From positions 20,063,071 to 20,127,070 of the forward strand of contig NC_049993.1 of NCBI RefSeq assembly GCF_000003815.2: DNA of 64,000 bases, in the 5' to 3' direction. This DNA comes from Branchiostoma floridae. Taxonomy: Eukaryota; Chordata; Leptocardii; Amphioxiformes; Branchiostomatidae. Below are positions 1-64,000 of this stretch, one piece after another. Position numbers and translations under genes: made by a program. Positions within the stretch are counted from its first letter, which is position 1. Every line of letters starts with the position of its first letter. The notes under the pieces were generated by a model. That model saw only the letters and a list, made by a program, of their open reading frames with translations, did not search any database and was not told the DNA's origin.

Positions 1-1303
1 CATTGTTTTGAAATAATTTCAGTCAAAACTAATCAATAAAATGTAGTACTGTTATTAAACTAGTAACAGAAAAGATAGTGCAATTCATACCTATGTATCT
101 GTACTAACACTTTGTTTCAATATTCAAATTGCAACAAATGCGCACAAATTTTGGTCCCCACTTGTTCAAAACAATGCTGTGACGATGAATTATACTACAG
201 TGGAAGCCAGTTCATTGCACAACGGATAATCGCACACTTGTGTTAATTGCACAAAATCCCCCAATCCCATGCTCCATTCACTTAAGATTGCCCAGGCCTG
301 CCTTGCCAGGTATCTCATTTAAATATGATTATTAGGTACTTGGATATTGAAATGAGCCAAGTGCCAGCATATAGCTTGTAAATATGCAGTAGTTTGAGTG
401 ATAATTGCCGCCCAGTGTCCCGCCTTCACTTTGCATCCCAATCAGGTGCTAATCTGTCCTGGTGAGGTAATTGCTCGCACTCAATTTCTAAAATCTGAGG
501 AAGTGCAAAGGGAAGGACAAGACAGTCGTGTGTTTATACATACAGAATACTGGTTCATTGCCACTAATGATTTCGGCAAAACAAGAAACAATACACATCT
601 GTGAAACGCTGAATGGGGATATGGGAATGCACGCGCTTGGATTAACTTTCAATCTATTTTCTAATCGTCATTTCTTTATTCTTATTGATTCATTTTCTTT
701 AACCATAAATTTGACACTTAAATGTGACACTTTTGAGTTTGTCAATTACAGCTGAGCAAACATGGAAGCTCCTTTGTTCAATCCAAAATTTCAGCAGGGC
801 AGCCATTGTAAAAGTTGTATCTGCTACGGCGTATGTGTAGTCTGGTCTTTTGTCTCTGTCCGGGTGTGAACGACAAACAAAAAGTACCTTCTTCACAACC
901 AGGGAGAACTACAATCTAACCCATACAAAAGATGGGGAAAAAATCACAGTCTCATACTCAGATAGATGTTTGAAGTATTTGACATGCTTCTGAAAGTATT
1001 AACCACTCCCGTTGCTCTATAAACATTTATCAAAAATGTTATGCATCATACTTGAAGTGCTTCAAGTAAACTGCAAAAGAGCACAGCACAACATAAACAC
1101 ATTAAATAGAAGACACCCTATATATTTCTATATAAACTCCTTGCCCTAAATGACCAGACTTTTTTGCCCGATATAACGGTCGGGGAAAGGGCATTTCACA
1201 AACATGGGCGTTTCTGATAAGGGAAGGACAGGATTCTAGCTATAAAAAGAAAAGAACATACGAGTTGAATTAGTGTGGTTATTTTCCTTTGTCGGCCTAG
1301 ATC

Positions 1304-1344
1304 ATATCAAGGAGGTTGAAAGAGGACGACCTCCTTGATCATAT
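1304..1344. repeat. Small inverted repeat with AAGGAGGT arms
   Basis: The arms TCAAGGAGGT and ACCTCCTTGA face each other around a short loop. The same AAGGAGGT core recurs at 1807-1845 (twice) and near 60313, so this may be the end of a short transposon family. I could not define an element boundary. Confidence 0.4.
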
Positions 1345-1863
1345 GTATGGTTGTCTGCTTGGACCAACCTCCAAATAACACAACTTTTGTACAATTGTCT
1401 TGGGGGGAATATAGAAGGAGGAGACCAATGTCACCTTTTTCACGTTTTTCTACAAAAGTTTACACATCGAAGTATACTGTACATGCATTTGGGTGGATTT
1501 CAAATTCTTTTCATGATGGGCAATTTCACTCTGACAGCCCTAAACAAACATTCTAATCAGTAATGATAACAAACATGGCGACAGGCCAGAATCATTATGG
1601 CTGTAGATTGCATAGTACTAGTATTCTCTAATGATTTGTTGTTCTCATGGTCAGTTTTATACACTATTTCATGCAAACTATAGCAACCCGTATTATGTTT
1701 TACTTCTCAAAGCCCACAATTTGGCTCTCTGTTCTATTCTGGTGCGTTCGAAAAAAATTGTTGGACCAAAATCGCGTAATTTCATACCCCAGTTTGGCAG
1801 TATTGAGTCAAGGAGGTTGTAATGTATTGAGCAAGGAGGTTAATATCTGAGCTATATAACTTA

Positions 1864-1965
1864 TCTCCAAGCAGAACTTGCGATAGCATAAGATAGTATT
1901 AGTGAGGAGTTTCATTGGCCTCCGCCTTCCTTCCCAAGCTAATGATGCTATCTTATGCCACGGCA
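1864..1965. mobile_element. Degraded MITE of the CTCCAAGCAGA family
   Basis: ATCTCCAAGCAGA followed by GATAGCATAAGATAGTAT faces GCTATCTTATGCCA about 60 bases on. This is the layout of the intact element at 60378-60543, but here the outer part of the right terminal repeat is not recognisable. Confidence 0.5.
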
Positions 1966-2094
1966 AACTCCCTTCCTCGGCAAACCAAGCTCCTTGGGCA
2001 AAACCCCTTTCCCGGCGTATGAAAACGTAGCTAAACGTTGAAAATCGCGAACCAACCCCCCCCCCCCCCCCATCCCCAATAAAAACCAGCCCCG

Positions 2095-2235
2095 TTCGAA
2101 GACTGCAACAGAGGCCAAGTCGGACTTGTTTTGAGCGAATTTTGCTGAGTTTTTGCCGAATAGTACAGTCTCTTGACACCAGGGATTCGAATCCGCGCTG
2201 CGGGGCCAAAATGCCCGGCCCAGTTGGTGGCGCTT
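2095..2235 (-). repeat. Possible tRNA-derived SINE fragment
   Basis: On the minus strand GGATTCGAATCC (2183-2194) resembles an RNA polymerase III B box, and an upstream CCAACTGGGCCGGG stretch could be a decayed A box. The T-loop motif is itself palindromic. Too diverged to call a tRNA gene. Confidence 0.35.
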
Positions 2236-3097
2236 GAACCCTACTTTTACATTTTGTACGGCTTTCTGGATGTGCATCTTGTAGAATCCGTCTTCAATGT
2301 AAATAGAGAGACTTATTCTCTAACATTGACTAAAACTTTTCTCGTTCTATGAGCATAATAACAATCTTGCTACAAAACAACTGTTTATACCAACAGACTA
2401 GTCTACGCATAACAATAAACCTTGGTTCTGTTCTTTTGTCATGGCACAAGTGCAAATTACAGCTAATTCCTTCCCATGGAGGTGCTAATTACGACCTGTC
2501 ATGTTAAGTGATGGGCAGATTTACTAAAACGTGGCTTACAGGGTAAAAATTGATGGTACAAACTTCAAACCTTTGTAGAAAACGGTAGCAATGACTTAAA
2601 ATGATTGAAAAGGAAGTTAAATGGTTGGAAATGTCCTGTTCTACACTCAGATGTAGTTGAATATATTGTATATGGTCTTTGTTTTGAGTTATAAGGTGAT
2701 TATAGAAAAAGGTACCCTAAAATTATATGCATAAATGTGAAAAAATCAATATTTTTCACAGAGCAGGAACATGTTTCTCAATAAATCTCACTAGTTCTGA
2801 AAGGGAACATATGTCAGTATGTACTAAAAAATTTTCATGTAATTTGCGCGTTGGGAATGGTTTTCTAGACTACATTTTGTTGGAAAAATTATACATCATA
2901 ATAAATTGTAATATCTCAAAATTCAGAGTATGTAACTTCATAAATGACTCATGTTTGCATTTCTATAGTTGTGTTTTCCGTATACACCAGATTTGAGGTA
3001 TTTTCAAGCTTCTATGACGGAGTTATGACAATTTTCCTACAGGACTTTGAAAGTAGTGCTCATATGCCCTGGGCCATCTTAAGTCAACAGAGTGGTG

Positions 3098-3200
3098 GTG
3101 CGGCCCAGCTTATTAACTTCGCTTTGTTGCACCATTCGGATAATTGCACGAAATGCACTGGCAAATGCGGGGTGAATTTACGCGGCTTCTACTGTACATG
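3098..3200 (-). mobile_element. Partial MITE related to 12345-12516
   Basis: Reverse-complemented, it opens with AGTAGAAGCCGCG and carries ATTTCGTGCAATTATCCG and a GGTGCAAC..GCGAAGTTA block in the same order as the intact copy at 12345-12516. Only one end is present. Confidence 0.55.
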
Positions 3201-3221
3201 TAAAACAGACATTTTCCCTAC

Positions 3222-3285
3222 CTATAGTGAGGTTGTAGACTCCCTCCCTGAGCTGTCTGACCCCTGGGGGCTGGCGGGCGACCCC
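3222..3285 (-). CDS. LRR gene exon 21 (partial, cut by gap)
   Basis: Upstream part lost in the N gap. The one open frame that fits reads RQPPGVRQLREGVYNLTI and ends at donor ATAG/gtaggg. Its join to exon 20 cannot be checked, so it is less certain than the rest. Following exons are not visible. Confidence 0.5.
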
Positions 3286-6200
3286 NNNNNNNNNNNNNNN
3301 NNNNNNNNNNNNNNNNNNNNNNNNNNNNNNNNNNNNNNNNNNNNNNNNNNNNNNNNNNNNNNNNNNNNNNNNNNNNNNNNNNNNNNNACGTTATGGATGG
3401 TTATCCTGAATATACACAAATTTACATGTCACGCTCAGAGCAGAAAATCTACTCCAGTTATGAACAGTAATGAGGGGGGATACAGACACAGTCATGTTTG
3501 GGTCCATATTCTTCACACTGTAGAAGTGACACCTACTTTGTACATGTAGCTGCAATGCAAAGAACTAGTCATTTTTGCCCAGTGAACAAGGTGACAAATA
3601 TTCACCAAAACTTAGGCTAGTTTTCTTTGTTTTATAATAGAACTTTGTTACCCATACTACAGTCATTTATTCCATAGATTACTAAGATTTACTTTTCATT
3701 CCTCTACCAAGGCAAGGAGGTCATGTTGCTGCTGGTAGTGTCTAGCATTTTGCTTCTTTGAAGGATAACTAAAAAGTTTGACACAAATCATAGATATTTT
3801 TCTTTTGTAGGTCTTGTTTTACTTGAAAAATAAACCTGTCCTTGGCACTTAAAGGTCCACCGTTGGCAAGAGGCAAATCCGTATCAAAAGTGACCCTGAA
3901 CTGAAGAGCATAACCAGAAACAAACAAACAAACAAACAAACAAACAAACCTGTCTCCCTTGGTGCCCACAGGTTTCCAGACGCTTGTCATGTGATCCCAG
4001 ACAAGGTCGTGTGTGTCGATGTAGCAGTAGTGCTGCTCAAGGTCGTCCAGCTGGATCACGATCGACCCGTTCGCAGCTACGGAAAAAAATAAAATTCAAT
4101 TAGGAACGTCCTATCTTTGTGTGACAATTTACTTCCATCTATGCAATGTATTTAGTACTTTGAAAAGAAGCTCTGAAAGTGCTGGGGAACTGCTTTCAAT
4201 ATATTACAAGTACTTTTTGATCATAAGTTATTTTGGAGAGGTTGTTTAGTTCAAAGATCAACTCCAACAGCTTCATCTTTTATCAAATAAATCCTCGAAA
4301 ACTTTCTTTGACCTAACTAACCTCTCAACAGTGCTTTCAAAAAATGATCAGTGTAAGCATTAAACTTTTATTTAGGAAACCCAAATACCGTAAAACCAAG
4401 CCAATGATGTTTTGATGGTAATGGTACAAAAATTCAACAGAGAAACAGACAAAACACAGCCTACCAGGGATGGCGTCCATCTGTACTAGGGCGATGTCCT
4501 GTTCTGGGAGGGCGATCACACGGGCTGTGTTCTGGGGAAAAACAAACAAACAAACAATCAAATAAACAATCAATCACAATTGGGATGCATATTCAAGAGC
4601 CATGTTCTGGATACCAAAGAACTCTGTTGATAGAACTAAAACAAATATGATTTTGATCGGTTTGGTCCTGTCCTTGGTGCTGAAAATGTGTTCAAATGCA
4701 ATTATGGCCTTAGATTTCAGGCTATGTTGAAGTTCAGGTCAAGTTCCATGGGAGAAATGCCTTTGAGTTACCACCGTCCAACATAATACAAGAACAGTTT
4801 CACATGGATTGGTCCTGTCCTTGGTGCTGATTCAGTATTTATTTTGAAAATGGCCATAGAATTCAGGCAAAACAATCACATGAGTCTATGGAAGCAAGCC
4901 TAAGAGTTATACAGTCCAATGTATAAAAACAACCATAATGGTTATAATAGTTTCACATTGTGTGGTCCTGTCCTTGGTGCTGATTCAGTATCTGACTTGT
5001 TGGGTCTGCATAGAAAACAATGGATTTCCAGTGCCTTTGTACCTATGCTGTGATTGTTCAATACCGTATATTCTCGAATAAAGTACGCACTTTTTTAACT
5101 TTTCAAAATTGGAAAGGTGCTACAAGTTGTTGCCAAAGTTGGGGTGCGTACTTTATTTGAGGTCACTGCACAGAGAAATGGTAAAAAAAGCCTAAAATAA
5201 AGCAAGGTGGAGCTACACTTCTAGTAATGTTTCAAAACATGCACATTGTTGTTGTCTTGAAGTTGTCTTAACATGAAACAAAGAAATTGTCTAAACATGA
5301 TTTACATAAGATTGGCATTTGCATACAATCCTTTTTAGTTAGTGACTTTGACTTGTACAACTGGTTTTTCCTGATTTCTTCTACCAGTTCTCAGTGATTT
5401 TTATAATTTGCAGTAAGCAATTCACAAGTTCATAGAGACAATGACAGTGTAAATGCAGGTTATTTCATGCAAAATAACCTGGGGAAAACATCATAAATTT
5501 GAATTTATCCAGTTAAAGGTCTGTTCAAAATTGGTGGAGAAGGGGTGCGTACTTTATTTGAGTTTTTCCATTTTACCTTTCAGTCCCAAAGATCTGTCTA
5601 AGACTTGTCCAAAATCAGGGGTGCGTACTTTAATTGGGGTGCGTACTTTATTCGAGAATATACGGTACATCTCAATTTGAATCAAACCATCAGTAAACTG
5701 CAATGAAAAAATACAATTCTTAGAGATACCCTACAAATGTAGCCAGTTATCCTATGTTTGGTACTCCATAAGTACACAAGGCAGTTTAGGTGCAGAAAAA
5801 TCCACTGTTGGAATAATTTTTTTTTCAAAAGTAGACTTCGTATGTGCCACCTGCGGCCCCAGCAGCACCTGTACCATCTTGGGAACAAACAAATAAACAA
5901 ACAAACAACAACACACCTGTGGCCCCAGCAGCACCTGTATCATCTTGCAAACAAATAAACAAACAAACAAACAGCCCACCTGCGGCCCCAGCAGCACCTG
6001 TGACATCATGTTAACAAACAAATAAACAAACAAACAAACAGCCCACCTGCGGCCCCAGCAGCACCTGTGACATCATGTTAACAAACAAATAAACAAACAA
6101 ACAAACAGCCCACCTGCGGCCCCAGCAGCACCTGATCGCCGATGTGGATGACCGGTTTAGCACCAGACAGCGAGCGGGGAGACCGGCTGGACATCACACG

Positions 6201-9200
6201 AGGCTTCTGTCTAGTGGGGGTCTCTGTTCTCTTCCTGCAGAAACACAGTCATATTAAAACCTCATTACTTATACAAATTAGATTCTGATTTGGACAGCTA
6301 CCATCTGATTATATCAAACATCACTTAAGATATCTTCACAGGGTTGGACAAGTTTCTAAAATTCATACATAAAATGTACTTGCCTGAACCAACTTTTCAC
6401 TTGCCCAAAATCTAAATGTCATTTAGCTATGTATTTTCACTTCCATTGATGGAATTCTTGTTATTGGCTCTATTTTTGTGTGGACCAATGCTTGATGTCA
6501 TGACTGTGGAAAGTAGCAAGTATATCAAAATCTTACTCAATGAAAAAAATCTTAATTGCCTGATTGGGCAAGTGGGGTAGGACATGCACTTGCCCGAATG
6601 GTATTTTCACTTGCCTGGGACAATAGGGCTAGTGGACTTCATACTAAAAGTTATGGCAATCTGTCAAATCCTTATTGAGTAATTCTCTTTCAAAGTCAGA
6701 ATGTAAATAACTGGAATGGTGGACAGCTCGTCATGTTTGCAAAGTAAGTTGAAAGATTATCTACAAAGAAAACAGTTAAGGGAACATCATGGCTTACCCC
6801 TTGAAAAGTTGTGTACTTGCATAGATGGGTGAAGATTGTGGTCTTTTGGGTAGAGCTCTCTGGGTCTGTAAGGGAACAATACACAAACCGTCATTCTCCT
6901 ACGCAGAGGGATCACAGTCGTGTCGAAACTCCTTGGGGTCACCTCTGCTATCTGACGCACTGATACCAGTTCCTAGCCGCCCTGCTTATAAATATTAATG
7001 ACCTTACCCTTATATGGGCAGTCAGCCGTTGGGGATTGGGCGTAGGAGGATGGTGCTATGTACATTTGTAAGACATAACATGATTGGCTGATAGCTTCCC
7101 AGCGGCCTTTACGAGATGGCTTTCGTAAACAGAAAGCCCAAGAAATGCCTATTCTCGAATTGGCTGACAGCTGGTTTGTGGCGACAACCATAGTAACCAC
7201 TGGTAGGCCATGAGATAGGGCAGAGCCCCAATAGGCAGTTAGCTAGCCGTTGGGGACCATGCGTAGCAGGATGACAAACTGTCACTTGTGACCGCTACAA
7301 TACAAACTACAGCACGACATTGTCGTGTCATAGGTTTCATGGTGTTTGCAATTTTTGGTCATGAGTAAAACACACCATCCTCATGTTTAGCTTTCATCTC
7401 ACCAGGTCTTAGAAGACAAAATGTAAAGTACAAGATACCTATACTCAAAAAAATTACTCGTATTTCTGTATGACACCTGTATAACAACATCATTACAAGA
7501 CAACACACAAAACAGTGCTAAAACAATCATCAACAATACTCACATTTAAAATGTAGTGTTCCTGGCTTTTAGGTGGAATTTTTGCTGTATATGGAAAAGA
7601 CAGTCATACAAATCTCTTTAATGTAGAAAAAGAAAAGGTCTACATGATGAGAAAAGATTAAACAATCAAACAAACACAAACGAGAGAACATTACACATAC
7701 AGTAGTTCATAATTTGGCAGTTAACTCACCATTTATAACATCTATGTTGCGACTGTTGGTCTGTATTCTATGGAGGATATACTCTGACGTCTCGTCGAAC
7801 ATTCTACGAACATCTCCCTGCAAAAAAAAGTTGATAAAAACTTAACACAAGAAAGACATAATAGAGGGCTACTAACATGTTTTCTTAAAAACCTGAAGGC
7901 AAAAATTGAGCACATTTTTGAGAGAATCAATACTAGTAGTAGTACACCCTCCGATTAGTGAACTTTAAGACATTTTCTGTCTGAGAATTTCTTTGTCCTT
8001 TATCTCTTTCTGTCACTCTCTATCCCTTTACATATTATAGACTGCAACAACATGCACATGTAGTACTAACTAATTCACTTTTCTTACTTGTCATTGACAT
8101 TGACATTGACAGCCAAATCTCTCTACAGAATACAGTAACTGTATTCCAAATATATATCATATCATTGACAAGAATAAATGCAAATGATGCATTGTACCAT
8201 GTTTAGTTTTTTTATGCAGGAAGGTTTTGTGTAATGAAAATTAACTGATGACACCAAATTTGCTGTATCTCCTTTATAGAGTGCTTTTAGAAGCTTAGGT
8301 TAGCATGTAGGAAGCCATTCCTTATTCCCCACCATGGATGCATAATTGTAATGATTATCAACAAGTGGTAACTTTATTCCAGGCAGTGCCGTGCGAGTGT
8401 TGCCACCACCACGTTATCATGCAAAACTTCATTCCTTATTCCCCACCATGGATGCATGATTGTAATGATTATGAATGCTTAAAATGTAGTTCCATGCCCT
8501 AATGCGAGTGTCACCACCATTCTGTGATCATGCAAAACTTCATTCCTTATTCCCCACCATGGACGCATGATTGTAAGACCACACCAATTTTATTCGTTGC
8601 TTCTCAGATTCGCCTGTCCATTTTTTTTTTTCACTTTCCAAAAAAATTAAGTCCTGACAAACAATAATACAGGTTTTGCTATCACAAACCTGTATTACCA
8701 TTCAAAGCCACATACTCATAACTTCAGTCTATAAACAATGCCTTTTATTCAGAACATTAGTAACAAATCAAAGGGAGGGACTCATTGTATAGTGTGTCCT
8801 CAGGCTGTTGTTTTTTTGTGTTATTTGATTCGTATGTCTTCACCCTAGACCCTTTGAAAAAAAAATTATCTGTCGGTTCAATTTTTTCTGAAAAAATCTG
8901 AGAAGCAACAAATGGTATGGCCTAATGAATGATTGAAATGTAGTTCCATGCGGTGCCATGCAATTGTTGCCACCATCCCGTGATCATGCATCGGCGTGCA
9001 GCAGGCTATGGACGGACAGACAGACAGACGGACAAACGAAAGCCATTCCTTAGTCCCCACCGTAGATGCATGATTGTAATAATAATGAATCATTAAAATG
9101 TAGTTCCATGCGGTGTCATGCATGTAAGTGTTGCCACCATCCCGTGATCATGCATCGGCGTGCAGCAGGCTGTCGTGTTACAGACGGACGGACGGACAAA

Positions 9201-12200
9201 CGGACAGACGCGTACCTGTAGCTGCAGCGACTCACGCCAACCCACCTGGTCCAAGCGGATCTTGTCAATGATTTCCCCGATCCGGGCGCAGATGTCGTCA
9301 TCCGCAGTGGCGATGCACAGCATTGTTCTCACACCTGCAGATGGGGATATGAAAATATCATAAGCTAAAGCCCAGTTGTTTCAAGTTCATCTTTGGGCTT
9401 GTTATTCAATGAGACATGTTGAGAAGTTTTGTCGTTATTAGCTTTTGCTTCCATGTTTTAATGATCTTATCCAATATCTAGAAATCGTTCTCACACCTGC
9501 AGATGGCGAATATTTGATCTTAACATGAAAACGTCTTGAGCTACGCCTATAGTTGTTTCAAGTTTATCCTTATGTTAGTTATTGTATGAGGTATGGTCAT
9601 TCCATGAAGTTTCTTAAAAGAAGCTTTTCTTTCTTTCTATGTGTAAATCATCTTATAAAAATATTTTGATTTTGTAATACTAGGTATACACATTTGCCAG
9701 CACAGAAATGAAAATACAAGACAGCATGCTTTAACTGACATACTTACTTGAAATAAATACTTGAAAAGTACCTGGCTTCGAACACGGGCCCTTTAGATCT
9801 CAAAATCAAAGCCTTAAAGGACATTTTAGGTCCTAAATGACTACGTAATATTTTGTTTCATCAAGTTTATAGTAGATAGTCAGACTTTTTATAATGATAA
9901 GCTTGCAGCATCAGCATAATTTCTTCTAAAGAATAGTCAAAATCAACAACTTTGTATTTTCTTTTTTTTTTTTTTTTTTTTATTGAGATTCTCCATATAC
10001 ATATGGAGGGTATGGCGAAACAGGTGTCAAAGACGCCTTTTCAAAGCCACCATACCGTTGGCTTTGTTGTTCGGAGTTTCCATCTCCTAGGAGGACTTCC
10101 GACCAAGGATGCAAGGGGTTCCTCCTACCCCTGACTCGTGTGTCATGGCGGGTGCGTCATGCCCGAACATGCCCCTATGGCCTGTCACCACAACAAAGGC
10201 CTGTCACTGCCACTAGCCGCAGCTATGTACTCATTTACACCTGAGTTAGGTGAGGAAAGTCGTGTAAAGTGCCTTTCCCAAGGGCACAAGATCGGTGACA
10301 CGGCAAGCGGATTTGAACCCGGGACCTCTCGGGCCTGAGACCAACGCGCTCCCGATCGTGCCACGCGGTCCCACAAAAAGACCATTGAGGAATAATTCAA
10401 AACGGAGTAACTAATGTACCTGGATCCTTGTCTATGAACTCGTAGAAGGCCGGGACGATACAGAACAGCTGGACCACTTCTGAGGCCAGCAGGCACCGAT
10501 ACTCCTTATGTCTGCAAGGAAGGGGAGCAGAAAGATCAGCGTCTTATATAGACTGTAGGAAAATTGACATCTGTTCTTTAAGTGCAGAACAGTTGCAAGA
10601 TAGTATCCAAGAAGTTATACCAATTGTATAAGGTGATCTAGAGTGGATACAGAAGGAAAATGAGATTGGCAATTAACTCAAGACATTCGCAAAATAGCAG
10701 TTACTCAAGCAACTGGATGCAAAGGAGATCAAGACAGTTTATCAGTAGTGCAATAGGAAACAAAAGGTAAGAGGGTCAAGTTAGGATGAATTTGATGCAA
10801 TTTATGAGTTAATGGGCTCCTGTTGTTTGAATTACAGGAGCTATAAGTCAAGACATTTGTGTACAATTCTGAACAACACACGACTATAGTTACTCGACAA
10901 GATTTTATCAAATTACTTGGCTTAATGTGTAACTTTTGGTCTTACATTAATCTAGTTACCTGGAAGTCTAAGCTTCATCGACATTGTTCTGAAAAATGAA
11001 AAATTCAAACAATTCTTGTCTTTCTGCACATTCCTTGACCTTGATATCTAACAACTGATTAATTCACTGTTTGATCGTTTGGCCAATTGATTGATTGATT
11101 AATAGATTAACTCACAATGTGCTTTTCTTCCTGCTCTGTCTGCTGTCGTTAGTCAGCGCTGAGCCGCGTTTTCTCACGTCGTCCAGCTGTCCTCTCCGGA
11201 TCAGCTCCGAAACCGTGTAGTACAGGCACAGGTACAGCTTATCGTACAGACCTCCCTCCTGTAGGGGTGTAGAGGAGATGGATTGGTTGACTTTCATCAG
11301 TTCAGCACAGGCACAACAGTATAACTCATGCTAAAAACCCCTCCTTTGGTAGGATACAATGGTATGGTCCTTTTTTTTTAGTTCAAATAGATCTGAAATG
11401 ACCCGAAATCCAGCCTTTGAAGAAAACAACATCATGATGCATCAAACATCCACAGTATAGGCATAACAGGAGTATCAATTTAAAACATTCAATAAAACCT
11501 GTTTGAAACATGTTTTCCAACATGTTCAGCACCAAGGACATGTCTGACCTCCTTAGTGTCCCTGTCCATCTTGACTGCACTAAGAAGGATGGAGACAACC
11601 CGACATCGGACGTCTCGTGGCAGGAGGAACATGCTCATCGTCTCAAGGACTCTGGGGAAATAAATCATCAATGGTTAATTAATCAATCAATTAACCAATC
11701 AATAAACCAACCAACTATGAAATCCATTGTGTCTCTCTCACAAGTAGAGATTTGTTCTTCCTGTCAAGAACCCTTGAAATATTGATTAAAAAAACTTATT
11801 GATGAATCAACCTACCAAAAACTCAATCACTTTTGATAAATGTTTTAAAGAAAGGACATGCATCCCTGTGATTGTGACACGGAAATTAACCAGGATCAAA
11901 TAAATCAGCTTATTAAGAAATTAAACTAATCATTCAATTCTTGATCATATTACAAACCAACTACTTTACAGACAAAATGATTCAATCAGCCCACTGCTGC
12001 AAGGTCTGTTGAAGAATAGATCATTTTGATTGATTGATAGCTTCAAATTGATAATAATCAATGAGAAAACAGCCAGACCTAATGGCAAGAGGAGTTTGAA
12101 GAGAAAGTTCTAAGGACTTACCCTAAGTTATTTAAAGAAGAAAGTTCTAAGGCCTTACCCTAAGTAGTCCAGTTTGGCCACCTCTAGTGTCTCCTTCATC

Positions 12201-15200
12201 AGATAGGCTGGGATGGAGAACTCTAATGAAGCCTGGATGGACAGAATAAGTGACAGAAAACACTATTACATGGCAAATCTATAATCATATCAACCATACA
12301 ATATCAGGCAGAGAATCAGCACCAAGGACAGGTCTTACATTTAAAGTAGAAGCTGCTTAATTGCACGGCCTATTTGCCAGTGAATTTCGTGCAATTATCC
12401 GGATGGTGCAATAATGCGAAGTTATCTAGCTGGACCACACCGGTTTGGGATTTGGGGATTTCGTGCAGTTAACAGAAGTGTGCGTTAATCCGGTGTGCAA
12501 TTAAGTGGCTTCTACTGTATATGTTTCATTGTCTGTAGAGAATATGCACAAGGATATCACAATGTCTTCTTTGCAACATAGACATTAACAACTTCAAAAC
12601 ACTGTTACACAGCAGTTCACTTACTGTTTTATTCACTCACCCACATGTATTCAGGGGTCGAAATTCATTTTTGGGATTAGGTGCACTGGTGCACCACGCT
12701 TAAAAAGTTGGGTGCACCAAAAAATTTTTGGGTGCACCACTTAAATTTAAGTATAACCTAATAGCAAAACTTAGTTACAAGCTATCAAATTCTTAAACAA
12801 GGACCATGACAGACATCTTTATTATTTTTCTAACACTTAGATGTCAAGAATATGATGTATACTAGTATACTTTGATATCTTTATATACATAAACCTAAGA
12901 AAATATTTGGGTGCACCCACAGAAAATAATTGGGTGCACAGCTCCAATTTTGGGTGCACCTGGGTGCACATGCACCCAGTATTTCGAGCCCTGTGTATAT
13001 CATTCATCCCTTATCATACCAGAGGCCCTAGGTTTGAGGGGGAGCCAGACTTTAAGCATGCTTAATAACCCACAACACAATAGGAGAACGTGCATGGATC
13101 AAATCTATCCCCAACATCTTCTATCAGATAGAGATTCTGCACCAAGGACATGGGAAAAATTGTTATAAATGCAGAGAATGTAGACAGGAATATAACAATG
13201 TTTTAAAGTGTCATGGTCACTTACAAGTACACACAGTAAACTAGTACTAGTAGTAGGACTACACCAAGCTATGATGATTGAATTCTCGCCACTTTCTGTT
13301 TGGTGGAAACCAGAAGTGAATGAATTTTGTTGAAATGATAATTTCTTACCACGAACAACAAGAGCAGCATGTTGCATCTCTCCCTGTCATGTTGACGCAT
13401 GTCAATCAAATCCTCCAGGAATGTCGAACAAATTGGTACATCTAACGTTCTGCAAAAAGACAAAAATCTAGTTTTGTTTAAGGTTTAAAAAGGCAGTTCT
13501 CCCAATATTTACAGGTCATGTACGGAGACAGGTTTTAATGGACATAGTGAAATTCTCCTGCCTTTTTTTTAAATTAACAAAATGTGCAATAAACAGTGGA
13601 CAGTGGCTTAATTAGTTTCAATGTACCATCAATGCGATGATACAAAACCTGCATTTTTATGTAATAGTGGCGTCAGGAAGGATATCCGGCCGTAAAAATG
13701 GGTGTTAGCCCTATCCAAACCGAAATGGAAAGTCTTCATACAGTGCCGGTAGCAGTCATGATCACCGACGAGCAGCCGGTATTGTCGCGGGCTTGGCTGA
13801 CTTGCGGGTGCGGAAGGCAGGGTCCAGCCACCGAGGCAAACCATGAAGTTGAAGCCCAGAGTTGGACTCACTGGACAGAGCCGCATGGAAGCACAGTGTG
13901 AAGACTATCCGACTGCTGCCTACCCCTGTCTCAGGGATCCCAGCAGCAGTATAATCAAAAATGGATACGACGATACGACGACGAATAATTACTGGGTTCC
14001 TTTCTAACGCCTTACCTCCTGGAGTATTCCCTCTCTAGCAGCAGGTCCTCCTGTACATTGAAGGCCAGGTACTTCAGTCTGCGCCGGTCAAGATCTGTGG
14101 AATAGATAAATTATGTGAACAGTTAACAATATGTGTACACAATCATGAATACTTTCTGGCACCCCTGTATAGTTATAGGGATGTCCCTGTAGCTCAACTG
14201 GTAGCAGCTTCACAGTTGGTTCCAGGTTGGTAACTGGGAGACCCTGGTTCGAATCCGTGAAGGGTATCCTGGTCGGAGCTGCACTCATATTTCAGAAGGG
14301 ACGTACAAATGTAAAATTGGGGGTCCCGTGTTTGAGGAGGTGCCTCCAGCACGTTTAACAGCTACATTACTCAGATGGGTACCTACTGACTTTCATAATA
14401 CAGCAAGGCATAATAGTTCTCAATAGGTTCATAACTGAAATAGCTCACAATCACAGTTAAGTCTTACCTATGTTCATAGTGTCTGTGAGTGGGAATCTGG
14501 ACCGTAAATGTGTTGTCTATGGAAGAGAAAACAAATCAAAGCAGTAAGTCACTATTTTGCACTGCTTGCAACCAATTTCTCTTTTTGCATTAGAAATAAA
14601 ACCACGAAATATCTTTCAAAAGCCAAGTTTTAACTTAAAATGATAATTATGATGAAACGTTTGGTACCTTTTCTCCAAATATCCCGTACAACTCCAGTGA
14701 TTTAAATACAGTAGGGGTGAACCCTGTGGACAGCTTGTGTCTCTGAAAAGCAGTCAAACATATGATTGTCAATGTCGTTCTGATTTCTTACTATCTAATC
14801 CTTGGGAGAACCAACTTTAAAATAGAGTCATTCAAGTCAAAGGCTGTTAAGAATGCTAAGTCTCTTATAATGCCACCAGCTACATATAATGTTGATAAAC
14901 AATACAATCGAGTCATGTCAAGAATGTCTCAAATACCTTAAAGTCTCAAGGGTGCATACCTCAGAAATTACGGATGCTGAGTTCATTTAGTAGATCTCTT
15001 TAACATACAGTACTTGCACACACAATTTGGCACAACAAATAAGATCACCCAATGGAATTATGAGAGATGACAATAACTGTAACACACAGACAAAATTTAG
15101 ACTTTGAATTTCTTCTCTTCTTAAGCATTACCTGAAGAAGTCTAAAGGTGATTTCAAGTAAGGCACAAACAAAAGAAAGAGAAGAATGTTCCTCACCACG

Positions 15201-18200
15201 GGATGGTCCGTCAGAGCAGAGTCCTGGAAAAACTGGGTCACCTGCAGTCTCTCAGCAGCTGGGGAAACAGGACAAGGAGGCGTCATGGGGAATATTTGTA
15301 CACACTGTCAGCGAAAATAAGCCAAGGGGGCAGGGCTGCCTTAACATTAAAGCCTTCTGGTACATTATAGTTTTTGAATTACGTACCAAATCCATGATTG
15401 GTGGATATAGGCTATGGTTTATCTGTATCTATATCTATATAGCCGGTATAACCGCCCTTCGGCGTAACACACCAGCTTTGCAGGCACGCGGCGCGGCAGC
15501 AGCTGGTTATATTACACTGAACGATCCGTCATACCTAACTTTTGCACTTCTATCTGCAAGCGTTCTTTAAAGCTATCCAGAGAAGATGCCCCTACTGCTT
15601 GGTGATAACAAATTCCACTCTACGATAGTTCTGGGAAAATACAAAAACATAATAGAACACAATCTTTTCATACAAGATTTGCAGCAATTGTGCATTCGAC
15701 CCTGAGAATAATATTCTTGATTATTATTATCATTTTACTACTTAGATGACTCTTCTGATTTTTCAAAGTCATGATGAGAGTGATGATTGAGTTACTTACA
15801 TGTGACCAGTCTCCCGTCCAACATCCACACATGGGGCAGGCAGTCTATCACATGGATACGGTCTGGGGAGGGAGGAAAAAGTTAGGACTTATTAAAAGTG
15901 AGCAGAAGTACCGAATAGTTTATATGTAGCCAGGAAGGCTAATACTACACAATCATGTACGGTAGTTTATTCTTTGAACAATCAACCAATGCATATAAAA
16001 GTACTAGACTGTTAGGTAAACAAATGCCAGATTCTTTAATCAAAACATTTCATGTCACTTTCATTTTGGTTGGTTTTAAGTTATAAATTTTAAAGACTGT
16101 TCTCATTCTAATTAGTAACTACTATACTTAAGTCTTACCAAAAAGTCTGAAATTTTGAATGTGTTAACATTTTCTTGACATGATTTTTTTCCTGAAAAGG
16201 AATCCTATATTGCAATATTGGTTATACCATAACGAATTGTTTACACTTAATACTATACTGCTTTTGAATCAGTAGTCTTTGTACTTTTTTTGGGGGGGGG
16301 AGAATGAAAAGAGGTAAGACTATTAACAGCAACGACAAAGACTCTTGAAGCTATGACCACAATGCCCCTCCCTCTGATAGGACCCTCCATTTTGTAATGC
16401 GTTGAATGCACCATTCTTTGCGTGCACAAATTACACAACAATTACCGCGGTAACTATGTACCGAGTAGGGCCTGTGACAACACAGCCGCAGCTTTTCACT
16501 TCCCCACGAGTCACCGGCGGACACAGTTACAAATCACAGAACCAACAGCCGGGAGGATTATCAATGGGTTTTTGTCAGGTGGGCAAACATTGTTGCATAC
16601 CAGCTGGGTGGAGTTATCTTGTGAACAAACCAACCTCTACAAAATTACAAAACAATACCAAACAATAACTTTTTTGGCCAGAAAATGCAAATATTATTAA
16701 ACTCAGTTGACATAGTTTTGACCTAAAAGTTTGGAGACTTTGTCAATATACCTTCATGAGGTGAAATACACTAGGTTGAGTTTAACCTAAATGTGAACCA
16801 ACAAACCTACCATAGTATTACGTTTAAAACCATTAAATCAACCAAAACTGCGCAATTCCTTGATTTGAAAATAAAAATCTAACAACCTGTGAATCATTAT
16901 GCCTTTAAAATATTAATGTTTATCAGTTTTAAACTTTCCCCTCAGCCTCTGTTTACATGTTCATTATAAAATTCACCTAATTATCACTTTAAGTCCAATT
17001 CCCAATTAAAACATGCTCCAACTAAACAGAAAAAAAACAGCCTACGAATGTTACAGAGGCAAAATCAAACATCGGAAGTCCCAGACAGAGTTACAAGCCT
17101 ATTGAGCTAAAATCGATACATCTTTGTCAAATGAGCAAACATCCTTGTCTGCCTCCTTGCCCAGAAATGTCTGGACACGCCAAGGAGTCTTCCCATCCAT
17201 CTTAATGTCTGTAAGACTTTCATGGCAAATTGGGAAGACATTGGCTGTGACTGAGAGGGTTTTGACCACACATGGCAAATAGGAAAACGTTGCAACTGTT
17301 TTTCAGCATGATGTAATTGTTGGTAGTTGTCACCTCCTTTTGGCTGACTTGACGGTGGCTAATTATATATAATATTTGTTTTCATTAAGAAGCATTTGTT
17401 GGTTGCCAATGGGTAATATTAATATTCATTTCCAAAGTTACAAATCTTCTGGTGGTAACAATGGAAGGTTTTCACGCTACCCATTGCAACTGAATGATTA
17501 GCTTTTGGGGGACACAAAACTATGTACTATGATTAATATGTACTTATTATATCTTGTTTTTTCCACATACCTGCCCTAGATAGGTGGTATTTTCTGAGCC
17601 ATGAACTGTGTTGATAGTGAAGTGTAATCAGCTATGGCAACACTGGGAACTTCAGGTCCATTTATAGGTCAGCTGTTATCTTAACACCTCAACTCGAGTG
17701 TTTGACTAAAAGCAGTTAACAACACTGTGTACATAAATTGTAACTGCCATCTCCTATACTGCCTGTTGTTCAATCAGTGGCTTTCACAAGAATTATGCAC
17801 TAGATAAAAGTTGTTCACTGGACAGTTGACTGAGACTACTTAGAATTATTAGTAGTCAGTCAAATTACATTATGACCAGGATGTCATGATCAGGGTTTAG
17901 AAATGTCAGGTGAATTTCTTAAGTTTGTAACAAATTGCAGGCCAGTCGTTGAATGTTTTGGGGGAAATTTGGAAAATTGAAAAGCTCAGCAAAATTGCAG
18001 GCAGACATCTACAGCCCTGACAACATGTACTTTGACATGATGGCAGCCAACAAGCTACAACTATTATCAATTAATTATCAATCATTGATTAAAATCAATC
18101 ATAATATTGATACTATAATTATATCATCTAATATAATTGATAATGATTAAGTAACAAACAATCATAAATCAATTATTATTGATTGATTAAAGATGTGACT

Positions 18201-21200
18201 AATTAGTTAATTAATCGATGAAGAACTGCTAGTTCCCAAACGACCTTGACAGCAGTACTCACAGTATGTGTCTTTCTCCAGCTGGGGGTTGCCATGGAGA
18301 TAGAGTTCCAGGATGTGCAGCTGGCGAATCTTCCCAACCTCCTCCCACGTCAGGTCGTTATTGGACAGGACCAGCGTTCCTATGGCAACGAACCGCGACA
18401 AACCGTCCAGAAATCTCACCTGGGGAGAAACAAAATATTTACATGTTAAAACTTTCTTACTTCACACATCCTTAGGAAGTGTTAATAATCGTTTTGTCTT
18501 GTCTGTCTGTGTCAATTTGTGTGTGTGTTTGTCTGTGTGACTGTGTTTCTGTGTGTGTGTGTGCATGTGTTTGTGTGTTCCTGTGTGTGTATTCCAAATG
18601 TGTATAACATTGTGTGTATGCATGTATGTCTTTGTGTGTGTGTGTGCATGCAGATGTGCATGTGTGTGTTTCCATGAATCCAAGAATACACAATCATAAG
18701 GCAGGTTTGCCCTACAGTATCCGTATCTATTTTTCCTTTTTGGGACAGGAAGGGTTGTTTGTGAATACCTGTTCTAAATACCTGCCCAAATAATCTATCA
18801 ATCATATCAAACCATCACAAATCTCAATGTCACCTGATTAATACGTGCAAAGTCTGTAGATCACAAATGTATTTTTGATTATCCAGACATCAAATGAACA
18901 ACCTGCAAAAAGTGTCATTTGAAGAAAATCATGACTCCACATACTCTTTTAAAAAATACTATCTATAGCTGCCCCTACGGCCAGTGAGACTATGGAGCCG
19001 GTGAGCATGAGCGTGACTTGAAGGGTAAAAACTTTCCCATTGTTCGCAACTGCAGTTGAAATTTCTGGACAACCTGCTCATCAGATACATGATAAAACTT
19101 TTGTGACTGGGAGAGACTTTAAAACCTAAAGCCTAAATCTTTCTTACTGCGTGCCACCCTTCAAATTCCTCAACCCAACCCTTAGCTCCAAGGAAACCTT
19201 AAGATGGCTTGTGTTTCACCTGGATATCAGGACAAACCACTACTTAAACCCTCCCAACAAACCTCTTAATTCCAGAGCAAACTTTCACAGGACAGGTGAC
19301 CTTCTGATTCTGACAGAACTGGGCTAACTCCATCAGACCCTGATGATAAGAGGGTAAATAAGAGGGTAACACGTGAAGAAGTGTCATGGTGATGGCTAAC
19401 CCAAGCGAACCTTGATCTCAGGTTGGAACTACATGAGAAGCTAGTTCCCATGTAAAGCTCACTGAAACTATGTTGGCTCCTGCTTGGAACTATAGCATAT
19501 TATCCGTGACCATGTTACCCCGCCCATACCTGTCAGCCATGCCCGGGCCTTCTAGCCATCAGGGCTGTGTACCTAAATACCTGTACCTGTACCGTACCTA
19601 AAAAAACACACACCAAAACTCCAGTTCATTTTGTATCCTGACTTATCTAGCCTAATACTAAATATTATCATTGATTAGATAATACGATCACATTTTAGAC
19701 ATTCTGGTCACACAAACATGATACTTTGGATGCAGAGAAAAAAAAACACATTTCAAGTTCCAGGATTTATTGACTCAGGTTATTTTAAACAATTATACAT
19801 TAAAAATCTTACAAAAGATCAAGATAAACCAGGCCAAATTACAGGGTCTGAGTCTGTTTTCATGCTGATTTTCCAGGCAGTATTTTTCTTAAGACTCAGA
19901 ATTACAAAAAGTCAAATTGTTGAGGCCTGAAGAGGCACCTGTACAATCTGACGATGTGTTTGATGATAACCAGTTCTACTCTAAGAGTAAAACTTGCAGT
20001 AACGTATCCAATAATTTTTATCAGCTAGATTCTGAGTCAATAACACTGAAGTCTGTACTAGTATTCAAGCGAGTTATATAATCTGCTTCAGATCTCCTCT
20101 TTCCTTTACGGAGAAAAGTTTGTTTCTTTGTCTGTATGTTTATTTATTTGATTACATTTTAACCTGGTGTATGCACTGCATACTGCCTGCTTGTGTGGTA
20201 TTACCCATTGGCTGGTTGAACATTACATCCATTTAGGATATAGTTTCTCACATTAGATGCGAACGATGGGGTGTGAACCTTAAGAAAACACCTGCCCACT
20301 CCAGTTCTACCTGCCCCTTCCCCGACAGGTGTGTTACAGATGAGACATAACACACCTGAGTTTAACCCCCACAGGTGAGACATACACACCTGAAGTTAAC
20401 CCCCACGTTGTATCACTAAGCGAGGTTAAACGTTGAGGTTAACCCAAGCTTTGTGCGGAAAGCGTTTCCATAGTACGCAGGTCCCGTGTGCCTGAATACC
20501 GGCCCGTAACACAATACCTGCGGTGAACTGTGGATAAGGTGACTCAGGTGAGAACAATACCTGGGCAGGTGAGGACAATAGGTGGGCAGTGAAACCTGTG
20601 GTATTGTTGGTGTTGTTACAACACTCCTAACGGGTATTTTGTCACGCCAGTGTGTTTTGGTTTTACACACTTTCGCCGGTGACTCGATTACACGCTCCAT
20701 TGGTTCGTAGCTTCCCCACCGAGAGTTTGGGAAAACAGTTAAATATTTGGGAAAACAGTCGAATGTTGATCCCAAAACATTGAAACATACCTGTCTCGTA
20801 AAATGTTTTTCTTCCTAATCTTTATAGATTCCATGTACATGCAGGTATCATGATGTTATATATATATATATATATACAGCGCGGTCACGTTTTGATCTTG
20901 ATACCCTCTATTAGAATTGAGTTTTTATCAAAAGATTCTAAAACTGTACAGTTTTAGAGCAGTTTGGGTCTGATAATAACATACATATCAGGTACAGATA
21001 TAGCAAACTTGTGGTTATCAATGGCGTTGTTACAACAGGACAGAATAAAGCCGATGTTTTGGTTTTTCTCATTTTCTCCAGAGATTTGATTACTTGGCAA
21101 TTTGAAGGTGAAGGTAGTTCCTAACCTCCACTCTAAAACTCAAGGAAAAACTCTTAACATTGCAGCAGTTGTATTTATCAAGTTAGACCTTTTCCCAAAT

Positions 21201-24200
21201 GGTGGGGTCATGTGGCATAACTGCAGGGTGTTTGGCTCATAACCCAGAGGTCCTGGGTTTGAAACCTGTCATGCTACCAATCTTGTGCCCTTGGGGAAAG
21301 CATTACACGACTTTCCTCACTCCACCCAGGTGTAAGAAATTGGGTACCTGACTTCTGAGTTTGGCCGTACTACCTGGTAAAGGGTCGTTGTAAGGAGAGG
21401 GTTGGGATCTTCCTCCCAATACTGTTCCCTATAATATAGCTAGACACAGTGGATAACAACTCACTGCCCCTAATGATGATACTTTTAAAATTAGTTTACC
21501 CTTTTTGCCAAATTTCATAGAAATTCAATCATGTATTAATAACTATTATGAAACTTACCAAAGGTCTCTGTAAAATAGATTCTGAATCTGAAGTTTCTCT
21601 CTAAATCTTTATCAAACTAATCCCTATCAAAGGATACAAAAGAACAGTGACAGTTCTCTTAATGCTTCCTTTGGATCCTATAATGGCACACACATATCAG
21701 GTACAGCTATAGGGGAGACCTGAGGTATTGTTGCTGTTGTTAAAAACAGCGTAGCAGGTATTTTGTTATGACAGGATAAAGCCAATGTTTTGATTCCCTC
21801 CACTTTCACCAGCGAGTCTATAACAACATGAGTCTATAACAACATTTACATGGTACATTGGTTCCTAGCCTCTCCACCAAGGACCTGTAACATACTTTTT
21901 TAACATTGCACCAGGTGATAATTGGCAAGATCTTTTCCCTAATTTCATGGTTTGAGGTTAGTCACCTGAAATAGCAGGCTAATAATCTCCCTAATACAGT
22001 ATACTTTTACTCAGGTATTGGGTTTTTATCAAACTTCAACTCCCCATCAAAAGACACTTTCCCATCTTGTTACGCTTTCATTGGATTCCATAATGGCGCA
22101 CATATCAGGCACGGGTATAGGAGAGCTGTGGTATTGTTGGTGACGGCGAATTCAGTCACGGGTATTTTGTCATTTCAGGTTTTGTTTTGGTTTCAAGCAC
22201 TTTCACCTATGGTTCAGTTACACCGTCACGGCTTCTCCATTTCTAGCTTCCCCACTGAGGGTCAGAGTCTGAGAAACAGTAACTTAGATCTTGGCAAGTG
22301 TAGAATTGTTCTTTTTTTAATGTTGGATTCCAAAGAAAATACATCGCAACCTATTGTTGACTGTAAAGTATCACATGTCATTTGCAATGAATTGAGTTTT
22401 TGTTATACAGATTAGTTTTTCCACACTTTTACATCGAGTGATCATGTTATAAATTAAAGTCTTTGATTATGAAATGCTTTGAAACATTGCAGGAATCATA
22501 TTCAAGAATAAGGAAAGTATACTGTAAATGTATTTAAGTTTGCGGGGATTTAATTTCGCAGCAGCGGGAAAAAGGACTTTTCGCGGTGGATTTAAGTTTG
22601 CGGTAACACTATAGACTGCAATCTAATATCATAATAGAAAAATGTTTGCAGTTTTAAATTCGCGATGAAGTGGTCACCGCGAAAACTGCGAACATTAATC
22701 CACCGCGAACATTTCTGCATTTACAGTATTTTAAATTTTTCCATAGCTAGGAAAACACTGAGCTTATAATTTCCAGCCTGGAAGGATTCAGGTGTTCACT
22801 GTAGTCTGAGCCTACTCATCAAGTCTAATGATAACAATAATCACATATTGATATTGACACTTTCATTGTCTGGTTTGAAGGAAGGGCTTGTTCAAAATCA
22901 ACCAGCGGCAAATTATGTCTTCTTTCTTCTGTTAATTAGGCATTCAAACCTTCAACCATGCGCCTGGTTTAGAACCACTAGACCAATGCACACTAATTGC
23001 TATCAGCTACAGTTTATAAGGAGTGGCTGTCCATCAACTGTACAATAATTGTCATAATGATACATTACATTTTCACCTTTTGTCTGAGAGTAGGATTCAA
23101 TTTATTGTACAACAGAAATTTCCACAAATTTAAAGGAGCTTTGTGATACTTTAGATGTAAAAGTGTAAAATCACGAAAATGAGTTGAGCAATTGTTACAT
23201 GACGAATTTTGGAATCTAAAAAATTACAAAATTACCAAAAAAAGTTTTAAAAGTCTTGTATCTTCAATTGTTATGAGTCAGTTCATGGCGCAACCTAGGC
23301 TGGCTTTTGAAAGTATTTCGACCACTGGACAGGTGCAAATACGCACTGTACAGGTGTTTTCAGGTGCAACTATAGGTTAAGGTGTACGTGTACTAGGTGT
23401 GCAGTCCCTTCTCACAACCCAGTTCTGTTGTGATTACAAACCCCCACCAGTGGTCAGACAACAGTGCAGTGTTGACACGGTGTCTGGTGTCCCAACACAG
23501 CCCAATTCTCTCTTCAACCAGAGAATGGTTCAGCTAAAGACTGGGATTAAATCTTAATCAGGGACAACATGTTGAAAAAGAGACAACAAAAAGGCCTGGT
23601 TTTCTAATAAAGGTTTGAGTTCAGAATTCATAGAGGAATTTGCTTGACTCACTTCAAGCCATGTCCCAATTTTCTCTTCAACCAGAAAATGGTTTATTTA
23701 TTTATTTATTTAGTTTTATTTATTTATTTAGTTCGGCTGTATGAATGGTTCGGCTAAAGACGGCAATCAAACCTACAATTTTGTAAATCTGGGACAACAT
23801 GTTGTGAAAAAGACACAGAAAAAAGACCAGGCATTCAGACTAAGCTTGTTTGAGAATTTTGCATGCATCTCAATTTTCAAGTCATGTCCCAGTTTTCTCT
23901 GCAACTCAAAAATGGTTTGGCGAAAGATCCAGGGTGGTTGATGGTGGTTTGTAGTGACAACATAACTAGGTTGTGAGAAGGGACACACGTACACCTACCT
24001 GTTAGTGTTAAGTTGTACCTAAAAACACCTGTGGGTATTTACACCTGTCCAGTGCTCGAAATAGTTTTTTAAGCCAGGTTGCCCAGGGTGGAAACCAACC
24101 AGAAGATAATAGGTACTACATGTATAATAAACGTCACAAGCAGAAATAAGTTCCTGGTCCTCCTAAGACCCCTTTCATACTAAGCCTTGCAAGTTGTAAC

Positions 24201-27200
24201 AGGTGACAGACAGACAGATTTTGTCAGAATAAAGGTATAGTCCTCACCCCATTGTTGCTGAGGTCCAGGTACCAGATATTGGAGCAGGCCTCCAGTCCCT
24301 GGACAGTCTCGATGTGGTTACCACGGAGATGGAGCGCCTGGAGCCGAGGGCACATGTTCAACTTCTCCAGCAGGACTGGAGATGAGAAAGAAAATCATCA
24401 ATTAAAGAATTAATGAATTTTGATTAATGAAATGAGTCTAGTGGCTGCATCAACACCGTCTCTAAATTTTCTGTTATAGGAAAAATGCCTGCAGCCACGA
24501 ACACATGTTCAACATCTCCAGAACTCGGGAATAAAATCACAGTCATTAGATAATAGCAGATACTACTATCATCAATAGATAATAGAAGGTAATGCTATTA
24601 TCTTACCTATCACAAGTAAGATAGAAGCAGTGGCTGTTATCTATTTGATAATATACTTTTTATGTTTTAGAAATAGTGCCTGGAGTCGCGGGCACATGTT
24701 CAACTTCTCCAGCAGGACTGTATGGGGAATTAAATCACAGTCATTGATTTGTACTTTGTGTAATAATTGATGCCGTGTACAATTGTCGTACAGCAAAGTT
24801 CAAGATAATATAGCAGTGGCTGTCACAATATTCAAGTTATTAAATATAATTTTAAATTAGTGTTTTAAATTGTGTCTAATTTTTATCATTCGTAGAAGTA
24901 ATACCTTCACTGGGGGAACAAATCATAGTCATTAGATAATAGCAGCGTCTGTAATGTAGTATTCAGCAGCTATAGATACAATTAGAGTTCTCATTTTTTA
25001 TATTTCAGCCATACATAGTATGGTGAAATATATTGTATTCGTAATGTTTCTTCTTTCTTCTTTCTCCTGTCAAATCTTCAAAGTGATTCATCTCCGCCGT
25101 TCCTGAACCGAATGACCTGAAATTTGGCACAGAAGTAGAATGGGCTAATACCTTGATGCTTTTTTCTCAGTTTTTTCATATCTGCCTCTAAAATGATTTT
25201 ATTGAGATTTTTTGGTCAATTTTAGACCAAAACTGTATATTTTGGCCCCTGTACCCTGGTATTACAACCAAATGAGCTGAAATTTGACAGAGATGTGCCC
25301 TGATAATGCCCCCATATAAATTCGATAACACTTTTGGTGTACAGTACAACAAAATGCTTATTTTTGCGATATTTTTACCAATTTTTGATCAAAAAGGGAC
25401 ACTTTTGGCCCCTGTACCCTGGTATTACAACCAAATGAGCTGAAATTTGACAGAGATGTGCCTTGATAATGCCCCCATATAAATTCAATAACACTTTTGG
25501 TGTACAGTACAAAAAAATGCTTATTTTTGCGATTTTTTGACCAATTTTTGACCAAAAAAGGACACTTTTGGCTCCTGTACCTTGGTATTGCAACCTAATG
25601 AGCTGAAATTTGACACAGATGTGCCTTGATAATCCCTTCATATAAATTCAATAACACTTTTGGTGTACAGTGCAACAAAATGCTTATTTTTGCGATTTTT
25701 GGCCAATTTTTGACCAGAAAAGAACACTTTTGGCTCTTGTACCCTGGCATTACAATTAAATGACCTGAAATTTGGTATAGATAGGCATTAGATACTTAAT
25801 AACAAGATTCAAGTAAATTTTTTGACATAAACAACTTTAAAATGATTAATTTTGGCACTTTTCTGAGGGGAAATTTGTTTTCTTTTGGCCTCCTGACGTG
25901 ACCTTCCGTGACCCCGCACAGAGCCACACCTGTGCGCGTCAGCCGGAGAGTTAATTGAATCAAAGACCTAGCCAATCAGCGAAGAGGAGGCCAAAGGCTA
26001 ATTAATATTCATAAGCGGGGCCTCATGATCCCGTATATAGCAGTGTTCCCGCCAGGGGGAGCGAAGCCCGCCTAAGGCTCTCGCATTTTACACTATTCAG
26101 AAGGCTTTATATTGTATCAGTTCTTAGGGGCATATGTATGATAATCGCAGCAGTCACTTAACTTCTCTTCAGGAATTTAGCGTAACACTATTTCAGGTCA
26201 AACCGTCAAAGGCAACTAAAAACAAACTTTAACGTTACTGAGTTCAACAGTACTTATAACTTGTTATCCGAAGTTGAAACGCTAGCGCTAGCGATGGTAT
26301 TTTCGCTGCGCTGTTAGCTCCGTGCGACTGTTGTTGACGGTCTTATAACGGTATATTTTGCACCCCTGTACCCTGGTAACATTTGGTATAGATAGGCATA
26401 AGATAGTTGGTAAAATGATCCATTGGCAAGTAAAATTTTTGGCATAAAGTACTGTAAAAGGCTTAATTACAGCACTTTTTTGGGGGGAAATTGGTTTTCT
26501 TTCGTTCTCCATGCCATGACCTTTCGGACGTTCACCCCACAGAGCCGACATCTGCACCTGCGTCTAGCCGGCAGGAAGAGTTAATTCAATTAATGGTTCA
26601 GCCAATCAGCGAAGAGGAAAGCGAAGGCTAATTAATATTCATAAGCGGGACCACACAATACGTTAACTTGAAGACTCAGGCCGTACAGACTTCTCGCCAG
26701 GATTTTTTCAAAGCGTCGGACAGGGGTCCGGGGGCCGCCGAATGTCCCTGGCGGGGTCCAGGGGCAGGGCCACTGTGGGGGGGGCTCAGGTGGGCGAAGC
26801 CCCCCCGGAAGCTCTTGCATTTTAGACTATTGAGAAGGCTTCTTTTATCAGTTTTTTTAGGGCCATATCTACGATAATCGTAGCAGTCACTGACTTCTCT
26901 TCAGCAGTTTGACTTTAAAATATTTCGGGTCAAAGCTTCAAAGACAACTAAAACCTCATAAACAACAAACTTTACTTAGCTCAACAGTATACAAAAATAT
27001 TGTACGGGTTGCCATCCTTAGTTGAAGCGCTTATTTATAGCGCTAGTATCTTCGCTGCGCCGTTAGCCGCCGTGCGACTTTTGTTGACGGTCTGATATCC
27101 CTACGTCGCCGCCTCGCTGATATTCCCACGGACATGTTCCCTAGTCAATAGATCAGCATTTTCTCTATAGTGACCACCTGTCTATAGTGGCCACATTTCC

Positions 27201-30200
27201 TAGTGCTGTTGTTGTTTGACATAAACTTTGAACATTTAAATTGTAAGTAACTTTAAACTGCCAGAGTTTCAGCCCAATAAAACACTCTCAGCGCCAGGGT
27301 ATGAACAGACTGACCAGACAGACGAAAATAAATCCTCGAACAAGGTTCAATCGTATCTTCCGGGTCTGGCAGGAAGTTGTTAAACTAAAATAAGAATAGG
27401 CTCGATGGCTGATTGCATACAAAGTAAAACAGTTTAACAGTTTTACAGCTTGAAGAAAACAAACGCTCCTACAGTACCTGCACCTGCTTGATAATTATTA
27501 AATCGTATGCCCTACTTGAATAAAAAAAAGTTTACTGCAATAATAAATGTACCCACATCACAAGGAGCTTGTACTTTTTTAAACTTACACCTAGTTATCG
27601 TACTGAAAATTGTTAATGACATTACATGAAGTCATTCAACAATTTTCAGTCATGATGAAAATTTTCTGAATGGAAGGTGTGATTATTGTCATTTTCTGAA
27701 AAATAGAAGCAAGCTCTGTTTTTACCTGGAATCAATTCACAATACCAGTCCACTTTGGGGGATAATGTTAAGAGGATGTTCCATTTTTGCGCAGGGGTGA
27801 TTTGGAACAGTCCAATGTTGCGTGGGAAGGGGTATGGCTGAAATATGCTGTATTTGCTCTTAAGCAAATGTCGGCCTTTCTAGTTATCTATTTATTTTTC
27901 TTTGGATTTCTACACTAGCCTGAGAGCTACCGTAAAGGCAGTCATTTCTAATTTGACCAAATTTTGTTACGGGAAGCTTATACGGGAATGATGGATCATC
28001 ATGATTCATATCACTAACAAATTGGTGTAATTAGGTCAAATTAGTTTACTGAGAATGATGTAGCACAAAGCTCTCATGTCACAGTGAATNNNNNNNNNNN
28101 NNNNNNNNNNNNNNNNNNNNNNNNNNNNNNNNNNNNNNNNNNNNNNNNNNNNNNNNNNNNNNNNNNNNNNNNNNNNNNNNNNNNNNNNNNNNNNNNNNNN
28201 NNNNNNNNNNNNNNNNNNNNNNNNNNNNNNNNNNNNNNNNNNNNNNNNNNNNNNNNNNNNNNNNNNNNNNNNNNNNNNNNNNNNNNNNNNNNNNNNNNNN
28301 NNNNNNNNNNNNNNNNNNNNNNNNNNNNNNNNNNNNNNNNNNNNNNNNNNNNNNNNNNNNNNNNNNNNNNNNNNNNNNNNNNNNNNNNNNNNNNNNNNNN
28401 NNNNNNNNNNNNNNNNNNNNNNNNNNNNNNNNNNNNNNNNNNNNNNNNNNNNNNNNNNNNNNNNNNNNNNNNNNNNNNNNNNNNNNNNNNNNNNNNNNNN
28501 NNNNNNNNNNNNNNNNNNNNNNNNNNNNNNNNNNNNNNNNNNNNNNNNNNNNNNNNNNNNNNNNNNNNNNNNNNNNNNNNNNNNNNNNNNNNNNNNNNNN
28601 NNNNNNNNNNNNNNNNNNNNNNNNNNNNNNNNNNNNNNNNNNNNNNNNNNNNNNNNNNNNNNNNNNNNNNNNNNNNNNNNNNNNNNNNNNNNNNNNNNNN
28701 NNNNNNNNNNNNNNNNNNNNNNNNNNNNNNNNNNNNNNNNNNNNNNNNNNNNNNNNNNNNNNNNNNNNNNNNNNNNNNNNNNNNNNNNNNNNNNNNNNNN
28801 NNNNNNNNNNNNNNNNNNNNNNNNNNNNNNNNNNNNNNNNNNNNNNNNNNNNNNNNNNNNNNNNNNNNCGTAGTGACCGCTGGCTCTGACTTTCGCTTGC
28901 TAATCCTCCGTAGTGACCGCTGGCTCATGACTTTCGCTTGCTAATCCTCCGTAGTGACCACTGGCTCAAGACTTTCACTTGCTAATCCTCCGTAGTGACC
29001 ACTGGCTCAAGACTTTCACTTGCTAATCCTCCGTAGTGACCGCTGGCTCAAGACTTTCGCTTGCTAATCCTCCGTAGTGACCGCTGGCTCAAGACTTTCG
29101 CTTGCTAATCCGTGGTTAGTAAGTGAAAGTCGTGAGCCAGCGGTCACTACGGAGGAATCGTACTCAGGCTAGTATTCCAGATCTGACATGCCTCATTAAT
29201 CAGTATGGTCAGTTATTTAAGTGTGTTTGTAAATATGCTTACTTAGATACATATTAATGACTGATGTCTGTCTCACTGCTAGATGTACATTCAGGTTATA
29301 GAGTATCTGCTTTAGTTATATTTGCTGATAATCAGAAATGTTCTCATATGATTGTACATTGGTTTTAATTCATTGGCAACACTACAATGCCTTTAATAAA
29401 GTTCTCTCCATATTGTATCTTGTATCTAAATTACATCTCTTTTGCTATCAGCTCTCTACATCATACAAATGCTACGTTCAATATTATTGATTACCATACA
29501 CCATAGTTCACTATAACCTAAAAGCTTATTAGGTTATAGGTTATAGTTCACTATAACCTATAACCTAATGTTCTTTTTTTTTAATTTGTATTGTTTATGT
29601 GTTTATGTGTTTGTCAGCAGGGCTAGCCCTTTGTAATAGCCACAGGCTAGTTGGGCAGCCCTGGCTGTGTGTTCGGTGCAGCCAAACCAATAAATAAATA
29701 AATAAACCTAAAAGCTACGGTATTATTCATATTGACTTTCCACATTGGGTAAATCCTGTTTGTCTAAACTTCAAAAGACACCTGTACAGACCAGGTAAAC
29801 ACAAGGTGCTCAATTCTGACACTTCACCTGCGGTTACCTAGCAACCAACAGGTGTCCACTCTCCCAGGAAGGGTCTTAAGAAAGAAAGTTTCCCCCAGCC
29901 TTTCTTCTTTTCTTGTTAAGAACCACTCTAATTCTAATTCTGAGATTTTTTTGAGACCAGACAAAAGAAGCACGCTACTGTTGAACTAAGATTTTACAGC
30001 CTACATAAAAAATATTTCTACTATAAACATTTTTCTTTCTGTACATCTAAATTTTTCACAGTTGAACTCCCGGTTTGTCACACAGTATCTGGGAGCATTC
30101 TATTATTAGGACTAAAATTTCCATACAAATTGTTATTGTAAGTAATGAAATATTTTACAGCCAATACAATGGCCCTAACACCAGTTAGAATAGCTTCCGA

Positions 30201-31335
30201 GTCTCTTCTGTCCCCTTCGCAAATACTTGCGAAGAGGACAGAAGAAACTTCGGGAGCTATAATACGGCTGGAGACCAGGCTACAGTTAAAATGATTTAAT
30301 TTCTGTATAGTTGAATTCCCAGTTTAACTTACAGTAATTGGATTGTTTTTATATCAGACAAGAAAAGGATGCTATTGTTGAAACTAAACCATTTCAAATC
30401 AAATATTTTACAGCAGATATTAAGGTCACAATAAATGAATAATACTAAAAACATTCTTCTTTAGTTTCTGCATAGTTTTTAGGCAATTGGATTGTCCGTT
30501 TATCCAAGGATAAAAGCTCCTTGGTTTATCGTACAGTAGTTAGATTTTTTTTGACACCAGACAAAAAATGCTATTATTGGAACTAAATCTTCACATCATG
30601 TAGCTAATTGGACATTTGACAGCTAATATTAATTAAAAGGTTCTAATGTTAAAAGGTTCTAATGTCTACTGAATACGTCATTCTTTCTGTACAATCTTCT
30701 GACAACCGAATTCCCGGTTTGTAAATGAGGCATGATAAATGAGGCATCCTTCCCGCTCTAAGTTCCCAAGAGATTCTTTACGTTTCGGAACAAAAGACCG
30801 ATTAAATGTTGAACGGTTTGATGAAAGGCGACCCGCGGCGAGTGATAAGGTTACTATGATTTGTAAGAGTTCTTCAGACGTCGTGAAATTTCACCGTTTC
30901 TAAGAAGGAATCAGGGTTCTGTCTTAGATCTCAGGTACAAAATGAACCTCCACATGTCGTGAAATGTCTTCCCCGTAGACAGTACTAGTGAACTGTCTTA
31001 AGGGCGAAGCACGTACTAGCACTGAATCTTATTTTATTCTGCCGTATTGAGCACGTTCTTAAAACGCCAAGGTCGACCTTCAAGTTACGTTGTTTGGTAA
31101 ACTTGTCCATTTAGTTGACTACTTGACAGCCATATCGTCCTAACAGACTCGTCATGCTATCTCAGAATGGCCCATTACACCGATAAGGACCACACAAACA
31201 CGGTAAGATGTTTGCGGTGTCTAAGATAGCGGTCCAGGTGTTCAAGACACGGCACAAGAACTCACCTATGCCGAGATCCGACAAGTCCAGCCATTCCGCG
31301 AGCTTCGGCGAGATTCCCGCCCGCGAACGCAGCAT
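3222..31335 (-). CDS. Leucine-rich-repeat protein, multi-exon gene (3' end not seen)
   Basis: Twenty exons with GT/AG borders join in one open frame of 608 codons from an ATG at 31335; a 21st exon (3222-3285) runs into an N gap. Residues 15-120 hold about five LRRs (WLDLSDLGI, LQALHLRGNHI, IWYLDLSNNGV, IGTLVLSNNDL, LHILELYLHGNP), closed by an LRR-cap segment ending DCLPHVWMLDGRLV. Residues 140-480 look mostly helical, 480-530 are basic and Ser/Pro/Thr rich, and 530-608 form a small beta-rich domain. There is no signal peptide or membrane segment, so an intracellular adaptor or scaffold role is plausible. I do not recognise the orthologue. Exons: 31266-31335, 24248-24375, 18263-18419, 15800-15862, 15197-15258, 14668-14742, 14468-14516, 14016-14094, 13350-13449, 12159-12232, 11549-11651, 11116-11258, 10420-10511, 9216-9334, 7730-7817, 7544-7584, 6798-6865, 6114-6234, 4465-4531, 3950-4076, 3222-3285. 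Confidence 0.8.
3286..3387. other. Assembly gap (102 N)
   Basis: Run of N that removes the 5' part of LRR exon 21 and its acceptor. Confidence 1.
3922..3949. repeat. (CAAA)n tract abutting an exon
   Basis: On the minus strand this is (TTTG)n that begins with the donor GT of LRR exon 20, so the splice donor reads gtttgt. Confidence 0.9.
3950..4076 (-). CDS. LRR gene exon 20
   Basis: Residues 567-608. Encodes IVIQLDDLEQHYCYIDTHDL and VWDHMTSVWKPVG, part of the C-terminal beta-rich domain. Acceptor cgtag, donor gtttgt inside the adjacent (TTTG)n tract. Starts with 2 nt completing the codon split by exon 19 and leaves AG for the next exon. Confidence 0.8.
4465..4531 (-). CDS. LRR gene exon 19
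   Basis: Residues 545-566, reads TARVIALPEQDIALVQMDAI. Acceptor ccccag, donor gtaggc. Follows exon 18 in phase 0 and continues the GDQVLLGPQ strand pattern, consistent with one small folded domain across exons 18-20. Confidence 0.8.
4661..5000 (+). repeat. Repeated GGTCCTGTCCTTGGTGCTGA unit in intron
   Basis: GGTCCTGTCCTTGGTGCTGA occurs three times (near 4664, 4812, 4966), about 150 bases apart, with loosely similar sequence between. Single copies of the reverse-complement core sit in other introns of this gene (near 11528, 12318, 13138). Confidence 0.6.
5062..5667. mobile_element. DNA transposon/MITE, 606 bp, 29-bp perfect TIRs
   Basis: TACCGTATATTCTCGAATAA (continuing to 5090) is repeated exactly, inverted, at 5639-5667. 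The terminal TA at both ends would fit a TA target duplication. Internal GTGCGTACTTTATT copies repeat the TIR core. No transposase frame, so non-autonomous. Confidence 0.8.
5847..6131 (-). repeat. Tandem copies of an exon end with its splice donor
   Basis: The last ~17 nt of LRR exon 18 (GTGCTGCTGGGGCCGCAG) plus its donor and a (TTTG)n tract is repeated about five times. The copies start near 5847, 5914, 5975, 6041 and 6107 and the 3' ones have a 66-bp period. The copy at 6107 is the genuine exon end. Confidence 0.85.
6114..6234 (-). CDS. LRR gene exon 18
   Basis: Residues 504-544. Basic, Ser/Thr/Pro-rich start (KRTETPTRQKPRVMSSRSPR) then PVIHIGDQVLLGPQ. Acceptor tgcag, donor gtgggc. Its 3' end has been duplicated several times into the following intron, giving extra donor-like sites downstream. 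Confidence 0.8.
6340..6640. mobile_element. Possible MITE with CTTGCCC motifs
   Basis: AGGGTTGGACAAGT at the left and TGGGACAATAGGGCTAGTGG at the right, with repeated CACTTGCCC/GGGCAAGTG motifs between them in both orientations. Boundaries unclear. Confidence 0.4.
6798..6865 (-). CDS. LRR gene exon 17
   Basis: Residues 482-503, TQRALPKRPQSSPIYASTQL, a low-complexity linker. Acceptor ttacag, donor gtaagc. Confidence 0.7.
6885..7282. mobile_element. MITE-like element, ~400 bp
   Basis: CGTCATTCTCCTACGCA near 6889 faces TGCGTAGCAGGATGACA near 7259 (about 14 of 17 match). A third, internal copy of the motif (GGGCGTAGGAGGATGG) lies near 7038, beside a repeated CAGTCAGCCGTTGGGGA segment, so the element may be composite. 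Confidence 0.6.
7544..7584 (-). CDS. LRR gene exon 16 (41 nt)
   Basis: Residues 468-481, reads KIPPKSQEHYILN. Small exon; acceptor tacag, donor gtgagt; phases agree on both sides, which supports it despite its size. Confidence 0.65.
7730..7817 (-). CDS. LRR gene exon 15
   Basis: Residues 439-467, GDVRRMFDETSEYILHRIQT then NSRNIDVIN; helical. Acceptor ttgcag, donor gtgagt. Confidence 0.75.
8311..9180 (+). repeat. ~115-150 bp tandem repeat, interrupted
   Basis: CATTCCTTATTCCCCACCAT occurs at about 8318, 8430 and 8540, and a variant near 9045. Each is followed by GCATGATTGTAAT and AAAATGTAGTTCCATG and ends in CCACCAT..GTGATCATGCA. The array is split by the insertion at 8577-8922; the right half also carries (GACG)n/(GACA)n. 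Confidence 0.8.
8577..8922. mobile_element. Foldback/MITE inserted in the tandem repeat
   Basis: GACCACACCAATTTTATTCG plus TTGCTTCTCAGATT at the left end faces AATCTGAGAAGCAACAAATG plus GTATGGCC at the right end. It sits inside a repeat unit, so it is younger than the array. No coding capacity. Confidence 0.7.
9216..9334 (-). CDS. LRR gene exon 14
   Basis: Residues 399-438. MLCIATADDDICARIGEIID then KIRLDQVGWRESLQLQ, amphipathic helices. Acceptor ctgcag, donor gtacgc. Confidence 0.8.
9962..10377 (-). mobile_element. tRNA-derived SINE with poly(A), ~415 bp
   Basis: On the minus strand a tRNA-like head carries the B box GGGTTCAAATCC (10309-10320). It is followed by a body with ATCTTGTGCCCTTGGGAAAG and CACGACTTTCCTCACC, and a tail that ends in poly(A), seen as T's at 9961-9981. 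The body matches the SINE at 21200-21440. The overlapping minus frame at 10185-10496 is SINE plus exon 13 read-through. Confidence 0.75.
10420..10511 (-). CDS. LRR gene exon 13
   Basis: Residues 368-398, HKEYRCLLASEVVQLFCIVP then AFYEFIDKDP. Acceptor ttgcag, donor gtacat. A SINE lies about 40 bases into the following intron. Confidence 0.8.
11116..11258 (-). CDS. LRR gene exon 12
   Basis: Residues 321-367. EGGLYDKLYLCLYYTVSELI then RRGQLDDVRKRG and a Ser/Lys-rich end. Acceptor ctacag, donor gtgagt. Confidence 0.8.
11549..11651 (-). CDS. LRR gene exon 11
   Basis: Residues 286-320, VLETMSMFLLPRDVRCRVVS then ILLSAVKMDRDTKE. Helical, ARM/HEAT-like in texture but too short to call. Acceptor ccccag, donor gtcaga. 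Confidence 0.75.
12159..12232 (-). CDS. LRR gene exon 10
   Basis: Residues 262-285, ASLEFSIPAYLMKETLEVAK then LDYL. Acceptor tccag, donor gtaagg. Confidence 0.75.
12345..12516. mobile_element. MITE, ~172 bp, AGTAGAAGC termini
   Basis: AGTAGAAGCTGCTTAATTGC at the left and GCAATTAAGTGGCTTCTACT at the right are near-perfect inverted repeats. Related pieces lie at 3098-3200 and near 190-260. No ORF. Confidence 0.8.
12652..12993. mobile_element. MITE, ~342 bp, hAT-like termini
   Basis: CAGGGGTCGAAATT at the left faces ATTTCGAGCCCTG at the right. The interior has repeated GGGTGCACC motifs in both orientations. CAGGGnTCGAAAT ends are typical of hAT non-autonomous elements; the assignment rests on ends only. 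A similar end lies near 24051. Confidence 0.65.
13350..13449 (-). CDS. LRR gene exon 9
   Basis: Residues 228-261. TLDVPICSTFLEDLIDMRQH then DRERCNMLLLLFV; helical. Acceptor ttgcag, donor gtaaga. Confidence 0.75.
13661..13990 (+). mobile_element. RTE-type retroelement 3' end or derived SINE
   Basis: Carries TGGCGTCAGGAAGGATATCC and GGCCGTAAAAA, the conserved 3' motif of RTE-clade elements and SINEs that share their tail. It ends in GGATACGACGATACGACGAC, a short tandem tail. No intact reading frame. Confidence 0.6.
14016..14094 (-). CDS. LRR gene exon 8
   Basis: Residues 202-227, LDRRRLKYLAFNVQEDLLLE then REYSR; helical, charged. Acceptor ccacag, donor gtaagg. Confidence 0.75.
14181..14400 (+). 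mobile_element. tRNA-derived SINE
   Basis: TAGCTCAACTGG (14190-14201) fits a tRNA D-arm/A box and GGTTCGAATCC (14246-14256) is a perfect B box, about 45 bases apart. The cloverleaf cannot be completed with a normal acceptor stem and sequence without tRNA character follows, so this is a SINE head and not a tRNA gene. Confidence 0.7.
14468..14516 (-). CDS. LRR gene exon 7 (49 nt)
   Basis: Residues 186-201, TTHLRSRFPLTDTMNI. Acceptor tatag, donor gtaaga; phase links correctly to exons 6 and 8. Confidence 0.7.
14668..14742 (-). CDS. LRR gene exon 6
   Basis: Residues 161-185, RHKLSTGFTPTVFKSLELYG then IFGEK. Acceptor ttcag, donor gtacca, 25 whole codons. Confidence 0.75.
15197..15258 (-). CDS. 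LRR gene exon 5
   Basis: Residues 140-160, AERLQVTQFFQDSALTDHPV, directly after the LRR cap. Acceptor ccccag, donor gtgagg. Confidence 0.75.
15421..15595 (+). repeat. Interspersed repeat, copy 1 (also at 54561-54745)
   Basis: Starts in a (GTATCT)n-like run, then AGCCGGTATAACCGCCCTTC and GCACGCGGCGCGGCAGCAGC, ending GAGAAGATGCCCCTAC. Nearly identical to 54561-54745 in the lipoprotein gene, same orientation. Likely the end of a retroelement; class unknown. Confidence 0.8.
15800..15862 (-). CDS. LRR gene exon 4 (LRR cap)
   Basis: Residues 119-139, RIHVIDCLPHVWMLDGRLVT, the capping motif typical of the end of SDS22-like LRR domains. Acceptor ccccag, donor gtaagt. Confidence 0.8.
18263..18419 (-). 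CDS. LRR gene exon 3
   Basis: Residues 67-118. Two LRRs: FVAIGTLVLSNNDLTWEEVG and LHILELYLHGNPQLEKDTY. Acceptor ccccag, donor gtgagt. In phase with exon 2 although almost 6 kb away. Confidence 0.85.
18485..18670 (+). repeat. Imperfect (TG)n microsatellite
   Basis: Long TGTGTG-rich tract broken by TGCATG and TGTTTCTG variants. It creates several spurious minus-strand His/Thr-rich frames. Confidence 0.9.
20570..22300 (+). repeat. Four diverged serial copies, ~420-700 bp apart
   Basis: Blocks near 20572-20735, 20990-21140, 21700-21905 and 22103-22290 share the order GTGGTATTGTTGGTG.., GGTATTTTGT, a GTTTTGGTTT-type stretch, CACTTTCNCC, and (in three of them) CCATTGGTTCGTAGC-like and TCCCCACCGAG-like motifs. 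Confidence 0.6.
21200..21440 (+). mobile_element. tRNA-derived SINE
   Basis: Head with GGCATAACTGCAGGGTGTTT and a decayed B box GGGTTTGAAACC (21255-21266). The body has AATCTTGTGCCCTTGGGGAA and CACGACTTTCCTCAC, shared with the minus-strand SINE at 9962-10377. Confidence 0.7.
22519..22729. mobile_element. MITE, ~211 bp, ATACTGTAAATG termini
   Basis: ATACTGTAAATG faces CATTTACAGTAT, with TTTGCGG/CCGCGAA motifs inside each end. TA at both outer ends would fit a TA target site. Confidence 0.8.
23376..23999. mobile_element. Element with ~60-bp inverted ends, ~620 bp
   Basis: GGTGTACGTGT..CCCTTCTCACAACC at the left and GGTTGTGAGAAGGGACACAC at the right, extending to AAACCCCCACCA / TGGTGGTTTG. The interior has two copies of AATGGTTCNGCTAAAGAC and GGGACAACATGTTG about 230 bases apart. 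No transposase frame. Confidence 0.7.
24248..24375 (-). CDS. LRR gene exon 2
   Basis: Residues 24-66. Two LRRs: CPRLQALHLRGNHIETVQGL and CSNIWYLDLSNNG. Acceptor tccag, donor gtgagg. Its first ~30 nt are partly duplicated upstream in the intron (near 24488-24520 and 24680-24720) without splice context. Confidence 0.85.
25090..25800 (+). repeat. ~162-bp tandem repeat, 3-4 copies
   Basis: CTGTACCCTGGTATTACAAC and AAATGAGCTGAAATTTGACA recur near 25252, 25414, 25573 and (diverged) 25736. Each is followed by CAATAACACTTTTGGTGTAC and TGCTTATTTTTGCGAT. A more distant unit may start near 25090 and a remnant occurs at 26353. Confidence 0.85.
25850..27085 (+). repeat. ~600-bp direct duplication with CCAAT blocks
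   Basis: Unit 1 about 25855-26310, unit 2 about 26463-27085. Shared blocks in order: GGGGAAATTNGTTTTCTTT, CAGAGCC, AGTTAATT, CCAATCAGCGAAGAGGA, GCTAATTAATATTCATAAGC, TTTTANACTATTNAGAAGGC, GATAATCGNAGCAGTCAC and a GCGCTAG..TCTTCGCTGCGC end. Confidence 0.75.
28090..28868. other. Assembly gap (779 N)
   Basis: Run of N within the LRR gene's first large intron. It ends directly in the 41-bp minisatellite, so the gap probably reflects collapse of that array. Confidence 1.
28869..29155. repeat. 41-bp minisatellite ending in an inverted unit
   Basis: Six head-to-tail units of CGTAGTGACCGCTGGCTCAA plus GACTTTCGCTTGCTAATCCTC run from the gap edge to about 29110. At about 29112-29155 one unit occurs in the opposite direction (TGAGCCAGCGGTCACTACGG), giving a large potential hairpin. 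Confidence 0.9.
29505..29575. repeat. Short AGGTTATAG / CTATAACCT palindromic repeats
   Basis: CACTATAACCT and AGGTTATAG alternate several times around 29508-29570, forming a strong local inverted repeat. Confidence 0.7.
30190..30260. repeat. 33-bp-stem hairpin
   Basis: ATAGCTTCCGAGTCTCTTCT..CCCCTTCGCAA pairs with TTGCGAAGAGGACAGAAGAA..CGGGAGCTAT around the loop ATAC, with about three mismatches and one bulge. Could be a tiny foldback element or a transcribed hairpin. Confidence 0.7.
31266..31335 (-). CDS. LRR gene first coding exon
   Basis: MLRSRAGISPKLAEWLDLSD then LGI. The ATG sits directly after tctag, so either the exon begins here or it has an upstream 5'UTR. No earlier in-frame Met is seen. 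Donor gtgagt-type. The short N-terminus leads straight into the first LRR. Confidence 0.7.
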
Positions 31336-31784
31336 CTAGAAGAAGAAAGGAACAACTTAAGACATGTCCCTGCCTTGTCTTACAGATTATACGAAGGAAG
31401 AGTAGTTTTGAGGAGGTTTTTGGTACCTTACCTGTCGCGTTATCCGCATAGTTACGCCATGTTCCCTTCACACTTTTCAAACAACCCTCTCTATTTACAC
31501 ATGCGCCGCACAACACACCTGGACTACTCCGCCAGAACAAAGTAATTCTTACAAAACACAAATATTTCTCCATTAAAACAACTTAATATATACTGTAAGC
31601 ATTACTTTATACTTAACATTATGGCAAAAATCTAATTTTTGATAGAAATTTGTGTACTAATCGTGTTGACATATTTTGGGTTTATTGTTGTATCACTCCG
31701 CAGTGTGAGCGGGTTACAAATGAAATGACCCCTGACCTCCCCATTGACAAGTTCCCCCGGCCTGATGACGTTGTGGTTGTGTTA

Positions 31785-32165
31785 AACACACACACTCCAC
31801 CCGATCTGTGCGCAAAAACACAGGCAGAAACGCATCAACACACTCGAGGAGGTTTCTTTTTCTGACAATTATTACTAACTTTAAAGCCGTTTTATAAAAT
31901 TTGCGATGGACTTATTATTATCAAAGTATCATAAATTTCAAATGCGAGATTGACTTCTGAATAAAGATCACAACGAATATTATAAAGATATTAATTTCTA
32001 CACACTTCGCCCGATCTGTGAGCAAAAACACAGGCAGGAACGCATCAACACGCTCGAGAAACGAGGAAAGGGCCGTGCTCTCTTTTTATGACAATTTTTT
32101 TACTAACTTTTAATCCATTTTATAAGAAAAGTTTGAGGTGGATTTATTATTATTTAAAGTATTTA
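31785..32165 (+). repeat. Direct duplication, ~150-bp units 214 bp apart
   Basis: CCCGATCTGTGCGCAAAAAC..ACGCATCAACAC..CTCGAG at 31799 recurs near 32009 with few changes. A TGACAATT..TACTAACTTT and GGATTTATTATTAT-like block follows in both. Confidence 0.8.
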
Positions 32166-33504
32166 ATTGACAAGTGGGATAAAAATCGCAAAGGATATGA
32201 ATACAGATATTTGTCAAAATTTCTGTCTATCTTTCGTTTGGAAAACGTTTCTACTGTTGTCTCAATACGCTTTTAAGGCTATAAATCACCTGACATCAAC
32301 AATGACAAATTTAACACGCTTTCATGATCTAATAAAGATTGATTAATCATAAAACATTAATTATAAAACATTAATCATAATGTACAGTTGGAAAATTTCG
32401 CACACTGCTTCTTTTTATAACGTTACAGTTTCATTTCTTATGTTCACGTACAGTAAAAAGTTAAAGGTAGAAAACAAAAACAAAGCTTTAGTTGAACATT
32501 AAATAACAGATTATATAACGTCAAGCGAAACTATGTTAATGCTACAACTCAACAAGTGTATGATTATGTATATATGTATGTATGTAACGTTTCATAGCGT
32601 CAGATTTAACGTTGACCTTGTTGTTATCAATTTGACCTCAAATGGCCTTTACAAATGACGATCCTTAGCAACATTTCCATCAGTTAAATAATCGTCATAC
32701 AGTCCACCAATTTTACTCCAACCACTTACCCCTTTCCCAACTATATCAAATGATCTGATCGAAACGCCCGGAGTCTTTGAAAGGCACTTGTTTAGAAAGT
32801 GCCTTTACTTGAATGTGCACTTGACTGAGGCCAAGTTGCATGTCTTGGACCGTCCGTCTGTCAGTGACGGCTCCACGACACTTACTAGTATGACTCAAAA
32901 GCGCCGCCGAACGGCTAGAAATATCATTACAGGCAAGCACGCATCCACAGGCAAAAATGGATTAAGTTTTGGATCACTGGGGTCCTCACTAACAGTAACA
33001 CATCTAAATAATCTAGACAACTGACTAATATCTCGATATCATCTTATCGTGTTTATCAGTTTCTTACACAGAGGGCCTGCTGTAGAACGTCCATGAGTAC
33101 ATGTTGGCCCTACAGCCGCCGGAGAAGTTGGGCTGTATAGGCCATGGAAACAGTGACATCCAGGCTAACTGACTTACTGCGATATCGTGATTTCATAAAT
33201 CCTGGCTATTGACATAAAGAGTGAAGGGTCACAGAGTTATGACGTTTTATTTGAAAATTAACGTTGTATTGATTGTTCGTTGACGTACAATACCATTCGG
33301 TTGATTTCCTTAGGAAACAAAATATTATAGCAGATAAGCTTTCGAGAAACTTATCTTTTCTCCAAGTGGAAGAGTGAATGTTTTCCTAATTCCTTTCCTA
33401 GATCCTCGCTGGATAGAGGACAAATTCTAGAGGACAGCAGGGTTGAACATATTACAGCAATCTCAGTCAATGGAGGTTAACATCGACTATCATAATTCCA
33501 CTAT

Positions 33505-33679
33505 GTGTCATTATACCACCACCTCAAAAAGACGTTAGTAAAGAGGCCTTGTCATGATTGTCTTGAACACCGAATGTTAAATATCCTTAATATGATACAA
33601 TTCATATATTTAGGTGTTGAAGACAACCTTGAGAAGGCCTCTATAACAACGTTTTTTGAGGTGGCGGTATAATGACACC
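33505..33679. mobile_element. MITE, ~175 bp, ~45-bp TIRs
   Basis: TGTCATTATACCACCACCTC..AGAGGCCTT faces AAGGCCTCTATAACAACGTT..GGTATAATGACA with few mismatches. The interior is only about 85 bp, so most of the element is terminal repeat. Confidence 0.85.
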
Positions 33680-34169
33680 TGGTGGAAGTATGCGAATGTA
33701 TGTTAGACAACTAGGTAATAATATAAGATACACCAAAAAGCAGTTATTCAAGCAACTGGATATGATTTGGGAAACGGTCAGACGTTTCAGACAGTCATAT
33801 GGCATCTTTTGTCAGTAACACTGGAGAAATCTTGTTGGAGAGAGTTTTTATATCTTAATTGTGAATTGATATACAAAAGACGAGGGACAGGTTTAATTAA
33901 TGAACAAATATGCAAAAAGAGGAGGAAGACACTCTGCCCAGCTGGGCAAAGGGCCCAGCGGATTTGTTTATCTCATTTTCCTGGTTGCTAGGCAAGTCTG
34001 TGCATGCATAGGCTTATTAATTATTGATAGGCTTATTTTATCTGCTTGGAAATTAGACTGACATTCATTCCTGTCTCACGTTTTAGCACCTTGCTATATT
34101 CTTGAGTTATTTTGGACACTTGCCAAGCAGAAACTTCTGACTTATATTGTCGATGTCTGACTTTAAGGA

Positions 34170-34900
34170 ATCCATGAGACTTTTTGTCCAATCTCCTTGC
34201 GATTGTGCAGAGTTTTAGTCTTTATTTTCACGGCCCCAAAAGGCTATGCATATGGGACTACATTTTATTTTTACCTTTTACCATACAGAGATCGGGGCAG
34301 CTGGCCATCATCATACTGTTGTGCTATTATGGTTATGGACACGTGCTAAAGCTCTAGGGGTCGTATACATAGTACTGGTTTTAATGCTAAGACTAAGCTC
34401 TAAGATTATAAACTTAAAGGGACTTTTTCTAATCTCCAAGTAGAAGAGTTGGCTCTTTTCATCTAAGTTTCCTAATAGTCTGTGTAACACAAACTCCACT
34501 GTCCAGGGCTGTAACTGGCTCCTCCCCGCTAGGGGGCCGGCGGATGTTTGGCGGGCTGATATAAGCGAGATTTAATCAGGCTAAGTTTCCTAACTGGGTA
34601 GAAAAAGTCCAGTGGCTATCAAGTATAGACAAATATAGACGTGACCACCATACATCTGCTTGGGGATTAGACTCATTTATTCATCACTCAGATATAAACC
34701 TATTGCTGTCCCTGGGTCATTTTCGGTACCTGCCATGTAAAAACTTCTTATCATAGTGTTAACTTAAAATCCTGGCGTTAGGAACTCTAGGAGACTTTTT
34801 TCGATCTCCAATTGTGCAGAGTTTATTCTTTTTTTTTTTTTTCAAAGGAAAGACTAGTGGCCACCATATGGTCCAAACGAATCTGCTTGGAGATTATACC
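34170..34900. mobile_element. Cluster of CTCCAAGCAGA-family MITE fragments
   Basis: Ends such as CTAATCTCCAAGTAGAAGAG (34430), CATCTGCTTGGGGATTAGAC (34651) and AATCTGCTTGGAGATTA (34880). GTGCAGAGTTTAGTCTTT-like and ATTGTGCAGAGTTTATTC interiors occur near 34205 and 34812, i.e. two or three overlapping copies. Confidence 0.6.
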
Positions 34901-35034
34901 CATTCATCTAGTCAAACCATTCATTCATTTCTTGATTTCTTCATTCATCCATAAAATCCATTCATTTCCTTCCTCTTTCCTTCTTCTTTCACACAGACAC
35001 CACACAAGTTAAGACAGACCAGTCGAGATTTGCA

Positions 35035-35246
35035 AATGAACAATTCCAATATTTAATAATATCTTTTCTTATGGAAACAATATGTTCTTGCAACATAGTT
35101 ATACAAAGCTATCTATGAACACTTGAACTTGGTAAAAAGGATCACTTTTTTAAATAAAAAAATCATACATCAGAAAACAAATGTGGACGTAGCAGCGTCA
35201 TTGGTCGTCATTCATGGTGGTTGTTCTGGAAGTTTTTTTGGTCCAG
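35035..35246 (-). other. 3'UTR exon and poly(A) region of the lipoprotein gene
   Basis: Acceptor ttcag at 35247-35248 would pair with the donor just after the stop codon (35664). ATTAAA on the minus strand at 35052-35057 is the likely poly(A) signal, putting the transcript end near 35035. Confidence 0.6.
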
Positions 35247-35665
35247 CTGAAAAATATAAAGAGAAGGAAAACGTTAGTATAGCTCATCATGAGTTAAACT
35301 AAAACAAAACAAACCTTCTGGTTTGATACAAGACTTTTTTTATTTTACAAAGAATAAACTGCACCCATTATCAAACAGCTTAGATCTAAAGTATTTCATT
35401 GAATGTTTTAGCTTTCAGATCTCATTTCTTGTGTCTTATTTCCAATTTACAAACATACAAGCAAAACAGAATTGTTTGCCATTCGTATTCTAAACAGAAA
35501 AATGAATACTTGTGTTTTGTACTGTATGTGTTAGTACTGTCCAGGATGTCAAAAATAAACGAAGCTACCCAACAATTTTTAGTGAACAACTTGAATATCC
35601 AACACACAACAAATTCAACATCTAACACGTAAAAACAACACCAGGAAAACGAGCCCATACTCACT

Positions 35666-35847
35666 TTAATAGAAGGGGACGGGAACGACCTTGCACTTGG
35701 TGATGCCCTCGCCGGCGGGGCCCTGGTAGCACTTGCAGATCTTCTCGGTGCCGATCTGGGACTCAACCTGCTCGACAACCACGTCAGACACCTGCTTCAG
35801 CAGCCTGTGCTCGCCCTCCAGCAGGAGGTCCACGGAGAAGATGGAGC
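35666..35847 (-). CDS. Lipoprotein exon 37 (C-terminus, stop)
   Basis: Residues 2509-2568. SIFSVDLLLEGEHRLLKQVS, then KICKCYQGPAGEGITKCKVV and PVPFY, TAA at 35666-35668. No sequons. A donor gtgagt follows one base after the stop, so an intron lies in the 3'UTR. Confidence 0.92.
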
Positions 35848-38800
35848 CTGGAGGAGGAGGAGATGGGGACAAGGTAAGTGAAACTGTACTCTATGACTGC
35901 CTTACTTCTCTGATATGTCATTCTGTCCGTTCTGCTAATTTGTCCCATGGGAGTTGTAAAGACTTAGTATTGTGTGCTATAAGAGCATTTTGCCATCAGT
36001 TTATCATGATTAGCGTAGCTTTACTGGGTTTTAGATATCAATGTTGGCCACCATAGGTTAACTTCCGATGGTTCAATGTCATAGAAACAGTTATATGAAA
36101 TCTTAGGCCTGTGCTAGCAATTATACTGAACAGTCACAGTTTCAGTCACAACGTTTGTTTTTGCTGTTGTTGTTTTGTTCTCGTTATTTTTTGTAGAGGC
36201 AACAGAGTAAAACCTACCCTTGGTGGCGGTGCAGAGCTCGACGTAGACGCCCTTGGGCAGCTTGACGAGGCCGGAGATGGAGTGCTTCTTGGGCACCTTC
36301 TTGTCGGTAATGATGTCCAGGTTGTACTTGATGCCGAAGATCTCGTCGACCTTGGACTTCTTGATCTCCTTGTAGCTGGAGAAGACGTTCAGGGTGATGG
36401 ACTGCTCGGCAAGGATCCTCTTGATCTCACGGATCTCCTCGGGGTTCTTCTGGACCTGGGGTAAGACGTGGACTCGTCAGTTAACGTCTTCAAGATCAAA
36501 ACAATCTCAATCTAAGACTATGCACAATTTCAAGGGTATAGAGATACATTAACGTCTACTTTTAGTTACATTTTGGTAATGATTTTGTTCTGTCAAAATA
36601 ACTTTTTCATACCTCAGATTTTCAACCCATTTTCACGAAAAAATAGAATAAGTCAGTATATGATGAAGGAAAAGCTCATTTAATTTAACCTTCTCTGTTC
36701 TGTTGTACCCATAACCTGTACAAATGTGGTGCCAAAATGTCTACCATAGCAGAGTGACAGTTAAACCATAGGCAAGTCTGCACTCATTGACAAACCACTT
36801 TAGGTGTGATACAGGCGGATAAATCTAAACAAAAACAAACAAACAAACAAACAAGCCCACCTTGTCCTCCTCAGTGATGAGCAGGAAGATCTTGGAGGCC
36901 TCGGGGCGGAAGGGGTACTGGGCGGCCATGCGGATGGCCTCCATGGCGTTGGTGGTCTTCTTGCCCTCGAACTCGAGCTCCTTCAGAGCCTTGTTGACCT
37001 CGTTGATCTTCAGCTGGCCGAACAGCTCGCCGTCGATGGTGTGCACGTGGGCGGCCTCGTGGACGTCCTTGCCGCCGAAGCCGACAACGGCCACGCGGAT
37101 GTCCTGTTGGCATGGCAACAACATCCGGAATTAGTTCAATATTCGCCATGGATACGAGAATCTTTATCACTTAAACTTTTCAGAACGACACTTCATCTGA
37201 AGAAGGATCAATCCAATATTCGTCACGGTAACAAGAATCTTTGACTCAAAGTTAAACCTTTTGCGACGAGATATAAAAGTCATCTTAAGAAAAGAGTGAC
37301 ATTTTCGGTACCCTCTTGAGTCGTCTTTAAGAAATTATCCATAAGACATGGTCAAGAATCGAAAGTGTTTAAGACATCTTTCAAAGTAATTATACATCGT
37401 CAAGAAAGTGTACCCGTAAGGCAAACGAAACAACGAAATATTGATACGAAACTTCAGGATTTATCTTTAAGAAACCAAACTAGACATTAAGGAACATCAG
37501 AAGAAATCTTCAAGAAAGCGTACCTCGTAAGACATCTTCTTGTTGAGCTCCTGGACGAGCTTCTTGAGCTGGTGCTCGGGGTTGTTCCTCTTGGTGAGCT
37601 GGATGTTCTCGGAGACGATCAGGACGATGTCGGCGGTTGGCTTGCTCTTCTGCCACCAGGTGTCGTTCAGCTTCTTGGTCTTCTCGCAAACAGCTGGAGG
37701 GGAGGGGGGGTGGTGGGTTGACATGTTTAGCTCTATCAACGTTTTCTTTGTTTTGGTTGACAAGATTTTCTTGTAGAATGCTCATGGAACGAAGAAGATA
37801 GAAAATACCATGAACCAGCAACAGCAGCAACTAACTTGAATACTTTAAGTTGCCACTCTATCTGGGAAAGAATGATTTAGTCAGTTTGAATTGTCATCGA
37901 AGTCTCCTTGTACGACCACTAAGAAGTTTAACTTGATGTTTTGATGGGATATGTTGCTGTTACTAGTCCCAAGTATTTTTCAACTGAAGATGGAATAAAA
38001 AGAATTTGCTTCATGATAAGCTGTGGATATCGGAAACTGTAGGAGGTTAACACTTACTGCACTCAGCAGTCTGGTTGATGAAGATGCCCTTGAACTGGCA
38101 CATGTTGACGTAAGCGCCGATGGTGGAGCAGTAGGCGGTCTGCTCCTGAGAGTACTTAGAGTCGTACTCGCAGGCCTCGCGGAAGGGCTCGGGGTCGACG
38201 GTCTTGAAGCACTTGGCGTAGGGGGAGCTGGTGTTCTTCTCCCAAAGGAGCTCGCGGCAGATGGGGTTCACCTTGCTCAGCTTGACCTTGGCGACCTGGA
38301 ATTCGATTCGAATGTCTGTTTAGAACAAGAATACGTTTGAATATCTATTTAGAGCAAGAATACCTTCGAATCTCTATTTAGAGCAAGAACTATGAGTATT
38401 ATCAAGACACAAGCAAACCAACGAACCTTGTTGTACTGCTGCCTGGGGCTCAGCTTGCAGGTCTTGTAGCCGGTGACCTCGTAGGAGTTCAGGAACACGG
38501 CGACGTTGGAGGTGTTGGTGCCGTCGGGGCGGCGGAAGTCGGTGGAAGGCTCGTTGTCGCTGGTGCCGAGCAGACCCAGGGTCTTGTTGTGGTACTGGCC
38601 GGAGATGTTGAAGGCGCAGAGCTGGTTGACGGAGTCGCAGATGACGCTGATGCCGTAGCGGGTGGTCACGTTGACGAAGACGCCGGTGCGGGTGATGGTC
38701 ACGTTCTTCTCGGGGGTCTGGTAGGGCAGCTCGGAGGGCTGGCTGGTGCCTGCGGGAAGGAGGCGTTCAAGACGTTATAGCAGTGTCTTAGGAAGGGATA

Positions 38801-41800
38801 AGACGTTATGGCAATGTCTTAGGAAGAGATAAGACGTTATAGCAGTGTCTTAGGAAGAGATAAGACGTTATAGCAGTGTCTTAGGAAGAGATAAGACATT
38901 ATAGCAGTGTCTTAGGAAGAGATAAGACATTATAGCAGTGTCTTAGGAACAGGTAAGACGTCTTAATAAAGAGATAAGACATTATAGCACAGTGTCTTAG
39001 GAAGAGGTAAGACGTCCTAAAGAGATAAGATGGTTAAAGCCGAAGCTGTTTACGTACCATCGATGTAGACCTTGCTGTCTCCAGCGATCTTGACGACGAG
39101 CTCCCTCAGCTTGATGGTGACGGACTCGGGGCTGCTGAGGATGGTGAAGTTCTTGTCCAGGAAGTCGCGGGCCATGACGTACATGCAGTCCTCGTTCTTG
39201 TACTCGGGCACGGCGTACATGCGGCCGTCGAAGGTGTACACGTGGTTCTTGCCGAAGATCATGCCGGTCTCTGTGGGAAACAGCAGGGGAATGGCTGTTA
39301 GCTTGAGGCACTTTTTTATCTAGATTCATCAGAAACATACAACTCCCACAAGTACACGTCATCATGACAGTAGCAACATGGAATTGAAAGCAACTTGTTC
39401 ATTGATATGTATTTTTCCTGGTTGAAACAACGAAAAGAACACTTCTTGAAAGTAACACTCATATATAACAAAACGCGTTTTGTTAACGTTGTGGATATGA
39501 CATTGCCTATTGTGTTCCATTATACGAATATCCATTGTTTCTATGCGGTTTAAAACGTTTAATGCTCTTGTATGATTTTAGCCAGAATGACAAGAAATGG
39601 AGACCGAGGATCTGTACGATGTGCTTTTTCCCTCCTGTGACAAACGTAAACAAGCAAAGAATCGAACTTACTGGTGGTGTACATGTTGAGGGTCTTGTAG
39701 ACGGGCCTGGTGAAGATCATGTCGTAGAAGGCGGTGACGATGCTCTCGGTGTAGGTCCTGTTGCGGTAGGTCTGGTTCTGGAACTTGGGCAGCTCGTAGA
39801 AGCTGGTCCAGTTCATGTTGTGGGTCAGGTTGACGCAGATGGAGTTGTTGTTGAACTGGTACCCATTGAAGAGGAAGTAGGACAGGGCGTTGATGGAGGC
39901 GTTGGTGATGGTCAGGTTCTGGGGGATGGTCGCGTTGATGGTGTAGTTCACGATCATCTGGGTGATGGGCTCGTACTTGTAGAAGTTGGTCATCCAGGCT
40001 GGAGAGAGGAAACGTGGAGATATTCAGTCAAGCATCAATGCCGTCCACTTAGAACATGCTGTTTAACCTACAGTCTAGCAAACACTTCTGTGCGAGGACC
40101 ACCTTGTCACTAAGACCACTAATGAAAAATGAGCTAAGGAAGTTATATCATTTTCCTTTGACCAAAGACTTAAGAATGCAGTCTTTTGTGGCCACCTGTC
40201 CTTTGTAACAATTTACATCCTTAGAGTTGTAGAGTTATATATACTGGACAAGATTGACTGCATTTCTGCCCTTTCAACAACTGAGGATAAAACGGTAAAG
40301 ACGGGCAAAGATTGCTCAGTAGATGAGTACCGTACCGGGCAGAGTCCTGTTGAAGAACTCGGTGGTGTTGTAGGTGATCATGTTGGTGATGTTACGGATC
40401 ATGTCGGTGCCGTTGAAGGTGACGTTGAAGAGGGGAGTGCCGACGGTCAGGTTCTGGACCAGCTCGTAGGTGTAGTTCACGGTGGAGTTCACCAGGGTCA
40501 TGGTGTAGTTCATGGTGGTGTTCAGACACTGCAGGAAGGAAGAAGATCAGTTGACTGTTTCTATATCAATTTCTATGATCCAATATTTGTGTCATAGACA
40601 AATGAATGATGCCAACCATTGTGGACTTCACTCTGGTGGAGTATTTCACTCAATGCTGGATCGAGTCATTTCATACACTATGTCCCGTCTATGTACATCA
40701 ATGGAAAGCTGTAAAATGTTCCGTATTTGGTGCTTACCTCAGCGACGGTCTTGTTGAGGTACTGGACGGCGTACTTGTTGATGGGGTGGGTCTGGTTACG
40801 GGTGATGTTCCAGAACTGCTCCACGGCGCGGGTCAGGTTCATGGTGGAGTTCAGAGCGGTCAGGTTCCAGGTCAGGTTGGAGTACAGCATGGAGGTCTCG
40901 TTCAGGGTCACGTACCAGGACAGAACGGTCTCGTTGATGTCACGGGTCTGTGAGAGACATCAGAAGAAAATGAGACTTGAGAATGATGTTTTTGTATCTC
41001 TTACATTGCCACAAATCATTTACAAAATCGTTCTGGTTTAAGAGACGTGTAGCTTAAAGATTACGAGTCCACAAATGAGACTTGAGGTTTCTTGTATATT
41101 TCATGTTGAAAACATTGGATCGGAAATATTTGTACAAAAAGAGACTCTAGAGGGATGTTAAGAAGGATTTTAACAATCAATGACAAATTCCCTGATGACG
41201 AATTGTAGCTTTCAGTACTTTTTAAGGTACTTTCTGGAACATTTACATTACATCTACATTTGTCTTTGGCTAACCTATTTCAAACTCAAGAAAACCTTAA
41301 AGAATGAACTTTCAAACGAAGATTACTTACGATGTTCTTAACGTAGAGGGTGACGTTGAGACGAGTCTTGTTGGGCAGCTGGCCGAGCAGAGCGATGGAG
41401 CTGTTGAAGGTGGGGATGGTCAGGTTGGCGTACAGGGTGTCGTTACGGGCGGTCACGTTGAAGGTGACGTTCACCCACTGGGGAGCCGTGATGTTGACCA
41501 GGAAGGTGCTGTGGAGGTGGGGATAAATAAATGGTTAGATCAAGGGAAAACATTCACATTGAGACAGACAAGTACTTCGCAGTTGGGAAATATGTTTTCA
41601 ATTAAACCGCACAAGTGCCCACTTTTGCATATTAACGTCAGCCTGCTAAGGCGTCCGTTTGGCATCAAATATGTATTGGTTATGGAGTTAGGAAGCAAGT
41701 TTCAAAATCTTACATCAACAGTTTTTTTCCCGGATTGCCAAACAATGGACCTTTCTCGATGACAACTGTTTCCCTCCTGTCTACAACCTTCAAGCCTTCA

Positions 41801-44800
41801 AAACCAGAGTTCATCGCTATCTTCTGGCAAAATGATTTCCACCATCTATCAACTTTAGTCCATTGTCTAGAAATGGTCAAATGGCCTTGGTTTAAACAAA
41901 CCTGTATAAAAAGAAACGCTAACCTGTTGAGGTTGGTGACGTTCATGCCGGTGATGTTGAGGCCGGTGGTGTTCAGGGTCACGTTCACGGTCAGGTCAGG
42001 GTGGGTCAGGTTCAGCCTGGAGGTCACGTTCACCTCGGTCAGGTTGTTCAGGTGGGTGGCGTTCAGGACACCTGTGCAGGTGAGAATACAGGTAAGCATA
42101 CAGTGTTGTACATTTCGGTAAGGATGCAATGTAACTTTCCTTCAAGTTGATACATGTATGAGAAATAGACAATTTTTCGCAAACGTTACAGAAAACAATG
42201 GATTAGTAAAACGCTAGCTAAGATTAGTTTAAACAAGGTTAAAAGTTTACAGTAGTTTCATAGCCATCTCCAAACAACTTTTAAGACTATCTAACAAGAC
42301 ACTAATAATGTTTGTTTTTTAAGTTTCCAGACATCTTTCTTACAGAAGGCTGAACTACCGTCTTACCCTGCATGGTGAAGTTGAGGAACTCCATGGAGGA
42401 GTTGGAGGTGACGTTGACGAAGGCGTTGAGGATGGAGACGTTACGTGCCACGGTGACGTTCTGCACGGTACTGTTGACGGTGACGTTGTAGATGGGGCTG
42501 GTCAGGTTCATCTCGTACGTCAGGTTACCCAGGCACGGCAGGCTGATGTTCTTAGGGATGCTGGAGAGGGGGAGGAAGAGGCATGTGTATGTTAAAACAT
42601 AGCATTGTAAAATGTAACATCTAATGTTTGTACTGATGTTTTCGCTCCATTCATGAAAAGGCAGAGATTTAAATGTTTGTAGAGGATGATTTTATGACTA
42701 TGGCTAGTTTGCTCTCAAAGGAGTAGAAAGGCAATGGTGGTTCATTTGTTGGAAACTCTACAAATCGTCAGAATCCATTCGCAGAGAAGACTGAAGTGTC
42801 TATGCCTGGCTTATTTGCAAAGCTTTTGCTCTCGGGATTACGAAGAACAGAGCAGGAGGGCTTTTGGTCTCCAAAATCCATTCACAGAAATGACTATGTC
42901 TCATTTAAAAAGCTAAGAATATCTGCTCTACGGAATTTTTTCATCATTTGATACGTTTTCAGGGATGGGCACTCACGTCATGTTGGGCAGGGTGTAGTTG
43001 ATGAGGCGCAGGATGGGCCTGGGGATGATCTGCATCTTGGGCAGGGGGATCTCGATCTTGCCGACGATGGGCTCCAGCTCCTCCAGGAACTTGGGCTCGA
43101 AGTAGGAGATGTTCAGCAGACGGACGATCATGCTCTCGTTAACCTGCCTCAGCCAGGGGATGGACTCGAAGCCGAAGATCTGGAAGGGCAGCTTGTAGCT
43201 GGCCAGGTAGACGGGCATGGTGATGTTCTCAAACAGAGAGCTCACGTTGCTCAGAGACAGGTTGCCGATGACGGGCAGAGGGATCTGGGGAAGAGAAGGA
43301 GAGATTAATAAATGCTTTATCTGCAATCTATGTCCTCTTGTTTTCTGATAAGATCTGGAGGAAATATCCTTTTAAGTATACCCTTAAGTCTTCTTTCATT
43401 CATGTGCCTCTAGAGAATGTTTTTTAAAGATCATATTGCAAACTGAAGGATGGAGACATTTCTGCTCATCTGTAGATGCTTCACTTTTTTTGTGGGGCCT
43501 CAGCCTACCTACAGGTAACCCTTTCCCTTTCCCCATAACAAATCCAAACTTGGGACAAAGAAGCTACCTCAGTAGGCTAAGGGTTAAAGTTAGACATCTC
43601 ACCTGGATGGTCTCGTTCCTGGGGAAGGTGTAGTTGAGCTTGCCGGTCCAGGTGGCGTTCTGCAGCTGGTAGGGGGAGGTGCGGTTCAGCCTGGTGATGT
43701 TCCACAGGGAGGTGTTGAAGATGGTGACGTTCTGCAGCAGGGTCAGGTTGGCGCAGGCGGTGGCGTTCCAGTAGAACTCGACGCCCTGGGTCTTGTTGAT
43801 CAGGGTCATGTTGTGGGTGGCGTTGATCTTGAACTCGGGCACGGTGATGTTGCTCACGATGGTGTAGTTGCGGCCCTGCTCGTGGGTGGCGTTGACGACG
43901 CGGGCGCTGAGGGTGAAGTTCTGGGAGCTCTGGTTGAAGAAGCTGGGGTAGGTGAGGTTCAGCTTGACCTGCCAGACATCGGGCTGGGGCTTGCGGATGT
44001 ACTTCCCGCTGTTGGGCTCGTAGTACCTTAGGAACAAAGGACATACCAGTTAGTAAAATGCACAAGAACCTTAGGTGATCTTTGATGGGAGATACAGTCA
44101 CCATCAGCGCCAGGAATCTTGTACAAGACAAGTTCTCAAATATGTCTGCCATTGTCATTTCTTGTATCTCAGATTTTGTCGTTTTCCCTCATTTTTTTTT
44201 CTTTTTTACCTCCAGAAATATTCTTCAAGACATTAAATACGTCTGCCAATGCTATTCCCTGGCTCTCAATTTCGTGAATTTTCTGAATTCACAAACAAAA
44301 AATCTTGTGCCATTAAGGATATGGATCAAGTCCAAACTGTTTGTATTCTGCCCTCAAAATTTTAAGAAATTCCTTTGCTATTATTGTTACAACCAACATT
44401 GCATTAAAGGTTGCTGCTTACCACTTGTTGGTGTTGGGCTCGGGACTCTCCTGGGAGACGTTCCTCATGGACAGGGCGGCGGTCCAGTTGTAGAAGGACA
44501 TGTTGTACATGGTGCTGTTCAGCATGAACAGGGTCACGTTCAGGGTGGAGTTGTACTCCTGGGTGCTGTTGATCCAGCTGGCGTTGATGCACAGGAACCT
44601 GGAGGAGGAGGAGTGGAAGCATTTACTTCATAGTCCTTCAAAGAATCTTACTTGAAGAAATATTTTGACACAAGATGCATTACTTGAAAGGAAGTGTCTT
44701 GTTCTCCTCTTCTTGTGACACAAGTATTTTTCAAGATGTATCTGAGAATCCCAAGATGCATGCTTGCTTCTCAAGGTAGAAGATATAGAAGACTTTCGTC

Positions 44801-47800
44801 CGACCCTCAAGACATTTTCAAAGACCAGATCTTTGTTGTCATTTTACATTATAATAACTCCTTTGAGAAAACTTCTAAGATGAGGCACAAAGTAAGGTTA
44901 CATCTCAGAGTAGGAGATACTTGAGAACTAATGTTTGGAGATGTTGAAGACATATACTATGTTAACTTGGTCGGATCTCAAAGACCTCGTTAACTATTTC
45001 TACAACCTTTGTAAGACATGCTTACCTCTCGACAGAGGAGACGTTGAAGATATAGGTGAAGTTGGTGAGGCTATCGATGCTGGAGTTCAGCAGCTGGTGG
45101 GACACGTTGATGAAGCGGGTCTCGTTAGCCGGGGTGAGCCAGGTCAGGTTGGCGGAGGCGGAGTAGTTGGCGGTGTTGTTCCAGACGCGAGCCAGGAAGG
45201 TGATGTTCTGGAAGGGGTAGGTAAGGTTCATCTGGCTCTCCCAGACGGTCTCGTTGTCGGAGGACTTGTTGAGGTAGGCGTAGCGCAGGGCCAGGACGGA
45301 GATGTTCTCGGGCTTGACCTGGTACTCGGGCTTCAGCCAGTCAAGGATGGGGGTCACGGGGTCCCTGGGGAGAGGAGGAGGAGAATTTAGTAAAGATCAT
45401 CATCACAAAAGACTCAGGGAATATCATGCAAACTAAACCTTTAGTTGTTGCTACCGGTTTTCTGAAGTCTGTCTAACCTTGGTCTAACAGGACTATTTGC
45501 ATGGAGTCTTCCTGCCATACACCATGTGAAAATTTCAATATCTGTTGCTATCTGTTTGTAACACTGTTTCTGACAGATCATGCACCATAACTTCACGTTA
45601 TTTCTGACAGAAGCATGCATTTTAAGACTACATGCTCTTGACACTTTAAGAAGTAAAAACACACCTTTCTGAGCTGTTTCGTGCTTAATTGGCATCAGTT
45701 ACAAGCCTATGAAAACACTTTGCTACATTGCCGTAAACTCACCAGTAGTAGGTGACGTTGACGTTGGCGGTGAAGTTGCCGGTGGAGTTCAGGGTGCGGT
45801 TGACGGAGGAAGACCAGGCGTAGGTCATGTTGGACACGGTGAGGTTGGCCAGCATGGTGTAGTTCTGGGTCTGGGTCCTGTTGCAGGTGACGTTCAGGTA
45901 GCGCCACTCCATGGTCAGGTTCTTCTCGGGGGCGTAGGTCACGTTCATCACCATGGTGTAGTTCATGGTCTGGTTCCACCACTGGGACTCGTTGGCGATC
46001 TGGTGGAGAATAAAGCAATAGAGATTTTAGATCAAACTGAACATGATTTTAGAGAGATTTTAGATCAAACATGCATTACTAAATTAAATGGACACCAATG
46101 AAGGTGTGTGAATATAACGAACATGCATAGAAACAAACTAGCTAGTCAATGTTTACTCAGTAGAGCTAAGCTTCTTGTCTCGCTCAAATTCCTTTTCTGA
46201 GACTCCTTTCTATCCTTTTCAGCAAATACACAGATTTTAGTCATTTCTTAACCAAATAAACGAAAGCTGAAGATCCATCGATAACTTATTGCCTTATTTT
46301 TAAGTTCTCGAGACATTAAAGTTTGAGAGCTTGAGAACATCTTGAGACCATAAGAAGCACGTGTTTCTCACCTTAGCCCAGACGGTGACGTTCTGGACCT
46401 CTGGGACGGTGATGTTCCAGAGCAGCTCGGTGGTGTTGCGGTTCAGCTGGAACAGGGAGGTGACGTTACGGGTGTAGTTCTGGCCGGGGGCGGAGAAGTT
46501 GACGCGGATGGACTCGATGAAGTTGAACTGCTTGGGGTCCTGGCTGAAGCGGGTGCGCCACAGCTGCTTGCGGGGCTTCTCGGGCTGCTGCACGCGCTGC
46601 TTGATCTGCTCGTACTTCATGGCCACGGAGTAGGTGGTCAGGTTCCTGGAAAATTACCATATATGGTCATAAAACAGCTTCCTGGAAATTTACCTCAATT
46701 GTCATAAATCAGGTTACAGGAAATTTACCCTATATGGTGATTGATCAAGTTCCTGGAAATTTACCATATATGGTGATTAATCAGATTCCTGGAAATTTAC
46801 AATATATTTTCAATTAACAGTGATTAAAGACTAAGCTGCTTACAGATTACAACAGAGCTGCTTACAGGATACAAGTTTGAAGTCAGAACATGTGTTTTCA
46901 ACACAAAAGCTGCTGAATTTGGTTCAGTCATCATGCGACAGAAGAACAAGATTGCGAAAGTGGGGAAAGGAACTAGTCTCTACCAGGCTCCCCAGGTCGC
47001 TGGAAAAATAGTAGAAACCGGCCAAATAGACAGAAAACGCACCAGAGGAGTTGGATGGCCGAGGTGTACAGTTTGCGACCTTGGCCGATTTCTACTATTT
47101 TAGCGACCTGGGAAGCCTGGTAGAGACTAGAAAGATATGTGAGGAGTTATATTGCATCCTTACTTGTCGGTGGGGACGATGGTGACGTTCAGGCTCTTGA
47201 CCTGTCCGATGAGGTGGGAGACGTTGCGGTAGGTGCCGTTGACGATCTCGCCGGTGAAGCAGAGCTCGACGCCCAGCACGTTGGTGGTGTTGGTGCAGTT
47301 CTTGAAGCTGGTGGAGTTGGTCCTGGGGACGCGGATCTCGGTGATGTTCTCGCGGGGGCGGATGAGGTAGATCTCGCGGCTGTAGTTCATCACCTGGAGG
47401 TGGCAAGGCGGGCTTATGGTTAGGGTATGTTGCCTTAGAAACTAATGGTCCTGGGTTCGAATCCCCAGGAACTGGTCTTATTAACTTGGAATCAAAAGGT
47501 TCTGGGCTCAAATCTCTAGCAGATCTGTCAAGTGGATAGGGTTTTCTTAGTTCAAATCCCCAGCAAATTGGTCTTGCGTTTAGGGTTGTTGTCTTAGAAT
47601 CGTAAGTTTTTTTTAGTCCAGATCCTAAGCAAATTGGTCAGGGTTGTTAAGTTTGAACTTAGAAACTAAAGGTTTTTGGTTCAGATCCCAAGCAATTGGT
47701 CTTGTGGTTAGGGTTGTTAACCTGGAATCAAAGGGTTATGGGTTCAAATCCCAAGCAAATTGGTCATGTGTTAAGGGTTGTTAACTGAGAATCCAAAGAT

Positions 47801-50800
47801 TCTGGGCTCGAATCCCTAGCAAATTGTTCTTGTGGTAAGGTTGTTTAGGCAAACAAACAAAGAACACTGACCTGCACGGGTCCGGCGGTGTTGTTGAGGT
47901 GGAAGCTGAGCTCGCCGTTCTTCAGGGTGACGTTAGCGGAGATGTTGGAGGAGTGGTACAGGGTGTCGTTCATCTGCAGACCCACGGTGCTGTACAGGGG
48001 GCAGTCCACAACCATGCGGGACACGATGCTCACGGTGGCGCTGGGGATCACCTGCAACCAAGAAATATTGGCTTATTAGATCGTTATGATCAGGCAACGT
48101 TTTCACAGCCATCTAAGGCTAAATCATTTTCATAGCCATAGGGCGAATCATTTTCACAACCATAGGCGGAATCATGTTCACAACCATAGGCTGAATCATA
48201 TTCACAACCATAGACTGAATCATTTTCACAACCGTAGGCTCACTTTTTACAGATACTAAAACCAACTGATGACTTCTGTGGCAGATTGCGGCATAACACC
48301 TAACTAAATTGACGACATCTGTATTATAAAATCCACATCAATACTATCTTAAAACTGGCTTAAAACAAACAAGGTTAGTGTTTACGTGTACAATGCATAG
48401 TCTCAAATTTCTCACTATTGCTACATTTTTCAATGTATATGAGTTACGGTCCATTCAGAAGATTGAATCGAACCATATAGACTTTTAAGACTCAGAAGGA
48501 CTTTAAACGATGTAAACTGTATCTCTGTTACATACTTTGTCTGATCCTTGCCTCTGCCCTCATGACCTCAATGAAAAGCGGCTTGCAGGCCGATTTGAGC
48601 TTTCATGAAGGTTCAAACAAACAAACAAACAAACAAACAAACAAACAAACCTTGGTCTTGATGGCAGCCTCGCGGGGCTGGGTGAAGATCTTCTTCAGGT
48701 CGGCGGTGATGTTGACGTCAGCGCGGGCCACCAGGGTACCGTTGGTGCTGATGTTGAGTGGCAGACCCATGATGGTGGGCAGGGTGTAGCGGGCCTCCAC
48801 GAACTTCCAGGCGGCGGTGTAGTTCTTCTGGATGCCGCGGGACAGGGTGTCCAGGATCTGGAATGAAGGAATCAAAGAATGAGTGAGTGAATGAATGAAT
48901 GGATTATTGAGACGTGATACATCGCAGCTAAAAGCTGAATTACGCACGCTGTACAGTATCTTTAAAGACAGAAGCATGTAAATGTACGAATTACTTTGGG
49001 ACATACAATATAAGAAACATCGATAATGCAATATAAATACGCTTTGACATTTTCGTGACTTCACTTTCAGACAAACCTTATGTAGATACACATGTACAAT
49101 GATCGATTTAAAATGAAACTTTATGCTGTTGTTTTTTAAATGGTCTATTACCACTGGGTTGTTTTGTTTAATAGAATGATGTATTTCTGCGGTTTTGTCT
49201 CTCACCTTGATGGGGTTCTGCTTGAAGATGGTCTGGTTCATCAGCTGCTCCAGGGTGACGAAGCCGAACTCGTTGCCGAGGATCCTCAGGGTGGAGGAGG
49301 CCTGGGGGTAGGCGCGCTCCTGGCGGACCTCCTTGTGGAGATCCTCAAGGGTCTCCAAGACGTTGTTGGCCAGGGGAGACTTCTTGGGCTGCTGCTTCTT
49401 CTTCAGGACGGTCTTGAGGGTCTCGTCGGGGTAGTATCCCTTCTGGCCGAAGATGGTCTCGACGTAGCTCTCCAGACCCTCCATGTCGAAGGTCAGGTCG
49501 AAGAGGTTGACGGGCATGCCGAGGGCCTCCAGGGTGTAGTTGAAGGCGATCTGGCGGGGCAGGGGGCTCTCGGGGTGGTACACCACGTTGGTCAGCAGAC
49601 GGTTGATCCAAGACTGTGGGGAGGAACGGTGAAGTTGTTAGATGAAATGTTTAACTGACAAACGGAACTCAAAGGAAAAGGAAACATCACTTTGTAAGAT
49701 TCAAGTTTTTCCCCAGCTCTCTGTTTTCATCCAAGCTCATTCATGTTCAAGAATGGACATGGTCTAAACATAAATTTGAAAACAGTGGGGCTGAGTGGGG
49801 CTTCTTCTCTTGTAAATGGTTTAAAACCTTAAAGTCTTGTGTTCACACCAAGGACAATTACTGTTGTATTGGGGTCACCCAAGCGCCCAAAGGCTGCCAT
49901 CGTCTTAGTCTAAGTAAGTCATTTGGCCGGTTGTTGCAGAGTGAAAGCAGTCGGTTCATCCCAAAAGAAAGAAATAAAAGAATAAGGAGTACTCACGATG
50001 TTGGTGTATGGCACGTACATCTCCTGGTTGTACTGGTAGTTCTTGCTGAACTTCATGGCCTCCTCCTCCTGCTCGGGCAGGGTGATCCTCTCCTCGCGGA
50101 CAGTCTCCTCAACCAGCTGGCGCAGGGGGCGGACAGCGGGCTGCTCGGAGCGGCGGATGTTCAGCAGGTGGGAGGAGATGAAGGAACGAACCTGGTGGGA
50201 AGATGGAGTTGTGGTTGTTGATGGGGTTGTTGTCTTAGAATCTAATGGTTGTGAGTTTGAATCCTTAGCGAATTGGTTTTGAGGTAAGGTTATTGGTTCG
50301 AATCCCTGGTAGGTACAAATGCTGTACCCTTGGGAAGACTCATCCAGTTGTAAATGAGGACATAGCTTCAGGTGTCCTCTTGGATAAGACGTTAAGACTT
50401 AAGATTTTTTAAGAAAGCCACAGCTAGATCATGTTTAAGAACCCACCAAACGTATCGAAAGAGTAGGTGTCCATCCCGGATCAAATCTTAAAGTCCGGTC
50501 TTAGTATGCAACTTGTACCTGTACAGAAATTAGTATGTTACCCTAGGGTACTTTACTTGTTATGCAAAGCATACAGACAAACAAATAAACAAACAAGCCC
50601 ACCTGGTTGACCTGCTCGTGCTGCAGGGTGCGCAGGATCTGGACCAGGTCGGGCTTGGTGATGTTCTTCATCAGCATGACGTAAGCGGCGATGCGCTGCT
50701 CAACATCCTGCTCGGGCTCGGTCACGATGGTCTGCAGCTCACGGCGGACCTGCAAGGGGGCGGAAATATAGTTTCGTCATTTATAGTTTATATTCCAATC

Positions 50801-53800
50801 AATACTTGAAGATTGTTACAAGACAATGGTTGAAAAGTTTCTCCTTATACATTCTAAGAAATGTCATCGTTAAGTCAAAAAACGATTTGGAAGCAAAAAG
50901 ACGAGCGACGATGGACACAGACTGTGGGCTTGCACGAATTTGGATTCCCAGTCTTACTTTGTAGACACTTTGCATCCAAGAACACTTCGTCATTGAACAA
51001 TATATCTTTCATTGTAATATGAGTACATTGAGGAGGGCCCACAAGACACCTCACTTTATCTGTCTCTCCATAGTTTTTGTATATCTTTCGTGACATGAAT
51101 AATGACAAACAGACAAACCGACCTCAGGGGTGAACTCCATGCGGCGGACGGCCTGGATGGCGGCCAGGGAGATGTTGCGGGGGACGACGGGGTTCTTGGC
51201 GCAGCGGACCAGAGTGGGGACGATGCGGAAGTCCTTGCGGAGCTCCTTGTCCAGCTTCTGCACGGGGTAGCCCATGTTGCTAGAGTAGAGTAGAGATATT
51301 CGGTTAGGTAGGAGTTTCGCTCCAGTTGACGGAGGTTCTACTAGGAGCCACACTTTCATAATGCTTTATTTGGTGCTTAACATGTAGAGGTTGGCAGGGT
51401 ACTAACACTAGGTCCTGAATTGCTCATCGCGTTACCGTAACAGACTTAACGAGAACATTTAAAATCGTTCGCAGTTGTCAAACGTATTTGAATATTCAAA
51501 ATATACATATGTTGGATAGAGCGATAAAACTTTATCTGCCTCTTCTTAGTTTTTGAATGTGTTGTTTGACATGGATGGACAAACAAACAAACAAACAAAC
51601 AAACAAACAAACAAACAAACCTGATGGCCTTCAGGGCGACGAGGATGTCTTCCTGCTCCTGGATGGCGACGCGGGGGTTGTTGGCCATGTTGGTGAGAGG
51701 GGAGCAGTCGAAGCTGATGGTGTTCAGCAGCATGTCCATGGACTCACGGATGCACTGGGGGATCTCACGCACCTCGCGGGCGGTCTGGGGAAAGGAAAAA
51801 TGAGTGAGTGAATGAATGGATGGATGAAAAAACAAATGAACGACTGAATGATCAGATTCTATGATTGGCAAAGTCATAGCACTTCCCTAGACAGATTTAC
51901 AGCACATTTAACTATCTATTACCAAACTGTGTACCGTCATCTTACTTTTAAAGGTTCTTTTCTCAAGGTTGTTTTGTTTGTCAAGGGGCCTACTCTTACA
52001 AAAAATACTTCAATGAACTGTGTTCTGTAAGTCGTACAGAAATAAAATTGATTTCCTTGAGACACAAATAATAGAAACTGTTGGAGGGCTTGTATCACTC
52101 TGTAGCAGAGTATGGCAGATGATGGAGATGCAGTTGCTATGGAAACCATGTGCGGTGTGAAGAAACAAACAAACAAACAAACCCACCTGGTTCTTCTGGT
52201 AGAAGTTGTAGATCTGGGTGGACAGGGACAGCAGAGCGGGGCGGGTGCGGTTGAGCTTGGCGACCTTCAGGGTCTCGTTGATGATGGGCAGAGTGGGCTC
52301 GGTGATGAAGGCCAGGCTGTACATGAGCAGGTCGGCGGTGGTGCCGTTGATGGTGCCGTTCATGATGGCGTGGCTGATGAGGGAGATGCAGGGCACGGAG
52401 CCGCACTGGGGCAGGGCCTGGGGGGGAGGAAAACATGCGTCAAGTTTTGTCATAGGTCCGGACACCCTCGGTTTATTTTCAAATCTATGACTGGCGCTGG
52501 AAATGTATTTTCTGATGTGTTTTTGCCTGGATCCAAACAAAGAATTAATTTTTGGACAATTATTTTAAATCTACGACTAGTGCTGGAAAATGTATTTTCT
52601 GTTATGTGCCTATTTTTTTACACTAATAGGTGGAGAGGGGAAAGTCGTTTAAAGTACTCATTTTCCAAGGAACATAATTGGTAGCAACCAAGACGTCTGG
52701 GTTCTGGGCAAAAAGGTCTGTAGTTACGTCAAAAGACCCAACACTATTGCCAAATGCACCAGTGCAAGTCAACTCACCTGGACGAGGTAGTCCTGAGCCA
52801 GCTGCTGGGTGGAGTTGCAGGAGAAGTTTCCGGTCTGGTTCTGGTAGATGATGGGGAACAGCTCGAACAGAGACTCGTTCTTCAGGCTGCGCAGGGAAGC
52901 CACGAAGCGGTCGAACAGGATGGTGGAGTTGAGCTGGGTGGTGTTCCTGGGGAAGAGAAACAGAGAACATGATATTAGTCTTCCTCAAAGGAAATCCATG
53001 ATCACTCACTCACTCACTATCCGGGTTAACGTCTGTTGTTCCCCATCCCTTGGGGGTTAGACGTGCTAACATCATCTTTGAGTTCTCCCATTCTCTTCCC
53101 TTTTTGGTTGTGGTAAATGCATGCAGGTCCCCAAGGCCCCCGGAGAAGGAAAACTCTGAAATACCCAGCTAGTCTCTGAATGCCGATGATGTGCAAGATA
53201 ATACAAGCAGATTCCAATACTCACACTTCCACACACAAGTCGCCAGTTATACAGTTCAACCACACAAACAAGAAAACTACAGAAGATTTAATAAACAATT
53301 AACACTTTCGGTATACATTCTTTCCCCGGACTACCAATCTATGGAACTCTCTCTTTGACAACTGTTTCCGTCTGTATAAAATCTTCAAGCCTACAAGTCC
53401 AATGTTCACCGACATTTCTTAGCTCAATAATTTTCTACAATCCATTCCACTTACTTCACTGCTTAGAAGTGGTCATAAAGGCCTTGCATTGAATGCATTT
53501 TGCATTGAATGAACCATTAGAAAAAACGATTAATATGATGTAATAACTAATACTTACTTGGTGGTGTTGACCAGCTGGATGAGAATGTCCAGGGTGGTGT
53601 TGATGGAGGTGTTGGAGGGAACGGTGATGTTCTCGAACTCGTAGGTCAGGTTGCACACACGGCGGCCCTCTGCAGGAGAAGAGAGAATAAAAATCCGTCA
53701 ACGCAAAATAGTCACCAAGAAGTGGCTGCAAGTATCATGTAAGTTAAGAAAAGAGGGAAACTTTTTTCAGGGGAGACAATAAAGTTGAAAAAAAGTTTAA

Positions 53801-56800
53801 CTTTCATCTACACAAAGTGTCAAAATGGCTATATAGGCATCAAGCAAATTGTTTTTGAACAACTACTCTATTGTGGACCTAGCCATCTTCAGCTCAAAAG
53901 GTGCTCAATTGTTCTAGGATTCAACTTTGTATTATTGAGGCAAATGTAGTTTCGAATGGATTACAAAGTTTCAAGTACAGTCTGATTTAACGTTTTGCAC
54001 GTTCTGGAATACAGTGATAAACAGACGCATCACTTACCCAGAGAGGTGTCGATCTTCTTGCTGTTCATGGTCTCGGTGGATCCCTTCTTCAGCACCACGG
54101 TGATGTTGGTCTGCACCCCCTGGCGGCTCTGGTTAGATGACAGGGGCAGGACAGTGTACTGCTCCAGGCAGTAGACCTCGCGGATCTGGCCCTTGCGGTC
54201 GATCTCGTAACTGCAGTTCTGGGTAGAGTTCAGGTTGTTCTCCACCTGCCTCTGTTGGCCAAAGAAATAAAAAAGTAAGTTTTGAAAATTTTAAGTCACA
54301 ACCCAAATTTTAACAGTGTCAGGGTGGGGGTCTCGCATTTCAACATATTTACACCGATTTACGATAAAAAATGGTTACATGCAATTTGAAATGGAAAGCT
54401 TCTTTTTTTAACCAAATATTTACTACTGGCATCAGGTGTATACTTATTATCTTACTTTGAAATATGGATGTTAACGTCACAACACCAAGATAAAAACAAG
54501 CGAATGTAGATAGATACAGACAGTTACCAAAGTAACAAGTGTTTCCATCGACTTAACAATCTGTATCTGTATCTGTATCTGTATCTGTATAGCCGGTATA
54601 ACCGCCATTCGGCGTAACACACCAGCTTCGCAGGCACGCGGCGCGGCAGCAGCTGGTTATATTACACTGAACGATCCGTCACACCTAACTTTTGCACATC
54701 TAACTGCAAGCGTTCTTTAAAACTATCCAGAGAAGATGCCCCTACAAGGGACAAATGCAAACGTTCAGGCCAAATTACAACCGTTTTCATCGACCGTTTC
54801 AAAAGTTCAGAGTTAACTACTCACGCTGATGTTCTTGAGGATGGACAGAGGGGACAGTTCAGTGATGGTCTTGTTGGGGCGGGTGCAGTTGCTCAGGTCC
54901 CTGCTGACGTTGTAAACGGTACGTCCCTGCTTCATCTTGTAGACGGTGTAGTTAGCGGAGCAGTTGCCGTGGATGTCAGTGACCTAAGGAGGAGGGAACG
55001 GAAAGATACAGTTAGAGAATCGTCTTAAAGACATTGCAGAAGAGCTAAATTAAAGATGTTTCGACATCAATGTATTAGGCATCGTAAGATTGAAACTTTT
55101 CTGCATCTAAGAGGAAAAAAGGTTGTGACGAATTTTCTTTGGCGGAATCTGTTTTGTCGTGAGCGCGTTTCCTCCATTGTGAAATCAGTTTAACTTTTCT
55201 ACACTTTTGTGTGTACTAGTGATTTTTTTTTACTCAGTAGATGGTATTTGAGCCAGATAGTAAAATCAACGTCTTAAAGACGCATATGTCAGAAGGAAGA
55301 TCAGACTAAGACGCTATGATCTTAGCAAGGCGGAGAGTCATAATTTTATTTCATTTGATCTCTTAATTGTTTACTGTTATTTCGCATATGTGTACGAATT
55401 TATCCCCCAGGGATCTTTCACAATCTTCAGCCAGGCAACATGTTCCCCTGGCAAAATCAAAATAAACAAACAAACAAACAAACAAAGAAAGAAAAGACGC
55501 TTACGTTGACGGTGGTGTTGCGGGACTGGTGGACCCTGGCGGGCTCCTCCACCTGCTGGACCTGCAGGGAGCTCAGGATACCCTTCTTAATGTTCAGGAT
55601 ATTCAGAGGCTCCTCAGTGCTGGGGTACACGCCGTACACCTACACAAACAAACAAACAAACAAACATTAGAAGACGATTCGAAGCAGTGATTATCTATCT
55701 TGGTTTGACCACAATGTGCAGATGAAATAGAACTACATGTAGATCTTTTATCAATAAAAAATTCGTTTTTCCGACAATATCAACACGTAGAATGGAACTC
55801 GTTGCAAGGACGGCAGGGACATCATCAGAGAATTTTGGATGATTTATGAAATTTTTAAGTTGAAGAACAAAAGTGTGGCGCGTCGACGTAATATGACGAC
55901 AAGTAAGGTAAGGATAACGAAAATAGCGACGTGAGAAATCGCTTTTTCTACACCACGATTGAAAATAAAACTAACAGTTGATGCCGAAAAAAAAAGTTCC
56001 TTGACCAAGACTTGAGCTGTTCACTCAAAAATTTGAGTAAGTCCAATTTTCGTTTCAGAAATTACTTGTCCAAAACAAACAAACAAACAAACAAACAAAC
56101 GCACCTCTCCGCGGGTCATGCGGAAGTAGAGCGGGCGCTCGGACATGGCGAGGGAGAACTGGCGGGAGTTGGGCGCCTTCTGGTACTGTTCGGGGCGCAC
56201 CAGCTCCTCCAGCACGCAGCCCTCAGTACGCAGCAGAAGCTCGCAGGACTCCGGAACCTGGAACATAATCATTATGTTAAATGTTAATCACTACACGAAG
56301 AGTGGGGTTTAACAATAGCGGTAAATGTCAGGTGAGTCTGGTAATGAGATAAAGACATGTGACAAGTAATGTTCAGCTTCGCAGAACACGAAGTGTCTGA
56401 ATTAAGCTGGTGTAACAACACTTCCGTATTCTTTTAAACGACTGATCAAATTTGCGAGAATCTTTTTAGATTTCCAAATAGTATAGATATAGATTGGCAT
56501 ATAATGAGTCAATCATGGATGGTAGTAAAAAAAATATTATAATACTCAAGAAATATTTTATATCACCTCAAACAAACAAACAAACTAACAAACAAACAAA
56601 CAAACAAACCTCGACTTGGACATTGCACTTGAGTTTCAGGCCGGTTCTGTCTTCGGAGAGGCCGACAATGCCGCTGCTGACCTCGCCCTCGTACTTGTAG
56701 CTGTACCTCACTCCTTCCTTAAATCTATTTCTCTCCTCTGCAAGTGAAAATAAAACAAAAACTCCCGTTAGAAATTGGGCCTGCAGTACGTATGATAGAT

Positions 56801-59167
56801 GTTAAACGTGACTATTGAAACGTAAGACTAACGAATACAAAATTCACAGCAAAAATTACAATGGCGATTAAAAAACTGTAGTTCTAGAAAATCCCAATCA
56901 AGTTCGTAAAACAGTTCACCCCATAACCCGTGCCAAGTTGGCCTTTCAAGTTTCAGAACGATGATTGAAAGGCAAGGATTGCCTAACTACGCGATTTACG
57001 AGCGAAGACTAGCGGAATGATTAAGAATTGCAGTACACAGGTTACGTCATGTTTTCTCACTCTGGGACAAAGTCAGTGGGTCAGATACGGGGTAACAAAT
57101 CACGAACATATGTAAAACCTGTCTGAATGGGAAAAAAGGACTGGATTCAAAAAATTCTGTCGCTTGATAGAAAAGAGGACTAGGCTACACAATCTTTGAA
57201 ATGCTTGTAATTTGGTAAACATTTGCTGGTTCGCGTTTCTAAAATTGTTTTTCCAAACGCTTTACCGACACCTAAAATCGCAACGCGAAGAAAAGAAAAT
57301 CCCCAACAAATGCCTGCAATAGAAAGCGTAATTCTTTCTGTAATTTCTTGAAAAGGAGAAAGTTTTCGTGATTGTTTTAATAGTTCACCGTGGTATAAAA
57401 GTTAAGATTTATTTGCCCGAATTGTCCAGGGAAGTTTGGAATGCGGCGTCAGTATTCCAGTCCCGCGGAAAAACAACCCTGCCTGCTGTCAATCAAACTT
57501 GTTTTTCCCTAAGCGAAGCGTTACGTCACTGTTGTTTACCGCTAAACCTCCCGCTAGTATCCGGGCAGATTTGCCAAATCAGCACATCCATATGTCACGT
57601 ATTGACACAGGCAACTCATTAGCATATAAGCCATTGTCGCCTTCTACAGATACGAGACGGGCGCTGCCATTGGTTGAAAGCGTTCGATGCCCCGTCAGCA
57701 CGATTTTCCCCTGCTCAACAACCGTTATGTGACAAACAGATTAAAACCCCCGTGAATGGGGAGCAAATTTACATAGGACTGAGAAAATAATGATGCAACG
57801 TGCGAACACACGAGGGGTTTAAAGTTCTTAAGTTCAGAACCCCACTTAAGTAATGAAGGGCAAAGGTTCAGGGCAAGTGAAGGTGAGCGGGCAAGGGTGT
57901 CTTGAAGGTGACTGACTTTAGGTTACAAGGTGAAGGAACTGGGAGGTTAGAAATGGCGATCAAGACATTCTTTCTTTTAGCTTTTTCCAGTCGGAGCTCT
58001 AATATGCTCTAATGTGCACAGCTTTGGACTTTAATGCAGCTCCTTAGCCTCCTAGCGGTTACCTAATATGCTCCTAGCTGTTACCTGATCTTTCTTACTA
58101 GATCAAGCTGAAGGATTAAATCAGGACTGAGTCTATGAAATCGCTGAAGTTTTTGAAATAAAGCAATGTTCTTGCAACTCAAATTATATCGACGCCTTAC
58201 TCTTTAGTATAGAACGTAACGTATCTAAATCAACTACCGCTTTGAAAAAAAGACCCCCACAATCCAATCAAAAACCGGGCAAAAGCTATGTAGTTTTCAC
58301 ATTCGCATTACCCTCACTACTCTCATCTCAAGTTTGGAAAACAAGAAACCCTGCAAAGCTTCTAGTTGTTTTCCAGTGTCCGCTCGGCACGTCACCCAGC
58401 AGACGACAAAACAGCTGTTCTAACGGTACAACCTTCCCACCCCCGAGCGCGAGTGGGACGCTCTGATTTCCGACAAACAAAATCCTCGCTCCCTTTGCGA
58501 AAAACAACTGCGGAAGAAAAACAAGGATGTCTTACCTTCACACTTGAAGATGTCTTCCTTGCTCTTCTTGACTGGCACTGAGGAAGAAGAAGAAAGAAGT
58601 ATGTTATCCCTCTGTCGTCTTAAAGCTCAAGCACCGCGTCTTCGTACGAACGCATTGCAAAATAAGATAGCCATCACTATTGTCACATATTAGAAACAGT
58701 CGGAGATGCTGCTGCACTCTTGAATGCGGGTTTGGCATTAAAAACCATTTTCTAGTACTAGCGTGGTCTTGTGTTTAAGATAGGACTGATGTACGACATG
58801 AAACTTTGAAAAAGACAAGCTTTACTAACACTTTAATATTACGCCGAGAGATGAAGCCAAATGTTTAAAAAGCAGTTTATAATGGCATCTAATTTGTAGC
58901 AGTTAAATTGTGCCAGCTGGTAATATGCTTTTTACAAAGCATAAAGATGTAAGGAGAAAATGCACAAGAACAAAGACCCGCGGCAATTATGATACAAAGA
59001 GAAAAGAAGCGCAGTAGAGATGCACCCAACCATCCGCTCAGACAAAATAAGAAAACACATTAAAGAAAAAGGTTTTAAATCTGCAACATTAAGAAGATGA
59101 AGAAAAGATGAAGACACTTACCAGCCAGTGTTCCTGCTACCAGCAGGCAAACGATAAGAAGCTTCAT
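35666..59167 (-). CDS. Large lipid transfer protein (vitellogenin/apolipophorin-like)
   Basis: Thirty-seven coding exons splice in frame to 2,568 residues. Signal peptide MKLLIVCLLVAGTLA, then the lipid-transfer N-terminal module (residues ~30-820; markers GVRYSYKYEGEVSSGIVG, EPLNILNIKKGILSSLQ), an open beta-sheet region (~820-1020), and a middle region of beta-strand-like segments packed with NxS/T sequons. The C-terminus has VWD (2034-2190), a C8-like segment (2213-2291), a VWA-like domain (~2310-2500) and a Cys-containing end. Such proteins bind lipid in secretory cells and circulate as lipoprotein or yolk precursor. The N-terminal motifs and lack of a polyserine phosvitin favour the apolipophorin side over classic vitellogenin. 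Codons are strongly C/G-ending, as in highly expressed genes. No frameshift or missing exon was found. Confidence 0.93.
36218..36455 (-). CDS. Lipoprotein exon 36
   Basis: Residues 2430-2508. Last strand and helix of the VWA-like fold (IREIKRILAEQSITLNVFSS) and linker DIITDKKVPKKHSISGLVKL. Acceptor ccccag, donor gtaggt. Confidence 0.93.
36836..36856. repeat. (CAAA)n tract at donor of exon 35
   Basis: On the coding strand the intron starts gtgggct then (TTGT)n, four bases or so inside the donor. Confidence 0.9.
36861..37103 (-). CDS. Lipoprotein exon 35 (VWA-like core)
   Basis: Residues 2349-2429. DIRVAVVGFGGKDVHEAAHV, then KKTTNAMEAIRMAAQYPFRP and KIFLLITEEDK: the central strands and the Thr loop of a VWA fold. 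The usual Asp after the fourth strand is Glu. No sequons in 81 residues. Confidence 0.93.
37524..37693 (-). CDS. Lipoprotein exon 34 (start of VWA-like domain)
   Basis: Residues 2292-2348. KLNDTWWQKSKPTADIVLIV is followed by SENIQLT where a metal-binding VWA has DxSxS, so the MIDAS is degenerate. Acceptor tccag, donor gtacgc. Confidence 0.92.
38058..38295 (-). CDS. Lipoprotein exon 33 (C8-like)
   Basis: Residues 2213-2291 with seven Cys: PICRELL, AKCFKTV, EACEYDS, AYCSTI, NMCQF, AEC and one in the next codon region. The spacing resembles the C8 segment that follows VWD domains. Two sequons. Donor gtaagt. Confidence 0.9.
38427..38749 (-). CDS. Lipoprotein exon 32 (VWD second half)
   Basis: Residues 2105-2212. 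ICDSVNQLCAFNISGQYHNK and TLGLLGTSDNEPSTDFRRPD are VWD signature stretches (GL.G..DNEP..DF..PDG). Five sequons. Acceptor cgcag, donor gttcgt. Confidence 0.94.
38771..39030 (+). repeat. 31-bp minisatellite in lipoprotein intron
   Basis: GACGTTATAGCAGTGTCTTA plus GGAAGAGATAA repeated about eight times at exact 31-base steps at first (38771, 38802, 38833), with indels toward the right end. Confidence 0.9.
39058..39270 (-). CDS. Lipoprotein exon 31 (VWD first half)
   Basis: Residues 2034-2104. GKNHVYTFDGRMYAVPEYKN, DCMYVMARDF and a strand run ending KVYIDG: the classic VWD opening (hVyTFDGr.Y..p). One sequon. Donor gtacgt. Confidence 0.94.
39672..39998 (-). CDS. Lipoprotein exon 30
   Basis: Residues 1925-2033. 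Last part of the glycan-rich region; nine sequons (e.g. NYTINAT, NLTITNASINA). Ends at the junction with VWD. Acceptor tccag, donor gtaagt. Confidence 0.92.
40336..40528 (-). CDS. Lipoprotein exon 29
   Basis: Residues 1861-1924, ten sequons in 64 residues (NTTMNYT, NSTVNYT, NLT, NVTFNGT, NIT, NTT, NRT). Acceptor ctgcag, donor gtacgg. Confidence 0.92.
40738..40947 (-). CDS. Lipoprotein exon 28
   Basis: Residues 1791-1860, nine sequons (NET, NET, NLTWNLT, NST, NLT, NIT, NQT, NKT). Acceptor tcacag, donor gtaagc. Confidence 0.92.
41331..41508 (-). CDS. Lipoprotein exon 27
   Basis: Residues 1731-1790, eight sequons including NVTFNVTARNDT. Alternating hydrophobic pattern suggests beta strands. 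Acceptor ccacag, donor gtaagt. Confidence 0.92.
41718..41890 (+). mobile_element. Non-LTR retrotransposon 3' fragment, copy A
   Basis: Shares TTTCCC(C)GGA..CAATGGA.CT, GACAACTGTTTCC and TCTTCAAGCC-type motifs with 53309-53480. In that copy the frame reads SFFPRTTNLWNSLFDN, typical of the C-terminal end of reverse transcriptase ORFs. Broken frame here; antisense to the host gene. Confidence 0.6.
41924..42071 (-). CDS. Lipoprotein exon 26
   Basis: Residues 1682-1730, eight sequons in 48 residues; reads VLNATHLNNLTEVNVTSRLN then LTHPDLTVNVTLNTTGLNIT. Two near-repeats of a strand-sequon pattern. Acceptor cacag, donor gttagc. Confidence 0.92.
42367..42560 (-). CDS. Lipoprotein exon 25
   Basis: Residues 1617-1681, ten sequons; YNVTVNSTVQNVTVARNVSI shows the N-x-T every other turn of a beta strand. 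Acceptor tccag, donor gtaaga. Confidence 0.92.
42977..43284 (-). CDS. Lipoprotein exon 24
   Basis: Residues 1515-1616. More conventional, Pro/Leu-rich (MPVYLASYKLPFQIFGFESI, IPLPKMQIIPRPILRLINYT) with six sequons, a break in the dense glycan region. Acceptor ccccag, donor gtgagt. Confidence 0.92.
43603..44026 (-). CDS. Lipoprotein exon 23
   Basis: Residues 1373-1514, the longest coding exon. About 18 sequons, e.g. NFTLSARVVNAT, NYTIVSNIT, NMTLINKT. Antisense and shifted frames stay open because of C/G third positions; they are shadows. Acceptor ctaag, donor gtgaga. Confidence 0.92.
44422..44598 (-). CDS. Lipoprotein exon 22
   Basis: Residues 1314-1372, eight sequons (NAS, NST, NST, NVT, NST, NMS, NWT, NVS). 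Acceptor tccag, donor gtaagc. Confidence 0.92.
45026..45364 (-). CDS. Lipoprotein exon 21
   Basis: Residues 1201-1313, about 13 sequons; starts DPVTPILDWLKPEYQVKPEN. Acceptor ccccag, donor gtaagc. Confidence 0.92.
45743..45999 (-). CDS. Lipoprotein exon 20 (densest sequons)
   Basis: Residues 1116-1200, about 14 sequons in 85 residues, including NRTQTQNYT, NLTVSNMT and NFTANVNVT. Acceptor accag, donor gtgagt. Confidence 0.92.
46372..46645 (-). CDS. Lipoprotein exon 19
   Basis: Residues 1024-1115. A basic Gln/Lys/Arg-rich stretch (YEQIKQRVQQPEKPRKQLWR) precedes seven sequons. Acceptor tccag, donor gtgaga. Confidence 0.92.
46646..46810 (+). repeat. ~36-bp minisatellite next to exon 19
   Basis: TTCCTGGAAATTTACCATAT plus ATGGTNATNAATCAG repeated four to five times. 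It starts at the acceptor, so the first TTCCTGG overlaps the exon border. Confidence 0.8.
46975..47128. mobile_element. Palindromic MITE, 154 bp
   Basis: AGTCTCTACCAGGCTCCCCA..GGTCGCTGG..ATAGTAGAAA faces TTTCTACTATTTTAGCGACC..CTGGTAGAGACT; terminal repeats are about 40 bp each. Confidence 0.85.
47164..47393 (-). CDS. Lipoprotein exon 18
   Basis: Residues 948-1023, seven sequons. Contains NCTNTTNVLGVELCFTGE, with a Cys pair like the LLTP segment after the open beta-sheet. Acceptor tccag, donor gtaagg. Confidence 0.92.
47405..47845 (+). repeat. Tandem tRNA-like (B-box) repeat, ~7 units
   Basis: T-loop/B-box-like motifs (GGTTCGAATCCC, GGGTTCAAATCCCA, GGGCTCGAATCCC and decayed forms) recur near 47454, 47503, 47549, 47614, 47678, 47741 and 47804. 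They are spaced 46-65 bases and preceded by GTGGTTAGGGTTGTTAACCT-like D-arm/anticodon sequence. Two related units lie at 50215-50310. Confidence 0.75.
47872..48051 (-). CDS. Lipoprotein exon 17
   Basis: Residues 888-947, VIPSATVSIVSRMVVDCPLY then four sequons in QMNDTLYHSSNISANVTLKN and LNNT. Typical open beta-sheet texture. Acceptor ttgcag, donor gtcagt. Confidence 0.92.
48105..48250 (+). repeat. ~28-bp minisatellite
   Basis: AATCATTTTCACAACCATAG plus GCTG repeated five to six times with variants. Confidence 0.85.
48497..48650 (+). mobile_element. Truncated retrotransposon 3' end with (CAAA)n tail
   Basis: GGACTTTAAACGATGTAAAC to TTTGAGCTTTCATGAA matches the 3' end of the element at 62881-63042, and both finish GGTTCAAACAAACAAAC. 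Inserted antisense to the gene with its tail touching exon 16, so the donor GT lies in the tail. Confidence 0.85.
48651..48857 (-). CDS. Lipoprotein exon 16
   Basis: Residues 819-887. AAWKFVEARYTLPTIMGLPL and GTLVARADVNIT are characteristic of the open beta-sheet domain of vitellogenin/apolipophorin. Four sequons. Donor gtttgt supplied by the adjacent (TTTG)n. Confidence 0.93.
49206..49613 (-). CDS. Lipoprotein exon 15
   Basis: Residues 683-818. WINRLLTNVVYHPESPLPRQ, YTLEALGMPVNLFDLTFDME, a Lys-rich LKKKQQPKKSP loop, then TLRILGNEFGFVTLEQLMNQ. End of the N-terminal lipid module. Two sequons. Acceptor cacag, donor gtgaga. Confidence 0.93.
49997..50191 (-). CDS. Lipoprotein exon 14
   Basis: Residues 618-682, VRSFISSHLLNIRRSEQPAV, end of the alpha-helical region. 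A VREER site could be a proprotein-convertase-type RxxR, not proven. No sequon. Acceptor accag, donor gtgagt. Confidence 0.92.
50603..50749 (-). CDS. Lipoprotein exon 13
   Basis: Residues 569-617, VRRELQTIVTEPEQDVEQRI then AAYVMLMKNITKPDLVQILR; helical repeat. Donor gtgggc followed by (TTTG)n. Acceptor ttgcag. Confidence 0.93.
51123..51279 (-). CDS. Lipoprotein exon 12
   Basis: Residues 516-568, ending NISLAAIQAVRRMEFTPE, a helix conserved in LLTP alpha-helical domains. Acceptor ctctag, donor gtcggt. Confidence 0.93.
51583..51620. repeat. (CAAA)n tract at donor of exon 11
   Basis: Nine or so units; on the coding strand the intron begins gtttgtttg directly after the exon. Confidence 0.9.
51621..51784 (-). 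CDS. Lipoprotein exon 11
   Basis: Residues 462-515, TAREVREIPQCIRESMDMLL then PRVAIQEQEDILVALKAI. Alpha-helical domain, no sequon. Donor gtttgt inside (TTTG)n. Confidence 0.93.
52187..52417 (-). CDS. Lipoprotein exon 10
   Basis: Residues 385-461, ALPQCGSVPCISLISHAIMN, with a conserved Cys pair, and TLSTQ-type helix. Four sequons. Donor gtgggt then (TTTG)n. Confidence 0.93.
52778..52946 (-). CDS. Lipoprotein exon 9
   Basis: Residues 328-384, ILFDRFVASLRSLKNESLFE; six sequons. Start of the alpha-helical domain. Acceptor ccccag, donor gtgagt. Confidence 0.93.
53309..53480 (+). mobile_element. Non-LTR retrotransposon 3' fragment, copy B
   Basis: Frame reads SFFPRTTNLWNSLFDNCF, the conserved end of CR1/Rex-like reverse transcriptase ORFs, then decays. 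Related to 41718-41890; antisense in a lipoprotein intron. Confidence 0.65.
53558..53669 (-). CDS. Lipoprotein exon 8
   Basis: Residues 291-327, GRRVCNLTYEFENITVPSNT then SINTTLDILIQLVNTT; five sequons. Acceptor ctgcag, donor gtaagt. Confidence 0.92.
54038..54245 (-). CDS. Lipoprotein exon 7
   Basis: Residues 222-290, CSYEIDRKGQIREVYCLEQY, VLPLSSNQSRQGVQTNITVV: N-terminal beta-barrel. Four sequons. Acceptor ggcag, donor gtaagt. Confidence 0.93.
54561..54745 (+). repeat. Interspersed repeat, copy 2 (also at 15421-15595)
   Basis: (GTATCT)n then AGCCGGTATAACCGCCATTC, GCACGCGGCGCGGCAGCAGC and GAGAAGATGCCCCTAC. Differs from copy 1 at only a handful of positions, so recently mobile. Confidence 0.8.
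54825..54983 (-). CDS. Lipoprotein exon 6
   Basis: Residues 169-221, VTDIHGNCSANYTVYKMKQG then TVYNVSRDLSNCTRPNKT; conserved Cys pair of the beta-barrel and six sequons. Acceptor cttag, donor gtgagt. Confidence 0.93.
55505..55639 (-). CDS. Lipoprotein exon 5
   Basis: Residues 124-168. VYGVYPSTEEPLNILNIKKG then ILSSLQVQQVEE is the best-conserved LLTP motif (ep..NiKrGILs.lQ). (TTTG)n flanks both sides: acceptor gtgtag and about 17 nt after donor gtaagc. Confidence 0.95.
56080..56100. repeat. (CAAA)n tract at donor of exon 4
   Basis: The intron starts gtgcg and runs straight into (TTTG)n. Confidence 0.9.
56105..56257 (-). CDS. Lipoprotein exon 4
   Basis: Residues 73-123, VPESCELLLRTEGCVLEELV then FSLAMSERPLYFRMTRGE. 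N-terminal beta-barrel with its conserved disulphide Cys pair. Acceptor tccag. Confidence 0.95.
56572..56609. repeat. (CAAA)n tract at donor of exon 3
   Basis: About nine units, one with CTAA. On the coding strand the donor is the first GTTT of the tract. Confidence 0.9.
56610..56737 (-). CDS. Lipoprotein exon 3
   Basis: Residues 30-72, FKEGVRYSYKYEGEVSSGIV then LSEDRTGLKLKCNVQVE. Opening strands of the LLTP N-terminal domain. Acceptor ttgcag, donor gtttgt. Confidence 0.95.
58536..58577 (-). CDS. Lipoprotein exon 2 (42 nt)
   Basis: Residues 16-29, VPVKKSKEDIFKCE, directly after the signal peptide. Acceptor cctcag, donor gtaaga. Phases fit exons 1 and 3. Confidence 0.9.
59122..59167 (-). CDS. 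Lipoprotein exon 1 (signal peptide)
   Basis: MKLLIVCLLVAGTLA: basic n-region, Leu/Val core and small residues for cleavage. Signal exons of this kind are typical of LLTP genes. Donor gtaagt. This ATG is about 75 nt below the predicted transcription start and is the first in the transcript. Confidence 0.93.
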
Positions 59168-59239
59168 GATGAGTAACTTTCCTCAGCTGTTCGTGAAGAC
59201 TTTTGTACGGTACACAGTACCTATCGCTGGTTGATCAGA

Positions 59240-59290
59240 TTGATGGGGTACCCGGGATCCGATCCTCCTTTTATATCTTCCCATTTTGCC
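59240..59290 (-). promoter_or_regulatory. TATA-type core promoter of the lipoprotein gene
   Basis: GATATAAAAGG on the minus strand with TATAAA at 59270-59275. A start 25-30 bases downstream (about 59245) gives a 5'UTR of about 75 nt. Confidence 0.75.
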
Positions 59291-60377
59291 TCGCACATCA
59301 GATTTTCTCCGCACCAGCCAATCAGAGACGAGATCGACGGGGGAGATAATGAGACGATGAGGAACAAACAACGGACGGCGCCATTCTTACTGAGGGGGTT
59401 TCTGATGATATATTTCAATGTTTTGCACACTTTTTGTACCGATGCAGTTACCATGGCAACATCATAATGGCTTTTGTTACATTATATGCTTCTATTCTAA
59501 ATACATTTAGCAGCAATTCGGTTTAAATGTGGAATTTAGAATATTGAGTTTTGTGGAAACCCCCTCCGACCTTGAGTTTAAGACGATGCAATGTGCCATG
59601 GCGTGATCACTTGTTTTCGACCATACGCAAATAATAGGTAACTTGTATTTTCGATGACCAGAAATTGGGTGAAAACATGTTGTTCTCGATGTTACGTTTA
59701 CACAACGCAAGTACTGATGCGGTTTTTGCGTAAGATTCTGCACAGATTTGATGTTAATACGGATACACATAATGCGATCAGTTTTTAAACTACTTCAAAC
59801 TTTTCTTTGCGGAACATTAACTTGCCGTTGAGAAGCGCACATGGAGTAAACGTGGTTGTGTATCACGCTCCATACGTCACTTTCGACCAATCAGCGCCAA
59901 GTGTTCACGTGGACAGGGGGTAGCACGCGCTTTTTTCCGTTGACGGTCCGATGGGGAAACCCTCCTTAGTGACGTATTAAAACGGCCAGGTAGCGGTTTT
60001 CACCAGACCACGCGTTCACTGCGTGATACAAGAATAAACAAGCCGTGATTTTTTTAAAGTCAACAACGCGAGAAGAAAGGTTATGAAGTGTGCCGAGAAC
60101 AAAGTTTACGAAGTTTTGCTAGGAGATTATTGAGAGCGTTCGCAATTTTGCAGCCGCCGCAAACTTTTTTTGTTAGATGAGTTTAAGGTTGCGTAGTTGC
60201 GATGAAACGAGCAAAGCGTCTCAGATTGATCACGTTGGCTATTTCTATTGTTTTCTTAAAAGTTCTGAAATGGTTTGCGTCAGCAGAACGTCAACGCGCA
60301 AGTTTTAGAGACCAAGGAGGTTATAGGGAGGCCAACTTTTTTTACCATCAGAATCTCTGCGTTGTGTACATGTATTG

Positions 60378-60543
60378 ATCTCCAAGCAGATCCTACGGTA
60401 GCATAAGATAGTATCAAAAGCTGCCAGTGGAGTGTAGCCGGCTTAGGAGTGTGTTTGGCTACCGGGCAAATGCACGCCTCTTGGTTGACTACACTCCTTG
60501 GCCAGTTTGGTATCTTATGCCATCGTAGGATCTGCTTGGAGAT
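60378..60543. mobile_element. MITE, 166 bp, ATCTCCAAGCAGATC termini
   Basis: ATCTCCAAGCAGATCCTACG..GTAGCATAAGATA faces TATCTTATGCCATCGTAGGA..TCTGCTTGGAGAT: imperfect 35-bp TIRs. Single ends of the family also occur near 60578, 61536 and at the right window edge. Confidence 0.85.
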
Positions 60544-61060
60544 TATACATGTATATGTACACGTAAACCAGGGGTCTCCAAGCAGATATAGGGTGTGGTT
60601 TGTTCTTCGCTTGTCACCGACGCATTATAGTTGTACGTATCTCTTACGTTACGACCCGCGTTGTAGGAGAAGAAATGTTGTTTGATAAATTCTGAAAAAA
60701 AAAGGCTGGAAATTCTTAAACGTACAAGTTGGAAAATGCTGTTAAGTCGTTTGTTGCGTACAGCAAAACGAAGTTAATAAATAACATGTTGGAAAGTTAC
60801 TGAACAGTTCTCCATTAAGTTAAGTTAGCATATTCGGAATCATATATAGAACCCAACAAGTTACAGTTTAGAGTTAGAGCTTTTAGACTAGAGTAGACAT
60901 ATTCTATATTGTTATACACTATTTGTTTGTTTGTTTGTTTCCTTTCATGTTACCCTCGGGCAAGAATTTGCAATAAACTATTAATATCATATTCTTTTGG
61001 AAACGGCCCAAAAAATTGATGCGCGCATGAATGTTATCCATATAATCGAGAATGGTACCA

Positions 61061-61284
61061 GTAACGCTAGTTCACCTTTATTCACGGGGTAACCTTTATC
61101 CGTTGAATTTAACACCAGGGTAGTACGGAATATCAAGTTGACGGACGGAGGTCTCAAACTGCATTATATTGAAAAAAAATATGCAATTTGAAACCACCGT
61201 CCATTTACGTGATATTCCTAAATATCCTGTTTTTAGGTACAACGGATATAGGTTACACTGCGAATAAAGGTGAACTAGCGTTAC
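61061..61284. mobile_element. MITE, 224 bp, copy 1
   Basis: GTAACGCTAGTTCACCTTTA..GGGTAACCTTTATCCGTTG faces CAACGGATATAGGTTACACT..TAAAGGTGAACTAGCGTTAC; also inner GACGG.GG / CCACCGTCCA arms. Nearly the whole element is one imperfect palindrome. Confidence 0.85.
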
Positions 61285-61367
61285 ATATCGGCTCTGTATG
61301 TGCCGGTATATAGACTGGCGCTGGTCCAGCGGAGTCATTATAAGGCCGCTTCGGACAAAGTTTAGTG

Positions 61368-61530
61368 TCGCTGATCTAGCCTCCATAGCAGGCTCTCTAG
61401 GGCCTTTCTTTTTTGCTCATAGCACACTTTTGCTGGTCACTTCTGTTTGTACTGGGTCGCTGATTGCCGGCCGTCGCTGATTACTAGCAAAAGAGTATTA
61501 TGAGCGAAAAAATGGAGGCTACACTGATCT
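61368..61530. mobile_element. Foldback element, ~160 bp
   Basis: GCTGATCTAGCCTCCAT and TTTTGCTCATAGCACACTTTTGCT pair with AGCAAAAGAGTATTATGAGCG and ATGGAGGCTACACTGATC. Confidence 0.65.
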
Positions 61531-62079
61531 GCGTGTAATCTCCAAGCAGATATAGGTTGTGACCGGACCTGTACAAGGGTCGTATAACTTTCACTAAGAG
61601 CGACAAAACTCCATCCCAGCATTTTAATAGAGAATCTGATCCATGTTGAAACTTGCAAATCTGTGCGCCCCCCCCCCCAAAAAAAGTGCAGCTTCTAGAA
61701 ATCTGCGAAGGAGGTTGACTAGAAAGACGTTACAAAATTCCAAAAATCACGTACACAAAACCCTACTGTTTCGAGGTGACCGGTTTGTTCAATCCGTCTT
61801 TACCCTAATTTTTGCTTGTTTTTAAAGATGTGGGCCCTGAATCCGATGGACGAAAAAAATACACAATCAATAAAAAGAAACATTTTGAACCAGCACACGT
61901 TGGAATAACATCTCACTCCTGAGTACAATCTTTAGTGTAAAAGGCGTTTTCGGTATCTTTTTCTGACCATTTATTATCTACATTCTACAATATCTCCGCG
62001 CAATATTAGAGCAAATCTTAGAGCAAATTTTCATGAAAAAAAAACAAAAAAACTTTTCATTTACTTATTTATTTCTAGT

Positions 62080-62255
62080 GGGTCAATGACCCGTAAAGTA
62101 CGTCATTCACGACTTTGCTGACAATAAAAAAAATATGACAACAGCAAAACACTTACCAGGTCACGTAAGTTCATCTTTATATCAAAAGGTCAATGACCTG
62201 ACTACGTGACCTCACCATGGTCATTACCTATACTTGGAGGTTACTTGAGGTCAGA
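62080..62255. promoter_or_regulatory. Cluster of nuclear-receptor-type half-site pairs
   Basis: GGGTCAATGACCC (62080-62092) and AGGTCAATGACCT (62187-62199) are inverted repeats spaced by one base. AGGTCACGTAAGTTCA (62158-62173) is a direct repeat spaced by four; further AGGTCA/TGACCT cores occur near 62206 and 62249. Lies about 2.9 kb upstream of the lipoprotein start. Confidence 0.45.
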
Positions 62256-62639
62256 GCTGGTAGGTAGCAGCCGGTGGATCTCTAATCTACGCATTGTGAG
62301 CAACATCTCCGCCAGCAATCAAGAGCCAGGTACTCATTCATCAACTTTCCTTTTTTTTGTCACTCACTTTGTGCTATTGGTGAGATTTGGTTTAACAACC
62401 GCCCTGTAATATGCGTATGTTTTAAAGATCAGTTGTTGCTGTTGTCTCTCTAACCGCTTCAGTTTGTCGGTATATGGTCACATGTGCTTAAAGTTGCTAC
62501 AATGTCTGGTACGTTGTACGTATCGTGATGAGTAAAGATTTTCTCAAAGATTCATTCATTCCATTGTTCATTCAATCATTTATTCATTCAAGAAAATGTC
62601 TGCTAAAATCTTTTATTTTTCTATATATAATAAAGCAAG

Positions 62640-63042
62640 TAGAAGCAACTTATTTGAGATTCCTTCAAGGCGTTAAACCTTCAGAAGAGCCATCGCCTAC
62701 CGTGGACCCAACATCTGGAACAGTCTACCACCGGACATACGCACAGCCCCAACTCTAGCTTCCTTTAAGAGACTCATAAAGTAATGAGAACGGCCAAATG
62801 AACGTACTTGAGTCATGTAGCAGTTTCTCTCTTTGTATATATGTAAAAATTGTGTATATAGACTTAACATAGTACTTATAAGGACTCTAAACGATGTAAA
62901 CTGTATCTCTGTTATATACGTTGTCTGACCCGTGCCTCTTCCCTGATGAACTCAATGAAAAGCGGCCTGCAGCCTGATTTGAGCTTTCATGAATAAATAA
63001 CGGTTCAAACAAACAAACAAACAAACAAACAAACAAACAAAC
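62640..63042 (+). mobile_element. Non-LTR retrotransposon 3' end with (CAAA)n tail
   Basis: The frame ending at 62784 reads RRAIAYRGPNIWNSLPPDIR then TLASFKRLIK and stop: the conserved C-terminus of CR1/L2-like ORF2. About 220 bp of 3'UTR follow, ending in (CAAA)n at 63005-63042. The 5' part is missing. Confidence 0.8.
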
Positions 63043-63439
63043 ACGTATGACCAAGGAAACAAAACAGTCTGGTTGAGCTGTACTGAGCTTTATTTCTAAA
63101 ACATCATGAAATTTTTACTTCACTGCTGTAAAACTTTCAGCACCGTTACTTTTTGGTTCTCAGTTACGATTGACATAATATGATTGTTATAAGAAAAAGG
63201 TTGTAATTTGAGACCATTCTTTGCTGCAAGTCACTGGCTTAAGAGTAAGAGGGACGTTTCTAAGACGATTCCTTGTGATCGAGTTCTTATACAGGCACAA
63301 CTACTTAAGAACCTACGCGGCCTTCTTAGTGCAATGCCCAGATTATTTAGCATTATTTAACATGGCACATTATACACAGATGTATCCATGAACAGTTCTA
63401 TAAAGTTGGTAAATCAAATATGATACTACAGTTTTCTTA

Positions 63440-63663
63440 TTACACTAGTTCACCTTTATCCGCAGGGTAACCTATATCCGCTTGTTTTTAAAAACTGAGT
63501 ATTTAGGGCTATCACGTTGACGGATGGTGGTTTCAAACTGCAAAATGTTTAAAATATGGCAAATTGAAACCACCTCCCATCAACTTGGTATCCCTAATTA
63601 CTCTGTTTCTAAAAACAACGGATATAGGTTACCCCCATGGAATAAAGGTGAACTAGCGTTACA
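63440..63663. mobile_element. MITE, 224 bp, copy 2
   Basis: Same family as 61061-61284: CTAGTTCACCTTTATCCGCA..GGGTAACC at the left, AACGGATATAGGTTACCCCC..AAAGGTGAACTAGCGTTAC at the right. Same length; interior about 75% alike by eye. Confidence 0.85.
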
Positions 63664-64000
63664 CAGCCAGGATCTTATTTCAACCCCTTAACTGCAGAGT
63701 TGGCAGATAAGAAGATTTACTTATTTCTGAACAATTTTCTTAACGAAGAAAATACATAATAAAAGCTATAATTTCTTTTCATAATTCACTTATTGCTGAC
63801 AAACAGTCATGATAAGGAATGTACCCTGTTTTACCTTATACATTATGTACAGGGCTAGATATCATTATGGTATATGATTCATACATCCCTTTAAGGGTCT
63901 AAAAACATTTTCAAGCAGATACTCGGGGGATGTCAGGTTTTTTAAAAATGTCCTATTTTATTACAACATAACTTGAAAGTTACACCCCATGTATCTGCTT

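Follow-up and report, generated by a model that had tools for sequence, protein, structure and literature searches.

Proteins that join an LLT module to a C-terminal VWD domain are known from the APO family, in apolipophorin II/I (apoLp-II/I) and the decapod apolipocrustacein (apoCr), and vitellogenins have the same two parts (PMC1783640). Human apoB has 19 potential N-glycosylation sites in 4536 aa, among which N185 is listed with Man5-9 glycans (PMC4891372). In a window of 64,000 nucleotides from Branchiostoma floridae (contig NC_049993.1, positions 20,063,071 to 20,127,070), we find a gene, here gene A, that resembles these systems in its predicted domains and differs from them in a central "belt" crowded with N-x-S/T sequons. 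Its features, by position in the window, are as follows:

59275, minus strand: TATAAAA upstream of gene A, a putative TATA box.
35666..59167, minus strand: gene A, an LLTP gene of 36 exons and 2556 aa, based on a gene model with a single open frame.
59167 and 35666, minus strand: the ATG and the end of the stop codon, respectively.
59122..59167, minus strand: exon 1, putative signal peptide MKLLIVCLLVAGTLA, called by eye.
49997..56737, minus strand: exons 2-13, Vitellogenin_N (LLT) module (Pfam PF01347, E 1.9e-54).
47872..50191, minus strand: exons 13-16, Vit_open_b-sht, ~aa 652-933 (Pfam PF09172, E 3.2e-51).
39672..48051, minus strand: exons 16-29, the belt, aa 876-2022, with 135 sequons in 1147 aa.
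45743..45999, minus strand: exon 19, with 14 sequons in 85 aa.
43603..44026, minus strand: exon 22, with 18 sequons in ~142 aa.
41331..42560, minus strand: exons 24-26, very dense, with 10, 9 and 9 sequons.
38427..39270, minus strand: exons 30-31, VWD domain (Pfam PF00094, E 4.8e-17), with GLLG where CGxC is expected (motif scan).
38058..38295, minus strand: exon 32, C8 domain (Pfam PF08742, E 1.6e-09).
36218..37693, minus strand: exons 33-35, VWA domain (Pfam PF00092, E 5.2e-08), without DxSxS (motif scan).
35666..35847, minus strand: exon 36, C-terminal tail with cysteine (exon table).
35344, minus strand: AATAAA, the first past the gene A stop, a putative poly(A) signal.

All 35 introns are of the GT-AG type, and the frame stays open over the full 2556 aa. 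Both traits of the LLTP superfamily, Vitellogenin_N and the Vitellinogen open beta-sheet, were recovered by a Pfam search using a model without exons 1 and 2; these domains support the prediction, already made in the first-pass annotation, that the product is a large lipid transfer protein. The open beta-sheet match overlaps the first belt exon (exon 16); the belt otherwise drew no Pfam match, DUF1081 included, even with E values as high as 1 allowed. Self-matches that would point to internal repeats are absent from A and its paralogue B (blastp, 1e-3). The window contains no RNA genes detectable with Rfam at gathering scores or ARAGORN, and beyond gene A a gene finder trained on its codons gave no above-threshold model there, though genes of other composition could escape such a finder. 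A search for relatives in viral_contigs, with exon 14 alone as the query, gave 34 pattern matches, of which 0 were confirmed.

Two paralogues frame the comparison. Paralogue B lies 87 kb from A and encodes ~4226 aa with 286 sequons (4226-4289 aa and 286-289 sequons under three finder settings; exons 20-22 and 39-42 are tiny and uncertain, with 4 sequons in exons 39-42), and its belt is 2.4 times as long as that of A. Paralogue C, whose model is without its 5' end and includes repeated exons, aligns with A at its C-terminus, has only 11 sequons and avoids the motif. DUF1081 is present in both (Pfam; 8e-16 in B, 8.7e-11 in C). Further copies of the sequon belt were sought with aa 1362-1778 as the query (417 of the 1147 belt residues), and all 9 matches, at E up to 0.001, were to A or B. 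Another LLTP match lies on C6 of the same genome. The vitellogenin-like models of that genome, which are fused or partial, are sequon-poor, with 13 (in 3572 aa), 1 and 4 sequons, and residues 83-983 of human apoB have 1. The earlier contrast with sparsely glycosylated relatives holds, by sequon count, for these proteins and for C.

The best PDB match of A is human apoB, with the best stretch covering aa 16-1025. In a tree of seven rows, which is without insect or crustacean APO sequences, leaves out the C5 model and has uneven letter make-up for A, C and Vtg1, A and B form a group (96/96) that is joined by human apoB (100/100); this small tree shows A and B grouping with apoB rather than with vitellogenins. 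The likeness extends to N161 of A (N161-C-S), which aligns with apoB N185, whereas A differs in carrying VWD-C8-VWA and in having 181 sequons in its 2556 aa against the few potential sites of apoB. With vitellogenins A has in common the LLT module, the VWD domain and, by Pfam name, the open beta-sheet, but the three vitellogenin-like rows of the same genome form a tree group of their own. Apolipophorin II/I and apolipocrustacein likewise match A in the LLT module and C-terminal VWD and differ from it in that A has the extra C8 and VWA domains and that both A and B have the sequon-dense belt. Further, the RX[KR]R cleavage motif (furin, subtilisin-like) is absent from A, B and C in a motif scan, unlike in the apoLp-II/I and apoCr branch.

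The C-terminal region raises the question of a gel-forming protein, akin to mucins or clotting proteins, that would polymerise through VWD-C8 and carry the belt in place of an O-glycan mucin domain. The PDB matches of the VWD-C8 region indeed include von Willebrand factor, mucins and FCGBP, and a long middle rich in predicted glycan sites is a mucin-like layout. We nevertheless regard this as very unlikely: A bears N- rather than O-glycan signals, CGxC is absent from A, B and C (motif scan), Pfam finds a single VWD match in A, and the sequon-poor C aligns over the same C-terminal region.

The belt of A averages one sequon per 8.5 residues, and the densest 100 aa, starting at aa 1684, hold 17. 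The first-pass annotation had delimited this region correctly, its interval coinciding exactly with exons 16-29 (17-30 in its numbering); its hand count of ~131 in residues 888-2033 becomes 135 in aa 876-2022, and its ~14 in the 85 residues of exon 20 agree with exon 19 of the new model. An additional cluster of 26 sequons lies toward the N-terminus (exons 5-9, aa 155-449), with exons 5-8 holding 21, in agreement with the ~21 that had been counted in residues 169-384, and the last three exons (formerly 35-37) have 0, as described. N makes up 13.7% of the belt residues and T 12.5%, which allows a reading in which an N/T-rich region accumulated chance sequons by composition or drift, to remain unused. 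However, composition shuffling gives an expectation of 29.1 (sd 4.6; highest 45 in 2000 shuffles), a null keeping the polar/non-polar pattern gives 30.4 (highest 46 in 2000 draws), a dipeptide Markov null gives 37.3 (highest 56 in 2000 draws), and the reversed motif, S/T-x-N, occurs 36 times. The excess is therefore about 4-fold and orientation-specific, and the earlier view that the density is regional and not compositional survives all of these comparisons. The excess over chance is real, but the chance rate of one in 100-150 given at first makes it look larger than it is: with N and T so abundant in the belt, 29-37 sequons are expected there.

The residues within and around the sequons follow a consistent grammar. 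Proline follows N in 0 of 157 cases in A and 2 of 308 in B; it is nearly missing at +3 of the sequons (0/135 in A, 2/264 in B) and enriched at +4 (18/135 and 55/264). Back-to-back sequons, 3 residues apart, occur once in A and once in B, against 20.6 and 30.9 expected, and N is the middle residue of only 3 sequons in A (18.5 expected) and 1 in B (29.3 expected). Sequons of the Thr type make up 109 of 135 in A and 178 of 264 in B. This grammar is shown to resemble that of N-glycosylation sites that are used. The orientation-specific excess over three nulls, the proline exclusion and the spacing rule, together with conservation of the sequons in B and their avoidance in C, make the artefactual reading hardly credible; composition as such is ruled out by the reversed motif, the three nulls and the spacing tests.

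A separate proposal, that sequons would line one strand face as a glycan sheet, is not supported by their spacing: among distances of 4-13 residues, A has 71 even to 53 odd, whereas B has 99 even and 115 odd, so that parity gives no consistent signal. In both belts, hydrophobic residues favor positions -1, +1 and +3 of the Asn (0.52-0.62) over -2 and +4 (0.33-0.47).

Comparison of A with B shows that the positions of the belt sequons are conserved. Of the 135 in A, 112 could be aligned, and 71 of these 112 are sequons in B, against identity at 175 of 589 other belt residues (~30%) and at 2 of 17 non-sequon Asn. The middle residue is identical in just 29 of 111, and S and T are swapped in 19 of the 71 common sequons. 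Under an alignment blind to N, S and T, 56 of 111 are still kept, where 9.6 are expected. The N-terminal module behaves differently, with sequons (16/37, 0.43) kept no better than other residues (327/751, 0.44). Some stretches of the A belt find matches at more than one place in that of B. Evolution thus seems to have been preserving the belt sites, on a comparison between paralogues of one genome.

One might also view the sequons chiefly as a sugar store for the embryo, on a nutritional glycolipoprotein. Codon bias in gene A is strong (GC3 0.94, with AAC encoding 181 of 181 sequon Asn), suggesting mass production, and a vitellogenin-like pair is situated on C15, ~0.16 Mb from gene A. The vitellogenin-like models have GC3 values of 0.90, 0.79 and 0.74; like those of B and C they are unedited, and their codon bias is maybe overstated by a finder using gene A usage. 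We consider the storage role unlikely, as the vitellogenin-like models are themselves sequon-poor, and the spacing rule and conserved positions look stricter than bulk storage would require.

Instead, we propose that gene A probably encodes a secreted apoB-type LLTP whose lipid-wrapping belt has been turned into a dense N-glycan brush. The protein would enter the ER through the putative signal peptide, and the belt would be glycosylated at sites spaced just enough for modification, with its hydrophobic residues holding lipid and the glycans covering the outer surface. Charged residues (D+E+K+R) make up 12.2% of the belt in A and 11.5% in B against 26.5% in C, and VILMFYW 38.0%, 36.6% and 32.5%, respectively; the glycans might thus replace charges that are frequent in the ordinary belt of C. 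Where A aligns with C, a charged residue stands opposite 21 of 58 Asn and at 290 of 1140 other positions; the trend is weak, and the Asn of B (7/28) show none. A Man9-size glycan on every site would make the belt about two thirds sugar by mass. Some sites may stay empty, because the STT3A complex is described as skipping closely spaced NXS sites (PMC4750078). Judging from published egg-coat proteomics, the protein would likely be destined for the haemal fluid and for eggs or their coats.

The latter destination brings in a further account, in which the product is an egg-coat matrix glycoprotein serving sperm binding, hydration or a polyspermy block, with lipid binding secondary or lost. An apoB-like protein is reported among the non-ZP proteins of fertilised Branchiostoma belcheri egg coats (PMC3543715), the most abundant protein of the Ciona vitelline coat is described as apoB-like and as a partner of a 70-kDa sperm protein (PMC9265791), and VWD and C8 resemble domains of matrix proteins. 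Yet the B. belcheri protein may be a different LLTP; in the same report PNGase F hardly altered the overall gel pattern of egg-coat extracts (PMC3543715), although a protein this large may enter the gel poorly; and lipid binding is not visibly lost, because the belts of A and B are at least as hydrophobic as that of C. We therefore hold the matrix role to be a real possibility that is still somewhat improbable.

Returning to the lipid-bound brush, one extension of it is that amphioxus evolved a new solubility solution for the apoB-type belt, with surface charge mostly traded for a near-maximally packed N-glycan brush, one paralogue belt lengthened to more than twice the other, and an N-glycan counterpart of mucin thereby built on a lipoprotein scaffold, possibly for use in the egg or its coat; we hold this to be nearly, though not quite, an even proposition. 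Among the matches listed in the open-licence literature (titles and abstract starts), no paper describes a sequon-dense LLTP.

If the sites are used, A, whose human relative apoB is the LDL protein, would to our knowledge be among the densest N-glycosylated proteins known. The gene would then offer a natural test of the limit of N-glycan packing and of whether glycans can replace charge on a lipid-binding surface, with the sequon-poor paralogue C of the same genome as a built-in control, and it would bear on the role of apoB-like proteins in chordate egg coats.

We modeled gene A, the minus-strand gene for a large lipid transfer protein (LLTP) in the window, from codon usage and splice signals: running from 59167 to 35666, it has 36 exons and 35 GT-AG introns and encodes a protein of 2556 residues with a putative signal peptide, judged by eye, and is accompanied by a TATAAAA motif 108 bases upstream of the ATG and an AATAAA downstream of the stop. 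Its codon bias is extreme (window 35666-59167; GC3 0.94), with Lys specified by 136 AAG codons and a single AAA, and AAC used for the Asn of all 181 of its sequons (N-x-S/T, potential N-glycosylation sites). A genome search located the window at C15:20063071-20127070 and recovered LLTP exons on four contigs (C15, C16, C5, and C6), and two paralogues, B and C, share contig C15 with A. The features considered are as follows:

Gene A, minus strand: Vitellogenin_N domain (Pfam, E = 1.9e-54)
Gene A, minus strand: Vit_open_b-sht domain (Pfam, E = 3.2e-51)
Window 38058-39270, minus strand: VWD (Pfam, E = 4.8e-17) with C8 (Pfam, E = 1.6e-09)
Window 36218-37693, minus strand: VWA (Pfam, E = 5.2e-08)
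C15:20208761-20251970, plus strand: gene B, ~87 kb from gene A, encoding ~4226 residues with 286 sequons
C15:19840139-19880739, minus strand: gene C (genome stretches L009-L012 and L030)

The C termini of B and C are alignable with the VWD-C8-VWA of A, a relation drawn from alignment and not from Pfam. Among solved structures, the best match to A is human apoB (E = 2.2e-108; best stretch, residues 16-1025). A seven-row tree built from N-terminal modules has A and B as sisters (96/96) joined by human apoB (100/100), with C, from the same genome, falling outside this group and three vitellogenin-like rows lying apart. The kinship of A and B with apoB is provisional, given the few rows and the uneven composition of A, C, and Vtg1; going by this small tree, we regard A as an LLTP near apoB. 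One APO-family criterion, DUF1081, was not detected by Pfam in A (belt, E up to 1), unlike in B and C, and hence A receives no formal APO-family filing. The VWD of A has GLLG where CGxC is expected, its VWA lacks DxSxS, and a motif scan found neither motif anywhere in A or B; a mucin/VWF assembly reading was rejected, as CGxC is missing. Small, near-identical repeated exons (CEIPSINITVPYT) occupy exons 39-43 of gene B (genome stretch L016; C15:20235688-20236392 onwards), perhaps reflecting recent tandem duplication or a model error. Elsewhere in the window are tandem arrays at 28869-29111 (41-base unit, 6 copies, 97% matches, adjoining a run of N) and 25190-25774 (163-base unit, 3.6 copies). 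A lancelet-derived fluorescent-protein query gave 68 exon matches in this genome (C4, C17, C14, and C3; identity up to 88% over a short exon), pointing to a large gene family arranged in clusters, whereas a Pfam search for GFP gave no match, either for the domain or for its 14 controls. Among chordates, fluorescent-protein families of this kind are characteristic of lancelets, and the genome is therefore very probably that of an amphioxus.

The first-pass annotation had reported unusually dense sequons in an interval that coincides exactly with exons 16-29 of our model (residues 876-2022; window 39672-48051), the presumed lipid-wrapping region or "belt," and this density is borne out: the 1147 residues hold 135 sequons versus 36 reversed S/T-x-N motifs. 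Null means were 29.1 (shuffling), 30.4 (polar pattern kept), and 37.3 (dipeptide Markov), and 135 was reached by 0/2000 draws under each; 86% of the 157 belt Asn sit in sequons. Per 100 residues there are 4.2 sequons in residues 1-875, 11.8 in the belt, and 1.7 in the C-terminal part, the N-terminal part containing a conspicuous cluster of 26 (exons 5-9, residues 155-449). The belt of B has 264 sequons in 2777 residues (74 reversed); 417 residues of the A belt, used as a genome query, matched A and B alone, and no Pfam family matched the A belt at E up to 1. The sequon-poor paralogue C avoids sequons, with 11 versus 27 reversed and null means of ~26, below nearly all null draws. Vitellogenin-like models have 13 in 3572 residues (C15), 1 in 1281 (C16), and 4 in 649 (C5), these being the loci counted.

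Of the A belt sequons, 112/135 are alignable with B, and 71 of these (63%) are sequons there too, compared with identity at 175/589 other residues, 29/111 middle residues, and 2/17 non-sequon Asn. When N, S, and T were hidden from the aligner, 56/111 sequons still coincided versus 9.6 expected. In the N-terminal module, sequons are kept no better (16/37) than other residues (327/751). Since belt sequons are kept above other residues and N-terminal ones are not, it is in the belt that selection on sequons appears in these alignments.

The belts also share a local grammar. Pro follows 0/157 belt Asn in A and 2/308 in B, this count alone being evidence at +1, where the sequon definition rules Pro out; it occupies +3 in 0/135 and 2/264 sequons and is enriched at +4 (18/135 and 55/264), giving N-x-T-x-P, which may be a marker of strand ends. 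A sequon directly follows another once in each belt (20.6 expected in A, 30.9 in B), the middle position seldom holds Asn (3 versus 18.5 expected; 1 versus 29.3), and Thr outnumbers Ser (Thr in 109/135 and 178/264). This grammar agrees with established oligosaccharyltransferase preferences in its Pro and Thr effects. It also agrees with the skipping of closely spaced NXS sites described for STT3A (PMC4750078). The same tests on 25 sequons of the N-terminal cluster of A gave no significant departure.

Charged residues (D+E+K+R) make up 12.2% of the belt in A and 11.5% in B versus 26.5% in C, and VILMFYW 38.0%, 36.6%, and 32.5%, respectively; within the parts alignable with C, residue-by-residue replacement of charge is weakly seen in A and not seen in B. 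Around the sequon Asn, hydrophobicity is higher at -1, +1, and +3 than at -2 and +4, which locally fits an amphipathic strand. The further proposal that glycans cover one strand face found no consistent support in the parity of sequon spacing (71 even/53 odd in A; 99 even/115 odd in B).

With a glycan of 1.88 kDa on all 135 belt sites, sugar would amount to ~254 kDa on 126 kDa of protein. For human apoB, 19 potential sites are listed, of which two or more have 0% occupancy (PMC4891372). The main alternative is an egg-coat role, as an apoB-like protein is listed for the egg coat of B. belcheri (PMC3543715) and, in the vitelline coat of Ciona, another is reported to exceed all other proteins in abundance (PMC9265791); however, the B. 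belcheri egg-coat gel is described as barely altered by PNGase F, which disfavors an abundant, heavily N-glycosylated protein there (PMC3543715). This role is compatible with a lipid belt, and A may serve in both. As for the lipid belt, we propose that A would be secreted, that its belt would bind lipid with its sequons densely occupied, and that the glycans would provide the solubilizing surface of the belt.
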